Positions 1 to 64,000 of a stretch of 64,000 nucleotides of DNA are shown piece by piece. Numbering within the stretch: position 1 is the stretch's first letter; every line of letters begins with the position of its first letter. The notes beneath the pieces were generated by a model that saw only the letters and a list, made by a program, of their open reading frames with translations, ran no database searches and had not been told where the DNA came from. Origin of the DNA: Seleniivibrio sp. (lineage in GTDB: Bacteria; Chrysiogenota; Deferribacteres; Deferribacterales; Geovibrionaceae); NCBI RefSeq assembly GCF_021209385.1, contig NZ_JAJOIL010000022.1, positions 58,264 through 122,263 on the forward strand. The letters are read 5' to 3'. The position numbers and the translations under genes are program-made.

Positions 1-289
1 TATAATTGTTGAAAATTTATTTGGCATGTTTTGATATTACCGTCAATTTTTTCTTACTATGATAGTTGAGTGTTTTGTGCTTTTAAAACATACAGCCATA
101 TAATATTGTATATGACTGTGATGTCAAGAAAATTTGAGTAATTTGGGTTATTAACAATTACAGAATAGTAAGAATCAAATTGAGTGTAGCAAATTATCTG
201 CGTGAGTGGCTGGGAGTGGTCAAATAACAATTCAGTATATAGCATGAGCTATCCCCCTGCTGTGTGTGAGCCGATATTTTTTTTAGATT

Positions 290-318
290 TTGACAGTTCT
301 TTTTGGTATAAACATAAA
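290..318 (+). promoter_or_regulatory. Probable promoter of the restriction-modification operon
   Basis: TTGACA at 290-295 is followed by a 17-bp spacer and CATAAA at 313-318. A good ribosome binding site (GGGAGA) lies about 9 nt before the ATG at 354. The rest of 1-289 is very AT-rich and I see no supported gene there; the 62-aa minus-strand ORF at 57-245 looks like chance. Confidence 0.5.
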
Positions 319-353
319 TTAATACATTTTTTTGTATAGGGAGATTACCTGAA

Positions 354-2396
354 ATGAAAAATGAGACGAAATCAATAGAGCCAAATATTGCGGACTTAGC
401 TAATGGGTGGTTAAAGTCTTATAAGTTAGATTATAAATTAGAGCAAGAGTCATTAAATTCTGAAATAGATAAAGCACTTTCCGATTATTTTACAAAAAAT
501 GGTGGAGTCGGTGCGAATCGCCCAGATGCTAAGCTACTGCTGAAAGATAAAAACTTAAACTTTTACCCTGTTCTTATAGAGTATAAAGGTTATAAAGATA
601 AACTAGTTAAGTTGGATAATGACGGACAAGTCGAAAATAGAAATGCCAAAAACGAACCCAATTTAAAAAATATTAACTCATACGCCGTTAATGGTGCGGT
701 ACACTATGCAAATGCGTTGCTCCATCATACAAGCTACACTGATATTATAGCGATAGGGATGACGGGATATAAAGACGAGTTTGGAAAAATACAGCATCAA
801 ATCGGTGTGTATTATGTATCGAAAAGCAATCTTGGTGCTGGTCAGAAAGTTGGTGATTTTTCAGATTTTTCATTCCTTGCTCCAAAAAACTTTGATGCGT
901 TTATCGAAAAAGTCAAGACTCTGCATTTATCTCAGGAAGAAATTGATAAGTTAAAGGAACAAAGAGAAAAAGAAATTGATGCCAGTCTTGTAAAGCTGAA
1001 TAATGATATTTATCAGAATGAAAAAGGACTAGGCGAAAACGATCGTGTTTATCTTGTTGCCGCTTCAATTATAGCAACACTTGGGATACCTGGCAAAGTT
1101 GCTCCTCTGGAAAAGTCAGACCTGAAATCTTCTACAGAGAAAGGCAATACAGATGGTGAAATAATAGTCAGGAAAATAAAAGCCTTTTTAGATGAAAAAG
1201 AAATACCTGCCGAAAAGAAAGATTTTATCCTTAGAACATTACAAAATACGCTGACCACAGAAAATATAAATAAAATTGAGAACGGAGAAAGCCAGCTCAA
1301 AAGAGTTTTTACAAAAATAGTAGACGACTTGGGAATATATTACAAAATAGGTTTAACAACTGATTTTACCGGAAAACTGTTTAATGAGATGTACGGATGG
1401 CTTGGGTTCAGTCAGGATAAGCTAAACGATGTAGTTCTCACACCGTCATACGTTGCATCGTTTTTGGTGAAATTAGCAAGAGTAAACAAAGATTCATATG
1501 TTTGGGATTTTGCCACTGGTTCAGCTGGTTTACTTGTTGCCGCTATGAACGAGATGCTGAAAGATGCGAAAGAGACAATTACTTCTCCCGAACAACTTAA
1601 TCAAAAGCAAGTTGAAATAAAAGCCAGGCAGCTACTCGGTTTGGAATTACTTCCAAGTGTTTACATGCTGGCTATTCTAAACATGATATTGATGGGAGAT
1701 GGTAGTTCCAATATTTTAAATAAAGACTCGTTAACGGATTTTGAGGGTAATTATGCATTTGGTAAAACAAATGACAAATTCCCTGCTGATGCTTTTGTGC
1801 TTAACCCTCCTTATTCAGCTAAAGGGAACGGAATGAACTTTGTTGAAAAAGCCCTTGGTATGATGAACAGAGGTTATGCGGCAATTATTATTCAAAACTC
1901 CGCAGGTTCCGGTAAAGCCAAGGAGTACACAACAAAGATACTGGAAAAGCATACACTTCTGGCAAGTATTAAGATGCCCATAGACTTATTTATAGGCAAA
2001 TCCAGCGTGCAGACAAATGTGTATGTTTTTAAGGTAAATGAGAAACATCAAAAGGGTGATATAGTAAAGTTTATCGATTTCTCTAATGACGGATACACTA
2101 GAACTAACCGAAAAAAAGCAAGCAATAACCTGAGAGATACAGATCGAGCAAAAGAACGCTATGAAGAGGTGGTTGATTTAGTTCGCTTCGGCAGGAGCAA
2201 GTTGAGTATTTTTACCGAAAAAGAATATTATGAAGGCACAATCGATCCTAAAAACGGAACAGATTGGAATCAGACCGCTCCGATAGACACTGTACCTACA
2301 CTTCAGGACTTTAAAAAAACGGTCAGCGATTATCTCGCATGGGAAGTGTCAAATATTTTAAAGTCACAAAACAAAGGTGATAATCTGGGAAAGTAG
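354..2396 (+). CDS. BcgI-like type IIB restriction-modification enzyme, nuclease/methyltransferase subunit
   Basis: This probably both cuts and methylates DNA at adenine. The N-terminal 200 residues look like a PD-(D/E)xK nuclease: P57-D58 is followed by E76-Y-K78 on a hydrophobic strand. The central part is an N6-adenine methyltransferase with the SAM loop DFATGSAG near residue 385 and the catalytic NPPY at 484-487. The size (680 aa) and the downstream 355-380 aa specificity protein match the A/B arrangement of BcgI, which needs no separate HsdR; none is seen here. The gene is AT-rich compared with the rest of the window, which suggests horizontal gain. An ordinary HsdM is the alternative, but HsdM lacks the nuclease-like N-terminus. 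The last codons form part of a slippery sequence (see next entry). Confidence 0.8.
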   Translation: MKNETKSIEPNIADLANGWLKSYKLDYKLEQESLNSEIDKALSDYFTKNGGVGANRPDAKLLLKDKNLNFYPVLIEYKGYKDKLVKLDNDGQVENRNAKNEPNLKNINSYAVNGAVHYANALLHHTSYTDIIAIGMTGYKDEFGKIQHQIGVYYVSKSNLGAGQKVGDFSDFSFLAPKNFDAFIEKVKTLHLSQEEIDKLKEQREKEIDASLVKLNNDIYQNEKGLGENDRVYLVAASIIATLGIPGKVAPLEKSDLKSSTEKGNTDGEIIVRKIKAFLDEKEIPAEKKDFILRTLQNTLTTENINKIENGESQLKRVFTKIVDDLGIYYKIGLTTDFTGKLFNEMYGWLGFSQDKLNDVVLTPSYVASFLVKLARVNKDSYVWDFATGSAGLLVAAMNEMLKDAKETITSPEQLNQKQVEIKARQLLGLELLPSVYMLAILNMILMGDGSSNILNKDSLTDFEGNYAFGKTNDKFPADAFVLNPPYSAKGNGMNFVEKALGMMNRGYAAIIIQNSAGSGKAKEYTTKILEKHTLLASIKMPIDLFIGKSSVQTNVYVFKVNEKHQKGDIVKFIDFSNDGYTRTNRKKASNNLRDTDRAKERYEEVVDLVRFGRSKLSIFTEKEYYEGTIDPKNGTDWNQTAPIDTVPTLQDFKKTVSDYLAWEVSNILKSQNKGDNLGK

Positions 2397-2436
2397 ATGC
2401 CCTGCTCAACAAAAGATTAGAAAATGTTGAGTGGGG
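2374..2436 (+). promoter_or_regulatory. Candidate -1 programmed ribosomal frameshift signal
   Basis: The methyltransferase frame ends CTG GGA AAG TAG, which contains the X-XXY-YYZ heptamer G-GGA-AAG at 2387-2393 directly before the stop. A Shine-Dalgarno-like AAAGGTGAT lies just upstream (2373-2381). A hairpin with 12 potential base pairs (2400-2411 with 2425-2436, two of them G-U) starts 6 nt after the heptamer. A -1 slip would read straight into the specificity-subunit frame, which is open from 2384. These are the three standard elements of bacterial -1 frameshifting (as in dnaX and IS3 elements). A simple frameshift mutation or sequencing error in a fused gene is the alternative. Confidence 0.6.
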
Positions 2437-3523
2437 TGAATTCAAGATTGGGGATTTGTTTGAGATTAATTCTTATCAGAAACGATTTGACGCAAACAAA
2501 GTTGAGATTCTGGAAAGCGGTAAATATCCCTATGTTGTCAGAATGGGTTCTAACAACGGTCAAAGAGGATTTATTAATGAAGATACATCTTATCTTAATG
2601 AAGGGAATACTATTTCCTTCGGACAAGATACCGCTACAATGTTTTATCAAGAAATCCCATATTTCACTGGAGATAAAATAAAAATCCTGAAGGCGAAAAA
2701 TAAGAAATTTAGTAAAAAGAATGCTCAATTCTTTATTTCGGCAATGACAAAATCGTTTGCTTCTTTTTCTTGGGGTTCTTCCAGTTTTAGTGTAGAAATT
2801 ATCAAAAAACAGAAAGCTATATTGCCAGTCTTAAAAAATGGCGAAATTGATTTTGAGTTTATGGAGAGCTTTATAGCGGAGTTGGAGGCAGAAAGAATAG
2901 CGGAGTTGGAGGCATATCTCGCAGTCACCAACCTAAAAGATTATACCTTAACTACTGAAGAAAAACAAGTTTTAAGTGAATATGATAAATGTATATTTAA
3001 AGAATACAACCTGATTGACATTTTTGAAATTAAGAACACAGGAAATATTTTATCTAGAGATATAGTTGAAAATAGTGGAAAAATACCATATTTGTGTGCA
3101 AGTGCTGAAAATAATGCTGTAAGCTCTTATATTGCATATGATAATAAATATTTAGATAAAGGTAATTGTATATTTATTGGCGGTAAAACTTTTACGGTGA
3201 CTTATCAAGAGCATGATTTTTTCTCAAATGACAGCCATAATCTGGTTTTATATCTGAAAGATAACACTCAACAGATAAAACTTAATCAATTATTTTTAGC
3301 AACATGTGTTGCTAAAAGTTTGAGTCATAAATACTCATGGGGAGATAGCGTAAGTAACAAAAAGATACAGAAAGATACTGCATCCCTACCAACTCTAAAC
3401 GATAAGCCAGATTATGCGAAGATGGGTACCCTTATATCTGCCATTCAGAAATTGGTTATTAAAGATGTTGTTGAATATGCAGACAAGAAGATAAGTGCGA
3501 CTAAAACAGTTATAAGCGGATAA
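2384..3523 (+). CDS. Restriction-modification specificity (HsdS/BcgI-B-like) subunit, no obvious start codon
   Basis: This is the DNA-recognition subunit, with two tandem target-recognition domains. Each begins with a similar block: 'EWGEFKIGDLFEI' at the start and 'FKEYNLIDIFEI' near mid-protein. Each half ends with a conserved helix. The track ORF begins at a TTG (2456), but the first repeat already starts at about 2429 in the same frame, so the true N-terminus lies upstream. No ATG or GTG exists in this frame between the stop at 2381 and the first recognition domain; CTG at 2402 and TTG at 2456 are the only near-cognates. I therefore infer expression as a -1 frameshift fusion with the upstream gene, or coupled initiation at a rare codon. 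Confidence 0.75.
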   Translation, partial: SGKVDALLNKRLENVEWGEFKIGDLFEINSYQKRFDANKVEILESGKYPYVVRMGSNNGQRGFINEDTSYLNEGNTISFGQDTATMFYQEIPYFTGDKIKILKAKNKKFSKKNAQFFISAMTKSFASFSWGSSSFSVEIIKKQKAILPVLKNGEIDFEFMESFIAELEAERIAELEAYLAVTNLKDYTLTTEEKQVLSEYDKCIFKEYNLIDIFEIKNTGNILSRDIVENSGKIPYLCASAENNAVSSYIAYDNKYLDKGNCIFIGGKTFTVTYQEHDFFSNDSHNLVLYLKDNTQQIKLNQLFLATCVAKSLSHKYSWGDSVSNKKIQKDTASLPTLNDKPDYAKMGTLISAIQKLVIKDVVEYADKKISATKTVISG

Positions 3524-3573
3524 ATAAAACAACAACAAATTACATCATTTATACATCATAGTCTTTAACGACA

Positions 3574-3606
3574 AAAGCCTCTGCGAAAACAGAGGCTTTA
3601 TATTTT
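3574..3606 (+). terminator. Rho-independent terminator of the RM operon
   Basis: A 10-bp perfect stem (AAAGCCTCTG / CAGAGGCTTT) with a CGAAAA loop is followed by TATATTTTTAT. Confidence 0.8.
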
Positions 3607-3638
3607 TATGATATTCTTCAGCACAAAGTAGTTTATAT

Positions 3639-3764
3639 GGGACGGAATCCTTTTTGTTCGTCCGCGTCGTGCGGGCTCCAAAAAGACCTGCCTACTCACT
3701 TCCGCCGACATCCTGTCGGCTCATCCTCCCTTTTCGGTCGGCGTTCGCAGGCTTCGATTCCGTC
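3639..3764 (-). repeat. tRNA-tail repeat element next to tRNA-Phe (copy A)
   Basis: Read on the minus strand, downstream of tRNA-Phe and its terminator, the element begins with GACGGAATCGAA. This is the inverse complement of the T-arm of tRNA-Phe. It ends with GATTCCGTCCC, a direct copy of the same tRNA segment. The interior shares a core (CGCCGACCGAA, then AGGGAGGATGAGC) with the element after tRNA-Arg at 7234-7367. The short ORFs of the track here (3654-3917, 3802-4185) are artefacts of the repeat and of tRNA antisense. Confidence 0.7.
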
Positions 3765-3782
3765 AAGTCAGATTATTCAATA

Positions 3783-3813
3783 AAAAAGGCAACCACAAGG
3801 GTTGCCTTTTTTA
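3783..3813 (-). terminator. Terminator of tRNA-Phe
   Basis: The stem AAAAGGCAACC / GGGTTGCCTTTT lies directly after the tRNA 3' end on the minus strand and gives a U-run in that direction. Confidence 0.75.
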
Positions 3814-3818
3814 TTGAA

Positions 3819-3891
3819 TGCCCAGGGACGGAATCGAACCATCGACACGTGGATTTTCAGTCCACTGCTCTACCGACTGAGCTACCTGGGC
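3819..3891 (-). tRNA. tRNA-Phe (GAA)
   Basis: A 73-nt cloverleaf reads on the minus strand. The acceptor stem is GCCCAGG / CCTGGGC with discriminator A. The anticodon loop contains GAA flanked by CT and AA, and the T-loop is GGTTCGATTCC. CCA is not encoded. Confidence 0.95.
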
Positions 3892-3995
3892 GGTACGCTC
3901 TCAAAAGCGAGGTCTAAAAATATCGAAAAACACCTTCGATGTCAACATCTATTTTGCATTTTTTCAATAAAATATTTCCCGCTTATATCAGCGCG

Positions 3996-5012
3996 TTATA
4001 TTGTTCTGCCAACCGCAAGAGCTATCGAGCGCAGGCTGCCCATAAGCTCGAGAAATTGTGTCGGTGTGAGCGACTGTGCGCCGTCTGACCATGCCTTTTC
4101 AGGGTTGGGGTGTACTTCTACTATGAGTCCGTCAGCACCTACAGCCACCGCTGCCTTGCAGAGAGGTCCGACATATTGCCAATGACCTGCCGCGTGGCTG
4201 GGGTCTATCATGATGGGCAGGTGGCTTTTTGATTTGATAACAGGCACTGCGCTGATGTCCAGTGTGTTTCTGGTGGCTGTTTCAAAGGTTCTCAAGCCTC
4301 TTTCGCAGAGTATCACGTTCTTGTTGCCTTCGCAGAGGATGTATTCGCTGGCCGTGAGGAACTCCTCGATTGTTGTGGACATGCCGCGTTTCAGAAGAAC
4401 AGGTTTGTCTGTTTTGCCAAGTTCTGTCAGAAGGGCGAAGTTCTGAATATTTCTGGCACCAACCTGAAACATATCGGCGTATTTGTATACCATATCGACA
4501 TATTTCGGGTTTGTGACCTCTGTTACCACAGGCAGACCTGTCACTTCGCGAGCCTTTGCGAGTATTTTGAGTCCTTCCTCTGCAAGTCCCTGGAAAGCGT
4601 AGGGGGATGTGCGGGGTTTGAATGCGCCGCCGCGAAGCATGGATGCTCCGGCTGCTTTTACGAATTCTGCTGTTTTGATTGTCTGTTCTTCAGATTCAAC
4701 TGAACAGGGTCCCGCTATCACGGGGATGTTCTCTCCGCCGAAAAGAACTCCGCAGCAATCGATTATAGATGGCTCGTCTTTAACCTCGCGGCTGGACAGT
4801 TTGTAGGGTTTGCTGATGGGGATAACTTTGTCAACGCCTGCCATTTCTCCTATAACGGTTATCTTGTCCCTTTGCCCGTCGATTCCGACCAGTCCGATTA
4901 CGGCTCTTTCCTTGCCCTCGATGATGTGCGTACTGAAACCCGATTCCTCTGCGGTTTCAATAACCCTTGCGATAGTTTCCTGTGATGCTCCGATTTTCAT
5001 AACTACGATCAT
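3996..5012 (-). CDS. aroF: 3-deoxy-7-phosphoheptulonate synthase (DAHP synthase), type I-beta with N-terminal ferredoxin-like domain
   Basis: This enzyme condenses phosphoenolpyruvate and erythrose 4-phosphate, the first step of aromatic amino-acid synthesis in the cytosol. The 338-aa length and a regulatory N-terminal domain of about 90 residues match the Thermotoga-type enzyme, in which that domain carries Phe/Tyr feedback inhibition. Catalytic and metal-site motifs are visible: GPCSVES at 101-107 (metal-binding Cys103) and KPRTSPY at 132-138. A ribosome binding site (GGAGG) precedes the ATG. The gene has its own promoter, a Phe/Tyr-rich leader peptide and an attenuator upstream, so it is likely regulated by aminoacyl-tRNA supply as well as allosterically. 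It is monocistronic here, ending near tRNA-Phe. Confidence 0.93.
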   Translation of the reverse strand: MIVVMKIGASQETIARVIETAEESGFSTHIIEGKERAVIGLVGIDGQRDKITVIGEMAGVDKVIPISKPYKLSSREVKDEPSIIDCCGVLFGGENIPVIAGPCSVESEEQTIKTAEFVKAAGASMLRGGAFKPRTSPYAFQGLAEEGLKILAKAREVTGLPVVTEVTNPKYVDMVYKYADMFQVGARNIQNFALLTELGKTDKPVLLKRGMSTTIEEFLTASEYILCEGNKNVILCERGLRTFETATRNTLDISAVPVIKSKSHLPIMIDPSHAAGHWQYVGPLCKAAVAVGADGLIVEVHPNPEKAWSDGAQSLTPTQFLELMGSLRSIALAVGRTI

Positions 5013-5064
5013 TTTATACCTCCGGTATTTAAATTTCAGCGACTTAACGCGCCCCCGCAGGCAT

Positions 5065-5101
5065 AAAAAAACCGCGGGAGCCTGTAAAGCCGCCGCGGTC
5101 T
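5065..5101 (-). terminator. Attenuator terminator in the aroF leader
   Basis: On the minus strand the 7-bp stem ACCGCGG / CCGCGGT is followed by seven T. Its 5' arm can instead pair through AGACCG (5096-5101) with an upstream CGGTCT (5125-5130). That gives an alternative antiterminator located after the leader peptide, as expected for translation-coupled attenuation. Confidence 0.75.
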
Positions 5102-5133
5102 TTGGAAATTTTATATCATTGGTCAGACCGGAC

Positions 5134-5214
5134 TCAGACGGCTACACTCCTATTGCTAAAAAAGCAATAAAAAAAGAAACCAAAAAAGAATCCGTAAAAA
5201 AGTCTGCCAAGCAT
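5134..5214 (-). CDS. aroF leader peptide (Phe/Tyr attenuator peptide), 26 aa
   Basis: This small ORF is absent from the supplied track. It starts at ATG 5214 with GGAG 8 nt upstream and lies 22 nt downstream of a good -10 box. Of 26 residues, nine are Phe and two Tyr, arranged in runs 'LFYGFFFGFFFYCFF'. The ORF ends 33 bases before the terminator hairpin upstream of aroF. In the pheA/pheST leaders of enteric bacteria, ribosome stalling on such Phe runs favours the antiterminator. The same logic should apply here: scarce charged tRNA-Phe (or Tyr) would raise aroF expression. Confidence 0.85.
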   Translation of the reverse strand: MLGRLFYGFFFGFFFYCFFSNRSVAV

Positions 5215-5235
5215 TTGTTATTCTCCGTTTAGGGT

Positions 5236-5264
5236 CTAATATTCCAATTAGAAACGCATGTCAA
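5236..5264 (-). promoter_or_regulatory. Promoter of the aroF leader transcript
   Basis: On the minus strand, -35 TTGACA (5259-5264), a 17-bp spacer and -10 TATTAG (5236-5241). It sits between the response-regulator stop and the leader peptide. Confidence 0.75.
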
Positions 5265-5275
5265 TACAAAAATTT

Positions 5276-5626
5276 TTAAGCTGATTTGTCAATCTTGTGG
5301 ATTGCAGCTATAAGATCTTCGCGTATAATGGGTTTATATATGCAGGCGCTTACCAGCGAGCATACTTTTTCAGCCTCTTCCCTGTACGCGGTGGTTATGA
5401 TTATTGGAATTGTTGAATCATGTTCTCTGATCTTGTGAATCATTTCAAAGCCGTCCATTTCCGGCATTGCAAGATCCGTTATGACCAGATCCGGTTTAAC
5501 TTCAAGAAATTTCTTTAATCCCAATACGCCGTTTGCCGCTTCGTGAACATATAGTTCTTCTTTTTCCAAAAGTTTTTTCACGAGCATCCTCGTGAACTTT
5601 TCATCTTCGACATATAAAATATTCAT
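5276..5626 (-). CDS. Single-domain response regulator (CheY-like receiver)
   Basis: This 116-aa protein is a receiver domain only, with no output domain. Acidic pocket E7/D8, phospho-acceptor D51 in 'TDLAMPEMDG' and the conserved Lys in 'CIYKP' are all present, so it should be phosphorylated by a histidine kinase located elsewhere. I chose the ATG at 5626 because GGAGAT lies about 9 nt upstream; the track start 16 codons earlier has no such signal and adds a non-homologous tail. It is divergent from the HDOD gene; a shared signalling role is possible but not shown. Confidence 0.85.
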   Translation of the reverse strand: MNILYVEDEKFTRMLVKKLLEKEELYVHEAANGVLGLKKFLEVKPDLVITDLAMPEMDGFEMIHKIREHDSTIPIIITTAYREEAEKVCSLVSACIYKPIIREDLIAAIHKIDKSA

Positions 5627-5842
5627 TAAAATAATCTCCGGTGATAGATAAACATTATATGGACTATTTTTCATATTACAAGAGCTTTTTTCTCCGGTGT
5701 TTTGTGTATTATTTATAAATTTTTAATCAATTTATACTTAACTAATTGTCCATTTTTCAGAAAATATTTAGTAAAATTAAAAATATTGCAGCTTTTATGC
5801 ATGCATGTTACTTTTGCATATAAAAAATATAAAATTGCGAGA

Positions 5843-7060
5843 ATGATGAAAAGTTCAGTTATCGGGTCTAATCCCAGGATAGTAAGCTTTTACAGCTCTT
5901 ATATGGATATGCTCGGAGTTGTCAATGAGGCTTATAACTCGATTAACGTCGGACTGAAACGTGCTATTTTAGATAAAAAAATAACATCTTTGATCGTCAT
6001 TATTGAAAACAGAGATGATCTGGTCACATATAACCGTCTGAAAGATCTTTTAGACGAGAGACGAATGAACACTTTCGTTGTGTGTGTGGATGAATCTCTT
6101 ATGCAGCAGGTCTCAAACAGTCGTGTGATAAGCATCAGTCACAAGAGTGTTACTTTGGACTTTTCAGAGATGCTTGCAAAATCAAACGTGTGCAAACCCT
6201 ATCTGAAAGAAACAGGCAATACTCGGTCTCCTGAAAAAATATTTGAACACATAAAATTCATGCTAGCACGCGGCAACATAACCCTGCCTGTTGAAGGCGA
6301 GTGTGCCGTGCGTATTCTAAGCGTTCTCGACCACGACAATATAACTTTCAAGGCCATAGACGGTATGACAAAGCTTGATCCTGCTCTTCATTCCGGTATA
6401 ATCCGAATGGCAAACTCTGCATATTTCAGCGGAAGTTACGGAAATATTGCAGATGTTCAGAAGGCGTTGGTGAGGCTTGGCATAAACAACATTAAGGCAT
6501 ACCTGGTTAATTTTATAAATAAATCATTGGCAGCAAATAAAAATCTTCTTTATGCAGATGAAATAGGCGAGGCTATTAAGGATTCACAGATCATCGGCGC
6601 TCTTTGTTATGTTATGTCCGACTTTTTCAAAGTCTGTGCAAAAGGACAGATGTATTCCGTTGGCTTGCTTTCAAAGATAGGCGAGATATTTATCCTTGCG
6701 ATAATATCAGATTATCTTTCAGGGGAAAGACCGGAAGATGTTAAAGACGGAAGCTATAGGAAGATGGCGACACAGAACAATATACTTGTAGGCGGCACTC
6801 TTATGAAAAAATGGAAATTCTCGGAAGAGTTTTACATACCGCTGTTGTTTTCCGGCACTTTGAAAGAGAACCAGTTCATGAACGAAACCAAGATATTGCA
6901 TCTCGCATGTAATATGCTGGTTTTTTTTAGAACAGAACAGATCGACGATGGACTGAAAGCCGCTTTGAATAAAACTGGAATACAGTTAAGTGAAAAGCAG
7001 TTACAAAGAATAAAGACCGAAACTGAAATTAAGATAAAAGATTTTGCAGCAGTTTATTGA
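5843..7060 (+). CDS. HDOD-domain signalling protein
   Basis: The C-terminal two thirds form an HDOD domain ('LDPALHSGIIRMANSAYFSG', 'QKALVRLGINNIKAYLVN'), a non-catalytic HD-related fold found in bacterial regulatory proteins. The N-terminal 130 residues look like a degenerate receiver-type alpha/beta domain with no clear phospho-acceptor. I prefer ATG 5843 because the track's upstream extension is AT-rich and hydrophobic with no motif. It is divergent from the CheY-like regulator, which may feed into it. Precise function unknown. Confidence 0.75.
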   Translation: MMKSSVIGSNPRIVSFYSSYMDMLGVVNEAYNSINVGLKRAILDKKITSLIVIIENRDDLVTYNRLKDLLDERRMNTFVVCVDESLMQQVSNSRVISISHKSVTLDFSEMLAKSNVCKPYLKETGNTRSPEKIFEHIKFMLARGNITLPVEGECAVRILSVLDHDNITFKAIDGMTKLDPALHSGIIRMANSAYFSGSYGNIADVQKALVRLGINNIKAYLVNFINKSLAANKNLLYADEIGEAIKDSQIIGALCYVMSDFFKVCAKGQMYSVGLLSKIGEIFILAIISDYLSGERPEDVKDGSYRKMATQNNILVGGTLMKKWKFSEEFYIPLLFSGTLKENQFMNETKILHLACNMLVFFRTEQIDDGLKAALNKTGIQLSEKQLQRIKTETEIKIKDFAAVY

Positions 7061-7107
7061 TTAGGCTGTTGACAAAGGCATATAAATACTATATAACTTC
7101 CCTCCCT

Positions 7108-7181
7108 GCGCCTGTAGCTCAACTGGATAGAGCATTTGACTACGGATCAAAAGGTTAGGAGTTCGAATCTCTTCAGGCGCG
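7108..7181 (+). tRNA. tRNA-Arg (ACG)
   Basis: A 74-nt cloverleaf. The acceptor stem is GCGCCTG / CAGGCGC with discriminator G, the anticodon stem TTTGA/TCAAA surrounds loop CTACGGA (anticodon ACG), and the T-loop is TTCGAAT. CCA is not encoded. Its 3' end is repeated at 7349, 9874 and 15746, which marks it as an integration or duplication hotspot. Confidence 0.95.
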
Positions 7182-7188
7182 TGAATAG

Positions 7189-7222
7189 AATCCGAGGTAC
7201 TGTAAGTATCTCGGATTTTTTT
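7189..7222 (+). terminator. Terminator of tRNA-Arg
   Basis: The stem ATCCGAG / CTCGGAT is followed by a seven-T run. It is duplicated exactly inside the repeat at 9874-9934. Confidence 0.8.
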
Positions 7223-7233
7223 ATGGGAATAAT

Positions 7234-7367
7234 AAGAGATTCGAACGACACCGAGCGCCGACCGAATAGGGAGGATGAGCAGGCAGGATGCTTGCGTAAG
7301 CGAAGTGGCTTGCTTTTGCAAGGGCATAGGATGTGCCCGCAGAAAAAGCGAATCTCTTCAGGCGCGT
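7234..7367 (+). repeat. tRNA-tail repeat element next to tRNA-Arg (copy B)
   Basis: The element opens with AAGAGATTCGAA, the inverse complement of the tRNA-Arg T-arm. It closes at 7349-7367 with a 19-nt direct copy of the tRNA-Arg 3' end (CGAATCTCTTCAGGCGCGT). Its core (CGCCGACCGAA, AGGGAGGATGAGC) matches copy A beside tRNA-Phe in the same orientation relative to the tRNA. The inverted ends could pair to close a structure of about 130 nt. The layout recalls the rtT repeats after E. coli tyrT, which also carry tRNA 3' ends; that comparison is by analogy only. Confidence 0.75.
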
Positions 7368-7373
7368 AATATA

Positions 7374-7410
7374 GAGCCGCTGTATCGGAAGATACGGCGG
7401 CTTTTTTGTT
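7374..7410 (+). terminator. Terminator after tRNA-tail element B
   Basis: The stem GCCGctGTATC / GATACggCGGC with a GGAA loop is followed by TTTTTTG. Together with the tRNA 3' copy it repeats the order 'tRNA end plus terminator'. Confidence 0.8.
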
Positions 7411-7446
7411 TGTTTACATCTTTATTTGTTACGTTTAATATTGAAT

Positions 7447-8748
7447 ATGACTGAAACTAACCGCATAGAATACAAACGTCAGCTGAATGATGATAACAAA
7501 TTTGAAAAAGAAGTCGTTGCTTTTTTGAACTATAAAGACGGCGGTGTTATTTACTTCGGAATTGATAAAGGCGGAGCATATTACCCCATTGATGATATTG
7601 ACGGCACTCAGCTTAAAATCAAAGACAGAATAAAAAGCAATATAGAACCGTCAACGATGGGGCTTTTTGATGTGTCTGTTGAAGACGATAAAGTTATTAA
7701 AGTCACCATTGCCAGCGGTTCGGAAAAGCCTTATTACATCAAAAAGAACGGAATGACCGAAAAGGGATGTTATCTTAGGGTTGGTTCTTCTGCTGAACCG
7801 ATGCCGCAGAGGATGATTGAAGACCTGTTTTCCAAACGTACCAGAAATTCTATCGGAAAAATTGAATCGCCGATTAATAAACTTACTTTTGAACAGCTCA
7901 AAATCTATTATCAGGAAAAGGGCAAACAGCTTAACGACCAGTTCGCATACAATCTCGAACTGCTGACTAAAGACGAGAAATACAACTACGCTGCATATCT
8001 CCTTGCCGATAACAATAGCATATCTATAAAGGTTGCAAAGTACGGCACTTTAACAAAAGCAGAGCTTATAGAAAACAATGAATACGGCTACTGTTCTCTG
8101 GTGAAGGCAACTAAGCAGGTGCTTGATAAACTGGAACTTGAAAACAAAACCGTTGCTCAGATAACGTCTAAAGAACGGATAGAGAGCAGACCATATGACC
8201 CGAAGGCTCTCAGAGAAGCGATAATCAACGCCATTGTACATAACGACTATTCCAATGAACGCCCGCCTGTTTTTGAGATATTCCCCGACAGGATAGAAAT
8301 CACCTCTGCCGGAGGATTGCCTTATTCTTTTACGAAAGAGGAGTTTCTGGCGGGATATTCCGCTCCGAGAAACAAAGAGCTGATGAGGGTTTTCAAAGAC
8401 CTCGACCTCGTGGAACAGCTTGGTTCCGGCATCCCCAGAATCCTTGAGAAGTATGACGAAAGCATATTCATGTTTACGGATAACTTCCTGAAGACCACCT
8501 TTACGTCCAGAATGAGGTTGGGGGACAAGTTGGGGGACAACTTGGGGAACAAGTTGGGGGACTTGAACGAAAACAGGAAGAAAATCGTGATGCTAATGAT
8601 TGAGAATCCTGAAATATCTACACCTCAATTGTCTGAAAAGATTGGGATTTCTGAAACAGCCATAGAAAACAACATCAGATTCCTGCGTGAGAACGGCTAT
8701 ATCGAAAGACAAGGCACGTTCGGCGGGAAGTGGATTATTAAGGATTAA
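7447..8748 (+). CDS. AlbA_2/Schlafen-like ATP-binding protein with C-terminal winged helix
   Basis: The N-terminal 120 residues match the AlbA_2 (Schlafen-related) domain: 'ETNRIEYKRQL', 'VAFLNYKDGGVIYFGIDKGG', 'YLRVGSSAEPM'. The middle carries a GHKL-like ATP-binding segment ('REAIINAIVHNDYS', 'ITSAGGLPYSF'). After a 'LGDKLGDNLGNKLGD' repeat there is a winged-helix segment ('NPEISTPQLSEKIGISETAIENNIRFLRENGYI'). Such proteins are common in mobile and defence regions and are usually called transcriptional regulators. ATG 7447 is chosen over the track's TTG 7426. The gene overlaps the convergent protease gene by 4 bp, and both lie between copies of the tRNA-Arg 3' end. Confidence 0.8.
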   Translation: MTETNRIEYKRQLNDDNKFEKEVVAFLNYKDGGVIYFGIDKGGAYYPIDDIDGTQLKIKDRIKSNIEPSTMGLFDVSVEDDKVIKVTIASGSEKPYYIKKNGMTEKGCYLRVGSSAEPMPQRMIEDLFSKRTRNSIGKIESPINKLTFEQLKIYYQEKGKQLNDQFAYNLELLTKDEKYNYAAYLLADNNSISIKVAKYGTLTKAELIENNEYGYCSLVKATKQVLDKLELENKTVAQITSKERIESRPYDPKALREAIINAIVHNDYSNERPPVFEIFPDRIEITSAGGLPYSFTKEEFLAGYSAPRNKELMRVFKDLDLVEQLGSGIPRILEKYDESIFMFTDNFLKTTFTSRMRLGDKLGDNLGNKLGDLNENRKKIVMLMIENPEISTPQLSEKIGISETAIENNIRFLRENGYIERQGTFGGKWIIKD

Positions 8749-9590
8749 AAAATATTGCTATTATCTATCGCTAATCTTAACTCGGGCATGTACTCCCAAA
8801 TGTATGAAAGATGATACTGAATTCTTGAGCCAACAATACAACCAGCTTTAAGCCGTTCTTCTGGTTTATGTTCAACGACTATTGCAGACAATACACATTT
8901 CTTTTCTTTAGTTGCGTCATCTACTATAATTCTTGACATTGATCCTCCGCTTAGTCCATTTGGCTTAAACATTGTTCGTTGTTCAGAATTTTTAATGGCA
9001 TATTTTTTATAAACAGTAGCCAGATGTGTTTTTCTATTAATATCATATACATCATATGAACCATGACTTTCTGATGTATTAAAATGAATGCCATTTGCGA
9101 TACAACGATCATAAGTCGGTCTGGATAATTTTGAAATTAGATAGCCGCTTATAAAATAAGTGCTATTTTCGTCATGCCGACCAGTATCAACATCGTCAAG
9201 CATCAAAGCATTTTTTTTCAATTCTTCAGGAATATCTGTTAAAAAATAACATACTGCGGCATCAATATTGTCATCTTCATGAGTGCCTGATTGCCCATCT
9301 AAAGATGAGAACCAATCACTTTTTTGGATTTCAAAAATTGGCTCAGTTTTAAGTGCAATACCAATGTTGCTAGTGTAAACATGTGCGGCTGTGAAAAGGA
9401 AATAATGGCTTAATATGTTAAATAGTACCCCTGATCCAATTAATTCAGGTTTTTTCATTTTATGGCATTTAAATAATGCAACTGTAGCATTTTGTATTCT
9501 CTCGGTTAAAGGGAATAATGCATTAATTTCTTGATCATGAAGTTCAATGTCAGATATTAGTTTTTTATCTTTTAAGTTAAATTTTTTCAC
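8745..9590 (-). CDS. Trypsin-like serine peptidase (accessory, possible defence partner)
   Basis: This 281-aa protein shows a serine-protease triad layout: 'GSGVLF...FTAAHV' gives His70, 'DDNIDAAV' gives Asp110, and 'GLSGGSM' gives nucleophile Ser214. There is no signal peptide, so it should act in the cytosol. The start is GTG at 9590. It is AT-rich like its convergent neighbour and unlike the chromosomal background. Cytosolic trypsin-like proteases of this type occur as effectors in defence loci; whether it acts with the AlbA-like protein is inference. Confidence 0.7.
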   Translation of the reverse strand: MKKFNLKDKKLISDIELHDQEINALFPLTERIQNATVALFKCHKMKKPELIGSGVLFNILSHYFLFTAAHVYTSNIGIALKTEPIFEIQKSDWFSSLDGQSGTHEDDNIDAAVCYFLTDIPEELKKNALMLDDVDTGRHDENSTYFISGYLISKLSRPTYDRCIANGIHFNTSESHGSYDVYDINRKTHLATVYKKYAIKNSEQRTMFKPNGLSGGSMSRIIVDDATKEKKCVLSAIVVEHKPEERLKAGCIVGSRIQYHLSYIWEYMPELRLAIDNSNIF

Positions 9591-10136
9591 TGTAGCTTAT
9601 TTCTCCGCCATATACGCTTAATAGGTCGTATTGATGATAATTAAGTACGCATTTTTTGTTTTTAAGTTTCTCAAATGACCACTTTGAATTATACTACAAT
9701 AAATGTTACTTCAAGCAGATATTGTTGCTGCTTCAAAAATGCTTCAAATTAATTTGAAGTAAGTTGATAAATAAGCATAATTTTCTTTGTATCGGTTTTC
9801 TACGGATCAAAAGGTTAGGAGTTCAAAAACAGCGACACTATTTTATGGAGCTGTTTCTGCTCCGAGCCTGCTGGAATCTCTTCAGGCGCGTGAATAGAAT
9901 CCGAGGTACTGTAAGTATCTCGGATTTTTTTATGTAAGTAAAAAACGTTTCTTTTGTTCTTTATGCGTATGTTTTATTTAGTTATAGGGTAGAAATTAGA
10001 TATAAAATAAGAATTCGTATATTTGACATAAGGTTTAACATTTAGAATTGTTGATTCAATATGAAATAGACTAGCCTAAAAAGTTGAGTGAGAAATAAGG
10101 CTAGTCTATCCGATAATAATAAAACTATTGCGCTGA
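9591..10136. other. Intergenic stretch with tRNA-Arg-derived repeat and hairpin
   Basis: No gene is supported. It holds the tRNA-Arg-derived repeat (9800-9934). It also has a perfect 12-bp inverted repeat (10066-10077 with 10098-10109, ATAGACTAGCCT / AGGCTAGTCTAT) that could end the cytochrome transcript on the minus strand, though it lacks a long U-run. Confidence 0.6.
9800..9934 (+). repeat. Duplicated tRNA-Arg 3' half plus terminator, split in the T-loop
   Basis: 9800-9824 repeats 25 nt of tRNA-Arg (7140-7164) exactly. 9874-9934 repeats the next 61 nt (7165-7225), including the tRNA 3' end and its terminator, without a mismatch. Between them, at the TTC|GAA point of the T-loop, sit 49 unrelated nucleotides with a small hairpin (GGAGC / GCTCC). 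This is a direct repeat of the kind produced by site-specific integration at a tRNA gene, secondarily interrupted. Confidence 0.85.
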
Positions 10137-10490
10137 CTAAGGCATTTGCAATGAAAAAGTATGGTGGCATGCCTCATTACAATAAAGCGTAGGAGTTTTA
10201 TGCGCAGTGTGGCATAATGTACATCTCAGTGAACCGGCATGAGAGTTATGCGGTGAAACAGTGTAGCTTTTTCCGTGCGAGTCGCTAAATGTTAAGACTT
10301 TAGAATCGGTCATGTCGCCGTGACAATTTCTGCAGGCGCTTTGAGGAGCTTGTTTTTCAGGTGTTGCTGTCCCGTGGCAATCCAAACACTGCAAATTGGA
10401 GTGGGATCCTCTTACATCTTTACTGAAAGAGATGGAGCTGAAACTAATACATAATGTTAGAGCCAGAAAAATAATTGTGATAATTTTCAT
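10137..10490 (-). CDS. Small periplasmic tetrahaem cytochrome c (flavocytochrome-type electron donor)
   Basis: A 117-aa protein with a Sec signal peptide ('IITIIFLALTLCISFSSISFS') and four haem motifs: CLDCH, CRNCH, CTLCH and CNEACH. The fourth has three residues between the cysteines; its close relative at 32442 has a normal CNTCH there. This layout matches the N-terminal cytochrome domain of Shewanella fumarate reductase made as a separate protein. It should pass electrons from the quinol pool, via an inner-membrane cytochrome not found here, to the flavoprotein at 11395. The start was moved to ATG 10490, which has GGAG 8-10 nt upstream. Confidence 0.85.
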   Translation of the reverse strand: MKIITIIFLALTLCISFSSISFSKDVRGSHSNLQCLDCHGTATPEKQAPQSACRNCHGDMTDSKVLTFSDSHGKSYTVSPHNSHAGSLRCTLCHTAHKTPTLYCNEACHHTFSLQMP

Positions 10491-10540
10491 GTTTATTCTC
10501 CAATATTTTTGAGGAGCATAACATGTTGGTAGATATAATC

Positions 10541-10556
10541 TACACACTTGTGTCGG
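10541..10556 (-). promoter_or_regulatory. Putative operator of the Crp-type regulator (cytochrome side)
   Basis: CCGACACAAGTGTGTA on the minus strand lies upstream of the cytochrome gene. A 14/16 copy lies at 11325-11340 before the flavoprotein gene, with the partly palindromic core ACACnAGTG. The pair flanks the regulator gene. Confidence 0.5.
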
Positions 10557-10561
10557 TAGAA

Positions 10562-11260
10562 TTATGCTAAACTTTCAATTTCATTGAATAGTTTTTTATA
10601 AATAATTATTGAATTCCTGCCCGTTGAGATGTACCCCATGCTGCGCCATTTTGGAAGCAAGCGTTCAATTGTCCTTATAGTGGTGTGCATTATGTAGCTC
10701 ATTTCCGCATATGATAGCTTAAGTGGTATTTCGACTAAAGGCATTGTGGAGATATCATCGTAGAAGCTCTCGGCAAGGGCTTTTAGAAAATATGCCAAGC
10801 GCTGCGGCGTATCGCATGTAAACATACAGCACATAGCATCAAAATCGCTTGTTACAGCTTTTTTACAATATTTTACCATTTCATCTTTTAAGTCTTTTTC
10901 CGTTATGCCGTCGAATTGACTTTTGGTCATAGTGAAGATATCTGATTTCCGAAGCGCCAGTATAATGTCACCGGAGTTATCTATTTCAAGATAGTGCAGA
11001 TAGTTTACCATTCTTCCAGGCAAAACAATGCTCATTGCATAAGGCTTGTTTACGCAATATGTTTTGTACGCCTGTCCTAAAAGACCTGAATCAATATAAA
11101 TTAGTTTTTCAGTGTTGGAAAATAATGCTGTTTCGTCATTTCCTGAGATAACTTGATTTTTCCTAATAGAAATCTTTTTGCCATTTTTTTTAAAAATATT
11201 TTTTAACGATTGTGGCAATTCAGGAATCACCCACGGTGTTGTTTTATAATATTTTCCCAT
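10562..11260 (-). CDS. Crp/Fnr-family transcriptional regulator
   Basis: A 232-aa protein with a cyclic-nucleotide-binding-like beta-roll in the N-terminal 130 residues and a C-terminal winged helix ('LSYAEMSYIMHTTIRTIERLLPKWRSMGYI', then 'NSIIIYKK'). No Fnr-type N-terminal cysteine cluster is seen, so it is unlikely to bind a [4Fe-4S] cluster in the classical way; its ligand may be the reductase substrate. It is transcribed divergently from the flavoprotein gene and towards the cytochrome gene. Matching 16-bp operator candidates lie on both sides, which suggests a local regulator of this cassette. Confidence 0.8.
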   Translation of the reverse strand: MGKYYKTTPWVIPELPQSLKNIFKKNGKKISIRKNQVISGNDETALFSNTEKLIYIDSGLLGQAYKTYCVNKPYAMSIVLPGRMVNYLHYLEIDNSGDIILALRKSDIFTMTKSQFDGITEKDLKDEMVKYCKKAVTSDFDAMCCMFTCDTPQRLAYFLKALAESFYDDISTMPLVEIPLKLSYAEMSYIMHTTIRTIERLLPKWRSMGYISTGRNSIIIYKKLFNEIESLA

Positions 11261-11324
11261 ATTGATACCTCAACATTAGTTTACACCACTAATTATAATA
11301 TATCTCAAAATAATTTTATGGCAT

Positions 11325-11340
11325 CCGACACCAGTGGGTA
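11325..11340 (+). promoter_or_regulatory. Putative operator of the Crp-type regulator (flavoprotein side)
   Basis: CCGACACCAGTGGGTA lies 55 bp before the flavoprotein start and matches 14 of 16 bases of the site at 10541-10556. Confidence 0.5.
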
Positions 11341-11394
11341 TTAATTCAGTTTTAACTGCTTTATTTTCGATTATTCTAATCCTAGGAGGAAAAG

Positions 11395-12933
11395 ATGAGA
11401 AAGTTCTTACTGTTTTTATGTATGCTTTTTGCCTTATTTGGTAACGCGTTCGCGCAGAAACAATACGATACCGAGCTGGTTGTTGTTGGATCAGGAGTTG
11501 CCGGCTTGACAGCAGCAGCGTATGCGTCTGACCAAGGTGTCAAAACAATTCTTCTTGAAAAACTGCCCAACGTTGGTGGTCAGCTTATTATCATTGAAGG
11601 TACTTTCGCTGTTGGAACAAAAACCCAGCGTCAGGACATGGTTGGTCTTACAAAAGATGAAGCTTTCAACCAGATTATGGATTATTCAGGTTGGAGGGCA
11701 AATGCGGCTTATAACAAAAAATATGTTGATAATTCTGCAAGTACCCTTGAATGGCTTCAGAAAAAAGGTGTGGAAATGGAGGGAGTTACAACAGATACTC
11801 CCGACGGAAACAGGGTCTACCATATGTATAAGAGTGGATTCCCCGGTAAAAACTATATAGACAGTATGATGAAAGTTATCAAAGAAAATAACAATATTGT
11901 CTTGACTGAAACACCTGCAAAATCACTTATTACCGATAAAAAAGGTAATGTAACCGGCGTAATAGCTGAAAATGCTGACGGAGAAGAAATCCGAGTTAAT
12001 GCCAAAGCTGTACTTCTTGCAACAGGCTCTTTTGTAAATAATGCAGAAATACTCCAAAAGTATAATCCTGAGCTTGTTAAAGGCATCAAACACATTTCAC
12101 CTCTCAAAAATATGGGAGATGGCATTGTAATGGGACAAAAAATAGGCGCTGATGTTGCAAACATGAATACCATGATATTTGAGAGCGCTGTTCCGGTTAA
12201 CATGGACTATCACGAGATACACGATAACCCTGCAAGACTTGATGCTTATATGATTCTGAAAACACCGTCAATATGGTTGAATAAAAATGGTAAAAGATTC
12301 GTGAATGAAGCTCTTTCCGGTGATTACACTGTAGTTTCAAACTCTCTTGTGGCTAATGGCAGTGAGCTTGTTGTGATCATGGATGAGGAAATAAGAAAAG
12401 ATATTATGTTTGGAGCAGGTTCACACGCTAATTACTTTACTCTTTATGACCGTGGTCAGCTTGTCAAACATTTTGACGAAGCAGTTCAAGACGGTATGAA
12501 AAAAGGATACGCATTTAAAGCCAACTCAATTGAAGAGCTTGCCAAAAAAATGAATATGGATGTAGCGATTGTTAAAGCATCTGTAGAAAGATATAACAAA
12601 CTTGCCGAAAAGGGCGAAGATGTTGATTTTGGTAAAGATGTAGAACAATTGAAACCCATTACACATGCACCCTATTATGGTTTTATAGGTATGAATACAA
12701 TTTGTGATGCCGCCGGTGGTCTGAAAATCGATGAAAATGCACAAGTTATTAATACTGAAGGCTATAATATTCCTGGACTTTATGCTGCCGGCGCGACTAC
12801 TGGTGGTATGTATGGCACTAATTATCCTTATATTATGCCTGGATATGCAAGCGGTTCAGCTATGAATGCAGGTCGTTTTGCCGTTGAGCATGTGATGAAA
12901 ACTATTCTTCATAGACAAGTAAAAAGCTTTTAA
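11395..12933 (+). CDS. Periplasmic FAD-binding-2 reductase of unknown substrate (fumarate-reductase-like flavoprotein)
   Basis: A 512-aa protein with a Sec signal peptide ('FLLFLCMLFALFGNAFA') followed at once by the dinucleotide fold 'ELVVVGSGVAGLTAAA'. It lacks a haem domain and pairs with the separate cytochrome at 10137. The fold is that of flavocytochrome c fumarate reductase, but the catalytic Arg segment (normally N-E-x-x-x-R-D) reads 'FVNEALSGDYTVVSN'. The C-terminal substrate-binding Arg is also absent: 'GMYGTNYPYIMPGYASG'. It should therefore reduce something other than a C4-dicarboxylate; the YP/G-rich tail is closer to ketosteroid-dehydrogenase-type enzymes. AGGAGG precedes the ATG. 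Confidence 0.85.
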   Translation: MRKFLLFLCMLFALFGNAFAQKQYDTELVVVGSGVAGLTAAAYASDQGVKTILLEKLPNVGGQLIIIEGTFAVGTKTQRQDMVGLTKDEAFNQIMDYSGWRANAAYNKKYVDNSASTLEWLQKKGVEMEGVTTDTPDGNRVYHMYKSGFPGKNYIDSMMKVIKENNNIVLTETPAKSLITDKKGNVTGVIAENADGEEIRVNAKAVLLATGSFVNNAEILQKYNPELVKGIKHISPLKNMGDGIVMGQKIGADVANMNTMIFESAVPVNMDYHEIHDNPARLDAYMILKTPSIWLNKNGKRFVNEALSGDYTVVSNSLVANGSELVVIMDEEIRKDIMFGAGSHANYFTLYDRGQLVKHFDEAVQDGMKKGYAFKANSIEELAKKMNMDVAIVKASVERYNKLAEKGEDVDFGKDVEQLKPITHAPYYGFIGMNTICDAAGGLKIDENAQVINTEGYNIPGLYAAGATTGGMYGTNYPYIMPGYASGSAMNAGRFAVEHVMKTILHRQVKSF

Positions 12934-12962
12934 TAGCAAAAGACTTGTTTTTTAAAGACTAC

Positions 12963-12989
12963 ATAGAGGCAGATTACATCTGCCTCTAT
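12963..12989 (+). terminator. Hairpin after the flavoprotein gene
   Basis: A 12-bp perfect stem (ATAGAGGCAGAT / ATCTGCCTCTAT) with a TAC loop and a weak U-run. It may attenuate rather than fully stop transcription into the MFS gene. Confidence 0.55.
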
Positions 12990-13044
12990 TACAAAACAGC
13001 AGAAAGCATGAAATAGAATATTTAAAAATATTCAGGGAATATTT

Positions 13045-14256
13045 ATGCATGATACTGAAGTAATCCCATTTGTGCGAAATAAGTCAGCTGGTATATTGGA
13101 TTATAAAATTTTTATAGTCTTGTTTTCTGTTAATTTTTTGATAACGCTCAGTTTCGGAATGCTAAATACCTTTCTCCCTATATTTTTAACAGAGAATGGT
13201 TACAGCAGTGTTATGCTTGGAGCAGTTGTTTCTTCCTATTGGTTATCAAAGTTCTTTTTCAGTGCAGTTATGGGGTTTCTTGTCGATTTCGTTCATAGGA
13301 AATGGTCTATGGCTATTTCTCTCATATTGTTTGTTTTGCTTTCTTTGTTTTGTTTTGAAATACATAATTTTGCTGCCATATTTATTGCAAGGTTAATACA
13401 GGGTATTCTCTTTGCATTATTTCAGCCGTTGATATTTTCAATCTTGTGTGACAGTATTGATATTGATAAAGCTGCTTCCGCCATGGGAACTTTTGATATT
13501 TCCTTTTACAGTGCTGTTTGTATAAGCCCTTTTTTGGGCGGACTGGTAAAGGAGTCATTTGGTTACTATGGAATGTGCAATCTGATTCTTATACTGACGG
13601 TATGTTCAGTTCTTTTATGGTTATTAGTTGGAAAATCAGGACAACGGCATAGCCAGCAAATAAGTAAATGTATTAATAAGTTTAAAGTAACAGATGTTAA
13701 TTTCAGATTGTCCGCTCTGTGTCTCTTTCTGTTTAACAAAGGCTTTATGACGTCAATGATGATAACGGTAACGCCTATTATGTTGGCAGTGAAATATAAC
13801 CTGAATCCATCAGCAATAGGCATTATTCTATCACTTTCATCAATATCCATGATTGTATTTTTAAGGATTGCAGGAAGGTTAGCGGAATTGATTAATGTTC
13901 AGACACTTATGATAATCGGCAGCATGCTGGTGTCTTTGCTGTATTTTGTTATTCCGAATATTCCTGTTAAGGCGATGATCTATATTTTTATTTTGACCGG
14001 AATATTTAATGCGACATCACAGCCTGCCAGTAAATCAGTTCTGGTTATTGAAGGTAATAAAATTGGGCAAGGCTTTGCTAATGGTGTTAGCAACACATGT
14101 ATGAGCTTAGGTCTTATGTTAGGTCCTGTGGCAGGTTCTTCTATTATCAGTAAGTCAAATTTTGAAAATGCTTACTATTTTACAGGGATCTTAAGCATCG
14201 TGTTACTTGTCGCATCCACATTACTTTTCAAGCTCGCAGATAGGTTCAGTTCGTAA
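13045..14256 (+). CDS. MFS transporter of the respiratory cassette
   Basis: A 403-aa protein with about 12 hydrophobic segments, starting after a basic N-terminus. It resembles the MFS proteins at 20010 and 27974, sharing for example 'FDISFYSA' and the following 'GPF/SPFLGG' in the middle. Each sits beside a periplasmic reductase and a porin. It probably moves the reductase substrate or its reduced product across the inner membrane; direction unknown. AGGGAATATTT before ATG 13045 is a moderate binding site. The porin starts 39 bp downstream, likely the same operon. Confidence 0.8.
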   Translation: MHDTEVIPFVRNKSAGILDYKIFIVLFSVNFLITLSFGMLNTFLPIFLTENGYSSVMLGAVVSSYWLSKFFFSAVMGFLVDFVHRKWSMAISLILFVLLSLFCFEIHNFAAIFIARLIQGILFALFQPLIFSILCDSIDIDKAASAMGTFDISFYSAVCISPFLGGLVKESFGYYGMCNLILILTVCSVLLWLLVGKSGQRHSQQISKCINKFKVTDVNFRLSALCLFLFNKGFMTSMMITVTPIMLAVKYNLNPSAIGIILSLSSISMIVFLRIAGRLAELINVQTLMIIGSMLVSLLYFVIPNIPVKAMIYIFILTGIFNATSQPASKSVLVIEGNKIGQGFANGVSNTCMSLGLMLGPVAGSSIISKSNFENAYYFTGILSIVLLVASTLLFKLADRFSS

Positions 14257-14295
14257 TGTTTTTTGATCGATAGTAAAAAAATGGAGGTCTTTCGC

Positions 14296-15645
14296 ATGAA
14301 AGCAAAATCTAAAGTATTTACAATATTACTTATAATATGTAGTTTCCCGATAGTGGCACTTGCAAATGATATAGAAAAAAAGTCTCCGATATCCGTTAGT
14401 GGAAAGGTTAGTGTTTTTAGCCGTTACACAAACAATCCCTATTTTGGGGCAGAAGATAGCCGGCTCGGCTATACCCCGGACAAAATATATAGTGAAATAG
14501 CTGCAACAGTTGCAGTAACCGGAGAGCAAAAAACAGATTTGGGTCTTGTTACCGGTCAGGTTGGCGCATATTTTGGAAAAACCATAGGGGATGATTTCTA
14601 CGGGCAAATGAAAAGCAATACAAACAATGCCTGGGAAGCTGCCGGATATGATTCTGAAGCTGATGAAGTGCTTTTGAATCAGGCTTGGATAAAGCTTGGT
14701 AATGCGTTCAGCACAAATTTTGATATTACTGTAGGCCGTCAGGATATAGCCCTTGAAAAAGGTTTTGTTGTATGGGGCAATCCAAGGCTTGAAACAGCAG
14801 CTTGGACTAATTTCCAACAAAGTTTCCCATTTGCGGTGAGAGTTGACCATAAAACCGATGACCTTCTTATAACAGCACTTTTTGCGCAAGCTGAAAGATA
14901 CAGCGCAGGTGCTTTTGAGAACGATGTTAAACTTTATGGCGCAAACGTACATTATGACTTTAATGACAGTGCTTATATTTATGGTTCTGTTTTTAAAAAA
15001 GATGAACCTTCGCTGGGAGAAACATCATCAATGATTGATGACCGGGAGAATGATACTGTCAGCTATGATCTTGGTCTCGATATGAAGATTAACAGAGTCC
15101 AGATAGAATTTGAAGGAGCATATCAAACCGGCGATGTTAAAACACTGACTGATAAATTTGATAGAGAATCTTATGCTTACTGGGGGGCTTTGACATATAA
15201 CTTTCCTGTTGCTCTTAACCCTTATGTAAGAAGTTCATATTACTATTTCTCAGGCGATGATGCGAATTCTTCCGACGTCGAAGCTTATGACCCTATGTTT
15301 TCAGGGTTTTCAGGCTGGAACAAATTTTATATCGGTGAATTTGTAGGAGAAAATCAGCTTGTAAATTCAAACAAAGAATCAATTGTTCTCGAAACAGGCT
15401 TTTCTCCTGTTGAAAAGGTTAATTTAGCATTTATGTATATCATCCATAACCTTGCCGAGAAAAATACAGAAGGTAACAAACACTGGGCTGATGAGATAAA
15501 TGTAATAGCAGATTACTTTTTAAGTGAAACAATATATGTTCATGGCGGACTTGGGTATGCAATGCCTAACGACGCAGCTGAAGATGCTTATGGAAGTAAT
15601 GATGATGGGTTTTTTGCTCAAGCACAAGTCGTGTTTAATTTTTAA
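14296..15645 (+). CDS. Outer-membrane porin (beta-barrel), substrate channel of the cassette
   Basis: The signal peptide is 'VFTILLIICSFPIVALA'. The mature protein alternates aromatic and polar strands and ends '..FFAQAQVVFNF', the C-terminal aromatic signature of outer-membrane beta-barrels. I start at ATG 14296, which has GGAGG 10 nt upstream, rather than the track's 14263. It most likely admits the electron acceptor to the periplasm for the flavoprotein at 11395. Confidence 0.8.
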   Translation: MKAKSKVFTILLIICSFPIVALANDIEKKSPISVSGKVSVFSRYTNNPYFGAEDSRLGYTPDKIYSEIAATVAVTGEQKTDLGLVTGQVGAYFGKTIGDDFYGQMKSNTNNAWEAAGYDSEADEVLLNQAWIKLGNAFSTNFDITVGRQDIALEKGFVVWGNPRLETAAWTNFQQSFPFAVRVDHKTDDLLITALFAQAERYSAGAFENDVKLYGANVHYDFNDSAYIYGSVFKKDEPSLGETSSMIDDRENDTVSYDLGLDMKINRVQIEFEGAYQTGDVKTLTDKFDRESYAYWGALTYNFPVALNPYVRSSYYYFSGDDANSSDVEAYDPMFSGFSGWNKFYIGEFVGENQLVNSNKESIVLETGFSPVEKVNLAFMYIIHNLAEKNTEGNKHWADEINVIADYFLSETIYVHGGLGYAMPNDAAEDAYGSNDDGFFAQAQVVFNF

Positions 15646-15659
15646 CCTCCTTTAGTTTT

Positions 15660-15690
15660 GCGGCGGATATGAAATCCGCCGCATTCTTTC
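15660..15690 (+). terminator. Terminator of the first respiratory cassette
   Basis: The stem GCGGCGGAT / ATCCGCCGC is followed by ATTCTTTC. The rest of 15691-15958 holds a tRNA-Arg remnant and no gene. Confidence 0.65.
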
Positions 15691-15745
15691 ATAATCTTGG
15701 TCATAATTCGTTAATTTGGAGATGTTTCTGTACTAAGAATACTGT

Positions 15746-15765
15746 AATCTTTTCAGGCGCGTGAA
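15746..15765 (+). repeat. Fourth copy of the tRNA-Arg 3' end (island boundary)
   Basis: The sequence matches tRNA-Arg plus flank (7166-7185) in 19 of 20 positions, with one C-to-T change in the T-stem. It lies directly downstream of the porin terminator and probably marks the far end of the respiratory-cassette island. Confidence 0.7.
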
Positions 15766-15958
15766 ATTATAAAAAAGGAAACCGAAAGACTGCTTTTATT
15801 GTTTCAACTGTTCAAAATTTCTTAGAACTATATCAATTAAAGCCTATCCGGCAATGTCATCTGTATTTTGATTAAGATATTATCAATACAATTATGAAAT
15901 TTACTCAACGAATAATTTATGATAACCTTTGGTATACTTTTAACATATCAGGTGCTTG

Positions 15959-16852
15959 ATGGATTCAGGAATCGTTCAAACAGAAAAGATCGCTAAGAAA
16001 ATTAATATATTTTTTAAAAGTATTTATCTGCTGTTCTTGGTGCTGCTCATAATGGTCATGTGGACAGAATACAAATTCAGCTTTGTCAGTCTGATTATGG
16101 CTCTTTTTACAGTGGTTACACTTCTGGCCGCTTTGGCATCTCCCGCAGGATATCAAACTGCTGTTTTTGCAGATAAACCAAGCGTTTTTAAGACTTTTCT
16201 TACTATCTTTGTTTATTATTCGGCGCTGTCGTTTAACTCGCTCATGGCTTTAACTCCTCTTGATCCTGAACTCACCTCTGTACGTTTTCCCATGATGCTG
16301 TCTTTTTTGTTTACCATAGGAATCATATTGCCATATTGCCTGACTGAGATAACCGTGAGTATGTTACATCGGTTTTTTATTTTGATTTATTCATTTGTTA
16401 TTTCTGTATTAATTATGGCATTCATCGTAGAAAATCGTAGCCTTTCATACCTGTTTGTACTTATAGGATTTTTGTTGACATCGGCATTGGCGGTCTGGGT
16501 TGAAGCAAGAAGAAGAAAGGCTTCAATGCAACCACATAATACCGAAACCGATACCGCTTTGGCTTCGCAAGAGCAGGAGCAGAAAACTGAAGCGCAACCG
16601 AAAAAATATGAAACAGTATATTTCAGATATTTAGACCCCCAGAATAAGACGATGACGATGAGAACTGTGGAAATAGATATGTCCGAGATAGAGGTAACTA
16701 TAAACGATAACGGGATGATACACGGTTATTGCGAGCTTACCAACTCATTCTGCGAGTTTAAGCTGGCGGACATTATCGGTTCGGTTATAGAGGTCAGCAC
16801 AGGCAGACAAGTGGCGGCAGGCAGCGGCATAGAACCCGAAGCGGTCAGCTGA
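15959..16852 (+). CDS. Membrane protein with C-terminal WYL-like soluble domain
   Basis: About 297 aa, with five or six hydrophobic helices in residues 20-180, a linker rich in Gln and Glu, then a small beta-rich domain of about 75 residues. The block 'GYCELTNSFCEFKLADIIGSVIEV' resembles the ligand-binding pattern of WYL domains. WYL domains usually sit behind DNA-binding domains, so a membrane-anchored one is unusual. ATG 15959 follows AGGTG at proper spacing; the track's TTG at 15956 is less likely. Function unknown; it may sense something at the membrane. The neighbour is a convergent PspA-like gene. Confidence 0.6.
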   Translation: MDSGIVQTEKIAKKINIFFKSIYLLFLVLLIMVMWTEYKFSFVSLIMALFTVVTLLAALASPAGYQTAVFADKPSVFKTFLTIFVYYSALSFNSLMALTPLDPELTSVRFPMMLSFLFTIGIILPYCLTEITVSMLHRFFILIYSFVISVLIMAFIVENRSLSYLFVLIGFLLTSALAVWVEARRRKASMQPHNTETDTALASQEQEQKTEAQPKKYETVYFRYLDPQNKTMTMRTVEIDMSEIEVTINDNGMIHGYCELTNSFCEFKLADIIGSVIEVSTGRQVAAGSGIEPEAVS

Positions 16853-16853
16853 T

Positions 16854-16888
16854 AAAAAAAGCTGTTCCGGCTTGAAAGCCGAAACAGC
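16854..16888 (-). terminator. Terminator of the PspA-like gene
   Basis: On the minus strand the stem GCTGTTTCGGCTT / AAGCCGGAACAGC is followed by seven T. It overlaps the tail of the convergent gene's transcript and may serve both. Confidence 0.75.
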
Positions 16889-16901
16889 CTTATAAGAATA
16901 C

Positions 16902-17612
16902 TTATTTTGAGTTTTTTTCAGCCATTAATTGTCTGGCTTTCTCTTTGTAGGAGGACATGGCAACTGTTTTTGTAACATTTTCCAGTGTTGCCTCCGGTAT
17001 GCTCTCACGAATTTCCTGATAAGCCTGATTTTTTGCTTTGGCGCTGGCAAATGCCTCTTTGGCGGTATCAAGCGATACCCCTTCATTGGAGATCCGGTTG
17101 CGCCTGTTTTGTATTTGTGCAATGACGTCCGCTGTTTTTAATGCCGCGATTCCTGTTTCCATTTCATCTTCAAGCTTTTTAAGCGATTCGGTTGCTTCCT
17201 GCAGTATTGCAAGCACATTATCGTATTCCTTTTGAATAGGAGCGATATTGTCATCTATTTCTTTGATCTTCGTGTCAAATTTATCAATGTACATGAGTAT
17301 TTTTGCAGCGTATTCCTCGTCCTCGGCATCAATATTGCCGTCTCCGTTAAAATCCCCGCCTGATTTAAGGATCAGATCAAAATCTTTATGAAGTTTATCT
17401 TTTCCTGTCTCCGCAGTTTCCTTATCCTGATTAAGCATGTAAATCCGACCTTTAAGCTCGGTGGCCATGTTTTGCAGTTCCAGTATCTTTTCTCTTTCCG
17501 CCATTATAGACGCTCTGTAAACGGCTTCGGGATTACTTTTTTCCAAATCTGTAACAACGGCATCTGAATGTCCTTTAACGATTTGAAGCATTCTTTTAAC
17601 CAGACCGTACAT
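16902..17612 (-). CDS. PspA/IM30-like coiled-coil protein with embedded EF-hand-type loop
   Basis: A 236-aa, almost wholly helical protein. The N-terminal amphipathic start ('MYGLVKRMLQIVKGHSDAVV') and long coiled coils resemble the PspA/Vipp1 family, which binds and remodels the inner membrane under stress. Inserted at about residues 86-97 is 'DFNGDGNIDAED', which has the acidic spacing (1, 3, 5, 9, 12) of a Ca-binding EF-hand or dockerin loop. That is not a usual feature of PspA. GGAGGG precedes the ATG. There is no PspF-type regulator or PspBC nearby. Confidence 0.65.
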   Translation of the reverse strand: MYGLVKRMLQIVKGHSDAVVTDLEKSNPEAVYRASIMAEREKILELQNMATELKGRIYMLNQDKETAETGKDKLHKDFDLILKSGGDFNGDGNIDAEDEEYAAKILMYIDKFDTKIKEIDDNIAPIQKEYDNVLAILQEATESLKKLEDEMETGIAALKTADVIAQIQNRRNRISNEGVSLDTAKEAFASAKAKNQAYQEIRESIPEATLENVTKTVAMSSYKEKARQLMAEKNSK

Positions 17613-17747
17613 ACTTCCCTCCAGAGTTTTTTATAGGCATATGTTACTAGCAGACCTTGTTTTTGTAAAGATGTTTAAGTGTAAACAGAATTTGAATTTT
17701 TTGAAAAGCAGACGCCATTCGTCTGTGGTTTGTCTGTCTGTCTCGAA

Positions 17748-17784
17748 ATCTGATACCAACCGATAGTCCGGTTCTGTTACTTGT
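17748..17784 (+). promoter_or_regulatory. Composite direct-repeat operator before the flavocytochrome
   Basis: ATCTGATACC and TTCTGTTACTTGT have their CTG cores exactly 24 bp apart (17750 and 17774). They share the architecture of the sites at 22758, 22967 and 25881. The gene starts 57 bp downstream. Confidence 0.6.
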
Positions 17785-17840
17785 CCGTAGAGCCTTAGTG
17801 CGACACCTTAAGAATATTAAATCTTGAAAGCGGAGGATTA

Positions 17841-19730
17841 ATGTTTTTCGTAAAATTTTATAACAGAGAAGTATTAAAGAACTTTCTTCTTCCTGTTCTG
17901 TTTCTGCTTATGCTGGTCGGGTGCGCCTTATCCGGAACAGCAGGCAAAGCCGGTTCGCCGGAAGAGGGAATGATTGTCGGCAAGGCTTACTCACATGGGG
18001 TAAAGAATGATTATCTTGCCGGTCTGCACATCAGAAATGAGTATGTTTCCGGCTGTTCAGACTGCCATGGAAAATCTGTTGATGTGGACGACAGCGAAAC
18101 AGAGCTGAATAAAAGCTGTCGCAACTGCCACGGAACTTATGATGAGTTCAAGGCGAAGATCAAACAGGAACAGAAGGGTCACAAAGGACCTGTAAAGGTC
18201 AGCGGACACGAGGGACACCTGATTGATGTCTCATGCACTGCCTGCCACTCGGGACATTCGGGTTCTTTCCCATACTGTAACTACTGCCATTCATTTGATA
18301 TGAAGATTCCTTTTGCAAAGGCAAAAACGCCCTATGTTCCTGAAAACCTTTCGTATTATTACGATAAAGAGCCTAACCGTGTGGAAACTGCGGATGTCCT
18401 TGTCATCGGTTCCGGAGGTTCAGGGCTTATGGCTGCCGGTGTTGCTGCAAACGCAGGCAAAAAGGTCATTATTGTTGAAAAAATGCCTGTTATCGGAGGA
18501 AGCTCAATCCTTTCCACAGGCGGTATGAACGCCGCAGGTACAAAGATCCAGCATGAAAAAGGAGTTATGAACGACTCTCCGGAAATCATGGTCAAAGATA
18601 CCCTTGCCATCGGTAAAACAAACGACGTGGCTCTTGTGCGTATCCTCGCGGAGAGATCAAACGAAGCTCTGGAATGGTTCATAAATGCCGGAGCGAATCT
18701 CACTCTTAACCCCAAAGTCAAAACCGGGGGTACAACCGTTCCCCGTTCACACTATACCGAAACAGGCGCCATCGGTCAGTATATGATCCCTATATTGCTG
18801 AAAGAACTGCGCAAAACCGGTAATGATGTCAGAACGAACAGTAAAGCGGTAATGCTTAAAACTGATGCAGACGGCAGGGTCACAGGCGCTTTGATATACG
18901 GAAAGCACAGCGGACTTTATGAAGTGAAGGTGGGTGCGACCATCATTGCGACTGGAAGCTATGCAAACAATCAGGCACTTGTGACACAATATAATCCCCA
19001 GCTTAAGGATATCATAACCACAGCCCAGCCCGGTTCGCACGGCGACGGCGTTGTTATGGCTGAAAAGATCGGGGCGAAAGCCATTAATATGGAGAACGTT
19101 CAGATACACCCCAACGCAGCCGCAGGTACGTCTATTATGGTCACACAGAATATGAGGATAGGCGGCGGTATTCTGGTCAACAAGTCTGGAAAACGCTTTA
19201 TGGACGATCTGGCTCCCAGAAACAAAATGGGTGAAGAGATACTCCGGCAGGAAGGTCAGTCAGTATTTCTGATATATGACGACAACGTGGCAAAACTCCG
19301 CAAAAAAGTTCATGAGGGTTATATCCATCTCAATTTTGTAACAACTGCGTCAACTCCCGAAGAGATGGCTAAAAAGCTTGGACTTCCGGTTGACGCTTTT
19401 GTCAGTACCATGAAGAACTACGCTCTATTTTACAAAAATCAGAAAGATACTGATTTCAACAGACCTACCATATCCGAACCTCTGACCAACGGAAATCTCT
19501 ACGCGATAGAGGTTATTCCGGGTATCGGAGGTACACTCGGCGGTGTGGCTGTAAACACCAAGATGCAGGTTCTTGACGAGAACAACCAGCCTATCAAAGG
19601 TCTTTACGCATCCGGCGAAGTTGTCGGCGGATGGCACGGAGAGGATCGTTACGGCGGCAACGCAGTTGCGGGGAACCTTGTTTTCGGCAGGCTTTCAGCA
19701 GAAAGCGCGATGGAATCACTTGGGAAATAG
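17841..19730 (+). CDS. Flavocytochrome c fumarate-reductase-type enzyme, lipoprotein with fused tetrahaem domain
   Basis: A periplasm-facing, lipid-anchored reductase. The signal ends in the lipobox LVGC28. Four CxxCH haem sites follow (Cys72, 93, 132 and 146), then a FAD-binding-2 domain opening 'ADVLVIGSGGSGLMAAG' near residue 185. Unlike the other three flavoproteins here, it keeps the proton-donating Arg in 'FMDDLAPRNKM' (about R460) and the substrate Arg in 'WHGEDRYGGNA' (about R603). It is thus a true member of the fumarate/urocanate/methacrylate reductase family; the exact acceptor cannot be told from sequence. GGAGG precedes the ATG, and a composite operator lies upstream. Confidence 0.9.
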   Translation: MFFVKFYNREVLKNFLLPVLFLLMLVGCALSGTAGKAGSPEEGMIVGKAYSHGVKNDYLAGLHIRNEYVSGCSDCHGKSVDVDDSETELNKSCRNCHGTYDEFKAKIKQEQKGHKGPVKVSGHEGHLIDVSCTACHSGHSGSFPYCNYCHSFDMKIPFAKAKTPYVPENLSYYYDKEPNRVETADVLVIGSGGSGLMAAGVAANAGKKVIIVEKMPVIGGSSILSTGGMNAAGTKIQHEKGVMNDSPEIMVKDTLAIGKTNDVALVRILAERSNEALEWFINAGANLTLNPKVKTGGTTVPRSHYTETGAIGQYMIPILLKELRKTGNDVRTNSKAVMLKTDADGRVTGALIYGKHSGLYEVKVGATIIATGSYANNQALVTQYNPQLKDIITTAQPGSHGDGVVMAEKIGAKAINMENVQIHPNAAAGTSIMVTQNMRIGGGILVNKSGKRFMDDLAPRNKMGEEILRQEGQSVFLIYDDNVAKLRKKVHEGYIHLNFVTTASTPEEMAKKLGLPVDAFVSTMKNYALFYKNQKDTDFNRPTISEPLTNGNLYAIEVIPGIGGTLGGVAVNTKMQVLDENNQPIKGLYASGEVVGGWHGEDRYGGNAVAGNLVFGRLSAESAMESLGK

Positions 19731-19741
19731 TTTAATGTCAG

Positions 19742-19764
19742 GGGGAACCGAAAGGTTCCCCTTT
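19742..19764 (+). terminator. Terminator of the flavocytochrome gene
   Basis: The stem GGGGAACC / GGTTCCCC with a GAAA tetraloop is followed by TTTG. Confidence 0.7.
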
Positions 19765-19844
19765 GATTAGCAGAGCGTACTTTACCAACAGTCCGGTATT
19801 TCGCCGGATAAACCTAAAAATAAGCAACATAATAATTTACGTCA

Positions 19845-19878
19845 GGTATCAGATTAAGCCATAATCATGGTATCAGTT
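19845..19878 (-). promoter_or_regulatory. Composite direct-repeat operator before the MFS gene
   Basis: On the minus strand AACTGATACC and ATCTGATACC repeat with CTG cores 24 bp apart (19876 and 19852). AATCTGATACC is identical to 11 bases of the site at 17747-17757. The MFS start is about 130 bp away. The rest of the 19765-20009 gap shows nothing else clear. Confidence 0.5.
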
Positions 19879-20009
19879 TGGTTTTGTGTTTGTATTATGT
19901 TGGTTTCAAAAGAATTTCTTGATTAAACCCTTTGCCGGGAAAATATAATAATCTAATTTAAATACCTGAAGAAAAATATATAATAAATAAAAACAATGAC
20001 GGCGTGATT

Positions 20010-21173
20010 ATGAATAATAATAAGTTTCTTTCAAGGGACTTACTGCTCTTATTTTGCTCGATGTCCATGTCTTTTTTCGTTGAGTACAGCATAATAGCAG
20101 TATTTCCGGTTTATATTTCGGAGAATCTCCATTACGGCAGGAGCTATGTCGGGCTTTTTATAGGTATTTTTTCTGTTTCGGCACTGGTTATTAAGTTTTT
20201 TACAGGTTACATAGCAGACAGAACGGGAAGAATGGTGGTTTTGACCGCCGGACTTATCCTGTGTCTTATCTGTTCCGGTTTTTATGCGTTTACGACAATG
20301 TTCACGGCTTTGGTTTTTGTTCGTCTCGCACAGGGTGCCGGCTCCGGTGCCATACGGGCGGTATATCCTGCCATTACCGTCGACATCGTAGGCAAACATA
20401 ACGCGGGCAAAGGTATCGGTTTCATAGGGCTGACAGGTATGATGGGTATGGTAGTTGCTTCGCCGATAGTTTTTTATTTTCTGGAACACATTGACTATGA
20501 AATGCTTTTTATGACTTTGTGTATCATTCTCTGCCTGTCTCTGGTTCCTGTGATGTTCATGCGTGTTCCGAAGATAATCCTGCCTTCGAGGAAGTTGACA
20601 CTCGCCAGTTTTCTTGAATACAGGGTGCTTATGCCCGCATTTCTCCGGTTTATAGTCAGCATCTGGCACGGGCTTTTTGTTTCATACGCGGTGCTTCATG
20701 CCCGTCATTCCGGCATAGCCAACGCAGGTGTGGTTCTTACGGCTTATGCTCTGGGCAATATCATAATGCGTCCTATTGCCGGCTATGTCTTTGACAAAAG
20801 GTCTCCGGGGGTAATCGCATGGCTTGCCTATTCCCTTCTTTTGGTCGGTTACTGCATTTTTGCAGTATCGACAGAGTATTTCGGGATAGTTTCGGGAGCC
20901 TTTATCATAGGAATGGGAGCCGGAATAGAGCATACCATGATGCCCACCATAGCCGCGAAGATAGTTGATAAGGCGTCACTGGGAAGGGCAAACTCAACTC
21001 TTGAGTGTGCTTTTTCTCTCGGCATAGTCACAGGAGCTGTTTTCTGCGGAAAGGCAACAGAGTCGATTCCGTTTGATAAACTGTTCATCTCCGTTGGGCT
21101 GTTGAATATAATTCCTGCGGTTCTGTTTTATGTTTTCGTTCTTAAAATTTACGACAGGCACTTTGAAAAATAA
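20010..21173 (+). CDS. MFS transporter of the reductase cluster
   Basis: About 387 aa with 12 predicted hydrophobic segments and the MFS loop 'GYIADRTGR' between segments 2 and 3. The ATG at 20010 is preferred, though GTG 20004 is possible and no strong binding site is seen. It is convergent with the Tat flavoprotein gene, with which it shares a terminator, and is likely a carrier for substrate or product of these periplasmic reductases. Confidence 0.8.
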   Translation: MNNNKFLSRDLLLLFCSMSMSFFVEYSIIAVFPVYISENLHYGRSYVGLFIGIFSVSALVIKFFTGYIADRTGRMVVLTAGLILCLICSGFYAFTTMFTALVFVRLAQGAGSGAIRAVYPAITVDIVGKHNAGKGIGFIGLTGMMGMVVASPIVFYFLEHIDYEMLFMTLCIILCLSLVPVMFMRVPKIILPSRKLTLASFLEYRVLMPAFLRFIVSIWHGLFVSYAVLHARHSGIANAGVVLTAYALGNIIMRPIAGYVFDKRSPGVIAWLAYSLLLVGYCIFAVSTEYFGIVSGAFIIGMGAGIEHTMMPTIAAKIVDKASLGRANSTLECAFSLGIVTGAVFCGKATESIPFDKLFISVGLLNIIPAVLFYVFVLKIYDRHFEK

Positions 21174-21176
21174 GAA

Positions 21177-21198
21177 GGTCCCGCTCCGCAGCGGGACC
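21177..21198. terminator. Bidirectional terminator between MFS and flavoprotein genes
   Basis: A 9-bp perfect stem (GGTCCCGCT / AGCGGGACC) sits between the two convergent stops. Confidence 0.65.
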
Positions 21199-21215
21199 AA
21201 AGATAATGAGATGTA

Positions 21216-22691
21216 TTAAAGCTTCAGCTTCGCGGCGTTGCGCCCTGCGATGCGTCCCATTGTCATAGCGTTTGCCAGTGGCAGACCTACTGAATAGTAT
21301 TCGTGGTGGAAAACTCCGCCAGCACATTCGCCTGCTGCGTAAAGACCTTTTATAACGCGACCATCCGCCTGCATAACCTGAGCGTCGGTGTTGATGTTGA
21401 TACCGCCGAAAGTGAGCGTAATGCCGGGCATCAGGGGATAAAATGCGTAGTAGGGACCTTTTTCAAGTTTAATTGCGCTGTTTGTTTTCTGGGGAACGAG
21501 GTTGATTGCTGTTCCATCCGGTTTAACAGCGGCATTGTAGTCCTGAACGGTTTTCATGAACTCGTCTTTGGGAACGTTGATCTTTTCGGCAAGCCCTTCA
21601 AGGGTATCCGCCTGAACGTAAGGAATTTTGTTAGTATCGAAAAGTTTGACCATTACGTCGATGGCGCCGAATTTTGTTCTCATTTCAGAGTCGAAGACCA
21701 TCGCGGCCGTCTGCATGGGCTGGTTGAGCAGAACGGGGCAAACGTAGCCGTATCCGAGACCTTCGTCGATATATCTTTTACCCTTAACGTTTATCATAAG
21801 ACCATACTGAACGATGTATGAAGGGTTACCGGCGTGAGGATTCACAGGGCTTACGTTTGCAAGCATGATTGATTCGGAACCCCCCATTCTCACGAGACCA
21901 GCACCGATTTCTTTTGCCATCAAATGACCGTCGCCGGTGTTGCCCTGAGAACCTCTGTACCATGCTTCGTCTGCGTCGGGACCGACGTACATTTCAAGCA
22001 TTTCCTTGTTTCTGGCATAGCCGCCTGTTCCAAGAACCACTTTACCCATGTAGTCCACAAGTCCCGCTTTTGTTTCTGCTCTCACGCCGATAACTTCGCC
22101 TTTATCATTAAGAAGAAGCTGTCTTGCTTTTGTGTCACAGTGTATCTGACCTTTAAGTTTTTGCTGGTAAGCCTCTCTGAGTTTTGCCAGAACCACGCGC
22201 ATGTTTCTGTACATTCCGGGGTCAAAGATAACAGATTTAGCTTTTTTTCCGGGGCGGTACATAGGGTCGGGTGCTGTGGGACCATAGCTTCTTATCCAGC
22301 GTGTGTTCTCAAGGCTGTTTTCAGCGATAACTTTCATTATCTCCTTGTTTCCTCTGCCGAGGCTCGCCTTGTCTATCTCTTCAAAGAATATCTGTTTGGA
22401 TTCAGGGGTGTCTTCTGACGCAACACCTATTGAACCGCCTGAAAATTTTGTACTGCCGCCGATCTCTTCGAGGGGCAGTTTTTCGATCATGATGGTTTTA
22501 ACGCCGAGCTCTGCCGCCTGAAGAGCGGCACATGTTGCCGCCATACCGGAACCGACCACGATAACGTCAGCCTTGATCTTCTTTTTAGGTTCGGGAAGGA
22601 TAGTGGCATGCGCAGCCGGAATACCTGCTGCTGCGAATATTCCTGCGCTTGCTCCTACTGTTTTAATAAAGTCTCTTCTGGAAAAATTCAT
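21216..22691 (-). CDS. Tat-exported FAD-binding-2 reductase of unknown substrate
   Basis: About 491 aa. The N-terminus 'SRRDFIKTVGASAGIFAAAG' is a twin-arginine signal, so the protein is exported folded with FAD. The dinucleotide fold 'ADVIVVGSGMAATCAALQAA' follows. The catalytic Arg block is replaced by 'YIDEGLGYGYVCPVLL', and the C-terminal block reads 'GGVFHHEYYSVGLPLANAM' with no substrate Arg, so fumarate is unlikely. The start was moved to ATG 22691 because AGGAGG lies 6-10 nt upstream and the Tat motif begins there. It is divergent from a porin, with two composite operators between them; the partner cytochrome may be that at 25973. Confidence 0.85.
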   Translation of the reverse strand: MNFSRRDFIKTVGASAGIFAAAGIPAAHATILPEPKKKIKADVIVVGSGMAATCAALQAAELGVKTIMIEKLPLEEIGGSTKFSGGSIGVASEDTPESKQIFFEEIDKASLGRGNKEIMKVIAENSLENTRWIRSYGPTAPDPMYRPGKKAKSVIFDPGMYRNMRVVLAKLREAYQQKLKGQIHCDTKARQLLLNDKGEVIGVRAETKAGLVDYMGKVVLGTGGYARNKEMLEMYVGPDADEAWYRGSQGNTGDGHLMAKEIGAGLVRMGGSESIMLANVSPVNPHAGNPSYIVQYGLMINVKGKRYIDEGLGYGYVCPVLLNQPMQTAAMVFDSEMRTKFGAIDVMVKLFDTNKIPYVQADTLEGLAEKINVPKDEFMKTVQDYNAAVKPDGTAINLVPQKTNSAIKLEKGPYYAFYPLMPGITLTFGGININTDAQVMQADGRVIKGLYAAGECAGGVFHHEYYSVGLPLANAMTMGRIAGRNAAKLKL

Positions 22692-22757
22692 TGAGAACCT
22701 CCTGTTATTATAAAAACACAAGTTTGATGCCTAATAAATATCTCCTGCGTGGCTGTG

Positions 22758-22796
22758 CCACAAGTTACAGAACAGAGTATATGAATGGTTACAGAT
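22758..22796 (-). promoter_or_regulatory. Composite direct-repeat operator of the Tat flavoprotein gene
   Basis: On the minus strand ATCTGTAACCATT, 11 bp, then TTCTGTAACTTGT. CTG cores lie 24 bp apart (22794 and 22770), about 70 bp before the flavoprotein start. Confidence 0.7.
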
Positions 22797-22966
22797 TTCA
22801 GCCGGATATAAGAAACGGTTATTTGGCTTTTAATAGGCGCGAAAAGACACGTTTTATAAATCAATGACTAAGCGGTGTTTTAATCTGTGACCATTGTTTT
22901 CCGCAGTATTGAGGGGTGTTTCAGAACTTTACGCATAGATCGGCTGTTTTTTGCGGTACCTGACAA

Positions 22967-23003
22967 AACTGTGACCTTTATTACAAGGCAATCTGTAACT
23001 TGT
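22967..23003 (+). promoter_or_regulatory. Composite direct-repeat operator of the porin gene
   Basis: AACTGTGACCTTT, 11 bp, then ATCTGTAACTTGT. CTG cores lie 24 bp apart (22969 and 22993), about 60 bp before the porin start at 23065. A further half-site ATCTGTGACCATT lies at 22883-22895 in the same intergenic region. Confidence 0.7.
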
Positions 23004-23064
23004 TGATTTGTCGGGAATACTTGATTCTTTCCATATCAGATTTCCGTATTATAAAGGAGGAAAC

Positions 23065-24303
23065 ATGAAAACCAGATTGTATTTTTTAGTTTTAATTATT
23101 CTTATCACGGCAATGCAGGCATTTGCCGCGACAAACATCAAAGAGATGTTTGAAGAGGGAACGGGTTCAGTTGAGATACGGACACTCTATTTCAACAGAA
23201 CATTCAACAGCAGCAAGGCTGATATGGAGGATCAGGCGATAGGAGGTATGTTCCATTATAAAACAGCTCCTCTTAAAGGCGTATCCTTCGGCGTTGGTTT
23301 CTATACTTCAAACGATATCAACAGTGATGACGATGACGATGTTTACGGCAACCTTGCAAAAGGTTCCGACGGAAGCCACGAAAGCTATACCAAAATGGCT
23401 GAATACTTTGTACAGGGCGATTGGTTTGACACCACCATACGCTACGGAGCACAGGAAATTGTGACTCCGTTTGTAAATAAATACGACTTCCGTATGTCTC
23501 CTAAAACTTACAAAGGTCTCGCAGTCGTTAACAGATCAGTTGAAAACCTTGAAGCTTCACTGTATTACATCACAGATTTTATGGATAACAACTCTTTGGA
23601 CTATGTTGATGCGGGTTATTCGTTTAATAAAAATATGGATGACAACCCTCTTTATGCGGCAGGTCTTAAATATTCGGCAGAGGTAAGCGAATCTTTCAAA
23701 ATTATTCCTCAGGCATGGTATTATACAATGCAGGACGGATTTGCTTTCACTTACGGCAATGTTGAGTTTACAGGTGCCTCTCCTTTAGGTAAATATTCTG
23801 TGAAACCCTCCTATCTTTCACAGAAGGCTATAGGTTCAAAAGACGGCGGTGATCTTGACACATATCAGTACGGTGTTGCGGGCAACCTGAAAACACACGG
23901 TTTTGACATCAGTCTTTACTATGCCAAAACGGGCGACGATGCTGTATCCGCTCCTTGGGGCAACTCAAAGGTTATCGTTCAGCAGGTACTTGCCTCAACA
24001 AGAGCAGAGGAAAAAGCATATGCCGCAAAAGTGGGATATGATTTTACTAAACTTGGCGCTACCGGACTTTCATTCGCAGTGTTTTATGCAAACTACGATA
24101 CACCGGACTCAGGAGTTAATAAAAGCGATGACCAGAGTGAGACCGACTATGACCTGACATATAAATTCAGTATGCCTGCTTTGAAAGGTCTTTCGCTGAG
24201 AGCAAGATATGCCGATATTGATACAGACGGCGGAACAGACTATGTGGATAAACGTCTGTATGCGGTGTATACTTTCAATTTCGGGGGTAAAGCGGCGAAA
24301 TAA
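23065..24303 (+). CDS. Outer-membrane porin of the reductase cluster
   Basis: About 412 aa. The signal peptide is 'LYFLVLIILITAMQAFA'. The mature start 'TNIKEMFEEGTGSVEIRTLYFNR' resembles OprD/Epsilonproteobacterial-type major porins. It ends 'RLYAVYTFNFGGKAAK'. The start was moved to ATG 23065, which follows AAAGGAGG; the track start lies upstream of it. It is paralogous to the porin at 26572 (shared 'YYAKTGDDA', 'DTPDSGVNK'). Likely entry channel for the Tat reductase substrate. Confidence 0.8.
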   Translation: MKTRLYFLVLIILITAMQAFAATNIKEMFEEGTGSVEIRTLYFNRTFNSSKADMEDQAIGGMFHYKTAPLKGVSFGVGFYTSNDINSDDDDDVYGNLAKGSDGSHESYTKMAEYFVQGDWFDTTIRYGAQEIVTPFVNKYDFRMSPKTYKGLAVVNRSVENLEASLYYITDFMDNNSLDYVDAGYSFNKNMDDNPLYAAGLKYSAEVSESFKIIPQAWYYTMQDGFAFTYGNVEFTGASPLGKYSVKPSYLSQKAIGSKDGGDLDTYQYGVAGNLKTHGFDISLYYAKTGDDAVSAPWGNSKVIVQQVLASTRAEEKAYAAKVGYDFTKLGATGLSFAVFYANYDTPDSGVNKSDDQSETDYDLTYKFSMPALKGLSLRARYADIDTDGGTDYVDKRLYAVYTFNFGGKAAK

Positions 24304-24398
24304 GCTTTCCACCTCCCTAAGGTTTTATCTATTATAATCACAAAGGCGGCCCGCGGCAAAGCTTCGGGCTGCCAAACTTTTTAATATAGGAGGTAGCT

Positions 24399-25862
24399 GT
24401 GTTCAGTAACTGGAATCCGGACAGAGGATCGGAGACTCCTCTTTATATGCAGTTGGCAAGCTATCTTCGTTCCGAAATCATCGACGGGAGAATACTCCCC
24501 GAAACAAAGCTTCCTTCGCTTTCTGTTATGCAGAACGTTTTTGCAGTCAGCAGGAACACCTGCATCAACGCTTTGGAACAGATAAGCAGTGAAGGACTCA
24601 TTGAGATCAGTCCAAAGAAAAAACCTGTTGTTATCTATACAACAAATAATCTGCCGTCCAGCTCGTCACCCGACTGGTTCCGGTATATCAAACACGGAAA
24701 ACATTTTCCCACGGACGAACACTACCACAGACTAAGCTATCTCAGAGGTCAGGCGGGGCTTATCAACACCTATGAAATGAGACTGGGCAAAGAGTTCCAT
24801 CCGGAAGTTCCGGTTAATGAGGCTCTGGCGAAGGTGTCAAAGAAGATATCCGGTCTGTATCACCACAGTTTTTTCGATGTCAAAGGTATCCCTATGGTGC
24901 GCGAACTGGTCTGTTCTGCTGTCAGGGAATACGGTATAGAGGCAGACCCGTCTCAGGTGCTTCTGACATCCGGTCCCATGAACGCAATGACCCTTATCTG
25001 CAAAGGGCTTTTGTCAATAGGTACAAACGTTTTTACCGTGTCCCCCAATTCACTTAAACCTATGAACTTTTTCAACACGTTCGGTCTGAATGTAATCAAT
25101 GTGAATCAGGACAGCGGCGGAATAAATATTGAGGATCTGAAATCAAAGACACATAAGGCGAGGGGCGGGATACTGCATGTCAACCCTGTTGCCTTCTGGC
25201 CTAACATGCTTACCATGTCCGACCAGAGAATAAAAGATGTGTTCTCGCTCTGTTCTGCAAAAAAGCTTCCTGTGATGGAAAACGATATGATGCGGGAATA
25301 CTGGCTTGTTAAAGAACCTCCCGTTCCTTTGAAGGCATATGACAAAAGCGGTGTTTGCATCTATATTTACTCTTTTACCCGTCCTCTGATCCCCGGTCTG
25401 CGCATGGCGGCTATCATCGCTCCTTCGCAGGTCATTAATCAGCTTGCTGATGTAAAGCTTCAGAGCGAATGGGGAACTGATACCATAAGTCAGCTTACGT
25501 TCGGTGAGCTCATTTCGGAAAATCTTTTCAAAAACTATATGGGCAGCATCAGACCGGCTCTTCTTGAACGGAGAGACGAGGTTGATCTCCTTATGCAGAG
25601 GTATCTCGGCGATATAGCAACATGGAAGAAAGAGGACTGCGGACTGAATTTCTGGATCAGATTCAACAGCGATATTGATACGAGCAGCCTTGCATGTGAA
25701 AAAGAGGGTATTCTGATATATTCCGGCGCTCTGGCGGGCAACAGCTACAGGAATTGTCTGTGGCTCTGCTACTCATGCATATCGATAACGGAAATGGAGA
25801 CTGTGCTTATGGTTATTTCCCGTCTGGCAAAATCCGCCATCTCAAAAATGAAAACCGACTGA
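24399..25862 (+). CDS. MocR/GntR-type regulator lacking the PLP lysine (module 1)
   Basis: A 487-aa protein: a GntR winged helix (residues 10-80, 'TPLYMQLASYLRSEIIDGRILPETKLPS' region) joined to an aminotransferase-like domain. In MocR proteins the PLP lysine sits in a T/S-F-S-K-x-x-x-P-G-L-R segment. Here that segment reads 'YSFTRPLIPGLR', with Arg in place of Lys. The pyridine-binding Asp region is also altered ('MENDMMREYW'). It thus should not form a normal PLP aldimine and may bind another ligand directly, perhaps the reductase substrate. The start is GTG 24399 after AGGAGG. Direct-repeat operators with 24-bp spacing nearby (22758, 22967, 25881, 17748) suit a dimeric MocR. Confidence 0.8.
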   Translation: MFSNWNPDRGSETPLYMQLASYLRSEIIDGRILPETKLPSLSVMQNVFAVSRNTCINALEQISSEGLIEISPKKKPVVIYTTNNLPSSSSPDWFRYIKHGKHFPTDEHYHRLSYLRGQAGLINTYEMRLGKEFHPEVPVNEALAKVSKKISGLYHHSFFDVKGIPMVRELVCSAVREYGIEADPSQVLLTSGPMNAMTLICKGLLSIGTNVFTVSPNSLKPMNFFNTFGLNVINVNQDSGGINIEDLKSKTHKARGGILHVNPVAFWPNMLTMSDQRIKDVFSLCSAKKLPVMENDMMREYWLVKEPPVPLKAYDKSGVCIYIYSFTRPLIPGLRMAAIIAPSQVINQLADVKLQSEWGTDTISQLTFGELISENLFKNYMGSIRPALLERRDEVDLLMQRYLGDIATWKKEDCGLNFWIRFNSDIDTSSLACEKEGILIYSGALAGNSYRNCLWLCYSCISITEMETVLMVISRLAKSAISKMKTD

Positions 25863-25880
25863 AAAGTGTACATTCTCTGT

Positions 25881-25917
25881 ATCTGTGACCATTAGCGACC
25901 CTGTTTCTGTAACTTGT
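25881..25917 (+). promoter_or_regulatory. Composite direct-repeat operator of the cytochrome gene
   Basis: ATCTGTGACCATT, 11 bp, then TTCTGTAACTTGT. CTG cores lie 24 bp apart (25883 and 25907), 56 bp before the cytochrome ATG. Confidence 0.7.
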
Positions 25918-25972
25918 TCAATTTTTGCATTTGCTATACCGTTTTAATATCAATAATTAATAAGAGGTTGGT

Positions 25973-26362
25973 ATGAAACGGAAATATTATATCTGTCTTT
26001 CGGTCTGCATGGTATTTGTTTTGTTTGCAGCTCTGACTGCTTTTGCAGCAGGGATCAACGAAAAAGCTCAGTATTGTCTTAACTGCCACGGTGATTACAA
26101 AGATCTGGCGGCAAAGGAACCCTTCTACGATAAATTCAACGGAAAGGATTCAAAAAGAGGTATCACAAAGGTCAATCCGCACAGGTACTGGCCCCATGAG
26201 AACGTTAGTGACTCAGGTATTCCGGACTGCACCAAATGCCACACTCCGCACAAAGAGGATATCCAGTCTGCGGCTGAAGTTGTCCGCCCGAACCTTGAAG
26301 CCTGCTATACATGCCATCATATGAAATTGTTCGACAAATGCGATACATGTCACGCTGAATAG
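25973..26362 (+). CDS. Periplasmic tetrahaem cytochrome c
   Basis: A 129-aa protein with a Sec signal ('LSVCMVFVLFAALTAFA') and four haem motifs: CLNCH, CTKCH, CYTCH and CDTCH. Extra His residues ('NPHRYWPHENV', 'TPHKED') are available as sixth ligands. It differs from the two shorter cytochromes at 10137 and 32442. By location and shared operator it is the likely electron donor of the Tat flavoprotein module. Confidence 0.85.
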   Translation: MKRKYYICLSVCMVFVLFAALTAFAAGINEKAQYCLNCHGDYKDLAAKEPFYDKFNGKDSKRGITKVNPHRYWPHENVSDSGIPDCTKCHTPHKEDIQSAAEVVRPNLEACYTCHHMKLFDKCDTCHAE

Positions 26363-26384
26363 ATCTGATCTGAAATGTTACAGA

Positions 26385-26416
26385 GCCGCTGCACTGAGAA
26401 GTGCGGCGGTTTTTTC
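26385..26416 (+). terminator. Terminator of the cytochrome gene
   Basis: The imperfect stem GCCGCTGCACT / AAGTGCGGCGG is followed by TTTTTT. Confidence 0.75.
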
Positions 26417-26481
26417 TGCTGAAACAGAAATACGGATATCGGATGCCACGCTGAATGGTTTAATGATTTTGTTCTCTTTAT

Positions 26482-26514
26482 ATCTGGTAATCTTCGGACT
26501 ATTTTTCTGGTTAT
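26482..26514 (+). promoter_or_regulatory. Direct-repeat operator of module 2 before the porin
   Basis: ATCTGGTAAT and TCTGGTTAT have CTG cores 23 bp apart (26484 and 26507), about 60 bp before the porin start. The same design occurs at 27880 and 30703. Confidence 0.65.
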
Positions 26515-26571
26515 TGTAAGCCTCTCTTAAAAAACAATAAAATTCAAACAATATTTTTAAGGAGGTTTTAC

Positions 26572-27828
26572 ATGAGTTCTAAACATTTATCCGGCATGTC
26601 CGGCAGAACAAAGCTGCTGATCGCTGCCGTATGTACCATGTTTTCATTTCAGGCGTTTGCCGCGGACAACATTGCAGACATGTTTCAGGAAACGTCAGTC
26701 GAAGGAAAGTTACTTTATCGTTTTAATGACTTGAAAATGGAAAACTCCACCGATGCTTCAGACAGCGGCATAGGCGGTATTCTGGCTGCAAAAACAGGAA
26801 GCCTTCACGGTGTGAGCCTTGGGGTGACATTCGGCACTGCAAACAATGCTTACAGTGACAAAGACGATTTCTCTTATGGAGTGCTTGGTGACGGCCACCA
26901 GAGCTTTGACTCCATGAAGGAATACTATGTTCAGGGTGAATTGTTTGACACCACCGTAAAATACGGCGCACAACAGATCAGCACCCCCTGGGTAAATGAT
27001 GATATTTATCCTTTCATGCTGCCAATCACATATCGCGGTGCATCACTTGTCAACAAAAGCATCAGCAACACAGAGATTCACGCATACTACATAACAGGTA
27101 TTTCAATGTGGAACGAAAGCGGTTTTAAAGATATCATGGAAACCGCAAATCCTACTGCGGATTCAGAGCCTCTTCTTATCGGCGGTATCAAATACAACCT
27201 GCCTTCCGAAAACCTCAAATTCAGTGCTGAGGGCTGGACATATCACATGGAAAATTTCATTAACAACAACTATGTGAGAACAACAATCGGCACAAAACTC
27301 GGCGAATGGAACGTATACGTTACTCCTTCATATCTGAAACAAAGCTCCACAGGTGATGAAGTCGGCGGCGATTTTGATACTTATCAATATGGCGGTGTGG
27401 CAGGTGTTGACGCTTACGGTTTCAATGCCAGTCTGTACTATGCTAAAACCGGCGACGACAAGATTTTCAGAGGTTGGGGACACAGCGCGGCTGTGCCTGC
27501 TCAGTTCCTTGTTTCAGAAAGAGCCGAAGAAAAAGCTATGATGGCTTATGCAGGTTATGAATTTTCAAAACTTGGTATGCCAGGAGTTTATGCGGCGGTT
27601 ACATACGCTACATTTGATACTCCTGATTCAGGTGTGAATAAAGCATCCGACGCTTCAGAAGTTGACTGGAACTTAATGTATGATTTCAACGATGCTGTAC
27701 TGAAAGGCGCGCTGAACGGTCTTCATCTTGAAGTAAGATATGCTCAGATCGACTATGAAGACGATCCTGACATGACAGAACTTCATGTGATTGCTTCATA
27801 CTCATTTGCATTCGGCGGAAAAAAATAA
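26572..27828 (+). CDS. Outer-membrane porin of reductase module 2
   Basis: A 418-aa protein with a signal peptide ending 'CTMFSFQAFA' and a mature start 'DNIADMFQETSVEGKLLYRF'. It ends 'ASYSFAFGGKK'. It is a paralogue of the porin at 23065 over its full length. AAGGAGG precedes the ATG. It is preceded by a 23-bp-spaced operator of module 2 and followed by the MFS gene under a similar site. It probably admits the substrate of the flavoprotein at 30787. Confidence 0.8.
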   Translation: MSSKHLSGMSGRTKLLIAAVCTMFSFQAFAADNIADMFQETSVEGKLLYRFNDLKMENSTDASDSGIGGILAAKTGSLHGVSLGVTFGTANNAYSDKDDFSYGVLGDGHQSFDSMKEYYVQGELFDTTVKYGAQQISTPWVNDDIYPFMLPITYRGASLVNKSISNTEIHAYYITGISMWNESGFKDIMETANPTADSEPLLIGGIKYNLPSENLKFSAEGWTYHMENFINNNYVRTTIGTKLGEWNVYVTPSYLKQSSTGDEVGGDFDTYQYGGVAGVDAYGFNASLYYAKTGDDKIFRGWGHSAAVPAQFLVSERAEEKAMMAYAGYEFSKLGMPGVYAAVTYATFDTPDSGVNKASDASEVDWNLMYDFNDAVLKGALNGLHLEVRYAQIDYEDDPDMTELHVIASYSFAFGGKK

Positions 27829-27879
27829 GCTGAATATCTGATAACAGGGGCGGCGTGTTCATGCCGTCCCTGCTTATTA

Positions 27880-27912
27880 ATCTGGTAAGTCACATTTCTT
27901 TGTTCTGGTTAT
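27880..27912 (+). promoter_or_regulatory. Direct-repeat operator of module 2 before the MFS gene
   Basis: ATCTGGTAAG and TCTGGTTAT have CTG cores 23 bp apart (27882 and 27905). Confidence 0.65.
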
Positions 27913-27973
27913 ATTAAATGAATTAAGTCTCCGCTAGAATCATCAAAATCCATTATAAAGCGTGGTTATTATT

Positions 27974-29179
27974 ATGAGCAGTTTAGCGGAGGACCGTAAT
28001 AACGGTGTATCCATTTTTCGGATGCTGTTCACGATTAATTTCCTGATCAGTTTCGGCTTTTGCATGAGCGACAGTTTTTTTCCCGCATATTTTCAGAACC
28101 TGGGTGCGAATGCTGCTCTTATAGGTTTTTCGGCATCGTCATATCAGATATCCAAAATTGTTCTCGGACCTTTTGTGGGTCGTTTGGAGCAGAGATTCGG
28201 CAGCGGACGGCTTATCGTTGTCAGTCTTCTTATTTATGTTGTGGTTTCAATATCTTATCTTGTTTTAAACAGTCTTTATATCCTTGTCCTTCTGAGGTTT
28301 CTTCAGGGTGCTGCATGTTCGTCGTTAAAACCTATAATGTACAGCATGATCAACGGAAGCATGTCCGAAGGGAAAAAAGGTGAGGTTTTCGGCGCTTTTG
28401 ATATCTCTTTCTATGCATCCATTGCTGCCGGACCATTCGTTGGAGGCTGGATAATACACAGCTACGGATTCGAGGCACTTTTTGCCGTACTGCTCTTTAT
28501 CTGTCTGCTGGCTGCCTTGATCAGCTTCAGCCTGAACAGAATATGTCTCCTCAGACAGAAACAGGATGAACATGTGTGTCATGTGTCCAGACCAAGCAGA
28601 ACGGAGTATTCGCTTTATCTGTTCATAGTCGGAAAATCCTTTCTGATTGCCTGTTATACGGTCTACTTTCCTTTGTTTCTTTTAAATGAATGTCATTTCA
28701 CAACTCTTGAGACAGGTTTTACAATATCTTTTTCCACGGGCGTTATGGCTTTGTTCCTGCGCCCGATGGGAAAACTTTCGGACAGGGTATCAAAACCGCT
28801 TCTGGTCGTGGCGGGAGGCATACTGTCTTCAATTGCTTTTTTTCATATTCAGGATATTTTTACGTTTAAGCAGGCGATGGTGTTTTCGGCTCTTTTCGGG
28901 TTATGCGGGGCGATTTCTCAACCTGCGAGTGTTTCATTGCTGTTCAGCTGTTCTTCTGATAAGAGTGTATCATCATCTGTCATGGGACGGTTCGGCAGTA
29001 TTCTTAATATCGGTTTTGTATGCGGGACGCTCTTTGCGTCTCTGATGATAGAGTTGTTTTCAGTCAGAGCTGCCTTTATCAGTGCAGGTATCATCAATCT
29101 TTTCATGATAACTCTTTATGTCTTTTCAACCGGCAGCCTGAGTTGGTTCGGACATTCCGATATGATATCCGATCGTTGA
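27974..29179 (+). CDS. MFS transporter of reductase module 2
   Basis: About 401 aa with 12 hydrophobic segments. It is closely related to the MFS at 13045, sharing 'FDISFYAS', 'GPFVGG' and the 'AISQPAS' region near the end. ATG 27974 is preferred to GTG 27962; the binding site is weak. It is controlled by a module 2 operator and lies directly before the second MocR gene. Confidence 0.8.
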   Translation: MSSLAEDRNNGVSIFRMLFTINFLISFGFCMSDSFFPAYFQNLGANAALIGFSASSYQISKIVLGPFVGRLEQRFGSGRLIVVSLLIYVVVSISYLVLNSLYILVLLRFLQGAACSSLKPIMYSMINGSMSEGKKGEVFGAFDISFYASIAAGPFVGGWIIHSYGFEALFAVLLFICLLAALISFSLNRICLLRQKQDEHVCHVSRPSRTEYSLYLFIVGKSFLIACYTVYFPLFLLNECHFTTLETGFTISFSTGVMALFLRPMGKLSDRVSKPLLVVAGGILSSIAFFHIQDIFTFKQAMVFSALFGLCGAISQPASVSLLFSCSSDKSVSSSVMGRFGSILNIGFVCGTLFASLMIELFSVRAAFISAGIINLFMITLYVFSTGSLSWFGHSDMISDR

Positions 29180-29261
29180 TTTCTGCGTGTAAAGTTTCTG
29201 AAATTTGGTATTGTATGTTCACCGGATTTGATCAAAATAATGCCCATATACAAGGTGCAGC

Positions 29262-30689
29262 ATGTTTAGTAACTGGAAACCGGAAAATGATTCACAGAAA
29301 CCTATTTATGAACAGCTTGCAGACTATTTTAAAGCCCTCATAAAAGACGGATCCATTGTTGACGGTTATAAGCTGCCGTCTCAGAGAGATCTTTGCAACA
29401 TATTGGATGTGAGCCGCCCGACAATATCAAAGGTCTTTGAGCTTTTGGATTATGAACATCTCATTAGGATAGAGGCGAAAAAGAGGGCGGTTATTAATAT
29501 CAGAAAGGATACGGAGGAGTATAATCCGATTAATTGGACTCAATACTCAGAATCGTCGTTTCATATTGATAATTCGTTGTTATATAAAGATTATAATATT
29601 ATAAGAAGTGAAAAGAACCTCATAAATCTGTTTGAGTGTTATTTCGGACACGACCTTCATCCATACGAACCTCTTCAGGAGGCATTCAGTTATCTCAGCA
29701 AGGATCTGGCAGCTATTGATCACCGTACCTGTTTCGACGTGCGCGGTATTTTGTCTCTGCGCCGGGCGATATGCGACCATCTGCGCGGTGACGGGATAGA
29801 TGTTACCCCTTCTCAGGTTCTGATATGCAACAGTCTTGAGAATGCCTATATGACTATCTTTGAGGCGACGCTGAATCTTTCTTCGGCATGCTACATTGAG
29901 GAAGAATCAATATTTCATGCGGATAACTATCTGCGGTTCATAAAAATTCCGCTTGATAACGAAGGAATGATTCCCATGGAGCTTCGGAAACGCATCAAAG
30001 GTAAGAAATCAGGGATGCTTTTCATAGATTCAGATTATGCTATGCCAACCGGTATTATTCATTCTAAAGAGCGCCGTAAGGAGCTTTTGAAGATATCATA
30101 CGAGCATCAGCTTCCTATAGTTGAGTGTCCGGCTGTCCGCGACTGCTGGCATACACATCCGCCGTACCCTTCTCTGAAGGCTATGGACAGATACGAAAAC
30201 GTGATATACATATTCTCGCTTGCAAGACCCTTCATGAACCCTTTGCTGACAGCTATTATAGCTCCGGAAGCAGTTATGCCTTCTCTGATCAGCGTTAAGC
30301 TTGTCCATGACGAATACACTGATATTATGTCTCAGCTTCTGCTGGAAAATCTTCTTTCAAAAGGGATATATTCCGGCTATATGAATGGCATCAGACCGCA
30401 GATTATCAATAAATGCAGTGAGACCGATGCAATTGTCAGAAAACATTTTGATGGGATAGGCACATGGCAAAAGCCGGACAGCGGCGTCAGCTTCAGGGTT
30501 AATTTTGATTTCGATATCAGCAGGGTATTCAAGGAGATATTGTCTGACGGTATTCTGGTTTATCCACCGGAAGTTTTCGGCAGCAGCAGAAATTTTCTAT
30601 GGTTCAACTATGTCGGGCTGGATATGGATTTACTGGACGAAACGCTCGGCAGAGTCGCATCACACATCAAAAAATACGCACCGAGATAG
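29262..30689 (+). CDS. MocR/GntR-type regulator lacking the PLP lysine (module 2)
   Basis: A 475-aa paralogue of the protein at 24399, with the same opening 'MFSNW'. A GntR winged helix ('KLPSQRDLCNILDVSRPTISKVFELLDYEHLI') is followed by an aminotransferase-like domain. The PLP-lysine segment reads 'IFSLARPFMNPLLTA', again Arg for Lys. The usual D-D-Y that contacts the PLP ring reads 'VECPAVRDCW'. Both changes argue against PLP catalysis or Schiff-base sensing. AAGGTG precedes the ATG. The three TCTGG repeats with 23-bp spacing at 26482, 27880 and 30703 are its most likely targets. Confidence 0.8.
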   Translation: MFSNWKPENDSQKPIYEQLADYFKALIKDGSIVDGYKLPSQRDLCNILDVSRPTISKVFELLDYEHLIRIEAKKRAVINIRKDTEEYNPINWTQYSESSFHIDNSLLYKDYNIIRSEKNLINLFECYFGHDLHPYEPLQEAFSYLSKDLAAIDHRTCFDVRGILSLRRAICDHLRGDGIDVTPSQVLICNSLENAYMTIFEATLNLSSACYIEEESIFHADNYLRFIKIPLDNEGMIPMELRKRIKGKKSGMLFIDSDYAMPTGIIHSKERRKELLKISYEHQLPIVECPAVRDCWHTHPPYPSLKAMDRYENVIYIFSLARPFMNPLLTAIIAPEAVMPSLISVKLVHDEYTDIMSQLLLENLLSKGIYSGYMNGIRPQIINKCSETDAIVRKHFDGIGTWQKPDSGVSFRVNFDFDISRVFKEILSDGILVYPPEVFGSSRNFLWFNYVGLDMDLLDETLGRVASHIKKYAPR

Positions 30690-30702
30690 AGCTTACCAAA
30701 AA

Positions 30703-30735
30703 ATCTGGTAAGGTAATTATTCATTATCTGAGCAT
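30703..30735 (+). promoter_or_regulatory. Direct-repeat operator of module 2 before the flavoprotein
   Basis: ATCTGGTAAG and TCTGAGCAT have CTG cores 23 bp apart (30705 and 30728). The second half is degenerate. Confidence 0.55.
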
Positions 30736-30786
30736 TGTTTGAAAACCTCCTTTCATTATGATTAGTGAAAATTTTAGGAGGTCTCA

Positions 30787-32376
30787 ATGGGCAATTTAAT
30801 TAAAAAACTGATGATCTCAGTTTTCGTTTTTATTTTAGTTGTTCCGATAGCGCTGGCAGAAGTTATGAATGCCGACGTGGTTATCATCGGAGCGGGAACT
30901 TCCGGTACATCCGCGGCTCTTTCGGCTCTTGAAAACGGTGCAAAAACCATACTTATTGAAAAAGGTGCTTTTCCTGCCGGAGCAGGAACATTTTCAGGCG
31001 GTATGTTTGCCGCTGACAGCTCACAGCAAAAGAAACTTGGCAAGACTGTAGACAAAAAGAAGCTCATCGACAGATACATGGAGCAGAGCAACTATCACGC
31101 CAACGCAAGACTTGTAGCCAATATTGTAAACAATGCCGGTCGTGCGGTTGACTTTGTCAACAGCAACGGCGCTCAAATGAAGCTTGTAGATCCCGGTACA
31201 GGCGGTCAATACTGGCACAAAGGTACAGAGGCTGTTCTTCATGGATATCAGAACGGCGGCGGTTCAAAAAACATCGGTCGTCTTCAGGACACTTTCAAGA
31301 AAAAAGGCGGTACTCTTCTTTTTGAAACCAAAGCAACAAGCCTTATCAAAAATGCTGACGGAAGCATTGCAGGTGTAGTTGCTGAAGATGCAGACGGAAA
31401 CGAACTTCGTCTGATGGCTTCCAAAGCTGTCATCGTTGCAACAGGCGGTATGGGCGCCAATGCAGAAATGCTTAAAGAATTCTTTAATTATCCCGACCTG
31501 CCTCTTTCACCTGTTAATAATGCACAGGGTGAAGGTCTCGCAATGGCATGGGCTGCCGGAGCGAAAAAAGGCAACGTGATCATGCAGAATTTTGCTACCA
31601 ACCCTAATAACAAAATAGACACACCCCTTGGTATGTCTGATGAAACATGGACACTTTGCGATCTGCCTTTCCTCAGAGTCAATATCCTTGGAAAAAGATT
31701 CATCAGAGAGGACAGAGCATCTGACTATGCAATGATCGGTAACGCTATATTTGATCAGCCCCAGCACGTTGCCTGGCAGATTTTTGATCAGACATCAGTA
31801 GACAAGATCAAAAAAAGCGGTTTCTCTGCAATCATTAATCAATACGGTGAGTGGAAAAATTCCAAACAGGAATTCTACGAATTCAACGAAAGAATATCTG
31901 TGAGCGAACGCGCTAAAAAATGGGCGACTCCCACAGATCTTACAAAATTCATTGAGGACGGAATTGTAGGCGGCTCTATGGTTAAAGCCGATACAATAGA
32001 AGAACTTGCAGCTAAAATGAATATTGATCCCGCTGTTCTTAAGGCTGAAGTGACCAGATACAACAAATTTGCCAAAGCAGGCAAAGACGAGGATTTCTAT
32101 AATGACCCCCGTTTTATGTATCCTGTAGTGAAAGGTCCCTTCTATGCATTCAGCAATATCAGCAGATCCATCGGTGCACTTGGCGGTATCGTTGTTAATG
32201 AGAACCTTCAGGTACTCGGCAACGACAACAAAGTTATCAAAGGTCTTTATGCCGTCGGTAATGATGCAACAGGTATGTACGGAAACGGTTATGTTGATAT
32301 TGAGGGCGGTACTCTTGGATTTGGCTTCACATCCGGTATGCTCGCAGGCGAGAACGCTGCAAAAGGTCTGAAATAA
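30787..32376 (+). CDS. Periplasmic FAD-binding-2 reductase of module 2, unknown substrate
   Basis: A 529-aa protein with a Sec signal ('MISVFVFILVVPIALA') and the FAD fold 'ADVVIIGAGTSGTSAALSAL'. The catalytic block reads 'FIREDRASDYAMIGNAIF' and the C-terminal block 'GMYGNGYVDIEGGTLGFGF'. Neither has the Arg pair of fumarate reductase in the expected position. It resembles the flavoprotein at 11395 more than that at 17841. AGGAGG precedes the ATG. The tetrahaem cytochrome 65 bp downstream is its likely electron donor. Confidence 0.85.
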   Translation: MGNLIKKLMISVFVFILVVPIALAEVMNADVVIIGAGTSGTSAALSALENGAKTILIEKGAFPAGAGTFSGGMFAADSSQQKKLGKTVDKKKLIDRYMEQSNYHANARLVANIVNNAGRAVDFVNSNGAQMKLVDPGTGGQYWHKGTEAVLHGYQNGGGSKNIGRLQDTFKKKGGTLLFETKATSLIKNADGSIAGVVAEDADGNELRLMASKAVIVATGGMGANAEMLKEFFNYPDLPLSPVNNAQGEGLAMAWAAGAKKGNVIMQNFATNPNNKIDTPLGMSDETWTLCDLPFLRVNILGKRFIREDRASDYAMIGNAIFDQPQHVAWQIFDQTSVDKIKKSGFSAIINQYGEWKNSKQEFYEFNERISVSERAKKWATPTDLTKFIEDGIVGGSMVKADTIEELAAKMNIDPAVLKAEVTRYNKFAKAGKDEDFYNDPRFMYPVVKGPFYAFSNISRSIGALGGIVVNENLQVLGNDNKVIKGLYAVGNDATGMYGNGYVDIEGGTLGFGFTSGMLAGENAAKGLK

Positions 32377-32441
32377 CAGATAAGATATTGTGCGCCGTAT
32401 AAAAATCGTGCGGCGCACTTTGTTTCAATTCCGAGGACATA

Positions 32442-32798
32442 ATGAAAACAATAATTTCAATTGCGATACTGTTTTGCCTCTGCTTCGCTCTTTCTGCGCT
32501 GGCGGATGGAAGCGGACTTGCTGACAAACATAAAGAGAACGGTATGAAATGCGCGGATTGCCACCTGGAGGATACTCCTACTAAAAAGGCATCTGCTAAA
32601 CAATGCATTGCCTGCCACGGCGATATGAAAGACAGTAAAGAACTGTCTTTTAAAGATCAGGGCGGAAAAGAGTATAAACTCAGCCCCCACAATTCACACG
32701 CCGGACAGATCAGATGTACCCTGTGCCATTCCGGTCATAATCCTTCAAAATTGTACTGTAATACTTGTCACCATACTTTCCAGATATCTGTTCCCTGA
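32442..32798 (+). CDS. Small periplasmic tetrahaem cytochrome c of module 2
   Basis: A 118-aa protein with signal peptide 'ISIAILFCLCFALSALA' and haem motifs CADCH, CIACH, CTLCH and CNTCH. It is a clear paralogue of the cytochrome at 10137 ('SPHNSHAG', 'CHHTFQ'), supporting a common origin of the two cassettes. It is co-transcribed with the flavoprotein upstream. Confidence 0.88.
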   Translation: MKTIISIAILFCLCFALSALADGSGLADKHKENGMKCADCHLEDTPTKKASAKQCIACHGDMKDSKELSFKDQGGKEYKLSPHNSHAGQIRCTLCHSGHNPSKLYCNTCHHTFQISVP

Positions 32799-32833
32799 TA
32801 AAAAAAGATTCTTTATCAACATCCTCCTTTGTT

Positions 32834-32860
32834 ACTGTCCGGTTTTCAAAACCGGACAGT
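32834..32860. repeat. Perfect 27-bp palindrome after the cytochrome gene
   Basis: 13-bp arms (ACTGTCCGGTTTT and its complement) around a single C. There is no long U-run, so this is a terminator-like hairpin or an operator. Confidence 0.6.
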
Positions 32861-32930
32861 GTCCTATGTATTTGACAGTGACGTCATCGCCAGTTTTCGT
32901 CTTCCAGTATTTTGTGGATGCGCCATTACG

Positions 32931-33074
32931 AATATCAACGACAATGCACAGGTGATATCTTCCGGGCTGGATCAGAGTTCGGCAGCACTCACGGAAGTGA
33001 CCAGAACCGTGAACTATCTTCAGCAGCAGGCGGATGAACTTAAAATGCTTGTGGATAGATTTGTTACTCAATAG
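32931..33074 (+). pseudogene. Remnant of a methyl-accepting chemotaxis protein (C-terminal tail)
   Basis: The last 48 codons of the 81-aa track ORF ('NINDNAQVISSGLDQSSAAL', 'ELKMLVDRF') match the conserved tail of chemoreceptors. Upstream the frame holds no receptor sequence and no fitting start. The rest of the gene appears deleted, leaving a fragment between the cytochrome and the two-component system. Confidence 0.65.
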
Positions 33075-33121
33075 TTTTCAATACAGGCTGGGACATGGTG
33101 AAATGAACATCATGTCTCAGT

Positions 33122-34540
33122 TTATTTTTCCGCCGAATCCGATTTCGGCAGGATTATGCTTGCCACCAGACCGCCTTCCGTCGCATTTTCAAGGCGTATC
33201 TCGCCGCCGTGTGCGTGTATGATATCTTTGGCTATGGCAAGTCCAAGCCCCGTGCCTCCGGTGTCTCTGTTTCTGGATGTGTCCAGACGCTTGAAAGGCA
33301 GGAAAGCCTGCTCTATGAGATGAGGCGGAATTCCAAGCCCTTTGTCTTTCACCGTAACGATTATGGAATCTTTGCCGTCGGTCAGTTCAACTCTGACGCT
33401 TTCGCCGTATCTGCATCCGTTCTCTATAACGTTTGCGAATGCACGTCTCATTGCTGTGGGCTGGCAGTGGAGCTGTGCGTGTTCGATTCCGGAATATACC
33501 GCGTCATACCCTTCATCCTGACATGTGTCGCAGATGCTCACTATCAATGAAACCAAGTCCATTTTGACGCGCGGTTCCTGTGTCGCGTCCTCTCTGGCAA
33601 AGGTGAGATATTCCCTTATCATGGTTTCCATATCCGCAAGGCTGGCAAGTATCTGTTTTTTGCTGTGTCCGTCCTCAAGATTCTCTGTCAGAAGGCGTGA
33701 ACGGGTCAGAAGCGTCCGCAGATCGTGGGATATCGCCGCGAGCATATTGGTTCGTTCATCCACGAACCTGCTTAGCTGAATCTGCATTTTGCTGAACGCA
33801 TCTGCTATTTTTTTGTATTCGGGTATCACCATTTCGGGTATTTGAGTCAGCGTGCGCTCGCGTCCGAGGGTTTCGGCTGCTTCAGACAGCTTGTAAAGCG
33901 GCTTAAGAAGTGAACGTGCTGTCCAGACGGATGCCGCCAGAATGAAGATTATCACTACAACGGGGGTTATAAGCAGGTTCAGATATGCCTGTGCAGCGAG
34001 ATTGCTGTTTTTTGTGGTAAGGATCAGCCAGTCGCCGTTTGACAGAGGAATGTTTATTTTCAGATCGGCGGATATAGCGACATCGCCCTGACCTTTGTCC
34101 TCCAGTTTATCATCCATGCTGACTGGAAGTTTTGCCACAACAACGGTGAGAGGTCGTAACCTGTTATTATAACTGAAATAAGGGTATTTTGCAGTTATCA
34201 CCGGAGCAACGGAACCGCCTATACGTTTTTTCAGTTCATCCTGAAGTTTAAGGAGTGTTTCGGGAAGATATGTCAGGGCAGGGGTGAACTCTCCTTTCGG
34301 GACAACGGCCATGTCGAACCACTCGTTAAGGTCTGGCGCATTGCCGAGAACAGCTTTACGTTCCGATACCAAATTATCGTCAAGAAGTTTTTTCGTATGA
34401 ATGATTCTTTCGGTAAGCCATCGGGATTCAAACAGATACACGTTCGGCAGTGCTATCAGGCGATTGGATATCGTATTGGTGATAATCAAAGCCAGCAGGA
34501 TGAACAGCATAAGTATTATCAGTCTTGGTGCTATTCTCAT
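33122..34540 (-). CDS. Sensor histidine kinase (EnvZ type)
   Basis: A 472-aa protein. TM1 is near residues 8-27, followed by a periplasmic sensor of about 165 aa, TM2 near 190-212, HAMP, and a HisKA box 'AISHDLRTLLTRSRLL' with the phospho-His. The ATPase boxes are 'NVIENGCRYG', 'DKGLGIPP' and 'GGTGLGLAIAKDIIHAHGG'. It is coupled to the upstream response regulator (4-bp overlap). It is divergent from a MipA/RND operon, which may be its target. Confidence 0.9.
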   Translation of the reverse strand: MRIAPRLIILMLFILLALIITNTISNRLIALPNVYLFESRWLTERIIHTKKLLDDNLVSERKAVLGNAPDLNEWFDMAVVPKGEFTPALTYLPETLLKLQDELKKRIGGSVAPVITAKYPYFSYNNRLRPLTVVVAKLPVSMDDKLEDKGQGDVAISADLKINIPLSNGDWLILTTKNSNLAAQAYLNLLITPVVVIIFILAASVWTARSLLKPLYKLSEAAETLGRERTLTQIPEMVIPEYKKIADAFSKMQIQLSRFVDERTNMLAAISHDLRTLLTRSRLLTENLEDGHSKKQILASLADMETMIREYLTFAREDATQEPRVKMDLVSLIVSICDTCQDEGYDAVYSGIEHAQLHCQPTAMRRAFANVIENGCRYGESVRVELTDGKDSIIVTVKDKGLGIPPHLIEQAFLPFKRLDTSRNRDTGGTGLGLAIAKDIIHAHGGEIRLENATEGGLVASIILPKSDSAEK

Positions 34541-35274
34541 TTTATGTCAGCCTGCTCTATGTCCGGGGTGAAGAAATACCCTTCGTTGCGGATTGTTTTG
34601 ATGAATTCCGGGTTCTGCGGGTCGGTCTCTATCTTTCGGCGCAGACGGCTTATCTGAACGTCTATGGCTCTGTCGAACTGATGAGATGTGCGTCCGTGGA
34701 GTGCGTCGAGAAGTGCATCGCGATTCAGAACCCTTTGTGAGTTCTCGACAAAGACCATCAATAGGTCAAATTCAGTACTGGTCAGAACGATAAGAGTTCC
34801 GTATGGCGAGAAGAGAGTTCTTCTTTTGGAGTCTATTGTCCAGTCTGCAAATCTGTATGAAGTTGGCTTTTTTTCCGCAGTTTTCCGCGGGTCGTCACCA
34901 AACCTGCGCAGTATGTTGCGGATGCGCGCGAGCAGTTCCCGCGAGCTGAAAGGCTTTGTGACGTAATCATCGGCACCCAGTTCCAGTCCTATTATCCTGT
35001 CGGTTTCAGAATCGACTGCTGTCAGTATTATAACGGGTATCTGATACCCGTTCTGGAGTCTGCGGCAGAGAGTCAGCCCGTCGTCCCCGGGCATCATAAG
35101 GTCAAGCAGGATAAGGTCGATGCTCTCCCTTTTCAGTGCAGAAAACATTTCCGCACCGTTCGCCGCCTGAAATGTTATCAGTCCGTGGCTCTGTAAAAAC
35201 TCGGCAAGGATACTGCGGATGGAGTAATCGTCGTCAACTATAAGTATGTGCGGTGCTGTTTTTTCAGATTTCAT
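34537..35274 (-). CDS. OmpR-family response regulator
   Basis: A 245-aa protein with a receiver domain (acidic 'VDDD' near residue 15, phospho-acceptor in 'DLILLDLMMPGDDG', Lys in 'VTKPF') and a C-terminal winged helix ('LTSTEFDLLMVFVENSQRVLNRDALLDAL', 'IDVQISRLRRKIE'). It is the first gene of the two-gene operon and its ATG overlaps nothing upstream. It probably controls the divergent outer-membrane protein and efflux genes. Confidence 0.9.
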   Translation of the reverse strand: MKSEKTAPHILIVDDDYSIRSILAEFLQSHGLITFQAANGAEMFSALKRESIDLILLDLMMPGDDGLTLCRRLQNGYQIPVIILTAVDSETDRIIGLELGADDYVTKPFSSRELLARIRNILRRFGDDPRKTAEKKPTSYRFADWTIDSKRRTLFSPYGTLIVLTSTEFDLLMVFVENSQRVLNRDALLDALHGRTSHQFDRAIDVQISRLRRKIETDPQNPEFIKTIRNEGYFFTPDIEQADIK

Positions 35275-35412
35275 ACATCAATATAACATGAGTTCAGACG
35301 TACTTTAAAGCCCATTCGGCGGCTGAAATATAATGTTACATATTGATACCCACTGTTACGCGTCCATGTCCTATTATGCGTTATATCAAATCAGAACAGG
35401 AGGATTCTCTAT

Positions 35413-36213
35413 ATGGGTTTCAGTAAAAAAATGGCTTTTATCACACTTATGCTGACCTTTGCAGCTGTTTCTGTGCCTGCGTTCGCACAGGAGAGCGGAA
35501 TAGGCGGAAATATCATGATCGGCGGCGGTATGGCGCCGGAATACGAAGGTTCAAAGGATTATAAATTCATTCCCATGGCTATGGGCAAGATAGAATATGA
35601 CGGATACTACCTTGAAGCGAAAGAACTTGGTGTTCGTGCGAACGTATCCCCGCTGGAAGGGATAGAGTTCGGACCGACTGTTTCCATGCACGGAGGGCGT
35701 GACAGTGATGTGGAAAACGAATATGTCGCTAAAATGCGCAAGATAGACGATGCCGCTGAGGCGGGCGTGTTTGCCAAGATATCAACGAAAGACCTGTTCA
35801 GAGACAGAGACGAGCTGTCGCTTGAGGTTGAATACTTAGCCGACACAGGCGACACACACGAAGGATACACAGTCAGCCTTGAGTCCGAGTATCAGTTTTT
35901 TCCCGTTGAAAAAGTGATACTCGGTGTCAGTCTGTCGGCAGTCTATGCGGACGAGAACTATAACCAGACCTATTTCGGTGTGGATGCGGACAATGCCGCC
36001 AGAAGCGGGCTGAGAGAATACAGCGCCGGAGGCGGGTTTAAGAACGTCGGAGTAGGCTTTAAAGCGGGTTACAGTTTCAACATGAACTGGAGCGTTATGG
36101 GAATCGCAAAATATGAACGTCTTTTGGGCGACGCGGCAGACAGCCCTATAATTGATAAGGACGGTTCTGAGGGACAGTTCATGGCGGGCGCCGGTCTGAT
36201 GTACAGATTCTGA
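35413..36213 (+). CDS. MipA/OmpV-family outer-membrane protein
   Basis: A 266-aa protein with signal peptide 'FITLMLTFAAVSVPAFA', family start 'IGGGMAPEYEGSKDYKFIPM' and C-terminal aromatic 'GAGLMYRF'. MipA-like barrels often sit beside two-component systems and efflux genes, as here. ACAGGAGG precedes the ATG. The membrane-fusion gene starts 10 bp after the stop, so one operon is likely. Confidence 0.85.
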   Translation: MGFSKKMAFITLMLTFAAVSVPAFAQESGIGGNIMIGGGMAPEYEGSKDYKFIPMAMGKIEYDGYYLEAKELGVRANVSPLEGIEFGPTVSMHGGRDSDVENEYVAKMRKIDDAAEAGVFAKISTKDLFRDRDELSLEVEYLADTGDTHEGYTVSLESEYQFFPVEKVILGVSLSAVYADENYNQTYFGVDADNAARSGLREYSAGGGFKNVGVGFKAGYSFNMNWSVMGIAKYERLLGDAADSPIIDKDGSEGQFMAGAGLMYRF

Positions 36214-36223
36214 AAAATATAAA

Positions 36224-37269
36224 ATGAAAAGATACATCCCGATAGCCGCGGCAATCTTTCTGGTGTTATGCATTGCCATATTTATTGTAAACCGGAAACC
36301 GGAAAAAAAGGATGAAACGCAGACGCCTGTTATGACCGTCACAGCGGCGTCGGTTAAAAAAATAATGCTTGCCGAAACGGTCAGGGCAACCGGTTCCATA
36401 GCGCCATGGCGCGAAGCGGTGATAGCTTCGGAAACAGACGGTCAGCGTTTGTGGCAGATAGACGCGGAGGTCGGCGACAGAGTGACAAAAGGACAGGTTC
36501 TGGCGCGGTTCAAAACAGAGACCCTGCTTGCGGAGCGTGCGGAGCTGAAAGCCGCATGGGATCAGGCGGATGCCGACGCAGAGAGAGCTTTGGCGCTTAA
36601 GGGAACCGGAGCCATGAGCGAACAGACCATAGACAATTATCTGAATACGGCGGCGGGTGCGAAAGCGCGGCTGGATTCAAAAGATCTCCAGATAGGATAT
36701 GCGGCGGTGACGGCACCGGATTCCGGCATCATTTCCTCCAGTTCGGCTATATTGGGTGCCGTCGGCACGCAGGGACAGGAACTGTTCCGCATAATCCGTC
36801 AGGGGCGTCTGGAGTGGCAGGGCGAGCTTACGCCAAAACAGCTGGACAGGGTTGAAAAAGGGCAGATTGTCAAATTGAAACTTCCCGACGGTAACTCTGC
36901 CGAAGCGGTCATAAGCAGGATCGCCCCCTCTTTGGACAATAATCGCGCATGGCAACGGTGTATGCCGACATAAAAAGCGGAAGCTCCGCTCGGGCAGGGA
37001 TTTACTGTGAAGGGGTGATAACCCTGCCCGAAACGCCTGCGATGGTTCTTCCATCCGAAAGTGTGGTAATACGCGACGGATTCAGCTATGTGTTCCGCGT
37101 GGAAACGTCGGAAAAGGGTATTAGAGCTGTCCGCAGGAAAGTGGAAACAGGGCGTATGTCCCGCGGGCTGACGGAGATAGCCGGCGGCGTTGCTGAAAAG
37201 GACGTCGTTGCAGTGCGCGGAGCCGGATTTCTGAACGACGGGGACTTTGTTACCGTTATCTCCAAATGA
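36224..37269 (+). pseudogene. RND efflux membrane-fusion protein, frameshifted
   Basis: An N-terminal membrane anchor, lipoyl/hairpin region ('VGDRVTKGQVLARFKTETLLAERAELKA' region) and beta-barrel encode a periplasmic adaptor of an RND pump. The frame breaks near 36943. The first ORF runs on to a stop at 36973, while the rest of the protein ('MATVYADIKSGSSARAG' to 37269) continues in the -1 frame. One missing base (AAT-AAT-(A)CG-CGC-ATG) would restore it. No slippery heptamer is present, so I read this as a mutation or a sequencing error. Confidence 0.75.
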
Positions 37270-37285
37270 CAACTAAGGATGGAAG

Positions 37286-40200
37286 ATGAATTTTGCCAGC
37301 TGGTCTCTGAGAAACCCGATACCGTCAATATTATTTTTTGCGCTTCTCACAATTGCGGGATTTTACGGTTTTAAAAGCCTTCACATACAGGATCTTCCTG
37401 ATATCGACCTTCCGGCGGTGAATGTTGAGCTGACCCTTCCCGGTGCTTCGCCTGTTCAGCTTGAAACGGAAGTTGCGCGAAAGGCGGAGGATTCTCTGGC
37501 GACCATCGCAGGCATCAAACACATAAACACAACCGTTATCGACGGTCTTGTTTCGATGAACGTGCAGTTCGTGCTGGAAAAGAATCTGTCGGATGCCCTG
37601 CTTGAGACCAAGGATGCAATAGACCGCATAAGATCAGACCTGCCGCCCAACCTTGAAGAACCTGTGATATCTGCCGACCGCATCGGATCCAATGCCATTA
37701 TGGTGTACGCTGTTTCCTCTGCGGGCATGGACGAAGAGGAGCTTTCGTGGTTTACGGATGACGTTATCGGCAAAAGGATTCTTGCTGTGGATGGAGTGGG
37801 TAAGTTTGAACGCATAGGCGGAACGGACAGGGAGATAAAAATTGAAATAGACCCCGTAAAGCTTGCCTCTCTCAACGTGACTGCGGCTGATGTTTCGCAA
37901 ACCCTGAAAAACGTTCAGACGGAAGATTCCGGCGGACGGAGCAGGCTTGACGGGCAGGAACAGCTTATCCGCACCATAACGACGGCTTCAACGGCATCGG
38001 AACTTTCGCAGCTCTCCGTACCGTCGCAGGATGGACGAACCGTAAGGCTTGAACAGGTGGCAAAGGTGCTTGATACCCATGCACAGCGCAGCCAGCTTTC
38101 GCTTCTGGACGGGAAAGAGGTTGTTGGGTTCAACATATACAGAGCCAAAGGCGCGGATGAGGTGACGATCGCCGAAAACGTGCATAAAGTTCTGACAAAA
38201 CTTGAGAAAGAACATCCGGAAATTTTTCTGACACAGGTAAATAATACTGTCAATTACACCATAACGCAGTATGAAGGCTCAATGAGTATGCTCTATGAAG
38301 GCGCTCTGCTTGCCGTCATAGTTGTGTGGTTTTTTCTGCGTGACTGGCGCGCTACACTGATATCTGCGACAGCTCTTCCGCTTTCCATCATCCCGACTTA
38401 TGCTGTGATGCACTGGCTGGGATATTCGCTGAACACTCTGACACTTCTTGCGCAGGCGGTGGTTGTGGGGATATTGGTAGATGATGCCATAGTTGAGATT
38501 GAGAATATCGTACGTCACAAGCGGATGGGCAAGCCTGTCTTCACCGCCGTTTCTGATGCCGTCAACGAAATAGCGCTGGCTGTCATAGCCACAACCTTCA
38601 CCATAGTTGTCGTGTTCCTTCCGACCTCTCTGATGGCTGGTGTGGGCGGACTTTTCTTTAAACAGTTCGGGTGGACGGTGGTGATATCCGTGCTGTTCTC
38701 CCTGCTGGTGGCTCGGCTTTTAACCCCTGTGATGGCGTTCCGGTTTCTGAAGGACGACGCTCATACGCATAAGCCTGACGGGTTTGTAATGAAAACTTAT
38801 ATAACTGTTGTCAGATGGTGTCTCGGACACGGAAAGACACACTTGCGTTTGCCTCCGTTTACATGGTGCTGACTTTCATCCTTGCTTCGGGACTTTCGGC
38901 AGGTTTTATACCGGCTTCAGACGAAGGTTACACCGACGTAGGCATCGAACTGCCGCCCGGAAGTTCCATATCACAGAGCAGACAGACAGCGGAGGAACTG
39001 CGGAGTGTTCTCGGTGATGTTAACGGTATTGCCCATGTGTTCTGCGTTGTCGGTGAATCGGGGAATTCCGGCGAAATGGATAAGAGCAAAATGACGCTGG
39101 TTTTCACTCCGATGGGAAAAAGACCTTCGCAGAGGGAGATTGAGAACGAAGTTCGTCAGAAGCTGAAACTTGTAGCGGGTGCGCGTTTTACTCTGGGGTC
39201 GGAGAACGACGGACTTAACGTCATCTTTGCCGGAGACAATGCGGATGCGCTCAACTCCACTGTGACAGCATTTGAAAAGGAATTAAGAACTCTGGATTAT
39301 CTGAATAATATAAAATCCACTGCCAGCCTTCAGAAACGGGAGCTGATAGTTCGCCCCGATGTTCTGCGCTCCGCAGAGCTGGGGGTGACCGCTTCTGATA
39401 TAGCGTCCACTCTTCGGGTGGCAATGTCAGGAGATTACGATTCGTCCCTTGCGAAGCTTAATCTCGATAACAGACAGGTATACATCCGTACCTATATGTC
39501 GGATGCCGACGTTTCAGATATTGCAGTTATAAGCAATCTTAGAATCCCGACACAGGACGGGACGACGGCTCTCTCAAATATTGCTGATATATCCGTGGGC
39601 AACGGTCCTGCGGAGATTAACCGTTATGACCGAAAAAGATACATAACCGTGAGTGCCGACATCGGCTCGGTGCCGTTGGGTAAGGCAATCGAAGATGCGA
39701 AGGCTTTGCCGTCCATGAAGAATATCCCGGAAAGCGTCAGTATAATAGACGGCGGGGATGCGGAGCTTATGAACGAGCTGTTTTCCGGTTTCGGTGTTGC
39801 CATGGTGACAGGTGTTCTGTGCATGTATTGTGTGCTGGTGTTGCTGTTCAAAGATTTTTTACAACCAATATCCATCCTTTCGGCGCTGCCGCTATCCATA
39901 GGCGGTTCGGTTGCGGCGCTGCTTTTCAGCGGTGAGGAACTCAGTCTTGTCGCGCTCATAGGGATGGTCATGCTGATGGGGATAGTTACAAAAAACTCTA
40001 TCCTGCTGGCTGATTACGCCATAATGAACATGAAGGAACACAATATGCCGCTGACAGAAGCGCTCCTTGACGCATGTCATAAAAGGGCGCAGCCGATCGT
40101 TATGACCACTATCGCCATGATAGCGGGGATGATGCCCATAATACTCGGTTTCGGAGGCGACGCGAGCTTCCGGCGTCCGATGGCGCTGGCTGTTACAGGC

Positions 40201-40296
40201 GGTCTTTTGGCTTCGACATTTCTCAGCCTTCTGATTGTGCCTGTGGTATTTAAATATATTCATGGGATATGGAAAAGATCGTTCAGACAAAACTGA
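37286..40296 (+). pseudogene. RND efflux pump inner-membrane subunit, frameshifted
   Basis: Two ORFs of 528 and 493 aa together give a full-length RND pump of about 1,020 aa: 'NPIPSILFFALLTIAGF' start, central transmembrane block with 'GILVDDAIVEIENI', and second-half 'GIVTKNSILLADYAIM'. The frames (37286 and 38815) differ by one base; a single deletion near 38830 (GGA-CAC-(C)GG-AAA) explains it. This is the second such lesion in the operon. It is either a decaying pump or an assembly problem. No TolC gene follows. Confidence 0.8.
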
Positions 40297-40607
40297 AAAC
40301 GGCTATGAAAATCGCAGGGTATAAGATCGGTTTAAATTTTACTTAAATATTTTCGGTTTATGCCTTGATATATGTAGTTTTCATACCCTTCTCTTAAATA
40401 TCAGAAATCTCCGAAAACAGTTGACAGAGGTCGATTTCATTGATAACTAATACACGTTGATATAATGATATTAATACTCAATATCTTTTATTGCATCCGG
40501 TTTTCCTTATAAATGCAGAATCGGAATAAAATTCAGTAACAGTCTATAAACCGTTCAGGATGGGACTATTCCAATACAGGTAAGGTTTTGATATACTTCT
40601 CGATACT

Positions 40608-40626
40608 GATAATGATTTTCAATACC
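40608..40626 (+). promoter_or_regulatory. Probable Fur box before TonB receptor 1
   Basis: GATAATGATTTTCAATACC matches about 15 of 19 positions of the Fur consensus, 58 bp before the receptor start. In the rest of 40297-40683 there is AT-rich DNA with no gene. Confidence 0.6.
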
Positions 40627-40683
40627 ACAGATTAAGTCGTGATGTGTTACATGCTTGGTGTGGGAGAAAAAAACGGAGGAAAG

Positions 40684-42741
40684 ATGAATCAGAGGCGTTT
40701 ATTCAAAACCGGCGGATTGTTGATTGCGGTTTCCATGCTCCTTTCATCGCTTACGGCTAAAGCAGAGGAAGAGGTTCAGGAGATCAAGCCTGTTGTTGTA
40801 ACTGCAACGGGATTTGAACAGTACATTGCGGATGCACCCGCAAGCATCAGCGTGATAACTAAAGAGGAGATTGCAAAGATGCCTGCGGCAACCATCACAG
40901 ATCTGCTTAAAACCGTGGAGGGTGTAAGCATCACAGGATGGATGGCGAGCGAAACTGATATTGTTCTGCGCGGTATGCCGGGCGAGTATACTCTTATAAT
41001 GGTGGACGGGAAGCGGCAGAACACCAGAGAAACGATGAACAGAGGAACCTCAGGCGTTCAGGCTAACATGATCCCGCCGCTTGACGCCATTGAGAGGATA
41101 GAGATCGTCAGAGGACCCATGTCTTCGGTTTACGGTTCAGATGCTATGGGCGGCGTTGTTAATATCATCACCAAAAAAGTTCCCGACGAATGGCATGGTT
41201 CGTTCACTTTCGGAACCATACAGCATAAGGATGGAGAATACGGACAGACCGTAAACAGAGAATTCTGGGTAGGCGGTCCTGTCATTAAAAACAAAGTAGG
41301 CATACAGTTTTACGGTGATCTGGTGGACAGGATGGAGGATGATATCTATTATGCGAACTCCTATGCCAGCGGCAACTATGGGAAAGAGGAACAGAACCTC
41401 ACAGGAAAGGTGTCTATAACCCCCAACAGCAATAACGATATAAACATCGAGGTCGGCAACGAGAAGCTCATATACACCCAGAACAGCGGAAAGAGCCTTG
41501 CGGATAACGCCGCTGATCTTGAAACGAGACATACTCGCGACCACTGGTCTGTAACTCACGACGGAAGATATGGCAAAGCGACGACAAACCTTGCTATCAG
41601 TCAGGAAATAGCGGAACAGAGAAAATGGACGGGCGGGGTTGAAAGCACATCAAAACAGGAGCTTACCAACACTGTTATTGATGCCGGAATGGCTTATAGT
41701 TTTTCAACCAATACACTGCGCATCGGTGGACAGGTTATAAAATCCGAACTCACCGGAATCAGCGAAGAGGCATCACTCACCAACTATCCTGTAAATACGG
41801 ACGAAGTTGATAACGACGCATATGCCGTTTATCTTGAGGATGAATATTTCATAACGAATAATTTATCCCTTACTGCCGGACTGCGCATGGACGACGATGA
41901 AAGATACGGCGACCATTTTACGCCCAGAGTTTATGCTGTTTACCGAATTGCAAACGATTGGACACTCAGAGGCGGTGTTGCGGCAGGCTTCAAAGCTCCC
42001 ACTCTTCGTCAGACAACCGACGGCTATTGCATGACAACAGGCAACGGAACTGCTTATTCTCCCGGAGTTCTTTGCGGCAGTTCTGATCTGGATCCCGAAA
42101 CCAGCCTCACGGAAGAGATCGGTATCCGATACGACAGACCCAACGGGCTTAGCTTTGGCTTTACAGTGTTTAATAACGAGATAAAGAACAAAGTTTCAAG
42201 CTATGCCACAGGTGAACAGGACGCATACAACAACTATATCTACGAATATGAAAACATCGACAAGGTAACCATAAGAGGCGCTGAAGTTTCTTTCGCAACG
42301 CCTCTTACAAAGAAACTTAAACTGACGACCAACTACACATATACGGATTCCGAGCGAAAAGGCGGCGAAACTGCATTCGACGGCAGTTCTCTGGACGGCA
42401 AACCTCTGGACAAGACGCCCGAACACATGTTCAACGCAAAGCTTGATTGGCAGCCTATCAGACCTCTCAGTCTGTTTACCCGTGTAAACGTTGTCAGCGA
42501 GCAATACTGGTTAGGATTCAGGAACTATGCCATGAGCAGCAGAACACGCCCCGGAACGGCGACATATGATATCGGCGGCGCGTATGACCTGAACAAATAT
42601 GTAACTTTCAAAATGTCTGTTCTTAACATAACCGATAAAAAAGTTGCCATTGACAACCGCACCCGTACAGGCGGGCTGGACGGCAACTGGATGGTGGACG
42701 AAGGTCTCAGGATTGCGGCGGATATGACCGTCAGATTCTGA
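40684..42741 (+). CDS. TonB-dependent outer-membrane receptor 1 (siderophore/tetrapyrrole type)
   Basis: About 685 aa. Signal peptide with 'LLIAVSMLLSSLTAKA', then a plug domain ('PVVVTATGFEQYIADAPASI', 'IEIVRGPMSSVYGSDAMGGVVNIITKK') and a 22-strand barrel ending 'LRIAADMTVRF'. The plug pattern is that of CirA/FepA/BtuB-like receptors. The start was moved to ATG 40684, which follows GGAGG. A Fur-like site upstream suggests iron control. It opens the uptake region and probably feeds the ABC importer at 43754-47507. Confidence 0.88.
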   Translation: MNQRRLFKTGGLLIAVSMLLSSLTAKAEEEVQEIKPVVVTATGFEQYIADAPASISVITKEEIAKMPAATITDLLKTVEGVSITGWMASETDIVLRGMPGEYTLIMVDGKRQNTRETMNRGTSGVQANMIPPLDAIERIEIVRGPMSSVYGSDAMGGVVNIITKKVPDEWHGSFTFGTIQHKDGEYGQTVNREFWVGGPVIKNKVGIQFYGDLVDRMEDDIYYANSYASGNYGKEEQNLTGKVSITPNSNNDINIEVGNEKLIYTQNSGKSLADNAADLETRHTRDHWSVTHDGRYGKATTNLAISQEIAEQRKWTGGVESTSKQELTNTVIDAGMAYSFSTNTLRIGGQVIKSELTGISEEASLTNYPVNTDEVDNDAYAVYLEDEYFITNNLSLTAGLRMDDDERYGDHFTPRVYAVYRIANDWTLRGGVAAGFKAPTLRQTTDGYCMTTGNGTAYSPGVLCGSSDLDPETSLTEEIGIRYDRPNGLSFGFTVFNNEIKNKVSSYATGEQDAYNNYIYEYENIDKVTIRGAEVSFATPLTKKLKLTTNYTYTDSERKGGETAFDGSSLDGKPLDKTPEHMFNAKLDWQPIRPLSLFTRVNVVSEQYWLGFRNYAMSSRTRPGTATYDIGGAYDLNKYVTFKMSVLNITDKKVAIDNRTRTGGLDGNWMVDEGLRIAADMTVRF

Positions 42742-42796
42742 CATAAAGATAAAACAGTTAATATCGGCGACCACCTGTAGGTAGATTTGGCGTTCT

Positions 42797-42825
42797 CCGG
42801 CGCAGCAGAAAATACACTGTGCCGG
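42797..42825 (+). terminator. Hairpin between TonB receptor 1 and the AraC gene
   Basis: The stem CCGGCGCAG / CTGTGCCGG with one mismatch lacks a U-run, so it may be a transcript-end or processing hairpin. Confidence 0.4.
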
Positions 42826-42868
42826 AAACGCCTGAATTTTTCGTGCGGTGGTTGTCGTGGAAGGAAAA

Positions 42869-43732
42869 ATGGAGATGGAACTTAACTCACTGGTAAGATA
42901 TTACGCCGGATTATCTTTTAAGGTGGTGGGCGTGCACCATTACACCATAAAACCCAATACGGTGCATAATCAAATGACTGCTCCCGTTCCCGGATTTCTG
43001 TTTCCCGTGTCGGGAAAGGCTCAGTTCAAATTCAACGGTACGCCATACATAGTGCGTCAGGGAAATGTTATCCATGGTGGACCGGACATGTATCTTGAAA
43101 AAAAAGTGCTGGGCAGTGAAAAGTGGGAATACATCTCCGTCTTTTACGAAACAGAGGGGAAAAAACAGAAAGACTTTACGCCATCCGGTAAGGATTTTGA
43201 GCTGGTGACAGGTCAGAGTCCGCGGCTGATCGATCTTTTGTGGCGTTTATGGCGGGCTTATAACCAGCCGGGAGCTATTTCCGCTTTTCGCACCGAGATG
43301 CTTTTCAGATGCGTGCTTGAGGAGGTTTTCGTTTGTGCCGGCAACCGCCAGAGTGACGGCTCACTTGGTCTTTTTGAACATGTCTCTTCTTATATCCATG
43401 AACACTACATGGATGTTCTAAGCGTGCGGAAACTGGCAGAGCTGAACGATGTGAACGAGAACAGGCTGTTTTATGTTTTTACTAAATTTTCGGGCATGGG
43501 ACCTGCCGACTATATAACCCAGTACCGTCTCAACAGGGCGAAAGAACTTCTGATAACCACTGACGGAGCTGTCGGCTGTGTCGCGAAGAGTGTCGGTTAT
43601 CCGGATCAGCTGTATTTCAGCAGGATATTCAGAAAGCGCATAGGTGTTTCGCCAAGCGGACTGCGTGAGCTGTTCAGGAATAATCCATGTGCGTTTCAGG
43701 ATGGGGCGATTCCCATGAAGAGCGCTCTTTGA
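42869..43732 (+). CDS. AraC-family regulator of the uptake operon
   Basis: About 287 aa with an N-terminal cupin-type sensor ('PVSGKAQFKFNGTPYIVRQGNVIHGGP') and a C-terminal double helix-turn-helix ('LSVRKLAELNDVNENRLFYVFTKF', 'GCVAKSVGYPDQLYFSRIFRKRIGVSP'). ATG 42869 follows AAGGA. It is the first gene of the ABC/nitrogenase-like operon, 21 bp before the binding-protein gene, so it is likely a local activator that senses the imported compound. Confidence 0.85.
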   Translation: MEMELNSLVRYYAGLSFKVVGVHHYTIKPNTVHNQMTAPVPGFLFPVSGKAQFKFNGTPYIVRQGNVIHGGPDMYLEKKVLGSEKWEYISVFYETEGKKQKDFTPSGKDFELVTGQSPRLIDLLWRLWRAYNQPGAISAFRTEMLFRCVLEEVFVCAGNRQSDGSLGLFEHVSSYIHEHYMDVLSVRKLAELNDVNENRLFYVFTKFSGMGPADYITQYRLNRAKELLITTDGAVGCVAKSVGYPDQLYFSRIFRKRIGVSPSGLRELFRNNPCAFQDGAIPMKSAL

Positions 43733-43753
43733 TATCATGACTGCGGAGAGATA

Positions 43754-44671
43754 ATGAATAAGTTTATTATTGCGGCGGTTCTGCCGCTGATCATACTGAT
43801 TGCTGGCTGTACGAAAACTCATACCAAAAAGAAAGATACCGTTCAGACGAAAACGATCGTTGATGATACGGGAAAATCCATCACCGTTAAAGCGGATGTG
43901 CAGAGAATAGTGATACTTCATGCAATGTATCTGGAATATTTTTTTGCACTGGGTAAACCTCCGGTTGCTTCAACGGGTGCGTCTGCTGGCAATGCCGTTG
44001 ACGTTATAAACGCCGCAGAAACATTAGAACCTTACAGAAATACTGCGGATATAATAGATCTTGGCAGCGCCCGCGAAATAAACGCCGAAGCAGTGCTTGC
44101 GGCGAACCCCGATGTTATTGTCACATTTAAAGGACATGCCGGCAGAGTATATGACAGACTGGTGCAGATTGCTCCGGTTGTTCAGATAGATTTTTACGCC
44201 CCGTGGCAGCACCAGACAAGACTCTGCGCTCAGGTTGCCGGCAGAGAGGCATTCGCCGAACAGTTTATAAAGGAGACTGAAGACGTTATAGCCTCCGCCG
44301 CAGAGAAGCTCTCCGCACATAAAGACAGGACATTTGCAATGTTCCGCACCGATGGAAAGACACTTGTTACAAGAGCGGATAAAGACTATTACGCGCTTTT
44401 CGGATTATCAAAACCGAAGGGTTACCCTGATGAGTACTCACCTGTATCAATCGAATCGGTTGCAGAAATGAACCCAGACTATATTGTTTTTCAGGACAGC
44501 ACTGCGAGATCGGACGCGTATGCTTCATTTCTCGGAAGTATGTCCGTCTGGCGTTCACTTGATGCAGTCAAAAACGGCAGGGTCTTCTATTTCGACGATT
44601 CCTTCAATTCATTCGGACCGCTGGCTCTGCGCCTTACCGCCGAAAATCTTTTAAAGGTATATTCCCGTTGA
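43754..44671 (+). CDS. Periplasmic binding lipoprotein of an iron-siderophore/cobalamin-type ABC importer
   Basis: A 305-aa protein. The lipobox LIAGC is near residue 19. A two-lobe class III binding protein follows ('ADVQRIVILHAMYLEYFFALGK', 'NAEAVLAANPDVIVTFKG', 'SVAEMNPDYIVFQDS'). It captures a metal chelate or tetrapyrrole delivered by a TonB receptor. The stop overlaps the TTG start of the first permease, so the genes are translationally coupled. Confidence 0.88.
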   Translation: MNKFIIAAVLPLIILIAGCTKTHTKKKDTVQTKTIVDDTGKSITVKADVQRIVILHAMYLEYFFALGKPPVASTGASAGNAVDVINAAETLEPYRNTADIIDLGSAREINAEAVLAANPDVIVTFKGHAGRVYDRLVQIAPVVQIDFYAPWQHQTRLCAQVAGREAFAEQFIKETEDVIASAAEKLSAHKDRTFAMFRTDGKTLVTRADKDYYALFGLSKPKGYPDEYSPVSIESVAEMNPDYIVFQDSTARSDAYASFLGSMSVWRSLDAVKNGRVFYFDDSFNSFGPLALRLTAENLLKVYSR

Positions 44672-45666
44672 GAAAATTCCTCTTATCATTTTCCGTAATT
44701 GTTTCAGGGATGGCTGTTCTTGTCCTGCTGATGTTTCTATCGGTTTCAGGCGGCAGTTCCGATATCCCTTTTGCCGTGGTGTGGTCGGCGCTGTTTCACT
44801 TTGACCCGTCCGACATGCGGCATCTCGTAGTGACTGACCTGCGTTTGCCTAGGGTTGCTGCCAGTGCGCTTGTGGGTGCGGCACTGTCTGTTGCAGGTGC
44901 CGTTATGCAGGGAACCACGGGCAACCCCCTTGCGGATTCGGGACTTCTGGGACTTAACGCAGGGGCAGGGTTCGCCGTTGCACTCTGTTTCGCTTTCATC
45001 CCGTCGGCAGGATATGTTTATATCGTCATGGCATCCTTTGCGGGAGCGGCTTTCGGTGCGTTTGCCGTTTATTCTGTGGCTTCCATGCGCAAAGGCGGAG
45101 CGTCCCCCATGCGGCTTGTTTTAACCGGGGCGGCGGTGACAGCTCTTCTGGCGGCTCTTAGTCAGGGTATAGCTTTGTATTTCAACGTCGCGCAGGATAT
45201 CATGTTCTGGACTGTTGGCGGCGTTGCAGGTGTCGGCTGGAATCAGGTTGCCGTACTTACGCCATGCATACTCGCCGCACTGGCAGTATCCATGCTGATA
45301 TCCCGCCATATTACAGTCCTCAGCCTCGGCGAAGATATTGCAAAGGGGCTTGGGCTTAATGTGTTCACTGTCAGGCTGGCATCGTTTATATGTGTGACTT
45401 TGCTTGCAGGCGCGTCGGTTGCTGTTGTGGGCGCTGTGGGTTTTGTAGGTTTAATATTCCCGCATCTGGCAAAATTTATCACAGGTGCGGATTATCGACG
45501 GATAATTCCGGTCTCGGCGGTTCTCGGCGCTATTATGATGGTGCTGGCGGATTTTGCATCCCGAACCATTAACCCGCCCGCAGAAACTCCGGTGGGTGCT
45601 TTTGCTGCGCTGATAGGCGTTCCGTTTTTTCTTTATCTCTCGCGTAAACAGAAGAGGGCGGTCTGA
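44668..45666 (+). CDS. FecCD/BtuC-type ABC permease 1
   Basis: A 332-aa, about ten-helix permease with family motifs 'LRLPRVAASALVGAALSVAGAVMQGTTGNPLADSGLLGLNAGAG' region and 'GFVGLIFPHLAKFITGADYR'. The start is TTG 44668, overlapping the preceding stop. It probably forms a heterodimer with the next permease. Confidence 0.9.
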   Translation: MRKFLLSFSVIVSGMAVLVLLMFLSVSGGSSDIPFAVVWSALFHFDPSDMRHLVVTDLRLPRVAASALVGAALSVAGAVMQGTTGNPLADSGLLGLNAGAGFAVALCFAFIPSAGYVYIVMASFAGAAFGAFAVYSVASMRKGGASPMRLVLTGAAVTALLAALSQGIALYFNVAQDIMFWTVGGVAGVGWNQVAVLTPCILAALAVSMLISRHITVLSLGEDIAKGLGLNVFTVRLASFICVTLLAGASVAVVGAVGFVGLIFPHLAKFITGADYRRIIPVSAVLGAIMMVLADFASRTINPPAETPVGAFAALIGVPFFLYLSRKQKRAV

Positions 45667-46691
45667 TGTCAACCGCCTGTCAGGTATATAAAAGAAAAGT
45701 GTATATGCGCAATACTGCCGTGGCATCGGCGGGCATTCTGCTTCTGCTGGCGGCGCTTGTGGTCAGCATGAACACAGGATATACCAGACTTCTTCCGTCG
45801 GATACTTTCAGGATACTGTTCGGCGGCGGTACGGATGCTGAAAATCTTATACTGTTCCAGTTCCGGCTGCCTCGTGTTGTGCTGGCGGCAATGGCAGGTG
45901 CGGGGCTGGCGCTTTCCGGCTGTATCATTCAGGATATTTCAAAAAACCCGCTGACTGACCCCGGACTTCTGGGGATCAACGCAGGAGCCGGACTAGCTGT
46001 TCTGCTTTACGTACTTTTTTTCGGTACAACAACTTTCATGGCGGTGTTCACCCTTCCCATACTCGCTTTTGCTGGTGCAGGTGTCACTTCCGTTCTGATA
46101 TATCTGCTCGCTTTTAAGGCGGGCGAGGGAACTTCACCCGTTCGGCTTATCCTGACAGGTATCGCTGTTCAGGCGGGGATTTTTGCCCTGACGACAGTGC
46201 TGGTCATAAATCTTGACGAGACACAGTTCGATTTCGTTGCCATGTGGCAGGCGGGAAGCATATGGGGTTCCGGCTGGAAATATGTGCTGGCGCTTCTGCC
46301 GTGGCAGGCGGTTCTTATACCTTTTGTTATTTACAGGTCGAGGATGCTGGATGTTCTGAGCCTTGACAGCAGTGCCGCGTGCAGTCTCGGTGTCGCTGTT
46401 GAGAGGGAACAGAGGATTCTGCTCGCATGTGCAGTTGCTCTTGCGGCTTCATGCGTGGCTGTCAGCGGGAATATAAGTTTCGCAGGGCTGATAGCGCCAC
46501 ATATGGCGAGGCGGCTTGTGGGTCCACGTCATACGGTTCTTCTGCCCGTATGCGCTCTCACGGGAGCCGTTATTGTTTCGGCGGCGGACACTTTTGCAAG
46601 GGTCATTGTTCAGCCTTCGGAAATTCCCACAGGAATAGTCACCGCAGTGATAGGCGCGCCGTATTTCATATGGCTGATGACGAGAAAGTAA
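45666..46691 (+). CDS. FecCD/BtuC-type ABC permease 2
   Basis: A 341-aa protein whose ATG overlaps the previous stop by one base (TGATG). Family motifs 'FRLPRVVLAAMAGAGLALSG', 'NPLTDPGLLGINAGAG' and 'ISFAGLIAPHMARRLVGP' are present. It partners permease 1; two different permeases are typical of FecCD/FhuB-like iron systems, whereas BtuC is a homodimer. Confidence 0.9.
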   Translation: MSTACQVYKRKVYMRNTAVASAGILLLLAALVVSMNTGYTRLLPSDTFRILFGGGTDAENLILFQFRLPRVVLAAMAGAGLALSGCIIQDISKNPLTDPGLLGINAGAGLAVLLYVLFFGTTTFMAVFTLPILAFAGAGVTSVLIYLLAFKAGEGTSPVRLILTGIAVQAGIFALTTVLVINLDETQFDFVAMWQAGSIWGSGWKYVLALLPWQAVLIPFVIYRSRMLDVLSLDSSAACSLGVAVEREQRILLACAVALAASCVAVSGNISFAGLIAPHMARRLVGPRHTVLLPVCALTGAVIVSAADTFARVIVQPSEIPTGIVTAVIGAPYFIWLMTRK

Positions 46692-46703
46692 GGAGCCTTG
46701 TTT

Positions 46704-47507
46704 ATGAACAGCATCACCACCGAAAACCTGAGTGTTGCATATGAGGAGAAGCTTGTCGTTGATGAGCTTGATCTTAACATACCCAAAGGAAGGGTCACTT
46801 CCATCATAGGACCTAACGGATGCGGCAAATCCACGGTTCTTAAAACCATCGGACGCATCATGAAACCTAAGAACGGAATGGTATATCTGAACGGAAAGGA
46901 CATAAGCGACCTTTCGACAAAAGAGATAGCCAGAAAGATGGCTATTCTTCCCCAGTCACCGCAGGCTCCTTCGGGTCTGACGGTGGGTGAACTGGTCGCA
47001 TACGGCAGATATCCGCACCAGAAAGGGTTCGGCGTTCTTAAACCTGAGGACAGAAAGGTAATTGAATGGGCGCTCGAGGTGACGAAACTCAGCGACCTTG
47101 AGACCACAGCGGTTGACAACATGTCCGGCGGACAGAGGCAGAGGGTGTGGATTGCCATGGCGCTGGCTCAGCAGACCGACCTTATCCTGCTGGACGAGCC
47201 GACAACTTATCTGGACATGTCATATCAGCTTGAGGTGCTTGAACTGCTTTACAGGCTGAACCGCGAACAGAACTGCACAATAGCCATGGTTCTGCACGAT
47301 CTGAACCTTGCAGCACGCTTTTCAGATCACATGATCGCCATACGGGGCGGGAACATAATGAAATACGGCACACCGGAAGAGGTTATGACAGCGGAAGTTT
47401 TAAAGAAAACCTTCCGCGTACATGCGGAGATAGTCACAGACCCCCGTTCGGGACGACCGGCGTGTATATCATATGACCTGATAAGGGACGAAGGAGATTC
47501 AGTATGA
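46704..47507 (+). CDS. ABC importer ATPase (FecE/FepC-like)
   Basis: About 267 aa. Walker A 'GPNGCGKST', Q-loop 'LPQSPQAPSG', signature 'MSGGQRQRVW' and Walker B 'LILLDEPTTYLD' are intact. ATG 46704 has AAGGAG upstream. The stop overlaps the NifH-like start (ATGA), which directly couples import to the nitrogenase-like genes. Confidence 0.92.
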   Translation: MNSITTENLSVAYEEKLVVDELDLNIPKGRVTSIIGPNGCGKSTVLKTIGRIMKPKNGMVYLNGKDISDLSTKEIARKMAILPQSPQAPSGLTVGELVAYGRYPHQKGFGVLKPEDRKVIEWALEVTKLSDLETTAVDNMSGGQRQRVWIAMALAQQTDLILLDEPTTYLDMSYQLEVLELLYRLNREQNCTIAMVLHDLNLAARFSDHMIAIRGGNIMKYGTPEEVMTAEVLKKTFRVHAEIVTDPRSGRPACISYDLIRDEGDSV

Positions 47508-48259
47508 AAAAAATAGCTATCTACGGCAAGGGTGGGATAGGGAAATCCACCACCGTATCAAATATATCTGCGGCAATGGCTTCAATGGGGCTGACAGTGC
47601 TTCAGGTGGGGTGCGACCCGAAAGCGGATTCGTCAAGAAACCTGACAGAAGGACAGAACATCCCCACGGTTCTTGAGGTGCTGAGAAAGAAGGGCGACCC
47701 CGAACTAGAAGATCTTGTGGTAAAGAGTACCACAGGGGTCTACTGCGTTGAATCCGGCGGTCCCATACCCGGTGTGGGCTGTGCCGGACGGGGTATTATC
47801 ACTGCATTTGAAAAACTGGAGGAGCTGGACGCTTTCGGCGTATATCAGCCGGACGTTGTTATGTACGACGTTCTGGGCGACGTGGTTTGCGGCGGTTTCG
47901 CCATGCCTATCAGGGGCGGTTATGCGGATGACGTCTGCATAGTGACGTCCGGCGAGATGATGTCACTCTATGCCGCAACGAACATATCCCACGCAGTGCG
48001 CAGTTTCGGAAAACGGGGCTATGCCTCTCTGCGCGGACTGATTCTGAATGCGAAGAACTTTGAAGGCGAACAGGAGCTTGTGGACAAGGCGGCGGCGGAG
48101 ATAGGCACTCCCGTGCTTTACAGAATGCCTAGAAACCAGCTTGTTCAGAAGGCGGAGGCGGACGGCAAAACAGTTATTGAGGCGTTTCCTGATTCTGATA
48201 TGGCAGAGCATTACAGAACCCTCGCAAAGCTGTTGCTGGATGGCGGCGAAGATGTTTGA
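47504..48259 (+). CDS. NifH-like [4Fe-4S] ATPase (nitrogenase-like reductase component)
   Basis: A 251-aa protein. P-loop 'GKGGIGKST' at residues 8-16, 'GCDPKADSS' at 37-45, and the two cluster cysteines C93 ('GVGCAGRG') and C129 ('GDVVCGGFAMPIR') are all present, so it should be a working ATP-driven electron donor. It is shorter than true NifH. It begins inside the ABC ATPase gene and ends inside the next gene. Family members of this kind serve nitrogenase, chlorophyll-type reductases (BchL/ChlL, BchX), CfbC of F430 synthesis and MarH. The context here (TonB/ABC uptake) suggests reduction of an imported compound. Confidence 0.9.
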   Translation: MKKIAIYGKGGIGKSTTVSNISAAMASMGLTVLQVGCDPKADSSRNLTEGQNIPTVLEVLRKKGDPELEDLVVKSTTGVYCVESGGPIPGVGCAGRGIITAFEKLEELDAFGVYQPDVVMYDVLGDVVCGGFAMPIRGGYADDVCIVTSGEMMSLYAATNISHAVRSFGKRGYASLRGLILNAKNFEGEQELVDKAAAEIGTPVLYRMPRNQLVQKAEADGKTVIEAFPDSDMAEHYRTLAKLLLDGGEDV

Positions 48260-49490
48260 TCATTTAAAAAAACTTTCAGCAGTGAAATCCGGCAACGGTA
48301 TAAAATTTCTTTCTCCTGCGGTCTTTCCGGGCAATCACTGCCCCATGAGGATCGCATCTGTGATCGTTGAGGATATTAAGGGGCTTTCATCCCTTCTGGT
48401 TGGTACACCTGAATGTGCCACCCACTCAAGACTTTTCAGCCCATTGCCGGAAGGCAGACACGGCGAACTGCACTGGCTTTATGTTATAGATTCCAACGAA
48501 GTTGTGTTCGGGTGCCGCGAAGGCATTATGGACGCTCTGCGCAAAATGGACAGAGCGGGCGCTGAGGCGATTCTCATAATAGGCACCTGCATACCGGAGC
48601 TTATCGGCGAGGATATGGAGGGGCTGATACACGAGATACAGCCTGAGCTGAAGGCAAGAGTTGCGTTCGTTATGCTCGGTCAGTTCAAGAACGTAAGCTA
48701 TCCGCCAGGTTCATGGAAAACCATGGAGGCTATGGCATCACTGATGGACAGCGCCGGAAGGGACGGCATGAGGGTAAACATTCTGGGCAGGTCGCCAGTT
48801 GAGGAGCATATCCCGAGACCCGCCTTACTGGATCATCTGGAATCGGCAGAGCTGAAACTGAGATATCTTGCGCCGGGAGCATCTCTGGATGATTTCAGAC
48901 AGGCTCCGGATGCTTCGCTGAACATAGTTCTTTCGCCGTTTGCCCAGCCTTTGGCAGTGCGTATGGAGAAGGACTTCGGCACTCCCTTCATAGCTTTGCA
49001 CGATAAATACGACCCAGCGGAGATTGAGAAGGCATATGCAGACATAGCCGATGCGGCTGGATTCAGCTGGAACGGTGAGTTTGATGCGGAAAAGCTCGGG
49101 GCTGAAAACCTGCAGGCGAAAGCTGCTGAAAGGCTCAAAGGGATGAGTTTTGTATTCTCCCAGAGAATAGACATGCCTGTTCCGCTGGCGGGTTATTTCA
49201 CAGGGCTTGGTATGGAGCCTCTGCTTCTGCACCTTGAAGAATATTACCCTGCCGACAGCGTACATGTGAAGAAAATAAAAGATGCCGGACACGACCCGCT
49301 CGTTTGCCGGATAACGCATATAGCCGAAGATGAAAAGCTCATAAGGGAGCTTAAACCGGATGTCTGCTTCGGATATTTTCAGAAAACCGATATACAGTGC
49401 GTTTCGGATATGTATGATTTTTACGGTCAGACCGGATACGGGCGCACCGTAAACATTCTTAAAAGGATTTTTGAAGTTACAGGGGAATAA
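48252..49490 (+). CDS. NifD-like catalytic subunit of a nitrogenase-like reductase
   Basis: About 412 aa from ATG 48252, which overlaps the NifH-like stop; the track start is 37 codons too early. Cysteines C30 ('GNHCPM'), C55 ('TPECATH') and C113 ('IGTCIPELIGED') have the spacing of the three P-cluster/NB-cluster ligands of NifD or BchN, with a fourth at C88. There is no evidence for FeMo-cofactor ligands or other nif genes (nifB, nifEN), so N2 fixation is not supported. It most resembles the tetrapyrrole-reductase branch. Confidence 0.82.
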   Translation: MFDHLKKLSAVKSGNGIKFLSPAVFPGNHCPMRIASVIVEDIKGLSSLLVGTPECATHSRLFSPLPEGRHGELHWLYVIDSNEVVFGCREGIMDALRKMDRAGAEAILIIGTCIPELIGEDMEGLIHEIQPELKARVAFVMLGQFKNVSYPPGSWKTMEAMASLMDSAGRDGMRVNILGRSPVEEHIPRPALLDHLESAELKLRYLAPGASLDDFRQAPDASLNIVLSPFAQPLAVRMEKDFGTPFIALHDKYDPAEIEKAYADIADAAGFSWNGEFDAEKLGAENLQAKAAERLKGMSFVFSQRIDMPVPLAGYFTGLGMEPLLLHLEEYYPADSVHVKKIKDAGHDPLVCRITHIAEDEKLIRELKPDVCFGYFQKTDIQCVSDMYDFYGQTGYGRTVNILKRIFEVTGE

Positions 49491-49491
49491 A

Positions 49492-50724
49492 ATGGGTCTT
49501 CTCAGGTTTAAACCGATACCGTCCGGCAGAATGGGGACGCTCTGGACGCTTTCAACTATAAAAAACGCCGCACTGGTGGAGTTCGGCTGTATGGGGCATA
49601 TGCTTTACAGCGGCGTGACGCTGAAACACGGAGGAGTAAACGACCTTTGCAGACTTTATTCAACCCACATAGACGAAACGGACATAGCTCTGGGCGGAAC
49701 AGATCGGCTTGAGCATACAGTCGCAGGCGTTATAAAAAACGACAGCCCAAAGGTCATTTTCTTCCTGCCGTCCGCCGTGCCGGAGGTCATCGGAACCGAT
49801 CTGCGCGCGCTTTGTGACGAGCTGCAGCAGGAACATCCCGAGGTTAAGATGATTCCTTTCGGGCAGGGCGGATTTAACGTTTATCAGCATGAAGGCATCA
49901 AAAACGCCCTGCTGACACTTGTTAAAAGTATCCCCGCTGAAACGGAAAGGACACCTGAACCCTCTTTTAACATAATAGGTTCCTGTGCCGACCTGTTCCG
50001 TTTTCAGGCGGATGCACAGGAGACCGTTCGGGTTGTTGAGGGTGCTTTCGGAATGAAGACGTTGTGCGTGCTGACATCCGACACCTGTGTTGAGGATATT
50101 GAACGCATCGGTTCGGCACATATAAACCTCGTGATCAGACGTGAGGGCGAGGCGGCGGCTAAATACCTGCAAAGGAAATACGGAACGCCGTATATTCTCC
50201 ACCGTCCCTACGGGATTGACGGAACTGCCGAATGGCTTGAGAGAATAGGCAGGATGCTTGGAATAAGCCCCGCAAAGGAGTTTATTGAAGCGGAAAAAAG
50301 TATTGCCCGCAAAAGGCTTGAACCGGTCATGCCACATTTCAGACATATGGCGAGGGCGCATCAGGAGGATGTTACGCTCCATCTCGGCGCTCATGCTGAT
50401 GTTGTTGGCGGCATACTGTCTTTCGGATGCCGTGAGCTCGGATTTCATAAAGGCATCTGCTGGTGCGACAACCCCGATATGGGGACTGATGAGCTGCCTT
50501 ATTACTCAGAAGAAAAATGGATTTCCGCCGTTGAGGGACTGAAAGACGGACTTTTCATGTCCAGCGGCGAGATATTGGAATGGTCGGGGAGAAGCCTGTC
50601 AATGCAGATATCATATCCTGACAGGTTATGGCATCTGCACCCGTTTGAGCCGCCATTCATGGGCTTCCGCGGTGCCGTTAATCTGGCGAATCTCTGGATA
50701 AACTGCAATATCGAGCGCTGGTAA
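49492..50724 (+). CDS. NifK/BchB-like second subunit of a nitrogenase-like reductase
   Basis: About 410 aa from ATG 49492, one base after the previous stop. The N-terminus 'MGTLWTLSTIKNAALVEFGCMGH' aligns in style with BchB ('GTLR..SSFKN'), which supplies a single ligand to the intersubunit cluster. Here C33 could take that place, while the position of the third NifK cysteine reads 'LPSAVPEVIGTD' (Ser for Cys). A 3+1 ligand set across two unlike subunits is the pattern of dark-operative protochlorophyllide reductase. It ends the operon; 118 bp follow before TonB receptor 2. Confidence 0.78.
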   Translation: MGLLRFKPIPSGRMGTLWTLSTIKNAALVEFGCMGHMLYSGVTLKHGGVNDLCRLYSTHIDETDIALGGTDRLEHTVAGVIKNDSPKVIFFLPSAVPEVIGTDLRALCDELQQEHPEVKMIPFGQGGFNVYQHEGIKNALLTLVKSIPAETERTPEPSFNIIGSCADLFRFQADAQETVRVVEGAFGMKTLCVLTSDTCVEDIERIGSAHINLVIRREGEAAAKYLQRKYGTPYILHRPYGIDGTAEWLERIGRMLGISPAKEFIEAEKSIARKRLEPVMPHFRHMARAHQEDVTLHLGAHADVVGGILSFGCRELGFHKGICWCDNPDMGTDELPYYSEEKWISAVEGLKDGLFMSSGEILEWSGRSLSMQISYPDRLWHLHPFEPPFMGFRGAVNLANLWINCNIERW

Positions 50725-50842
50725 AATATCTTTTTTGTTTTCAAAAGACTGTTTTTGCGCCGTTTGAATGTTTTATTTCGGGAAATGATATTTTGCGGCT
50801 GGTGTCTTCTGTATTATTCACGGAAATTATCAGGAGGCAGTT

Positions 50843-52897
50843 ATGAAGAGATTTCTTTTTTCAGTTTTTCTGTTGTCGGGCATAGTCAATGCCTCGGCAC
50901 AGGAAGAGCTGGTTATTGACCAGATAAACGTCACCGCGCAGAAATATGAAGAGAAACAGTATAAAACGCCTTTGAGCATTGATGCGTATGACGAAGCCGA
51001 CATATCATCTAAGGATGTTTCGGAACTTAAGGATTTATCAAATTACTCGGCAAATGTGCACATCAAGTCAGATAACGTCGGCAACTCGGTTGTTATAAGA
51101 GGTGTCGCGCCCTTCACGACAACCCTTGTAAATCCTGTAGGCGTTTATATCGACGGAGTTGCTCTGCCTACGCTGTTTATGCAGCAGCCGGATTTGAGCG
51201 GTGTTCAGAGAATCGAAATCCTTAAAGGACCGCAGGGAACTCTATACGGCAGGAACTCGGAATCAGGTGTTATTAATATCATAACGAAGAAACCGGATAA
51301 CATTGTAAATGGTTATATATCTGCCGAATATTATGTTTACGATACCGGAGACAACCCGTACGGAACAAAATACAGCTTTGACGTCAGCGGTCCAATGGTA
51401 AAAGACAGATTTTTTGTGGGGTTGTCTGCGGTTTTAAACCGTACCGACGGGTATTTTAAAAATATATATAACGGAGATGACAAAGCCGGAGAACTGGACA
51501 GAAAGGATCTGACGTTTAAGCTGAGAGCTCTGCCCTCTGCGAAATCAGAGGTATATTTCAGTTCATATTACTACAATGCTGACGATGCCAAAGGAAAATT
51601 CAGAGTTCTGGACGGCACATATGCAACGCCGCAATATTCGATAAATTACAATGATAAATATACTCAGAGCTACGACGGCTGGGTGAACAGTCTGAGTTAT
51701 TCATACGAGCTGAACGGATACACTATCACATCCACAACGGGTTATACTGATTATTCCAGAGAATTTTCAAAGGATTTTGACGGAACCTCTCAGTCGCAAG
51801 GGCTTTCGGTGCTTGATCTTGAAGATACCGCTTTAAGTGAAGAACTGAAAATCAGCCGTAAAACAAACAGTTATAAATTCATAGGCGGTCTGTATGCCTT
51901 CACACAGGATACAGACACAGTCTTTGAGAAAACTTTTACCAAAGAAAAAAGAACAGCCGATACAGAAAACAAGGGATATGCTGTTTTCGGACAGTTTTCT
52001 CCAAGGATTACAGAAAGTTTTTATGTTGACCTTGGACTGAGGATTGAGCAGTCGTCCATAGATTCAGATATGGATTATGCGAAAGCATCCGCTCTTTATA
52101 AATTTTCGGACAGCCAAACATACACGCAGGTTCTTCCGAAACTCTCACTGAATTTTGAAACTGAAAGCGGTTTGCTGTACGCATCAGTGGCGAAAGGCTA
52201 TCTTGCGGGCGGTGTTAACTATAATCTTGCCACTTCCGACGAATCCCTTTTGTACGGTGCGGAACATACCATCAACTATGAACTCGGATATAAAGCGGTT
52301 CTCGCTTCCGGAAGGCTGGGTGTTAATGCTGCAGTGTTCTACACAGACATGAAAGATAAACAGGTCAGCCAGGTTATTTCCGGCGAGGCAGGAAATGTAA
52401 AGATAAGCAACGCATCGAAAGCGCATGCTTACGGAGCTGAGATTTCAGCCAATTATAAAGCTGCGAAGGGGTTGACGCTGTTCTCTTCAGCCGGATTAAC
52501 AAAATCTTTTGCAGATGACTGGATTGATTCACAGTATAACTCATCCTCTCAGAAGTATACCTATACCGATTATTCCGGTAACAGACTTCCCACTGTTCCT
52601 GAACACACTTTTGACATAGGGTTTGAGTATATACACCCGTCAGGATTTTTTATATCTGGTGATTCTGTTTATACCGGAGGATTTTATTATGATGGTGCGA
52701 ACAATCTGAAAGAAGGGGCTTATGTTCTCTATAACGCAAGAACCGGATATCTTTGGGATCATATTGAGTTGACGCTATGGTGTGAAAACCTGACGGATAC
52801 TTCCTATACGGAATCCCAGTCATTCATGAGAGCGACAACAGTTGCGGAAGACGGAAAACCCAGAACATTCGGAGTTAAAATTGCATACAGATACTGA
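50843..52897 (+). CDS. TonB-dependent outer-membrane receptor 2
   Basis: A 684-aa protein with signal peptide 'FLFSVFLLSGIVNASA' and TonB-box-like 'LVIDQINVTAQK'. Plug motifs 'IEILKGPQGTLYGRNSESG' and 'INIITKKP' follow, then a barrel ending 'FGVKIAYRY'. The 'GPQGTLYGRN' pattern is that of the FecA/iron-complex (sucrose-type) receptor branch and differs from receptor 1. AGGAGG precedes the ATG. It starts a second operon with the methyltransferase and the SsuABC-like genes. Confidence 0.88.
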   Translation: MKRFLFSVFLLSGIVNASAQEELVIDQINVTAQKYEEKQYKTPLSIDAYDEADISSKDVSELKDLSNYSANVHIKSDNVGNSVVIRGVAPFTTTLVNPVGVYIDGVALPTLFMQQPDLSGVQRIEILKGPQGTLYGRNSESGVINIITKKPDNIVNGYISAEYYVYDTGDNPYGTKYSFDVSGPMVKDRFFVGLSAVLNRTDGYFKNIYNGDDKAGELDRKDLTFKLRALPSAKSEVYFSSYYYNADDAKGKFRVLDGTYATPQYSINYNDKYTQSYDGWVNSLSYSYELNGYTITSTTGYTDYSREFSKDFDGTSQSQGLSVLDLEDTALSEELKISRKTNSYKFIGGLYAFTQDTDTVFEKTFTKEKRTADTENKGYAVFGQFSPRITESFYVDLGLRIEQSSIDSDMDYAKASALYKFSDSQTYTQVLPKLSLNFETESGLLYASVAKGYLAGGVNYNLATSDESLLYGAEHTINYELGYKAVLASGRLGVNAAVFYTDMKDKQVSQVISGEAGNVKISNASKAHAYGAEISANYKAAKGLTLFSSAGLTKSFADDWIDSQYNSSSQKYTYTDYSGNRLPTVPEHTFDIGFEYIHPSGFFISGDSVYTGGFYYDGANNLKEGAYVLYNARTGYLWDHIELTLWCENLTDTSYTESQSFMRATTVAEDGKPRTFGVKIAYRY

Positions 52898-52898
52898 T

Positions 52899-53870
52899 AT
52901 GAAGGGTTATGTAACCCTTTTAAACGAAATGAACGGATATATACGCTGGCAGCTGATAAGTTCAGCCATTAAACATCATGTGTTTGACCATATTAAAGAA
53001 TGGACGGTTGCTGGTACAGTTGCAGGAAAACTCGGCGGTCGCACCGACAGAACAGAGATATTTTTGGATGCACTCGTAAGCTGCGGCTATCTGGAAAAAT
53101 GCTGCGGAAGATACAGAAACAGCAGTCTGAGTGCAAGGTATCTGGTTTCTGATTCAGAAACGTATCAGGGCAGACTGGTGCTTTCTCTTGCATCCAGAAG
53201 ACTGTACGGGCTTGACGATATAATGTCGCTTATAGCGGCAAAAGATGCCGCAGTTTTTAATCTAGGCAACGAACCGGTGTGGACAGAGGCGTTTGAAAAC
53301 CTTATCCCTTTTCAGAAAATGGTGGGCTTAAATGCTGTGGAAACTGTTGTTTCCCTTGAGGGACTGAACACCGACGGCAGATTTCTTGATCTTGGCGGTG
53401 GTCCCGGATTTATCGGCATATCCATTCTGGATACTTTTCCGTCAATGTCCATGACGCTTTTTGATCTGCCATCTGTTATTGAAATGGCACAGAAAATTCA
53501 CGGAGACAGGATAAGCTATATTTCAGGGAGTTACTCTAAGGATGATATAGGAAGCGGATACGACCTTATCTGGGCGAGCCGCAGTCTGTATTATGCCGAT
53601 GATCTCCATGCTCTGCTTTGCAAAATTGCGGGCGCTCTGAATGCCGGCGGATATTTTATATCGGTTCACGAAGGACTTTACAACGAAAAAACACAGCCGC
53701 AGGAAGTGATTATCAACAGACTGGGTGTGGCTCTTTCCGGTTCTGACGTTTCCATCAAAATTGGAGAAATTGAGGAAGCAGTAGCCGGAAGCGGCTTGAT
53801 TCTTGTCGGAAGCAGAATATCCGGTGATTCCGGCGGGGAAGCTGACGTAATTATAGCGAGGAAACCATGA
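52899..53870 (+). CDS. SAM-dependent O/C-methyltransferase, acetylserotonin-OMT/BchU-like
   Basis: About 323 aa. The N-terminal helical dimerisation domain ('GYIRWQLISSAIKHHVFDHI', 'FLDALVSCGYLEKCCGRYRNSSLSARYL' region) is followed by a Rossmann methyltransferase fold with 'GRFLDLGGGPGFIGI' and 'YDLIWASRSLYYADD'. The family includes plant-type O-methyltransferases, CrtF and the tetrapyrrole C-20 methyltransferase BchU. I chose ATG 52899, one base after the receptor stop. Its stop overlaps the next ATG (ATGA). It could modify the imported ligand or a made metallophore; the substrate is unknown. Confidence 0.75.
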   Translation: MKGYVTLLNEMNGYIRWQLISSAIKHHVFDHIKEWTVAGTVAGKLGGRTDRTEIFLDALVSCGYLEKCCGRYRNSSLSARYLVSDSETYQGRLVLSLASRRLYGLDDIMSLIAAKDAAVFNLGNEPVWTEAFENLIPFQKMVGLNAVETVVSLEGLNTDGRFLDLGGGPGFIGISILDTFPSMSMTLFDLPSVIEMAQKIHGDRISYISGSYSKDDIGSGYDLIWASRSLYYADDLHALLCKIAGALNAGGYFISVHEGLYNEKTQPQEVIINRLGVALSGSDVSIKIGEIEEAVAGSGLILVGSRISGDSGGEADVIIARKP

Positions 53871-54775
53871 AAATAATTTATACGCTTCTTATAATCGCTG
53901 CTGCTGCATACGGTTACTGCGGTGATAAAATTCTGCTTACCGGAACTGCCGTTTACGAAAGCTGTCCGATGATAATGATGCAGAAAGATCCGGAGTTCGT
54001 CAGGGCAGGATATTCGGCTGAATTTACAGGATGGAACTCGCCCGATCAGTACAGAGTTGCAGTATCTCAGGGGAAATCCGTTTATGTGACAGTGAGCATG
54101 CTTGATTACATGCGCCTTTCAGGGAGAGTAAAGGGAGCGTCGCTGTTATTTGCCGTTGAAAACACACCCATGTGGTTTTTGTCATGCGACAAAGATTTTT
54201 CAATGGAAAACATATCCGGAAAAACAATAGCTCTGCCGTTCAGGGGTGATATGCCGGAGATTCTGCTGGATATGCTCCTCGCCGGAAAAGGCGTTGACAG
54301 AAAGAAGGTCAGAGTGGTCTCCGCCGGAGGACCAGTTTCATCCGCACAGCTTGTTATGACAGGCAGGGCGGATGCCGTTCTTCTTCCCGATCCGATGGCA
54401 TCCACAGCAGAGTCCATGTCATTTCAGGACAGCAGGCTCCGGAAACTGGTTAAAAAAATATCAGTTTACGATGAATGGAACAGAGCTTATCAGAAAAACA
54501 TACCTCTGATTTTCAGCGGCATTGCGGGCTTCAGTACGGACAGCGGGCAGAATTCTCTGTTTCGCAGGCTGTATGTTAAATATGACAGAATATGCAGAGA
54601 CAATCCGGACAGATCAGTTGATGCGTTTATGGAGTATTTTCCTGCTCTGGACAGGAAATCAGCCGAAAAAATAATGAAAAACAGCCGGGTTAAAGTTTCC
54701 GGCGGTTCCATTGAAAACGGCGGAATTAATAAATTCATCGGTCTTATGAAGCGGTATGTTGAAACTGAATATTGA
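53867..54775 (+). CDS. Periplasmic substrate-binding protein (SsuA/ThiY/NMT1-like)
   Basis: A 302-aa protein with a short signal peptide ('LLIIAAAAYGYC') and a type II binding fold ('GKTIALPFRGDMPEILLDMLL', 'LVMTGRADAVLLPDPMAS'). It belongs with the following permease and ATPase genes; all overlap. SsuA/ThiY-like proteins carry sulfonates, pyrimidines or nitrate, but context with a TonB receptor and methyltransferase suggests another ligand. Confidence 0.78.
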   Translation: MKIIYTLLIIAAAAYGYCGDKILLTGTAVYESCPMIMMQKDPEFVRAGYSAEFTGWNSPDQYRVAVSQGKSVYVTVSMLDYMRLSGRVKGASLLFAVENTPMWFLSCDKDFSMENISGKTIALPFRGDMPEILLDMLLAGKGVDRKKVRVVSAGGPVSSAQLVMTGRADAVLLPDPMASTAESMSFQDSRLRKLVKKISVYDEWNRAYQKNIPLIFSGIAGFSTDSGQNSLFRRLYVKYDRICRDNPDRSVDAFMEYFPALDRKSAEKIMKNSRVKVSGGSIENGGINKFIGLMKRYVETEY

Positions 54776-55502
54776 TGTTTCTGCAAGAATTGCCGGGGTG
54801 CTCCTGCTGTTTCTGGTGTGGAAGTCTGCCTCGGCAGGTATGGGAAGTCTGGTCCTTGCCTCGCCGGAAGATTCGTTTCGTGCCGCATGGAGACTTCTGA
54901 ACAATGCGGATTTTGTTGAAACCCATCTTGCCGTTACGATATTCAGAATATCCGTATCAATTATTTCAGGGGTGGTTGCCGGAGTTATTCTGGGAATTCT
55001 CGGAGGGACTCGCAGACATTTTTTTATTTTCGCTGAGCCTTTCAGGAGAGTGCTTACCAGTATCCCTGGTATAGTTGCAGCCGTGCTGGCAATGCTTTGG
55101 TTCGGACTCGGCAGTCTGATGGTCATAGTTCTGAGTACGGTTTTCATCGTCCCCACCGTATATGCCAACGTTGCGGAAGGGATAAGATTAAGCGATGAAA
55201 AATATATACAGGTGGCAGAAGTTTTTCAGATACCTGTTTTTTACCGCGTAACAGATATATATATTCCTGCTGTATACTCAGCTCTCTGCGCTTCCATACT
55301 CATTGTGACAGGCAACTGCGTGCGACTTGTCATCCTCGCGGAAGTGATGGGAACAGAAAGCGGTATCGGTTTTGTGGTATCGGTTTCAAGGGCAAGGCTG
55401 GATATGCCCGTTCTGTACGGCTGCGTGATCATATGTTTCGGGCTGGTCTGGCTGATGGAGTCTGCATCTAAATATCTGCTAAGGAGATGGGGAAGTGTCT
55501 GA
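54756..55502 (+). CDS. SsuC/TauC-like ABC permease
   Basis: A 248-aa, five-to-six-helix permease with the EAA-type loop 'VAEVFQIPVFYRVTDIYIPAVYSAL'. Its ATG lies 20 bp inside the binding-protein gene, and its stop overlaps the ATPase gene. Confidence 0.85.
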   Translation: MLKLNIDVSARIAGVLLLFLVWKSASAGMGSLVLASPEDSFRAAWRLLNNADFVETHLAVTIFRISVSIISGVVAGVILGILGGTRRHFFIFAEPFRRVLTSIPGIVAAVLAMLWFGLGSLMVIVLSTVFIVPTVYANVAEGIRLSDEKYIQVAEVFQIPVFYRVTDIYIPAVYSALCASILIVTGNCVRLVILAEVMGTESGIGFVVSVSRARLDMPVLYGCVIICFGLVWLMESASKYLLRRWGSV

Positions 55503-56088
55503 CGATATCTTAAAGCTTGATAATGTCTCTTTCGGTTACGGAGATAACCGTATACTGAACGGGTTCAGCATGAAGCTCGGAAAGGGTGAGTTTCTCGGTA
55601 TTACAGGCAGAAGCGGAAAGGGTAAAACCAGCCTACTCGGCCTATGCGCCGGACTTCTGAAGCCGGATTCCGGTGAGGTTCTGCGCAATTATGCAAGAGC
55701 GTCTTTCGTTTTTCAGAATTACAGACTTCTGCCATGGAAAACTGTTTCGGAGAATATCGTTTTTCCCCTTAAAGGGAGGGTTCCGGACGATGAGTCATTT
55801 GAAAAAGCTGAAAAGTACATGCGGATGTTTGAAATCGGGGATGCGTGTGATTTAAGACCTTCGCAGATATCCGGCGGCATGGCGCAGAGAACAGCACTTG
55901 CGAGAGCATTGATAAACGAACCTGACATTATTTTTATGGACGAGCCTTTCAGTGCTCTGGACTCAGTTCTGAGGGAAAAAGCAGCAAACCTTGTCCGCTC
56001 TTACTGCGAAGAAAACGGATGCTCACTGATGCTTATTTCCCATTTCAGCAGTGATATCGGCATGTGCGGATCAGTTATTTCCGTTTGA
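55495..56088 (+). CDS. SsuB-like ABC ATPase, short form
   Basis: A 197-aa protein, about 40-60 residues shorter than typical SsuB/TauB because it ends soon after the H-loop ('LMLISHFSSDI'). Walker A 'GRSGKGKT', signature 'ISGGMAQRTALARAL' and Walker B 'IIFMDEPFSALD' are present, so it may work as a minimal nucleotide-binding domain. The start is GTG 55495 after AAGGAG. Its end overlaps the convergent AraC gene by 18 bp. Confidence 0.82.
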   Translation: MSDDILKLDNVSFGYGDNRILNGFSMKLGKGEFLGITGRSGKGKTSLLGLCAGLLKPDSGEVLRNYARASFVFQNYRLLPWKTVSENIVFPLKGRVPDDESFEKAEKYMRMFEIGDACDLRPSQISGGMAQRTALARALINEPDIIFMDEPFSALDSVLREKAANLVRSYCEENGCSLMLISHFSSDIGMCGSVISV

Positions 56089-56964
56089 TCTGCTTCTGAA
56101 ATTTTTAGGAGAGATACCTTTTGCTTTCAGAAAACAGGAATAAAAATGGCTGGATGAACTGAATCCGGTGTTCATAGCTATCTCAGTGATGCTCATATCC
56201 GATTTTGAAAGATAGTTTTCGGCGGTCTTTATTCTTGAATTTCTTATGTAATCGAAAACGCTTGTACCTGTTACGTCCCTGAAAATTCTGTTAAGCTTGG
56301 TGTGACTCACTCCAGCCATGCGTGCCAGTCCGCTCAGAGTGAAGTCGGCTGAGTGGTTTTTCTCTATATAGTCCACTATTTCATAGACCGTGTTCTGTTC
56401 GGTTCCGGTGGTGTTTGCTGAATGTGTCATAAATTCAGAAACCAGAAGATCAACCGCTGCCGATTGCAGATAAGTACAGGCAGTGCCTCCCGAATATTTA
56501 CAGGAGAGCATCCTTCTGCACATAAGCTCCGCTGTTTTTTTGAAGCAGTGAGTTTCCATCCCGTCGGCAAGGGCGGAACCTGTGTCCGAGAGAAGTTCGT
56601 CCATTTTCTCTTCCGAAACTTTTATGATTATGGCTTCCGAAGAAATGTTTTTCTTTAAAATTTTAGAGATTTTTTCGTCACCGGTTTTAAAAGCGTAGGC
56701 GGAACCTTTGGACATGGTTTTTCTGTAAAACCTGTTTTCGGTGAGGATATCAAATAGCCCGTTAAGAACGAATACAAAATTATACACCGATCCGGATTCA
56801 TAATGAAACGAATCAAAAGTTTCATTTGCAGTGATGCTGCTGTGTGTAAAACACATGCCTTTATCAAGATTCATCCTTCTGATGCGCCCGATGGTTTTGT
56901 CATTGTTCGTAACTGTCCACATATTATGCATATCGGAATTGCTTTGCTTTAAGATTGCAGCCAT
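56071..56964 (-). CDS. AraC-family regulator of metallophore uptake (YbtA/PchR-like)
   Basis: About 297 aa. The N-terminal sensor domain ('VYNFVFVLNGLFDILTENRF') is followed by two helix-turn-helix units ('FTLSGLARMAGVSHTKLNRIFRDVTG', 'SITEIAMNTGFSSSSHFYSCFLKAKGISP'). The preferred start is ATG 56964; the track's GTG is four codons earlier. A perfect Fur box overlaps its promoter. By analogy with YbtA and PchR it may bind the metal chelate and activate the nearby TonB/ABC genes, including the YbtPQ-like pair at 57819-61395. Confidence 0.88.
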   Translation of the reverse strand: MAAILKQSNSDMHNMWTVTNNDKTIGRIRRMNLDKGMCFTHSSITANETFDSFHYESGSVYNFVFVLNGLFDILTENRFYRKTMSKGSAYAFKTGDEKISKILKKNISSEAIIIKVSEEKMDELLSDTGSALADGMETHCFKKTAELMCRRMLSCKYSGGTACTYLQSAAVDLLVSEFMTHSANTTGTEQNTVYEIVDYIEKNHSADFTLSGLARMAGVSHTKLNRIFRDVTGTSVFDYIRNSRIKTAENYLSKSDMSITEIAMNTGFSSSSHFYSCFLKAKGISPKNFRSRSNGNN

Positions 56965-56980
56965 TGTAACGTCCACTAAA

Positions 56981-57022
56981 GATAATGATAATCATTATCT
57001 TATTTTCCGTCGGAAAATTCAA
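56981..57022 (-). promoter_or_regulatory. Fur-repressed promoter of the AraC gene
   Basis: On the minus strand, -35 TTGAAT (57017-57022), a 17-bp spacer and -10 GATAAT (56994-56999). The -10 lies in a perfect 19-bp Fur box, GATAATGATAATCATTATC on the plus strand (56981-56999). The spacer and adjacent bases hold a 17-bp palindrome, ATTTTCCG-T-CGGAAAAT (57002-57018), a possible second operator for autoregulation. Confidence 0.85.
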
Positions 57023-57083
57023 GACTAAAAATCCATCCGGCAATCAGACTATTCTTTTGCTTTGCGAAAACTATAATGGAAAT

Positions 57084-57187
57084 AGTGCTGTCTGGGTTAC
57101 TCTGGTTAAAGCTTTCTAGGAAATATACCCCCTGTAGGTATGTTTTTATCAAATCGGGCGGAGTCTTTTGGCGGCTCCGCCTTTTTT
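57084..57187 (+). ncRNA. Candidate small RNA between the Fur box and a strong terminator
   Basis: A plus-strand TATAAT (57072-57077) would start an RNA near 57084. A hairpin ATACC / GGTAT followed by GTTTTT (57125-57147) comes next. A strong terminator, GGCGGAG / CTCCGCC with six T (57157-57187), ends it. No ORF is present, and no plus-strand gene upstream needs this terminator. The -35 region is poor, so this is tentative. Confidence 0.35.
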
Positions 57188-57196
57188 CGTTGTAGG

Positions 57197-57472
57197 TTAC
57201 TGGTTGCTGTCTGGTCTTTTAGGTGGCATTCCGCTGGGCATACATGACAGCGTTGAGTTCATCAGTTTGCAAACGCCTGTAAAGTTCTCTCCGCGCATAC
57301 CTTTAAAACTGCATGCGGTTCCTTCGGTGAGATTGGCACACGCCGTAATCGCCTCTTTCGGAGGAGCGGGAGGTGTGGAACCGTCAGGCGGCTGTGGCGG
57401 ATTGTCCGAAGCTATGGCTGAAAATGAGATGCAGAAGAGTGCTAACATGATAGTAATGAGCGATAATTTCAT
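57197..57472 (-). CDS. Small exported Pro-rich, four-Cys protein of unknown function
   Basis: About 91 aa from ATG 57472 (AAGGAG upstream; the track start is 17 codons early). The signal peptide is 'LITIMLALFCISFSAIA'. The mature protein has a Pro-rich start ('NPPQPPDGSTPPAPPKEA') and four cysteines spaced 'TACANLTEGTACSFKG' and 'GVCKLMNSTLSCMP', likely two disulfides. I recognise the pattern as that of small periplasmic hypothetical proteins but can assign no function. It is monocistronic inside the uptake region. Confidence 0.7.
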   Translation of the reverse strand: MKLSLITIMLALFCISFSAIASDNPPQPPDGSTPPAPPKEAITACANLTEGTACSFKGMRGENFTGVCKLMNSTLSCMPSGMPPKRPDSNQ

Positions 57473-57818
57473 TTTCTTCTCCTTGAAGATCAGTTGAGAG
57501 ATTATATTCCTTTCGGAGAACAAGTTGACTGTTTTTGTTGTGGCTTAATTATGTAAGTATTTTAGCTTTCAATTAATTCATAATTAGCTGATTTAATTTG
57601 CATAAGAATTTCATAGAATTTTTTTACGGAACAACTGTCAGTATAGACAAATAAACCAGCCTCCTTTTGGTTTATGCAGGGCGCATCAGGCAACGGTCAG
57701 CCGGATGCGCTTTTTTTTTACGCTATGGGTTTTCAGGCTATTTATTATCCGCCGTCGGGTAGAATCGCCGCCGGCATAGGTCTAATAATCTCTGTGAACT
57801 AATAAATTCATTACAGGG
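57473..57818. other. Intergenic region before the ABC exporter-fold operon
   Basis: It holds the promoter side of the small exported protein, an AT-rich stretch, and the plus-strand hairpins listed next. I see no other gene. The last 100 bp should hold the promoter of the gene at 57819, but no clear -35/-10 pair or Fur box is visible. Confidence 0.5.
57650..57719 (+). ncRNA. Candidate small RNA or orphan terminator with CCTCC loop
   Basis: A hairpin ATAAACC / GGTTTAT exposes a loop AGCCTCCTTTT, complementary to Shine-Dalgarno sequences. It is followed by the terminator GCGCATC / GATGCGC with nine T (57681-57719). No plus-strand gene lies upstream, so a short transcript that starts near 57650 (TATAGA at 57644) is possible. 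No good -35 box is seen. Confidence 0.35.
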
Positions 57819-59621
57819 ATGTCAATAATGAACACTGAAAAAAAGAAACCGAAACGGGGGCTATGGACTATAATGTCCCCTGTTATGGGTGAAATACGCA
57901 CGGGTGTATTTCTTGGCGGGTTCGCCTCCGCTGTTTCCATAGTCTCTCTGGTGCTGATAGCCTATTCCGTTTCATCCATAGCAGGTGAAAAACCTCTGGT
58001 ATGGCTTGATCTTTCCGTAAAATCGGCTGTGATACTTCTCATAATAACGACCGCTGCCGCATACATATCCAGAAGCATGGGGTTCAGAACGTCCCATCTT
58101 GCCGCGTTTCGCCTTGAAGAGATTTTGCGGACGGAAATATCAGCCCATCTTTCACGCGTTCCGCTTGGATATGTCATAAATAACGGCTCCGGCGCTCTGA
58201 AAAAAGTCATGCTTGACGACGTTAAAAATCTTCATGCGTTTGTTGCCGACACGACACCGTTCATAGGCAGAAGCTCCGTGGCACCTGTCGTGTCTATGCT
58301 GGTCATGTTCATCATAGACTGGCGGCTGGCGCTTGTTTCATTGTCGGTGCTGGTTGTGGGGGCGGCTCTGCTTTATACGGTGATGCGTGATTCCGTTGAA
58401 CTCAGGAAAATGTACGACAAAAGTCAGGAGAGCGTTAACGCCGCTGTCATAGAATACGTTCAGGCTATGCCCGTGGTCAGGATATTCGACGACGGCACCA
58501 GTTCGTTCCGCAGATTCGGCGAGGCGCTTGAAAACTACCGCGTAGTTCTCAAAAAATGGATAACAGTGACAGGTGTTCCGGCGAAGCTTGGCATGATGGT
58601 TTTAAGCCCGCTTCCGACCATTCTGGCTGTGACGGCGGCGGGAATATGGCTGATGAGCAGGGGCTCTCTGGACATGTTCAGCCTTGTTGCGTCCATACTT
58701 TTGAGCACCGGAATGTCAGATGCAATGATGCCCCTTATGTGGATATCAAATTTCATAAAAAAATCCGAAGCCAGCGCTTTGCGCATACAGGATCTGATGA
58801 GCGTTCCGGAGCTTTTGGAGACGCAAAATCCGCAAAACCCGAAAGATTCGTCTGTGGAGTTTGACAACGTGTCGTTCCGTTATGAGAACAGAGAGGCTTA
58901 TGCGCTGAAAAACGTAAGCTTTAAGGTTCCGGCGGGTACGGTGACAGCCCTTGTGGGTCCGTCCGGAGCTGGAAAAAGCACCGTTGCCAAGCTGATACCC
59001 AGATTCTGGGATGTTGATCAGGGCTGTATCAGAGTTGGCGGAGAGGACGTACGCGAAATTTCCACGGAAACGCTTATGCAGACGGTTTCGTTTGTTTTTC
59101 AGGATACTTTCCTTTTCAACGACACGCTGAAAGAGAACATCCGCATGGCAAATCCGTCAGCCACCGACGATGAAGTGGTGAGTGCGGCAAAGTCTGCGCA
59201 GATACACGACTTCATCATGTCACTGCCGGAGGACTATTCCACCATGGCAGGTGACAGAGGCGTCCGGCTTTCGGGCGGGCAGAAACAGCGCATCACAATT
59301 GCGAGAGCGATACTGCACAACTCCCCCATCGTGGTTCTGGATGAGGCGACAGCGTTTGCCGATCCGGAGAACGAAGAGGAGATAATCAAGGCGCTTGCCA
59401 TGCTTATGAAGAACAAAACGGTGATAGTTATTGCTCACAGGCTTTCAAGCATTAAGGACGCGGATCAGATAGTTGTGTTCGACGGCGGAGAGGCTGTTGA
59501 AAAAGGGCGTCATGACTACCTTGTGAATCTTGGCGGAGTATATGCGCGTCTCTGGCGCAGTTATGAAAACGCGCAGGCGTGGGATCTGCACAGGAACGGA
59601 GGCGGCAATGGAAGCAAATAA
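57819..59621 (+). CDS. ABC transporter TMD-NBD half-transporter 1 (IrtA/YbtP-like)
   Basis: A 600-aa protein with six transmembrane helices (residues 25-310) and a nucleotide-binding domain ('GPSGAGKST', 'LSGGQKQRITIARAIL', 'IVVLDEATAFAD'). Such exporter-fold pairs import siderophores in Yersinia (YbtPQ) and mycobacteria (IrtAB). The nearby TonB receptors, Fur-controlled AraC gene and RhtX-like MFS support uptake here, but an efflux role cannot be excluded. The start may be ATG 57819 or 57828. It overlaps the next gene by 14 bp, so a heterodimer is expected. Confidence 0.82.
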   Translation: MSIMNTEKKKPKRGLWTIMSPVMGEIRTGVFLGGFASAVSIVSLVLIAYSVSSIAGEKPLVWLDLSVKSAVILLIITTAAAYISRSMGFRTSHLAAFRLEEILRTEISAHLSRVPLGYVINNGSGALKKVMLDDVKNLHAFVADTTPFIGRSSVAPVVSMLVMFIIDWRLALVSLSVLVVGAALLYTVMRDSVELRKMYDKSQESVNAAVIEYVQAMPVVRIFDDGTSSFRRFGEALENYRVVLKKWITVTGVPAKLGMMVLSPLPTILAVTAAGIWLMSRGSLDMFSLVASILLSTGMSDAMMPLMWISNFIKKSEASALRIQDLMSVPELLETQNPQNPKDSSVEFDNVSFRYENREAYALKNVSFKVPAGTVTALVGPSGAGKSTVAKLIPRFWDVDQGCIRVGGEDVREISTETLMQTVSFVFQDTFLFNDTLKENIRMANPSATDDEVVSAAKSAQIHDFIMSLPEDYSTMAGDRGVRLSGGQKQRITIARAILHNSPIVVLDEATAFADPENEEEIIKALAMLMKNKTVIVIAHRLSSIKDADQIVVFDGGEAVEKGRHDYLVNLGGVYARLWRSYENAQAWDLHRNGGGNGSK

Positions 59622-61395
59622 CAGATTTCTCACAGTTTACGAAACATATAAAGAAGCACAGCAGATATGCGGTGCGCAGGCTCCGAAATACCGCAGAAGC
59701 GTGAAACTCTTCATTATTGCCTTTACGGCGCAGGGGTTTTCTTTCGTGTGTTTTCTGCCTCTGATGTTTAACCTTTTCTCGGAAAAAGGCAATTACGATA
59801 AAGCGTGGCTCTGGCTTGGGCTTATGGCTCTGTGTATGGCTGTTGAGGTTGCATGCCGCTGGTTCGCACATAATTTCGATTATTCCGGCACAATTGTCGA
59901 GGTTACGCACAGCCTGCGGAGCAAGCTGGGCGCAAAACTCCGGTTCATGTCCCTTGAAAAGCTATACAAATACCGCACAGGAGATCTGAATTCGGTGTTT
60001 TCGGCTAACGTTGACGAATCTGTCATGCATATCGGTGTGATAGGTTCGCTCCTCATACAGATAATCCTTGTTCCTCTGCTGGTGATAATAGCAACATTCG
60101 TGGTGGACTGGCGGCTGGGGCTTGCGATGGTAATCATAATGCCGCTCGGCATACCGATTTATAAATGGCGCAGGAGGACAAACCGCGAGGAAAAATATGA
60201 GACAGTTCAGGCTCACGCTGACGTTGAATCAGATATCATCGAATACACTCAGGGGCTTACCGTTTTAAGAGCAGTAAACTGTACCGGCGCCAAGGCTCAC
60301 AGGCTTCAGACGTCAGTAAAAAAACTGAGAAGAGTTCAGTCTGAGGGACTTGTCAAAGGTTCAGTTCCCTCTATGCTCCTGACCTCGCTGGTTGAACTGG
60401 GACTTCTTGCGATACTTATTCTGGGCGGTTTTTTCGTTAAAAGCGGAAGTCTGCATGTGTACGTTCTGGCGGGACTTCTGATAGCTGTTGCGCGTTTTGC
60501 GGAACCCATAGCTCTTTACATCAACGTCACCACGGTTTTCGACACAGTGCAGTCTGCTTTTGAAAGGATACGTTCCGTTCTGGGTGCAAAAGAACTCTCT
60601 GTCATTGAGGGCGATAAAACGCCGGAAGGATATGATATCGAATTCAAAAACGTTACCTTTGCATACGACGGCGAGGAGAAACCCGCAGTTGAAAGGGTTA
60701 GTTTCAAAATTCCGTACCGCTCACTTACAGCTGTTGTGGGACCCTCCGGTTCCGGTAAAACAACTATAACAAAGCTCATAATGCGCTATGGCGACCAGTC
60801 GGAAGGCGTTATAACATTCGGCGGCGCTGATATCCGCACCATGGAGCAGTCCGCTCTGATGAAAAATATATCCGTTGTCTTTCAGGACATCTATCTGTTT
60901 GACGACACCATTATTAACAACATCCGCATGGGCAGACCCGAAGCCACTGACGAAGAGGTCAGGCGCGCGGCTGACGCGGCATACTGCCATGAGTTCATAA
61001 CCAGACTTCCCGATGGTTACTACACCAGAGTGGGGGACATAGGCGGAAGTCTTTCCGGCGGCGAACGCCAGCGTATCAGCATTGCCAGAGCAATTCTGAA
61101 AGATGCACCTGTGGTTATACTGGACGAACCGACCGCTGCTCTGGACACGGAGAGCGAAGAGGCTGTTCAGAAAGCGGTTGACGTTCTTGTCCGCAACAGG
61201 ACAGTGATAGTGATAGCCCACAGGCTTTCAACCATAAAGGCTGCCGACACCATTCTTGTTGTTGAAAACGGCAGAGTGGCGGAACATGGAACCCACGAAC
61301 AGCTTATTGCACAAAAGGGCAGATATGCAGACATGTGGGAAGCACAGCAGAGGAGCAAGAATTGGAATCTTGCTTCGGGAGATATCAATGGATAA
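59608..61395 (+). CDS. ABC transporter TMD-NBD half-transporter 2 (IrtB/YbtQ-like)
   Basis: About 595 aa from ATG 59608 with GGAGGCG upstream; the track start is 26 codons early. Six helices are followed by a nucleotide-binding domain with 'GPSGSGKTT', 'LSGGERQRISIARAIL' and 'VVILDEPTAALD'. It is the partner of the preceding half-transporter. Its end overlaps the MFS gene. Confidence 0.85.
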   Translation: MEANNRFLTVYETYKEAQQICGAQAPKYRRSVKLFIIAFTAQGFSFVCFLPLMFNLFSEKGNYDKAWLWLGLMALCMAVEVACRWFAHNFDYSGTIVEVTHSLRSKLGAKLRFMSLEKLYKYRTGDLNSVFSANVDESVMHIGVIGSLLIQIILVPLLVIIATFVVDWRLGLAMVIIMPLGIPIYKWRRRTNREEKYETVQAHADVESDIIEYTQGLTVLRAVNCTGAKAHRLQTSVKKLRRVQSEGLVKGSVPSMLLTSLVELGLLAILILGGFFVKSGSLHVYVLAGLLIAVARFAEPIALYINVTTVFDTVQSAFERIRSVLGAKELSVIEGDKTPEGYDIEFKNVTFAYDGEEKPAVERVSFKIPYRSLTAVVGPSGSGKTTITKLIMRYGDQSEGVITFGGADIRTMEQSALMKNISVVFQDIYLFDDTIINNIRMGRPEATDEEVRRAADAAYCHEFITRLPDGYYTRVGDIGGSLSGGERQRISIARAILKDAPVVILDEPTAALDTESEEAVQKAVDVLVRNRTVIVIAHRLSTIKAADTILVVENGRVAEHGTHEQLIAQKGRYADMWEAQQRSKNWNLASGDING

Positions 61396-62632
61396 TAGAA
61401 AAATACCTGTGAGAAGTCTTCTTCTGATAGGTTCGCTGTATCTCACACAGTATATGGGCTTCAGCTTCTTCCTTGAGGCGCTGGTCGCCATCATGCGTAA
61501 GAACGGAGCCTCACTCCAGTCCATCAGCACGATATATCTGCTGGGCGTGTTCTGGCTTCTGAAGTTTCTCTGGGCGCCTGTGATAGACAGATTTTCACCT
61601 GTTAAAAGATGGAAATATAAAGGGTGGCTCCTTCTGTTCCAGATAGCGATGGCGGGTGTTTTTATCTCCACGGCGATGTTTGACGTCATAGATGATCTTA
61701 AGCTGGTCGTTGCAATGGGGATGCTGATGGGATTTTTCTCATCAACACAGGACGTTGTTGCCGACGCACTTGTTTACAGACTGCTCCCCATAAGTGAAAG
61801 GAGCATTGGCAATGCAGTGAAAACAGCCGGAACAATGCTCGGCTGGATGCTTGGCAGCGGTGTAGGACTTGTCGTTTATACTCATGTCGGTTGGGTCAGC
61901 TGTCTGTATATCCTTGCCGGGGTGATGCTCATTTCGTTTATACAGATTCTGTTCTTTAAGGAACCGGAATTCACTGTCGTAAAACAAGACGAAACAGGAT
62001 ACTGGAAATACTTCGTTCGTTTCTGGGGCAGCGAAAGACGTTCTTACTGGCTTGTCATACTGATAATTTTCCCCATGGGCTACACCTCCACCCACGCACT
62101 TATGACCCCTGTGCTTGTGGACAGCGGATTGCGGCTTGACGTGATAGGTCTTGTTGTCAATGTCATGGGAACGATCGTAGGGGCGCTATCGGCATTCCCG
62201 TCGGGGTATCTGCTGAAAAGATTCGGCAGAAAATCCGTTCTCATGGGACTTTCAAGCGTGCACGCAGTGGTGGCACTGCTGCTTTTTCTTCCGCTTTCGG
62301 TACACAACAGCCCTGTGCTGTCCGCTTTGTGCGTATTTATGATAATGGGCGCGGCAGGTCCTGCGGCAACGGTCTTTTATATAATCATGATGGAATACGT
62401 TTCCGATGAAAAACCGGCAACGGATTTTGCTATGCAGCACAGTATATATCTGTTCATCAGCTTCTTTTCCGGGTCGGTGGCTTCCGCATTTGCGGGGAAA
62501 TACGGTTACGGAGCTGTGCTGATTTCCGTTTCCGTGATGTCGCTGATATCAGTTATTACTCTTAAGGGGTTGTATCACCCTGTTGTCAAAAAAGAATTAC
62601 ATTCTGCGGAACTTGTTCCGACAGAACAGTGA
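61388..62632 (+). CDS. MFS transporter, RhtX/FptX siderophore-permease type
   Basis: About 414 aa from ATG 61388, inside the end of the ABC gene. The N-terminal block 'YLTQYMGFSFFLEALVAIMRKNGASLQ' and 'FWLLKFLWAPVIDRFSP', plus 'STQDVVADALVYRLL', are typical of the AmpG/RhtX/FptX branch. That branch moves siderophores such as rhizobactin and pyochelin into the cytosol. YbtX in the yersiniabactin locus has a similar place. Supports a metallophore-import role of the operon. Confidence 0.8.
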   Translation: MDNRKIPVRSLLLIGSLYLTQYMGFSFFLEALVAIMRKNGASLQSISTIYLLGVFWLLKFLWAPVIDRFSPVKRWKYKGWLLLFQIAMAGVFISTAMFDVIDDLKLVVAMGMLMGFFSSTQDVVADALVYRLLPISERSIGNAVKTAGTMLGWMLGSGVGLVVYTHVGWVSCLYILAGVMLISFIQILFFKEPEFTVVKQDETGYWKYFVRFWGSERRSYWLVILIIFPMGYTSTHALMTPVLVDSGLRLDVIGLVVNVMGTIVGALSAFPSGYLLKRFGRKSVLMGLSSVHAVVALLLFLPLSVHNSPVLSALCVFMIMGAAGPAATVFYIIMMEYVSDEKPATDFAMQHSIYLFISFFSGSVASAFAGKYGYGAVLISVSVMSLISVITLKGLYHPVVKKELHSAELVPTEQ

Positions 62633-62640
62633 GGTGGAGA

Positions 62641-63849
62641 ATGAGTAACAAAAAAATCATTAAACCCTTGATATTCGTAAACATACTTTGTGTTGCCGCT
62701 ATGATGTCTTTTCTTGCAGTGGTGGGTCCCATCGTGCGCGAGCTCGGGCTTATGGAATGGCACGCGGGTGTCTCTGTCGCCCTTGCGGGGGTGCTTTGGA
62801 TTCTTACGGCGCGCTTCTGGGGCAGAAAAAGCGATTTTAAAGGCAGAAAACCCATTCTCCTGTTGGGTATATCCGGCTTTGCCGTCTCTTATCTGCTCCT
62901 TTCCCTGTTCATAAGTTTTGCGGTGAAAAATCCGCCTGCGGTGATAATTTCCGTGCTTCTTCTGATAGGTACGAGAGGGCTGATAGGAGCTTTCTATTCT
63001 GCCATTCCGCCTGTTTCTGCGGCGCTGATAGCTGACAATACAGAGCCGGATAAAAGAGCCTCTATGATGGCTGTTCTCGGTGCTTCAAACGGCATCGGGA
63101 TGATAATCGGTCCCGCAATGGGCGGTGCGCTGGCTGTACTGGGGCTTGCCGTGCCTCTTTATGCGGCGGCTTTCATGCCCGCGTTGGCGGCGGTGACTGC
63201 ATATTTTGTTCTGGAGCGGGACAAGCCTGCGCAGGCACAGAGAGCAGAAATATTAAAGATAACCGACAACAGACTCAGACTGCCTATGGCGGCAGCGTTT
63301 CTGACAATGTACAGCGTTGTCACCTCACAGGTTTGTCTGGGATTCTATGTGATAGACAGGCTCGGACTTGATATGACAGCGAGTGCGAAGGTCACAGGTT
63401 TTGCACTTTCATGTATCGGTTTTGCTTTCATAGCCGTTCAGATTGTTGTTTCCAAAGTGCGTGGAGTAACGCCGAAAACGTGGCTTAAGGCTGGTGCATC
63501 AGTTTCCGCCATAGGTTTTCTGCTGGTGTCTCTGTTCGCTTTTACACAGTTTTCGCTTATTGTCGGGTTCTGTGTAGCCACTGCCGGAATGGGAATGATA
63601 TTTCCCGCTTTTCAGGCGCTTGCTTCCAATGCCGTTTCAAAATCGGAGCAGGGTGCGGCGGCGGGAACGGTTTCGGCGGCACAGGGAATAGGCATCATAG
63701 CCGGTCCGCTTTTAAGCACGTTGTTTTACGGCATAGACCCTTCTCTGCCTTTCTTTGCTGCTGTGGCTGCGTTTGCCGTTCTCACTGTTTATTCGTGGAA
63801 GAGCCGCGAGGTTGTTTATACCGAAGAGCTGACCGTCGATACTAACTGA
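62641..63849 (+). CDS. MFS transporter, TetA/drug-efflux type
   Basis: About 402 aa from ATG 62641 with GAGGTGGAG upstream. Twelve helices, with the loop 'ARFWGRKSDFKGRKPILLLG' between helices 2 and 3 and motif C-like 'GIGMIIGPAMGG' in helix 5 of the efflux subfamily. As the last gene of the operon it could export a metallophore or a processed product. Substrate unknown. Confidence 0.8.
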   Translation: MSNKKIIKPLIFVNILCVAAMMSFLAVVGPIVRELGLMEWHAGVSVALAGVLWILTARFWGRKSDFKGRKPILLLGISGFAVSYLLLSLFISFAVKNPPAVIISVLLLIGTRGLIGAFYSAIPPVSAALIADNTEPDKRASMMAVLGASNGIGMIIGPAMGGALAVLGLAVPLYAAAFMPALAAVTAYFVLERDKPAQAQRAEILKITDNRLRLPMAAAFLTMYSVVTSQVCLGFYVIDRLGLDMTASAKVTGFALSCIGFAFIAVQIVVSKVRGVTPKTWLKAGASVSAIGFLLVSLFAFTQFSLIVGFCVATAGMGMIFPAFQALASNAVSKSEQGAAAGTVSAAQGIGIIAGPLLSTLFYGIDPSLPFFAAVAAFAVLTVYSWKSREVVYTEELTVDTN

Positions 63850-63852
63850 TAT

Positions 63853-63877
63853 AAAAAAGGCTCCCCGAGGGGAGCCT
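63853..63877 (-). terminator. Hairpin terminator at the end of the uptake region
   Basis: The stem AGGCTCCCC / GGGGAGCCT has a run of six A on its left, so the U-run forms on minus-strand transcripts. It may also end the plus-strand operon weakly. Confidence 0.6.
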
Positions 63878-63890
63878 CAGATTGTTGACA

Positions 63891-63920
63891 AACGCCATGT
63901 AATTGCAATTACATGGCGTT
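63891..63920. repeat. Perfect 30-bp palindrome before the last ORF
   Basis: 15-bp arms (AACGCCATGTAATTG and its complement) meet without a loop, right after TTGACA at 63885-63890. It could be an operator or the sub-terminal structure of an insertion sequence. Confidence 0.7.
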
Positions 63921-63937
63921 TTCTGTTATATTATGTG

Positions 63938-64000
63938 ATGCTTAAAGAGACAGAAGACCAATTTCAAACAGAACTCTATCTTAACATAGATGACCTTGTC
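63938..64000 (+). mobile_element. Start of a probable transposase gene (IS1182-like), cut by the window end
   Basis: ATG 63938 opens 21 codons reading 'MLKETEDQFQTELYLNIDDL', which resembles the N-terminus of IS1182/DDE transposases ('LYYVNIDELVP..HLLRKI'). Only the first 63 bp are visible, so the call is tentative. Confidence 0.45.

Follow-up and report, generated by a model that had tools for sequence, protein, structure and literature searches.

The window (the whole stretch of 64,000 nucleotides analysed here) belongs to a Seleniivibrio-like genome of 2.9 Mb; in the collections it is most closely related to a MAG that bears the label Seleniivibrio woodruffii and has an 87% identical K subunit. 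A single strand of the window, the plus strand, carries a TonB-dependent receptor, an AraC-family regulator, a FecBCDE-type importer and NifH-, NifD- and NifK-like proteins (H, D and K), with junctions that overlap or abut. The receptor, TonB1, is of the catecholate-siderophore type (40684..42741) and starts with the ATG at 40684, which follows a GGAGG motif; the longest open reading frame starts at a GTG at 40639. The AraC-family regulator (42869..43732, probable ATG at 42869; PF12833, 67 bits) is followed by the importer, consisting of a siderophore-type periplasmic binding lipoprotein (43754..44671; PF01497, lipobox LIAGC), two FecCD permeases (44668..45666 and 45666..46691; PF01032, 312 and 320 bits) and a FecE-like ABC ATPase (46698..47507; ABC_tran, with 318 bits for the FecE model, under its cut-off of 375). 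The binding protein and the first permease overlap by TTGA, and the ATPase overlaps by ATGA with the gene for the Fe protein H (47504..48259), the junction being preceded by an AAGGAG site. H (PF00142, Fer4_NifH, 313 bits) contains the P-loop GKGGIGKS, and its gene overlaps by 8 nt with that of D (48252..49490), which starts at the ATG at 48252 rather than at the TTG of the longest open reading frame, while K (49492..50724) follows 1 nt downstream with the ATG at 49492. Both D and K match PF00148 (Oxidored_nitro) with 211 and 184 bits, respectively, and since all three Pfam scores exceed the gathering scores, the proteins belong to the nitrogenase superfamily, within Nfl (Group IV sensu lato). 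An earlier reading of the DNA, made from the sequence only, had described the three genes as coupled behind the ABC ATPase, which these junctions bear out.

The same reading let the operon begin with the AraC sensor and placed it between two TonB receptors. Instead, the operon probably starts with TonB1, given a predicted Fur box on the plus strand 5' of this gene (40602..40621; TGATAATGATTTTCA), the 15-mer of which, at 40607, has one mismatch to the 7-1-7 Fur consensus. A sigma-70-like site (40588-40616) overlaps the box, its promoter-like score not being above chance. In many relatives the AraC orthologue is the leading gene of the operon. Of the two receptors only TonB1 remains as part of the system, because TonB2 (50843-52897) is not found beside the HDK cluster in the sister species and was dropped as a component.

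From the box at its promoter the operon is predicted to be part of the Fur regulon. When the TonB gene was counted as the first gene wherever it leads the operon, Fur 15-mers with at most one mismatch were found in the 400 bp upstream of the first gene in 10/55 relatives, and with at most two mismatches in 14/55, compared with 0.03 and 0.5 expected from shuffled sequences. With operon starts set excluding TonB genes the counts were 7/54 and 11/54, against 3/246 and 5/246 for control genes of the same loci. Furthermore, Pelosinus and Anaerospora have one-mismatch Fur boxes ahead of the TonB receptor. No more than 14/55 relatives thus showed a clear Fur box, which counts against the siderophore reading preferred below.

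The proteins that would handle the imported molecule resemble those for siderophores. TonB1 scores 570 bits with the IreA model, 360 with CirA and 279 with the FepA type, versus 201 for haem receptors and 178.5 for B12 receptors, and its closest solved structure is CirA (2hdf, 311 bits), followed by the enterobactin receptors PirA, PfeA and FepA. The family profile of the binding protein finds FeuA as the top PDB match (101 bits), then FhuD, YfiY, BauB and FepB, but the haem protein IsdE with only 38 bits, and the 60 matches listed do not include BtuF. In Sporomusa a siderophore-type TonB receptor lies beside the cluster (340 bits versus a siderophore-receptor cut-off of 223.5), with homologues in Pelosinus and Anaerospora. 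Judged from these similarities, the imported molecule is most likely a ferric siderophore of the catecholate type.

The sequence-only reading had offered a tetrapyrrole as one possible substrate, in which case the metal of imported haem, haem products or another metallated tetrapyrrole would be freed or salvaged by reduction. Haem uptake is likewise under Fur control, the Fe protein groups with CfbC and the structure of K is closest to BchB (see below). Moreover, to our knowledge the characterised NifB-free relatives (DPOR, COR and CfbCD) all act on tetrapyrroles, which is a point against the siderophore reading. However, the receptor and binding protein are far more similar to catecholate-siderophore proteins than to those for haem or cobalamin, and no riboswitch or other Rfam family, the cobalamin riboswitch included, was found in seven related loci. 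A tetrapyrrole is therefore the less likely cargo, and tetrapyrrole reduction is unlikely to be the function of the system.

For H, D and K, all curated nitrogenase-superfamily models score under their cut-offs. H is matched best by CfbC (335 bits, cut-off 402) and NifH (332, cut-off 394), with BchL at 202 (345), D by NifE (36, cut-off 505), with nifD at 27 (654) and BchN at 19 (420), and K by BchB (98, cut-off 490), with nifK at 18 (427). Thus the NifDK, VnfDK and AnfDK scores do not assign the proteins to Nif, Vnf or Anf, and assignment to CfbCD fails on the CfbC score of H and on the presence of two different subunits, D and K. In trees with long reference branches, D and K each form a clade (99/99 and 100/100) separate from the NifDKEN and AnfDK of the same genome, from BchNB, BchYZ and CfbD, and from a Mar-like set. 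The sister of the D clade (98/97) is a second transporter-linked set from Treponema and Methanoplasma, which together with CfbC also shares a clade with the Fe protein (95/94), apart from BchL, BchX and Nif/Anf; only this coarse grouping is used, as few branches of the Fe-protein tree are starred and its Bch branches are long. The phylogeny proposed with the sequence-only reading therefore leaves the proteins outside the characterised clades, and no placement contradicting that reading was observed.

The Fe protein retains all of its ligands, as had been noted, the [4Fe-4S] ligands C93 and C129 being present in 54/54 sequences. In the family alignment C30, C55 and C113 of D are invariant and occupy the columns of BchN C29, C54 and C115, which are also those of the cluster cysteines of NifD and NifE. 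The column of the fourth ligand in K, which is Asp36 in BchB, Cys95 in NifK (A. vinelandii numbering) and a cysteine in NifN and CfbD, contains His36 in 59/62 sequences. Cys33 lies three residues ahead of His36 and was set aside as the first choice for the fourth ligand, since four relatives (L077-L080) have Ala or Ser in its place although their His36 is retained. Position 36 is Thr in L085 and L088, the most divergent pair of the family, which also lack a cysteine at position 33. The three-plus-one cysteine arrangement of BchNB-type enzymes, to which the pair had been likened, accordingly holds for the three cysteines of D, but a fourth one in K is doubtful, and His36 (or Cys33) would complete what may be a [4Fe-4S] cluster. 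AlphaFold2 (AF2) models of the single chains are confident (pLDDT 92 for D and 90.6 for K), and in Foldseek searches K is closest to BchB (TM 0.84, 3.2 A) and D to NifK and MarD (TM 0.67).

A further cysteine is missing from D. In a local alignment with the NifD of the same genome, whose range does not include the His442 column, Ser228 falls into the column of NifD C274, that is the column of the cofactor ligand Cys275, so that the nitrogenase cofactor cysteine is not present. The genome contains separate, complete-looking loci for a Mo-nitrogenase (nifHDKEN) and an Fe-only nitrogenase (anfHDK), indicating that N2 fixation is served elsewhere; the earlier statement that nifEN is lacking therefore applies to the window, but not to the genome. 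NifB is missing or at noise level in 11/22 host genomes, and the enzyme thus cannot generally need a NifB-derived cluster. These findings largely refute the idea of a nitrogenase or a C-S-cleaving reductase of the Mar/Isr type with a complex FeS cofactor. It would agree with the fold family, the operon order and the Nif and Anf loci of the genome, but the scores far under the Nif, Anf and Vnf cut-offs, the serine in the cofactor column, the clade apart from the Mar-like set and the NifB-free hosts make it highly improbable.

The same observations bear on a scaffold role, in which imported metal would be delivered to a NifEN-like D/K pair that builds a metallocluster. This follows the proposal of Dos Santos et al. 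(2012), who reported nitrogenase-like genes beside ABC transporters and suggested that metal transport is coupled to cofactor assembly (PMC3464626), and D and K are indeed NifE/NifN-like by sequence. However, half of the hosts (11/22) are without NifB, the column of the L-cluster cysteine contains Ser228 in D, and across the loci compared no conserved candidate for a client enzyme was found beside the cluster, so that an assembly scaffold is improbable. The earlier claim that no system with this gene set had been characterised stands insofar as the set is uncharacterised, but the gene association had already been noted in that study. Its 'light-blue' clade (C. botulinum CLM_0808/0809 and Alkaliphilus Clos_0313/0314), the function of which was left unassigned there, likewise shows three cysteines in its E-like subunit but lacks one at the N-like position, and its genes follow nifH and an ABC ATPase gene (PMC3464626). 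Going by these descriptions rather than by aligned sequences, the clade is probably the present family, for which the present analysis adds Fur control, the siderophore-type receptor and binding protein, the NifB-free hosts and the histidine. In the literature covered, which included few subscription journals and little of bioRxiv, no characterised function, transport role or siderophore role was found for such a gene set.

A scan of 85,462 species genomes with a K profile yielded 60 loci, mostly from Bacillota, but also from Deferribacterota, Coriobacteriales, Treponema, an Anaerolineaceae MAG and the archaeon Methanoplasma; adding the window, a plasmid of Sporomusa and a distant set on a Treponema plasmid brought the comparison to 63 loci. 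The eight-gene set lies within 11 kb of K in 23/63 loci, window included, spanning mainly Bacillota plus Deferribacterota and Actinomycetota, while the archaeon has the set without AraC; FecC, FecD, D and K are together within 11 kb of K in 36/63 loci. Two loci (L069 and L088) have an altered gene order, yet the binding protein, FecCD permease and ATPase still adjoin H-D-K. FecC, FecD and the ATPase of the operon are mostly 52-78% identical to those of the window, compared with 30-42% for other FecCD proteins of the same loci, and the distances among K proteins are correlated with the FecD (0.71) and FecC (0.66) distances. The linkage to the transporter, the loss of which in homologues would have told against the sequence-only reading, is hence conserved, with exceptions in about 10 rumen and gut members, a Deferribacterota MAG (L080) and some Clostridia, where H-D-K has no adjacent transporter. 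High-scoring family members occur in only 3/51 Deferribacterota genomes, which suggests horizontal transfer.

Taken as a reductase that acts on the imported molecule, the enzyme could work as follows. A ferric siderophore, most likely a catecholate, would pass the outer membrane via TonB1, bind to the lipoprotein and enter through the FecCD/FecE-type importer, and the AraC protein would probably sense the siderophore. In the cytoplasm the NifH-like protein would, driven by ATP, feed single electrons to a [4Fe-4S] cluster held by C30, C55 and C113 of D and His36 (or Cys33) of K. As in the reduction of protochlorophyllide by DPOR, the electrons would then pass to the ferric siderophore, provided that so bulky a molecule is accommodated in a putative cavity site of D/K, and reduce Fe(III) to Fe(II), which would leave the chelator. 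The core of the sequence-only reading, namely an ATP-driven reduction of the imported molecule that releases metal, is the best-supported interpretation, given the linkage, the Fur control and a DPOR-type enzyme without a general need for NifB. We give about an even chance to the reading in which Fur controls an operon for siderophore uptake that includes a dedicated reductase for iron release, ATP-driven, of the DPOR type and with [4Fe-4S] clusters only. We know of no nitrogenase relative that strips iron from an imported carrier.

The reaction could instead be directed at the organic part of the siderophore, with an N-O, C=N, aromatic or comparable bond as the target, in which case the iron would be set free through destruction of the chelator. 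This would fit the same transport, Fur and linkage evidence; for the characterised nitrogenase relatives, C=C or C-S bonds and not bound metals are the known targets (PMC12552129), and three relatives, Sporomusa and two Paenibacillaceae, have PF00756 esterases in the vicinity of the cluster, members of the fold family that includes enterochelin esterase, which point to chelator processing and also favour the siderophore reading as such. By contrast, the receptors vary, being CirA-like in the window and of the TIGR01783 type with FhuA/FoxA-like matches in Negativicutes, and these differing types are easier to reconcile with a general reduction of metals than with a single type of bond, so that cleavage of the chelator is a rather unlikely alternative.

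Reduction of the iron would resemble the reaction of SIP and FhuF/FSR, which reduce ferric siderophores in the cytoplasm but are flavin or [2Fe-2S] proteins of unrelated sequence and use no ATP. The potentials of Fe(III)-siderophores are very negative, release of the iron frequently depends on its reduction, and only two families of cytoplasmic ferric-siderophore reductases, SIP and FSR/FhuF, are recognised (PMC11965169). Tentatively, the present enzyme may form a third class, a nitrogenase homologue that, gated by ATP, would reduce the metal within the imported chelate, rather than N2 or an organic bond, through a [4Fe-4S] relay of the 3Cys:1His type and that would have spread in anaerobes as one cassette together with its importer. 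SIP was absent from 24/24 hosts and FhuF from 22/24; this was dropped as support, because almost no Deferribacterota genome devoid of the cluster has SIP either, which makes its absence uninformative.

Among the superfamily, DPOR (BchLNB/ChlLNB) is comparable in its architecture of H plus D/K, in the expected [4Fe-4S]-only chemistry, in the three N-subunit cysteines matched by D and in the fold of BchB, but differs in Asp36 as the fourth ligand, where His36 is found here, in the BchL/N/B scores far under the cut-offs and in the linkage here to siderophore transport instead of pigment genes. CfbCD, which acts in coenzyme F430 synthesis, shares the grouping of the Fe protein and the lack of a complex cluster, whereas CfbD is a homodimer and falls outside both the D and K clades. 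In the Treponema saccharophilum/Methanoplasma set (L030 and L119) H-D-K also adjoins a binding protein, permease or ABC ATPase, but the K of this set, just 25-27% identical, falls into a clade of its own and keeps a cysteine at the fourth position, and its D contains two cluster cysteines. MarBHDK and IsrBHDK are likewise transporter-linked nitrogenase-like reductases for nutrient scavenging, Isr needing an SsuABC-type importer (PMC11423573); they differ in their sulfur-compound substrates and radical-SAM partner, and Mar has nitrogenase-type clusters (PMC12552129). No radical-SAM B partner was found in the operon of the window.

If correct, the proposed iron reduction would explain how iron is freed from ferric catecholates, whose reduction potentials are very negative, in strict anaerobes that have neither SIP nor FhuF. 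The known reactions of the superfamily, which are N2, C=C and C-S chemistry, would then extend to the reduction of metal chelates, in support of the idea that its early members handled metals. As members occur in gut and rumen bacteria, the use of xenosiderophores could be tested there.

The genome that holds the window also carries an Fe-only nitrogenase and a Mo-nitrogenase (loci L115 and L114), which are encoded separately from each other. AnfD and AnfK of the Fe-only nitrogenase of this Seleniivibrio-like genome score above the cut-off, and the Mo-nitrogenase comes with nifEN. Within the family of NifH-, NifD- and NifK-like proteins (H, D and K), the two most divergent members are those of loci L085 and L088, the K proteins of which lack both Cys33 and His36, the latter being the usual residue at the column of the cluster's fourth ligand, with Thr occupying position 36. 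In L088, H and D are nevertheless separated by the genes of a FecC permease and of an ABC ATPase. Methanoplasma (L118, 818-4373) encodes a NifH-NifD-like fusion protein ahead of a K-like gene, and this set has no near reference in the phylogeny of D and K.

Downstream of K, a second TonB receptor, an O-methyltransferase-like gene matching PF00891 and an NMT1-type importer (binding protein, permease and ATPase) form a second uptake operon (50843-56088), which is apparently separate. Further to the right (56071-62632), a predicted Fur box, a perfect 19-mer at 56981, lies directly upstream of a minus-strand AraC gene, beyond which come two genes that each fuse an ABC permease to an ATPase, and then an MFS gene similar to RhtX/FptX. 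Together, the fused pair and the MFS gene are reminiscent of siderophore uptake of the YbtPQX type, so that the entire right end of the window has the appearance of an iron island. At 37286-40296, an AcrB-type RND pump is split around 38815-38872 into two overlapping ORFs, which lie in different frames and each match one half of PF00873; the split is a frameshift, reflecting either a broken gene or a sequencing error.
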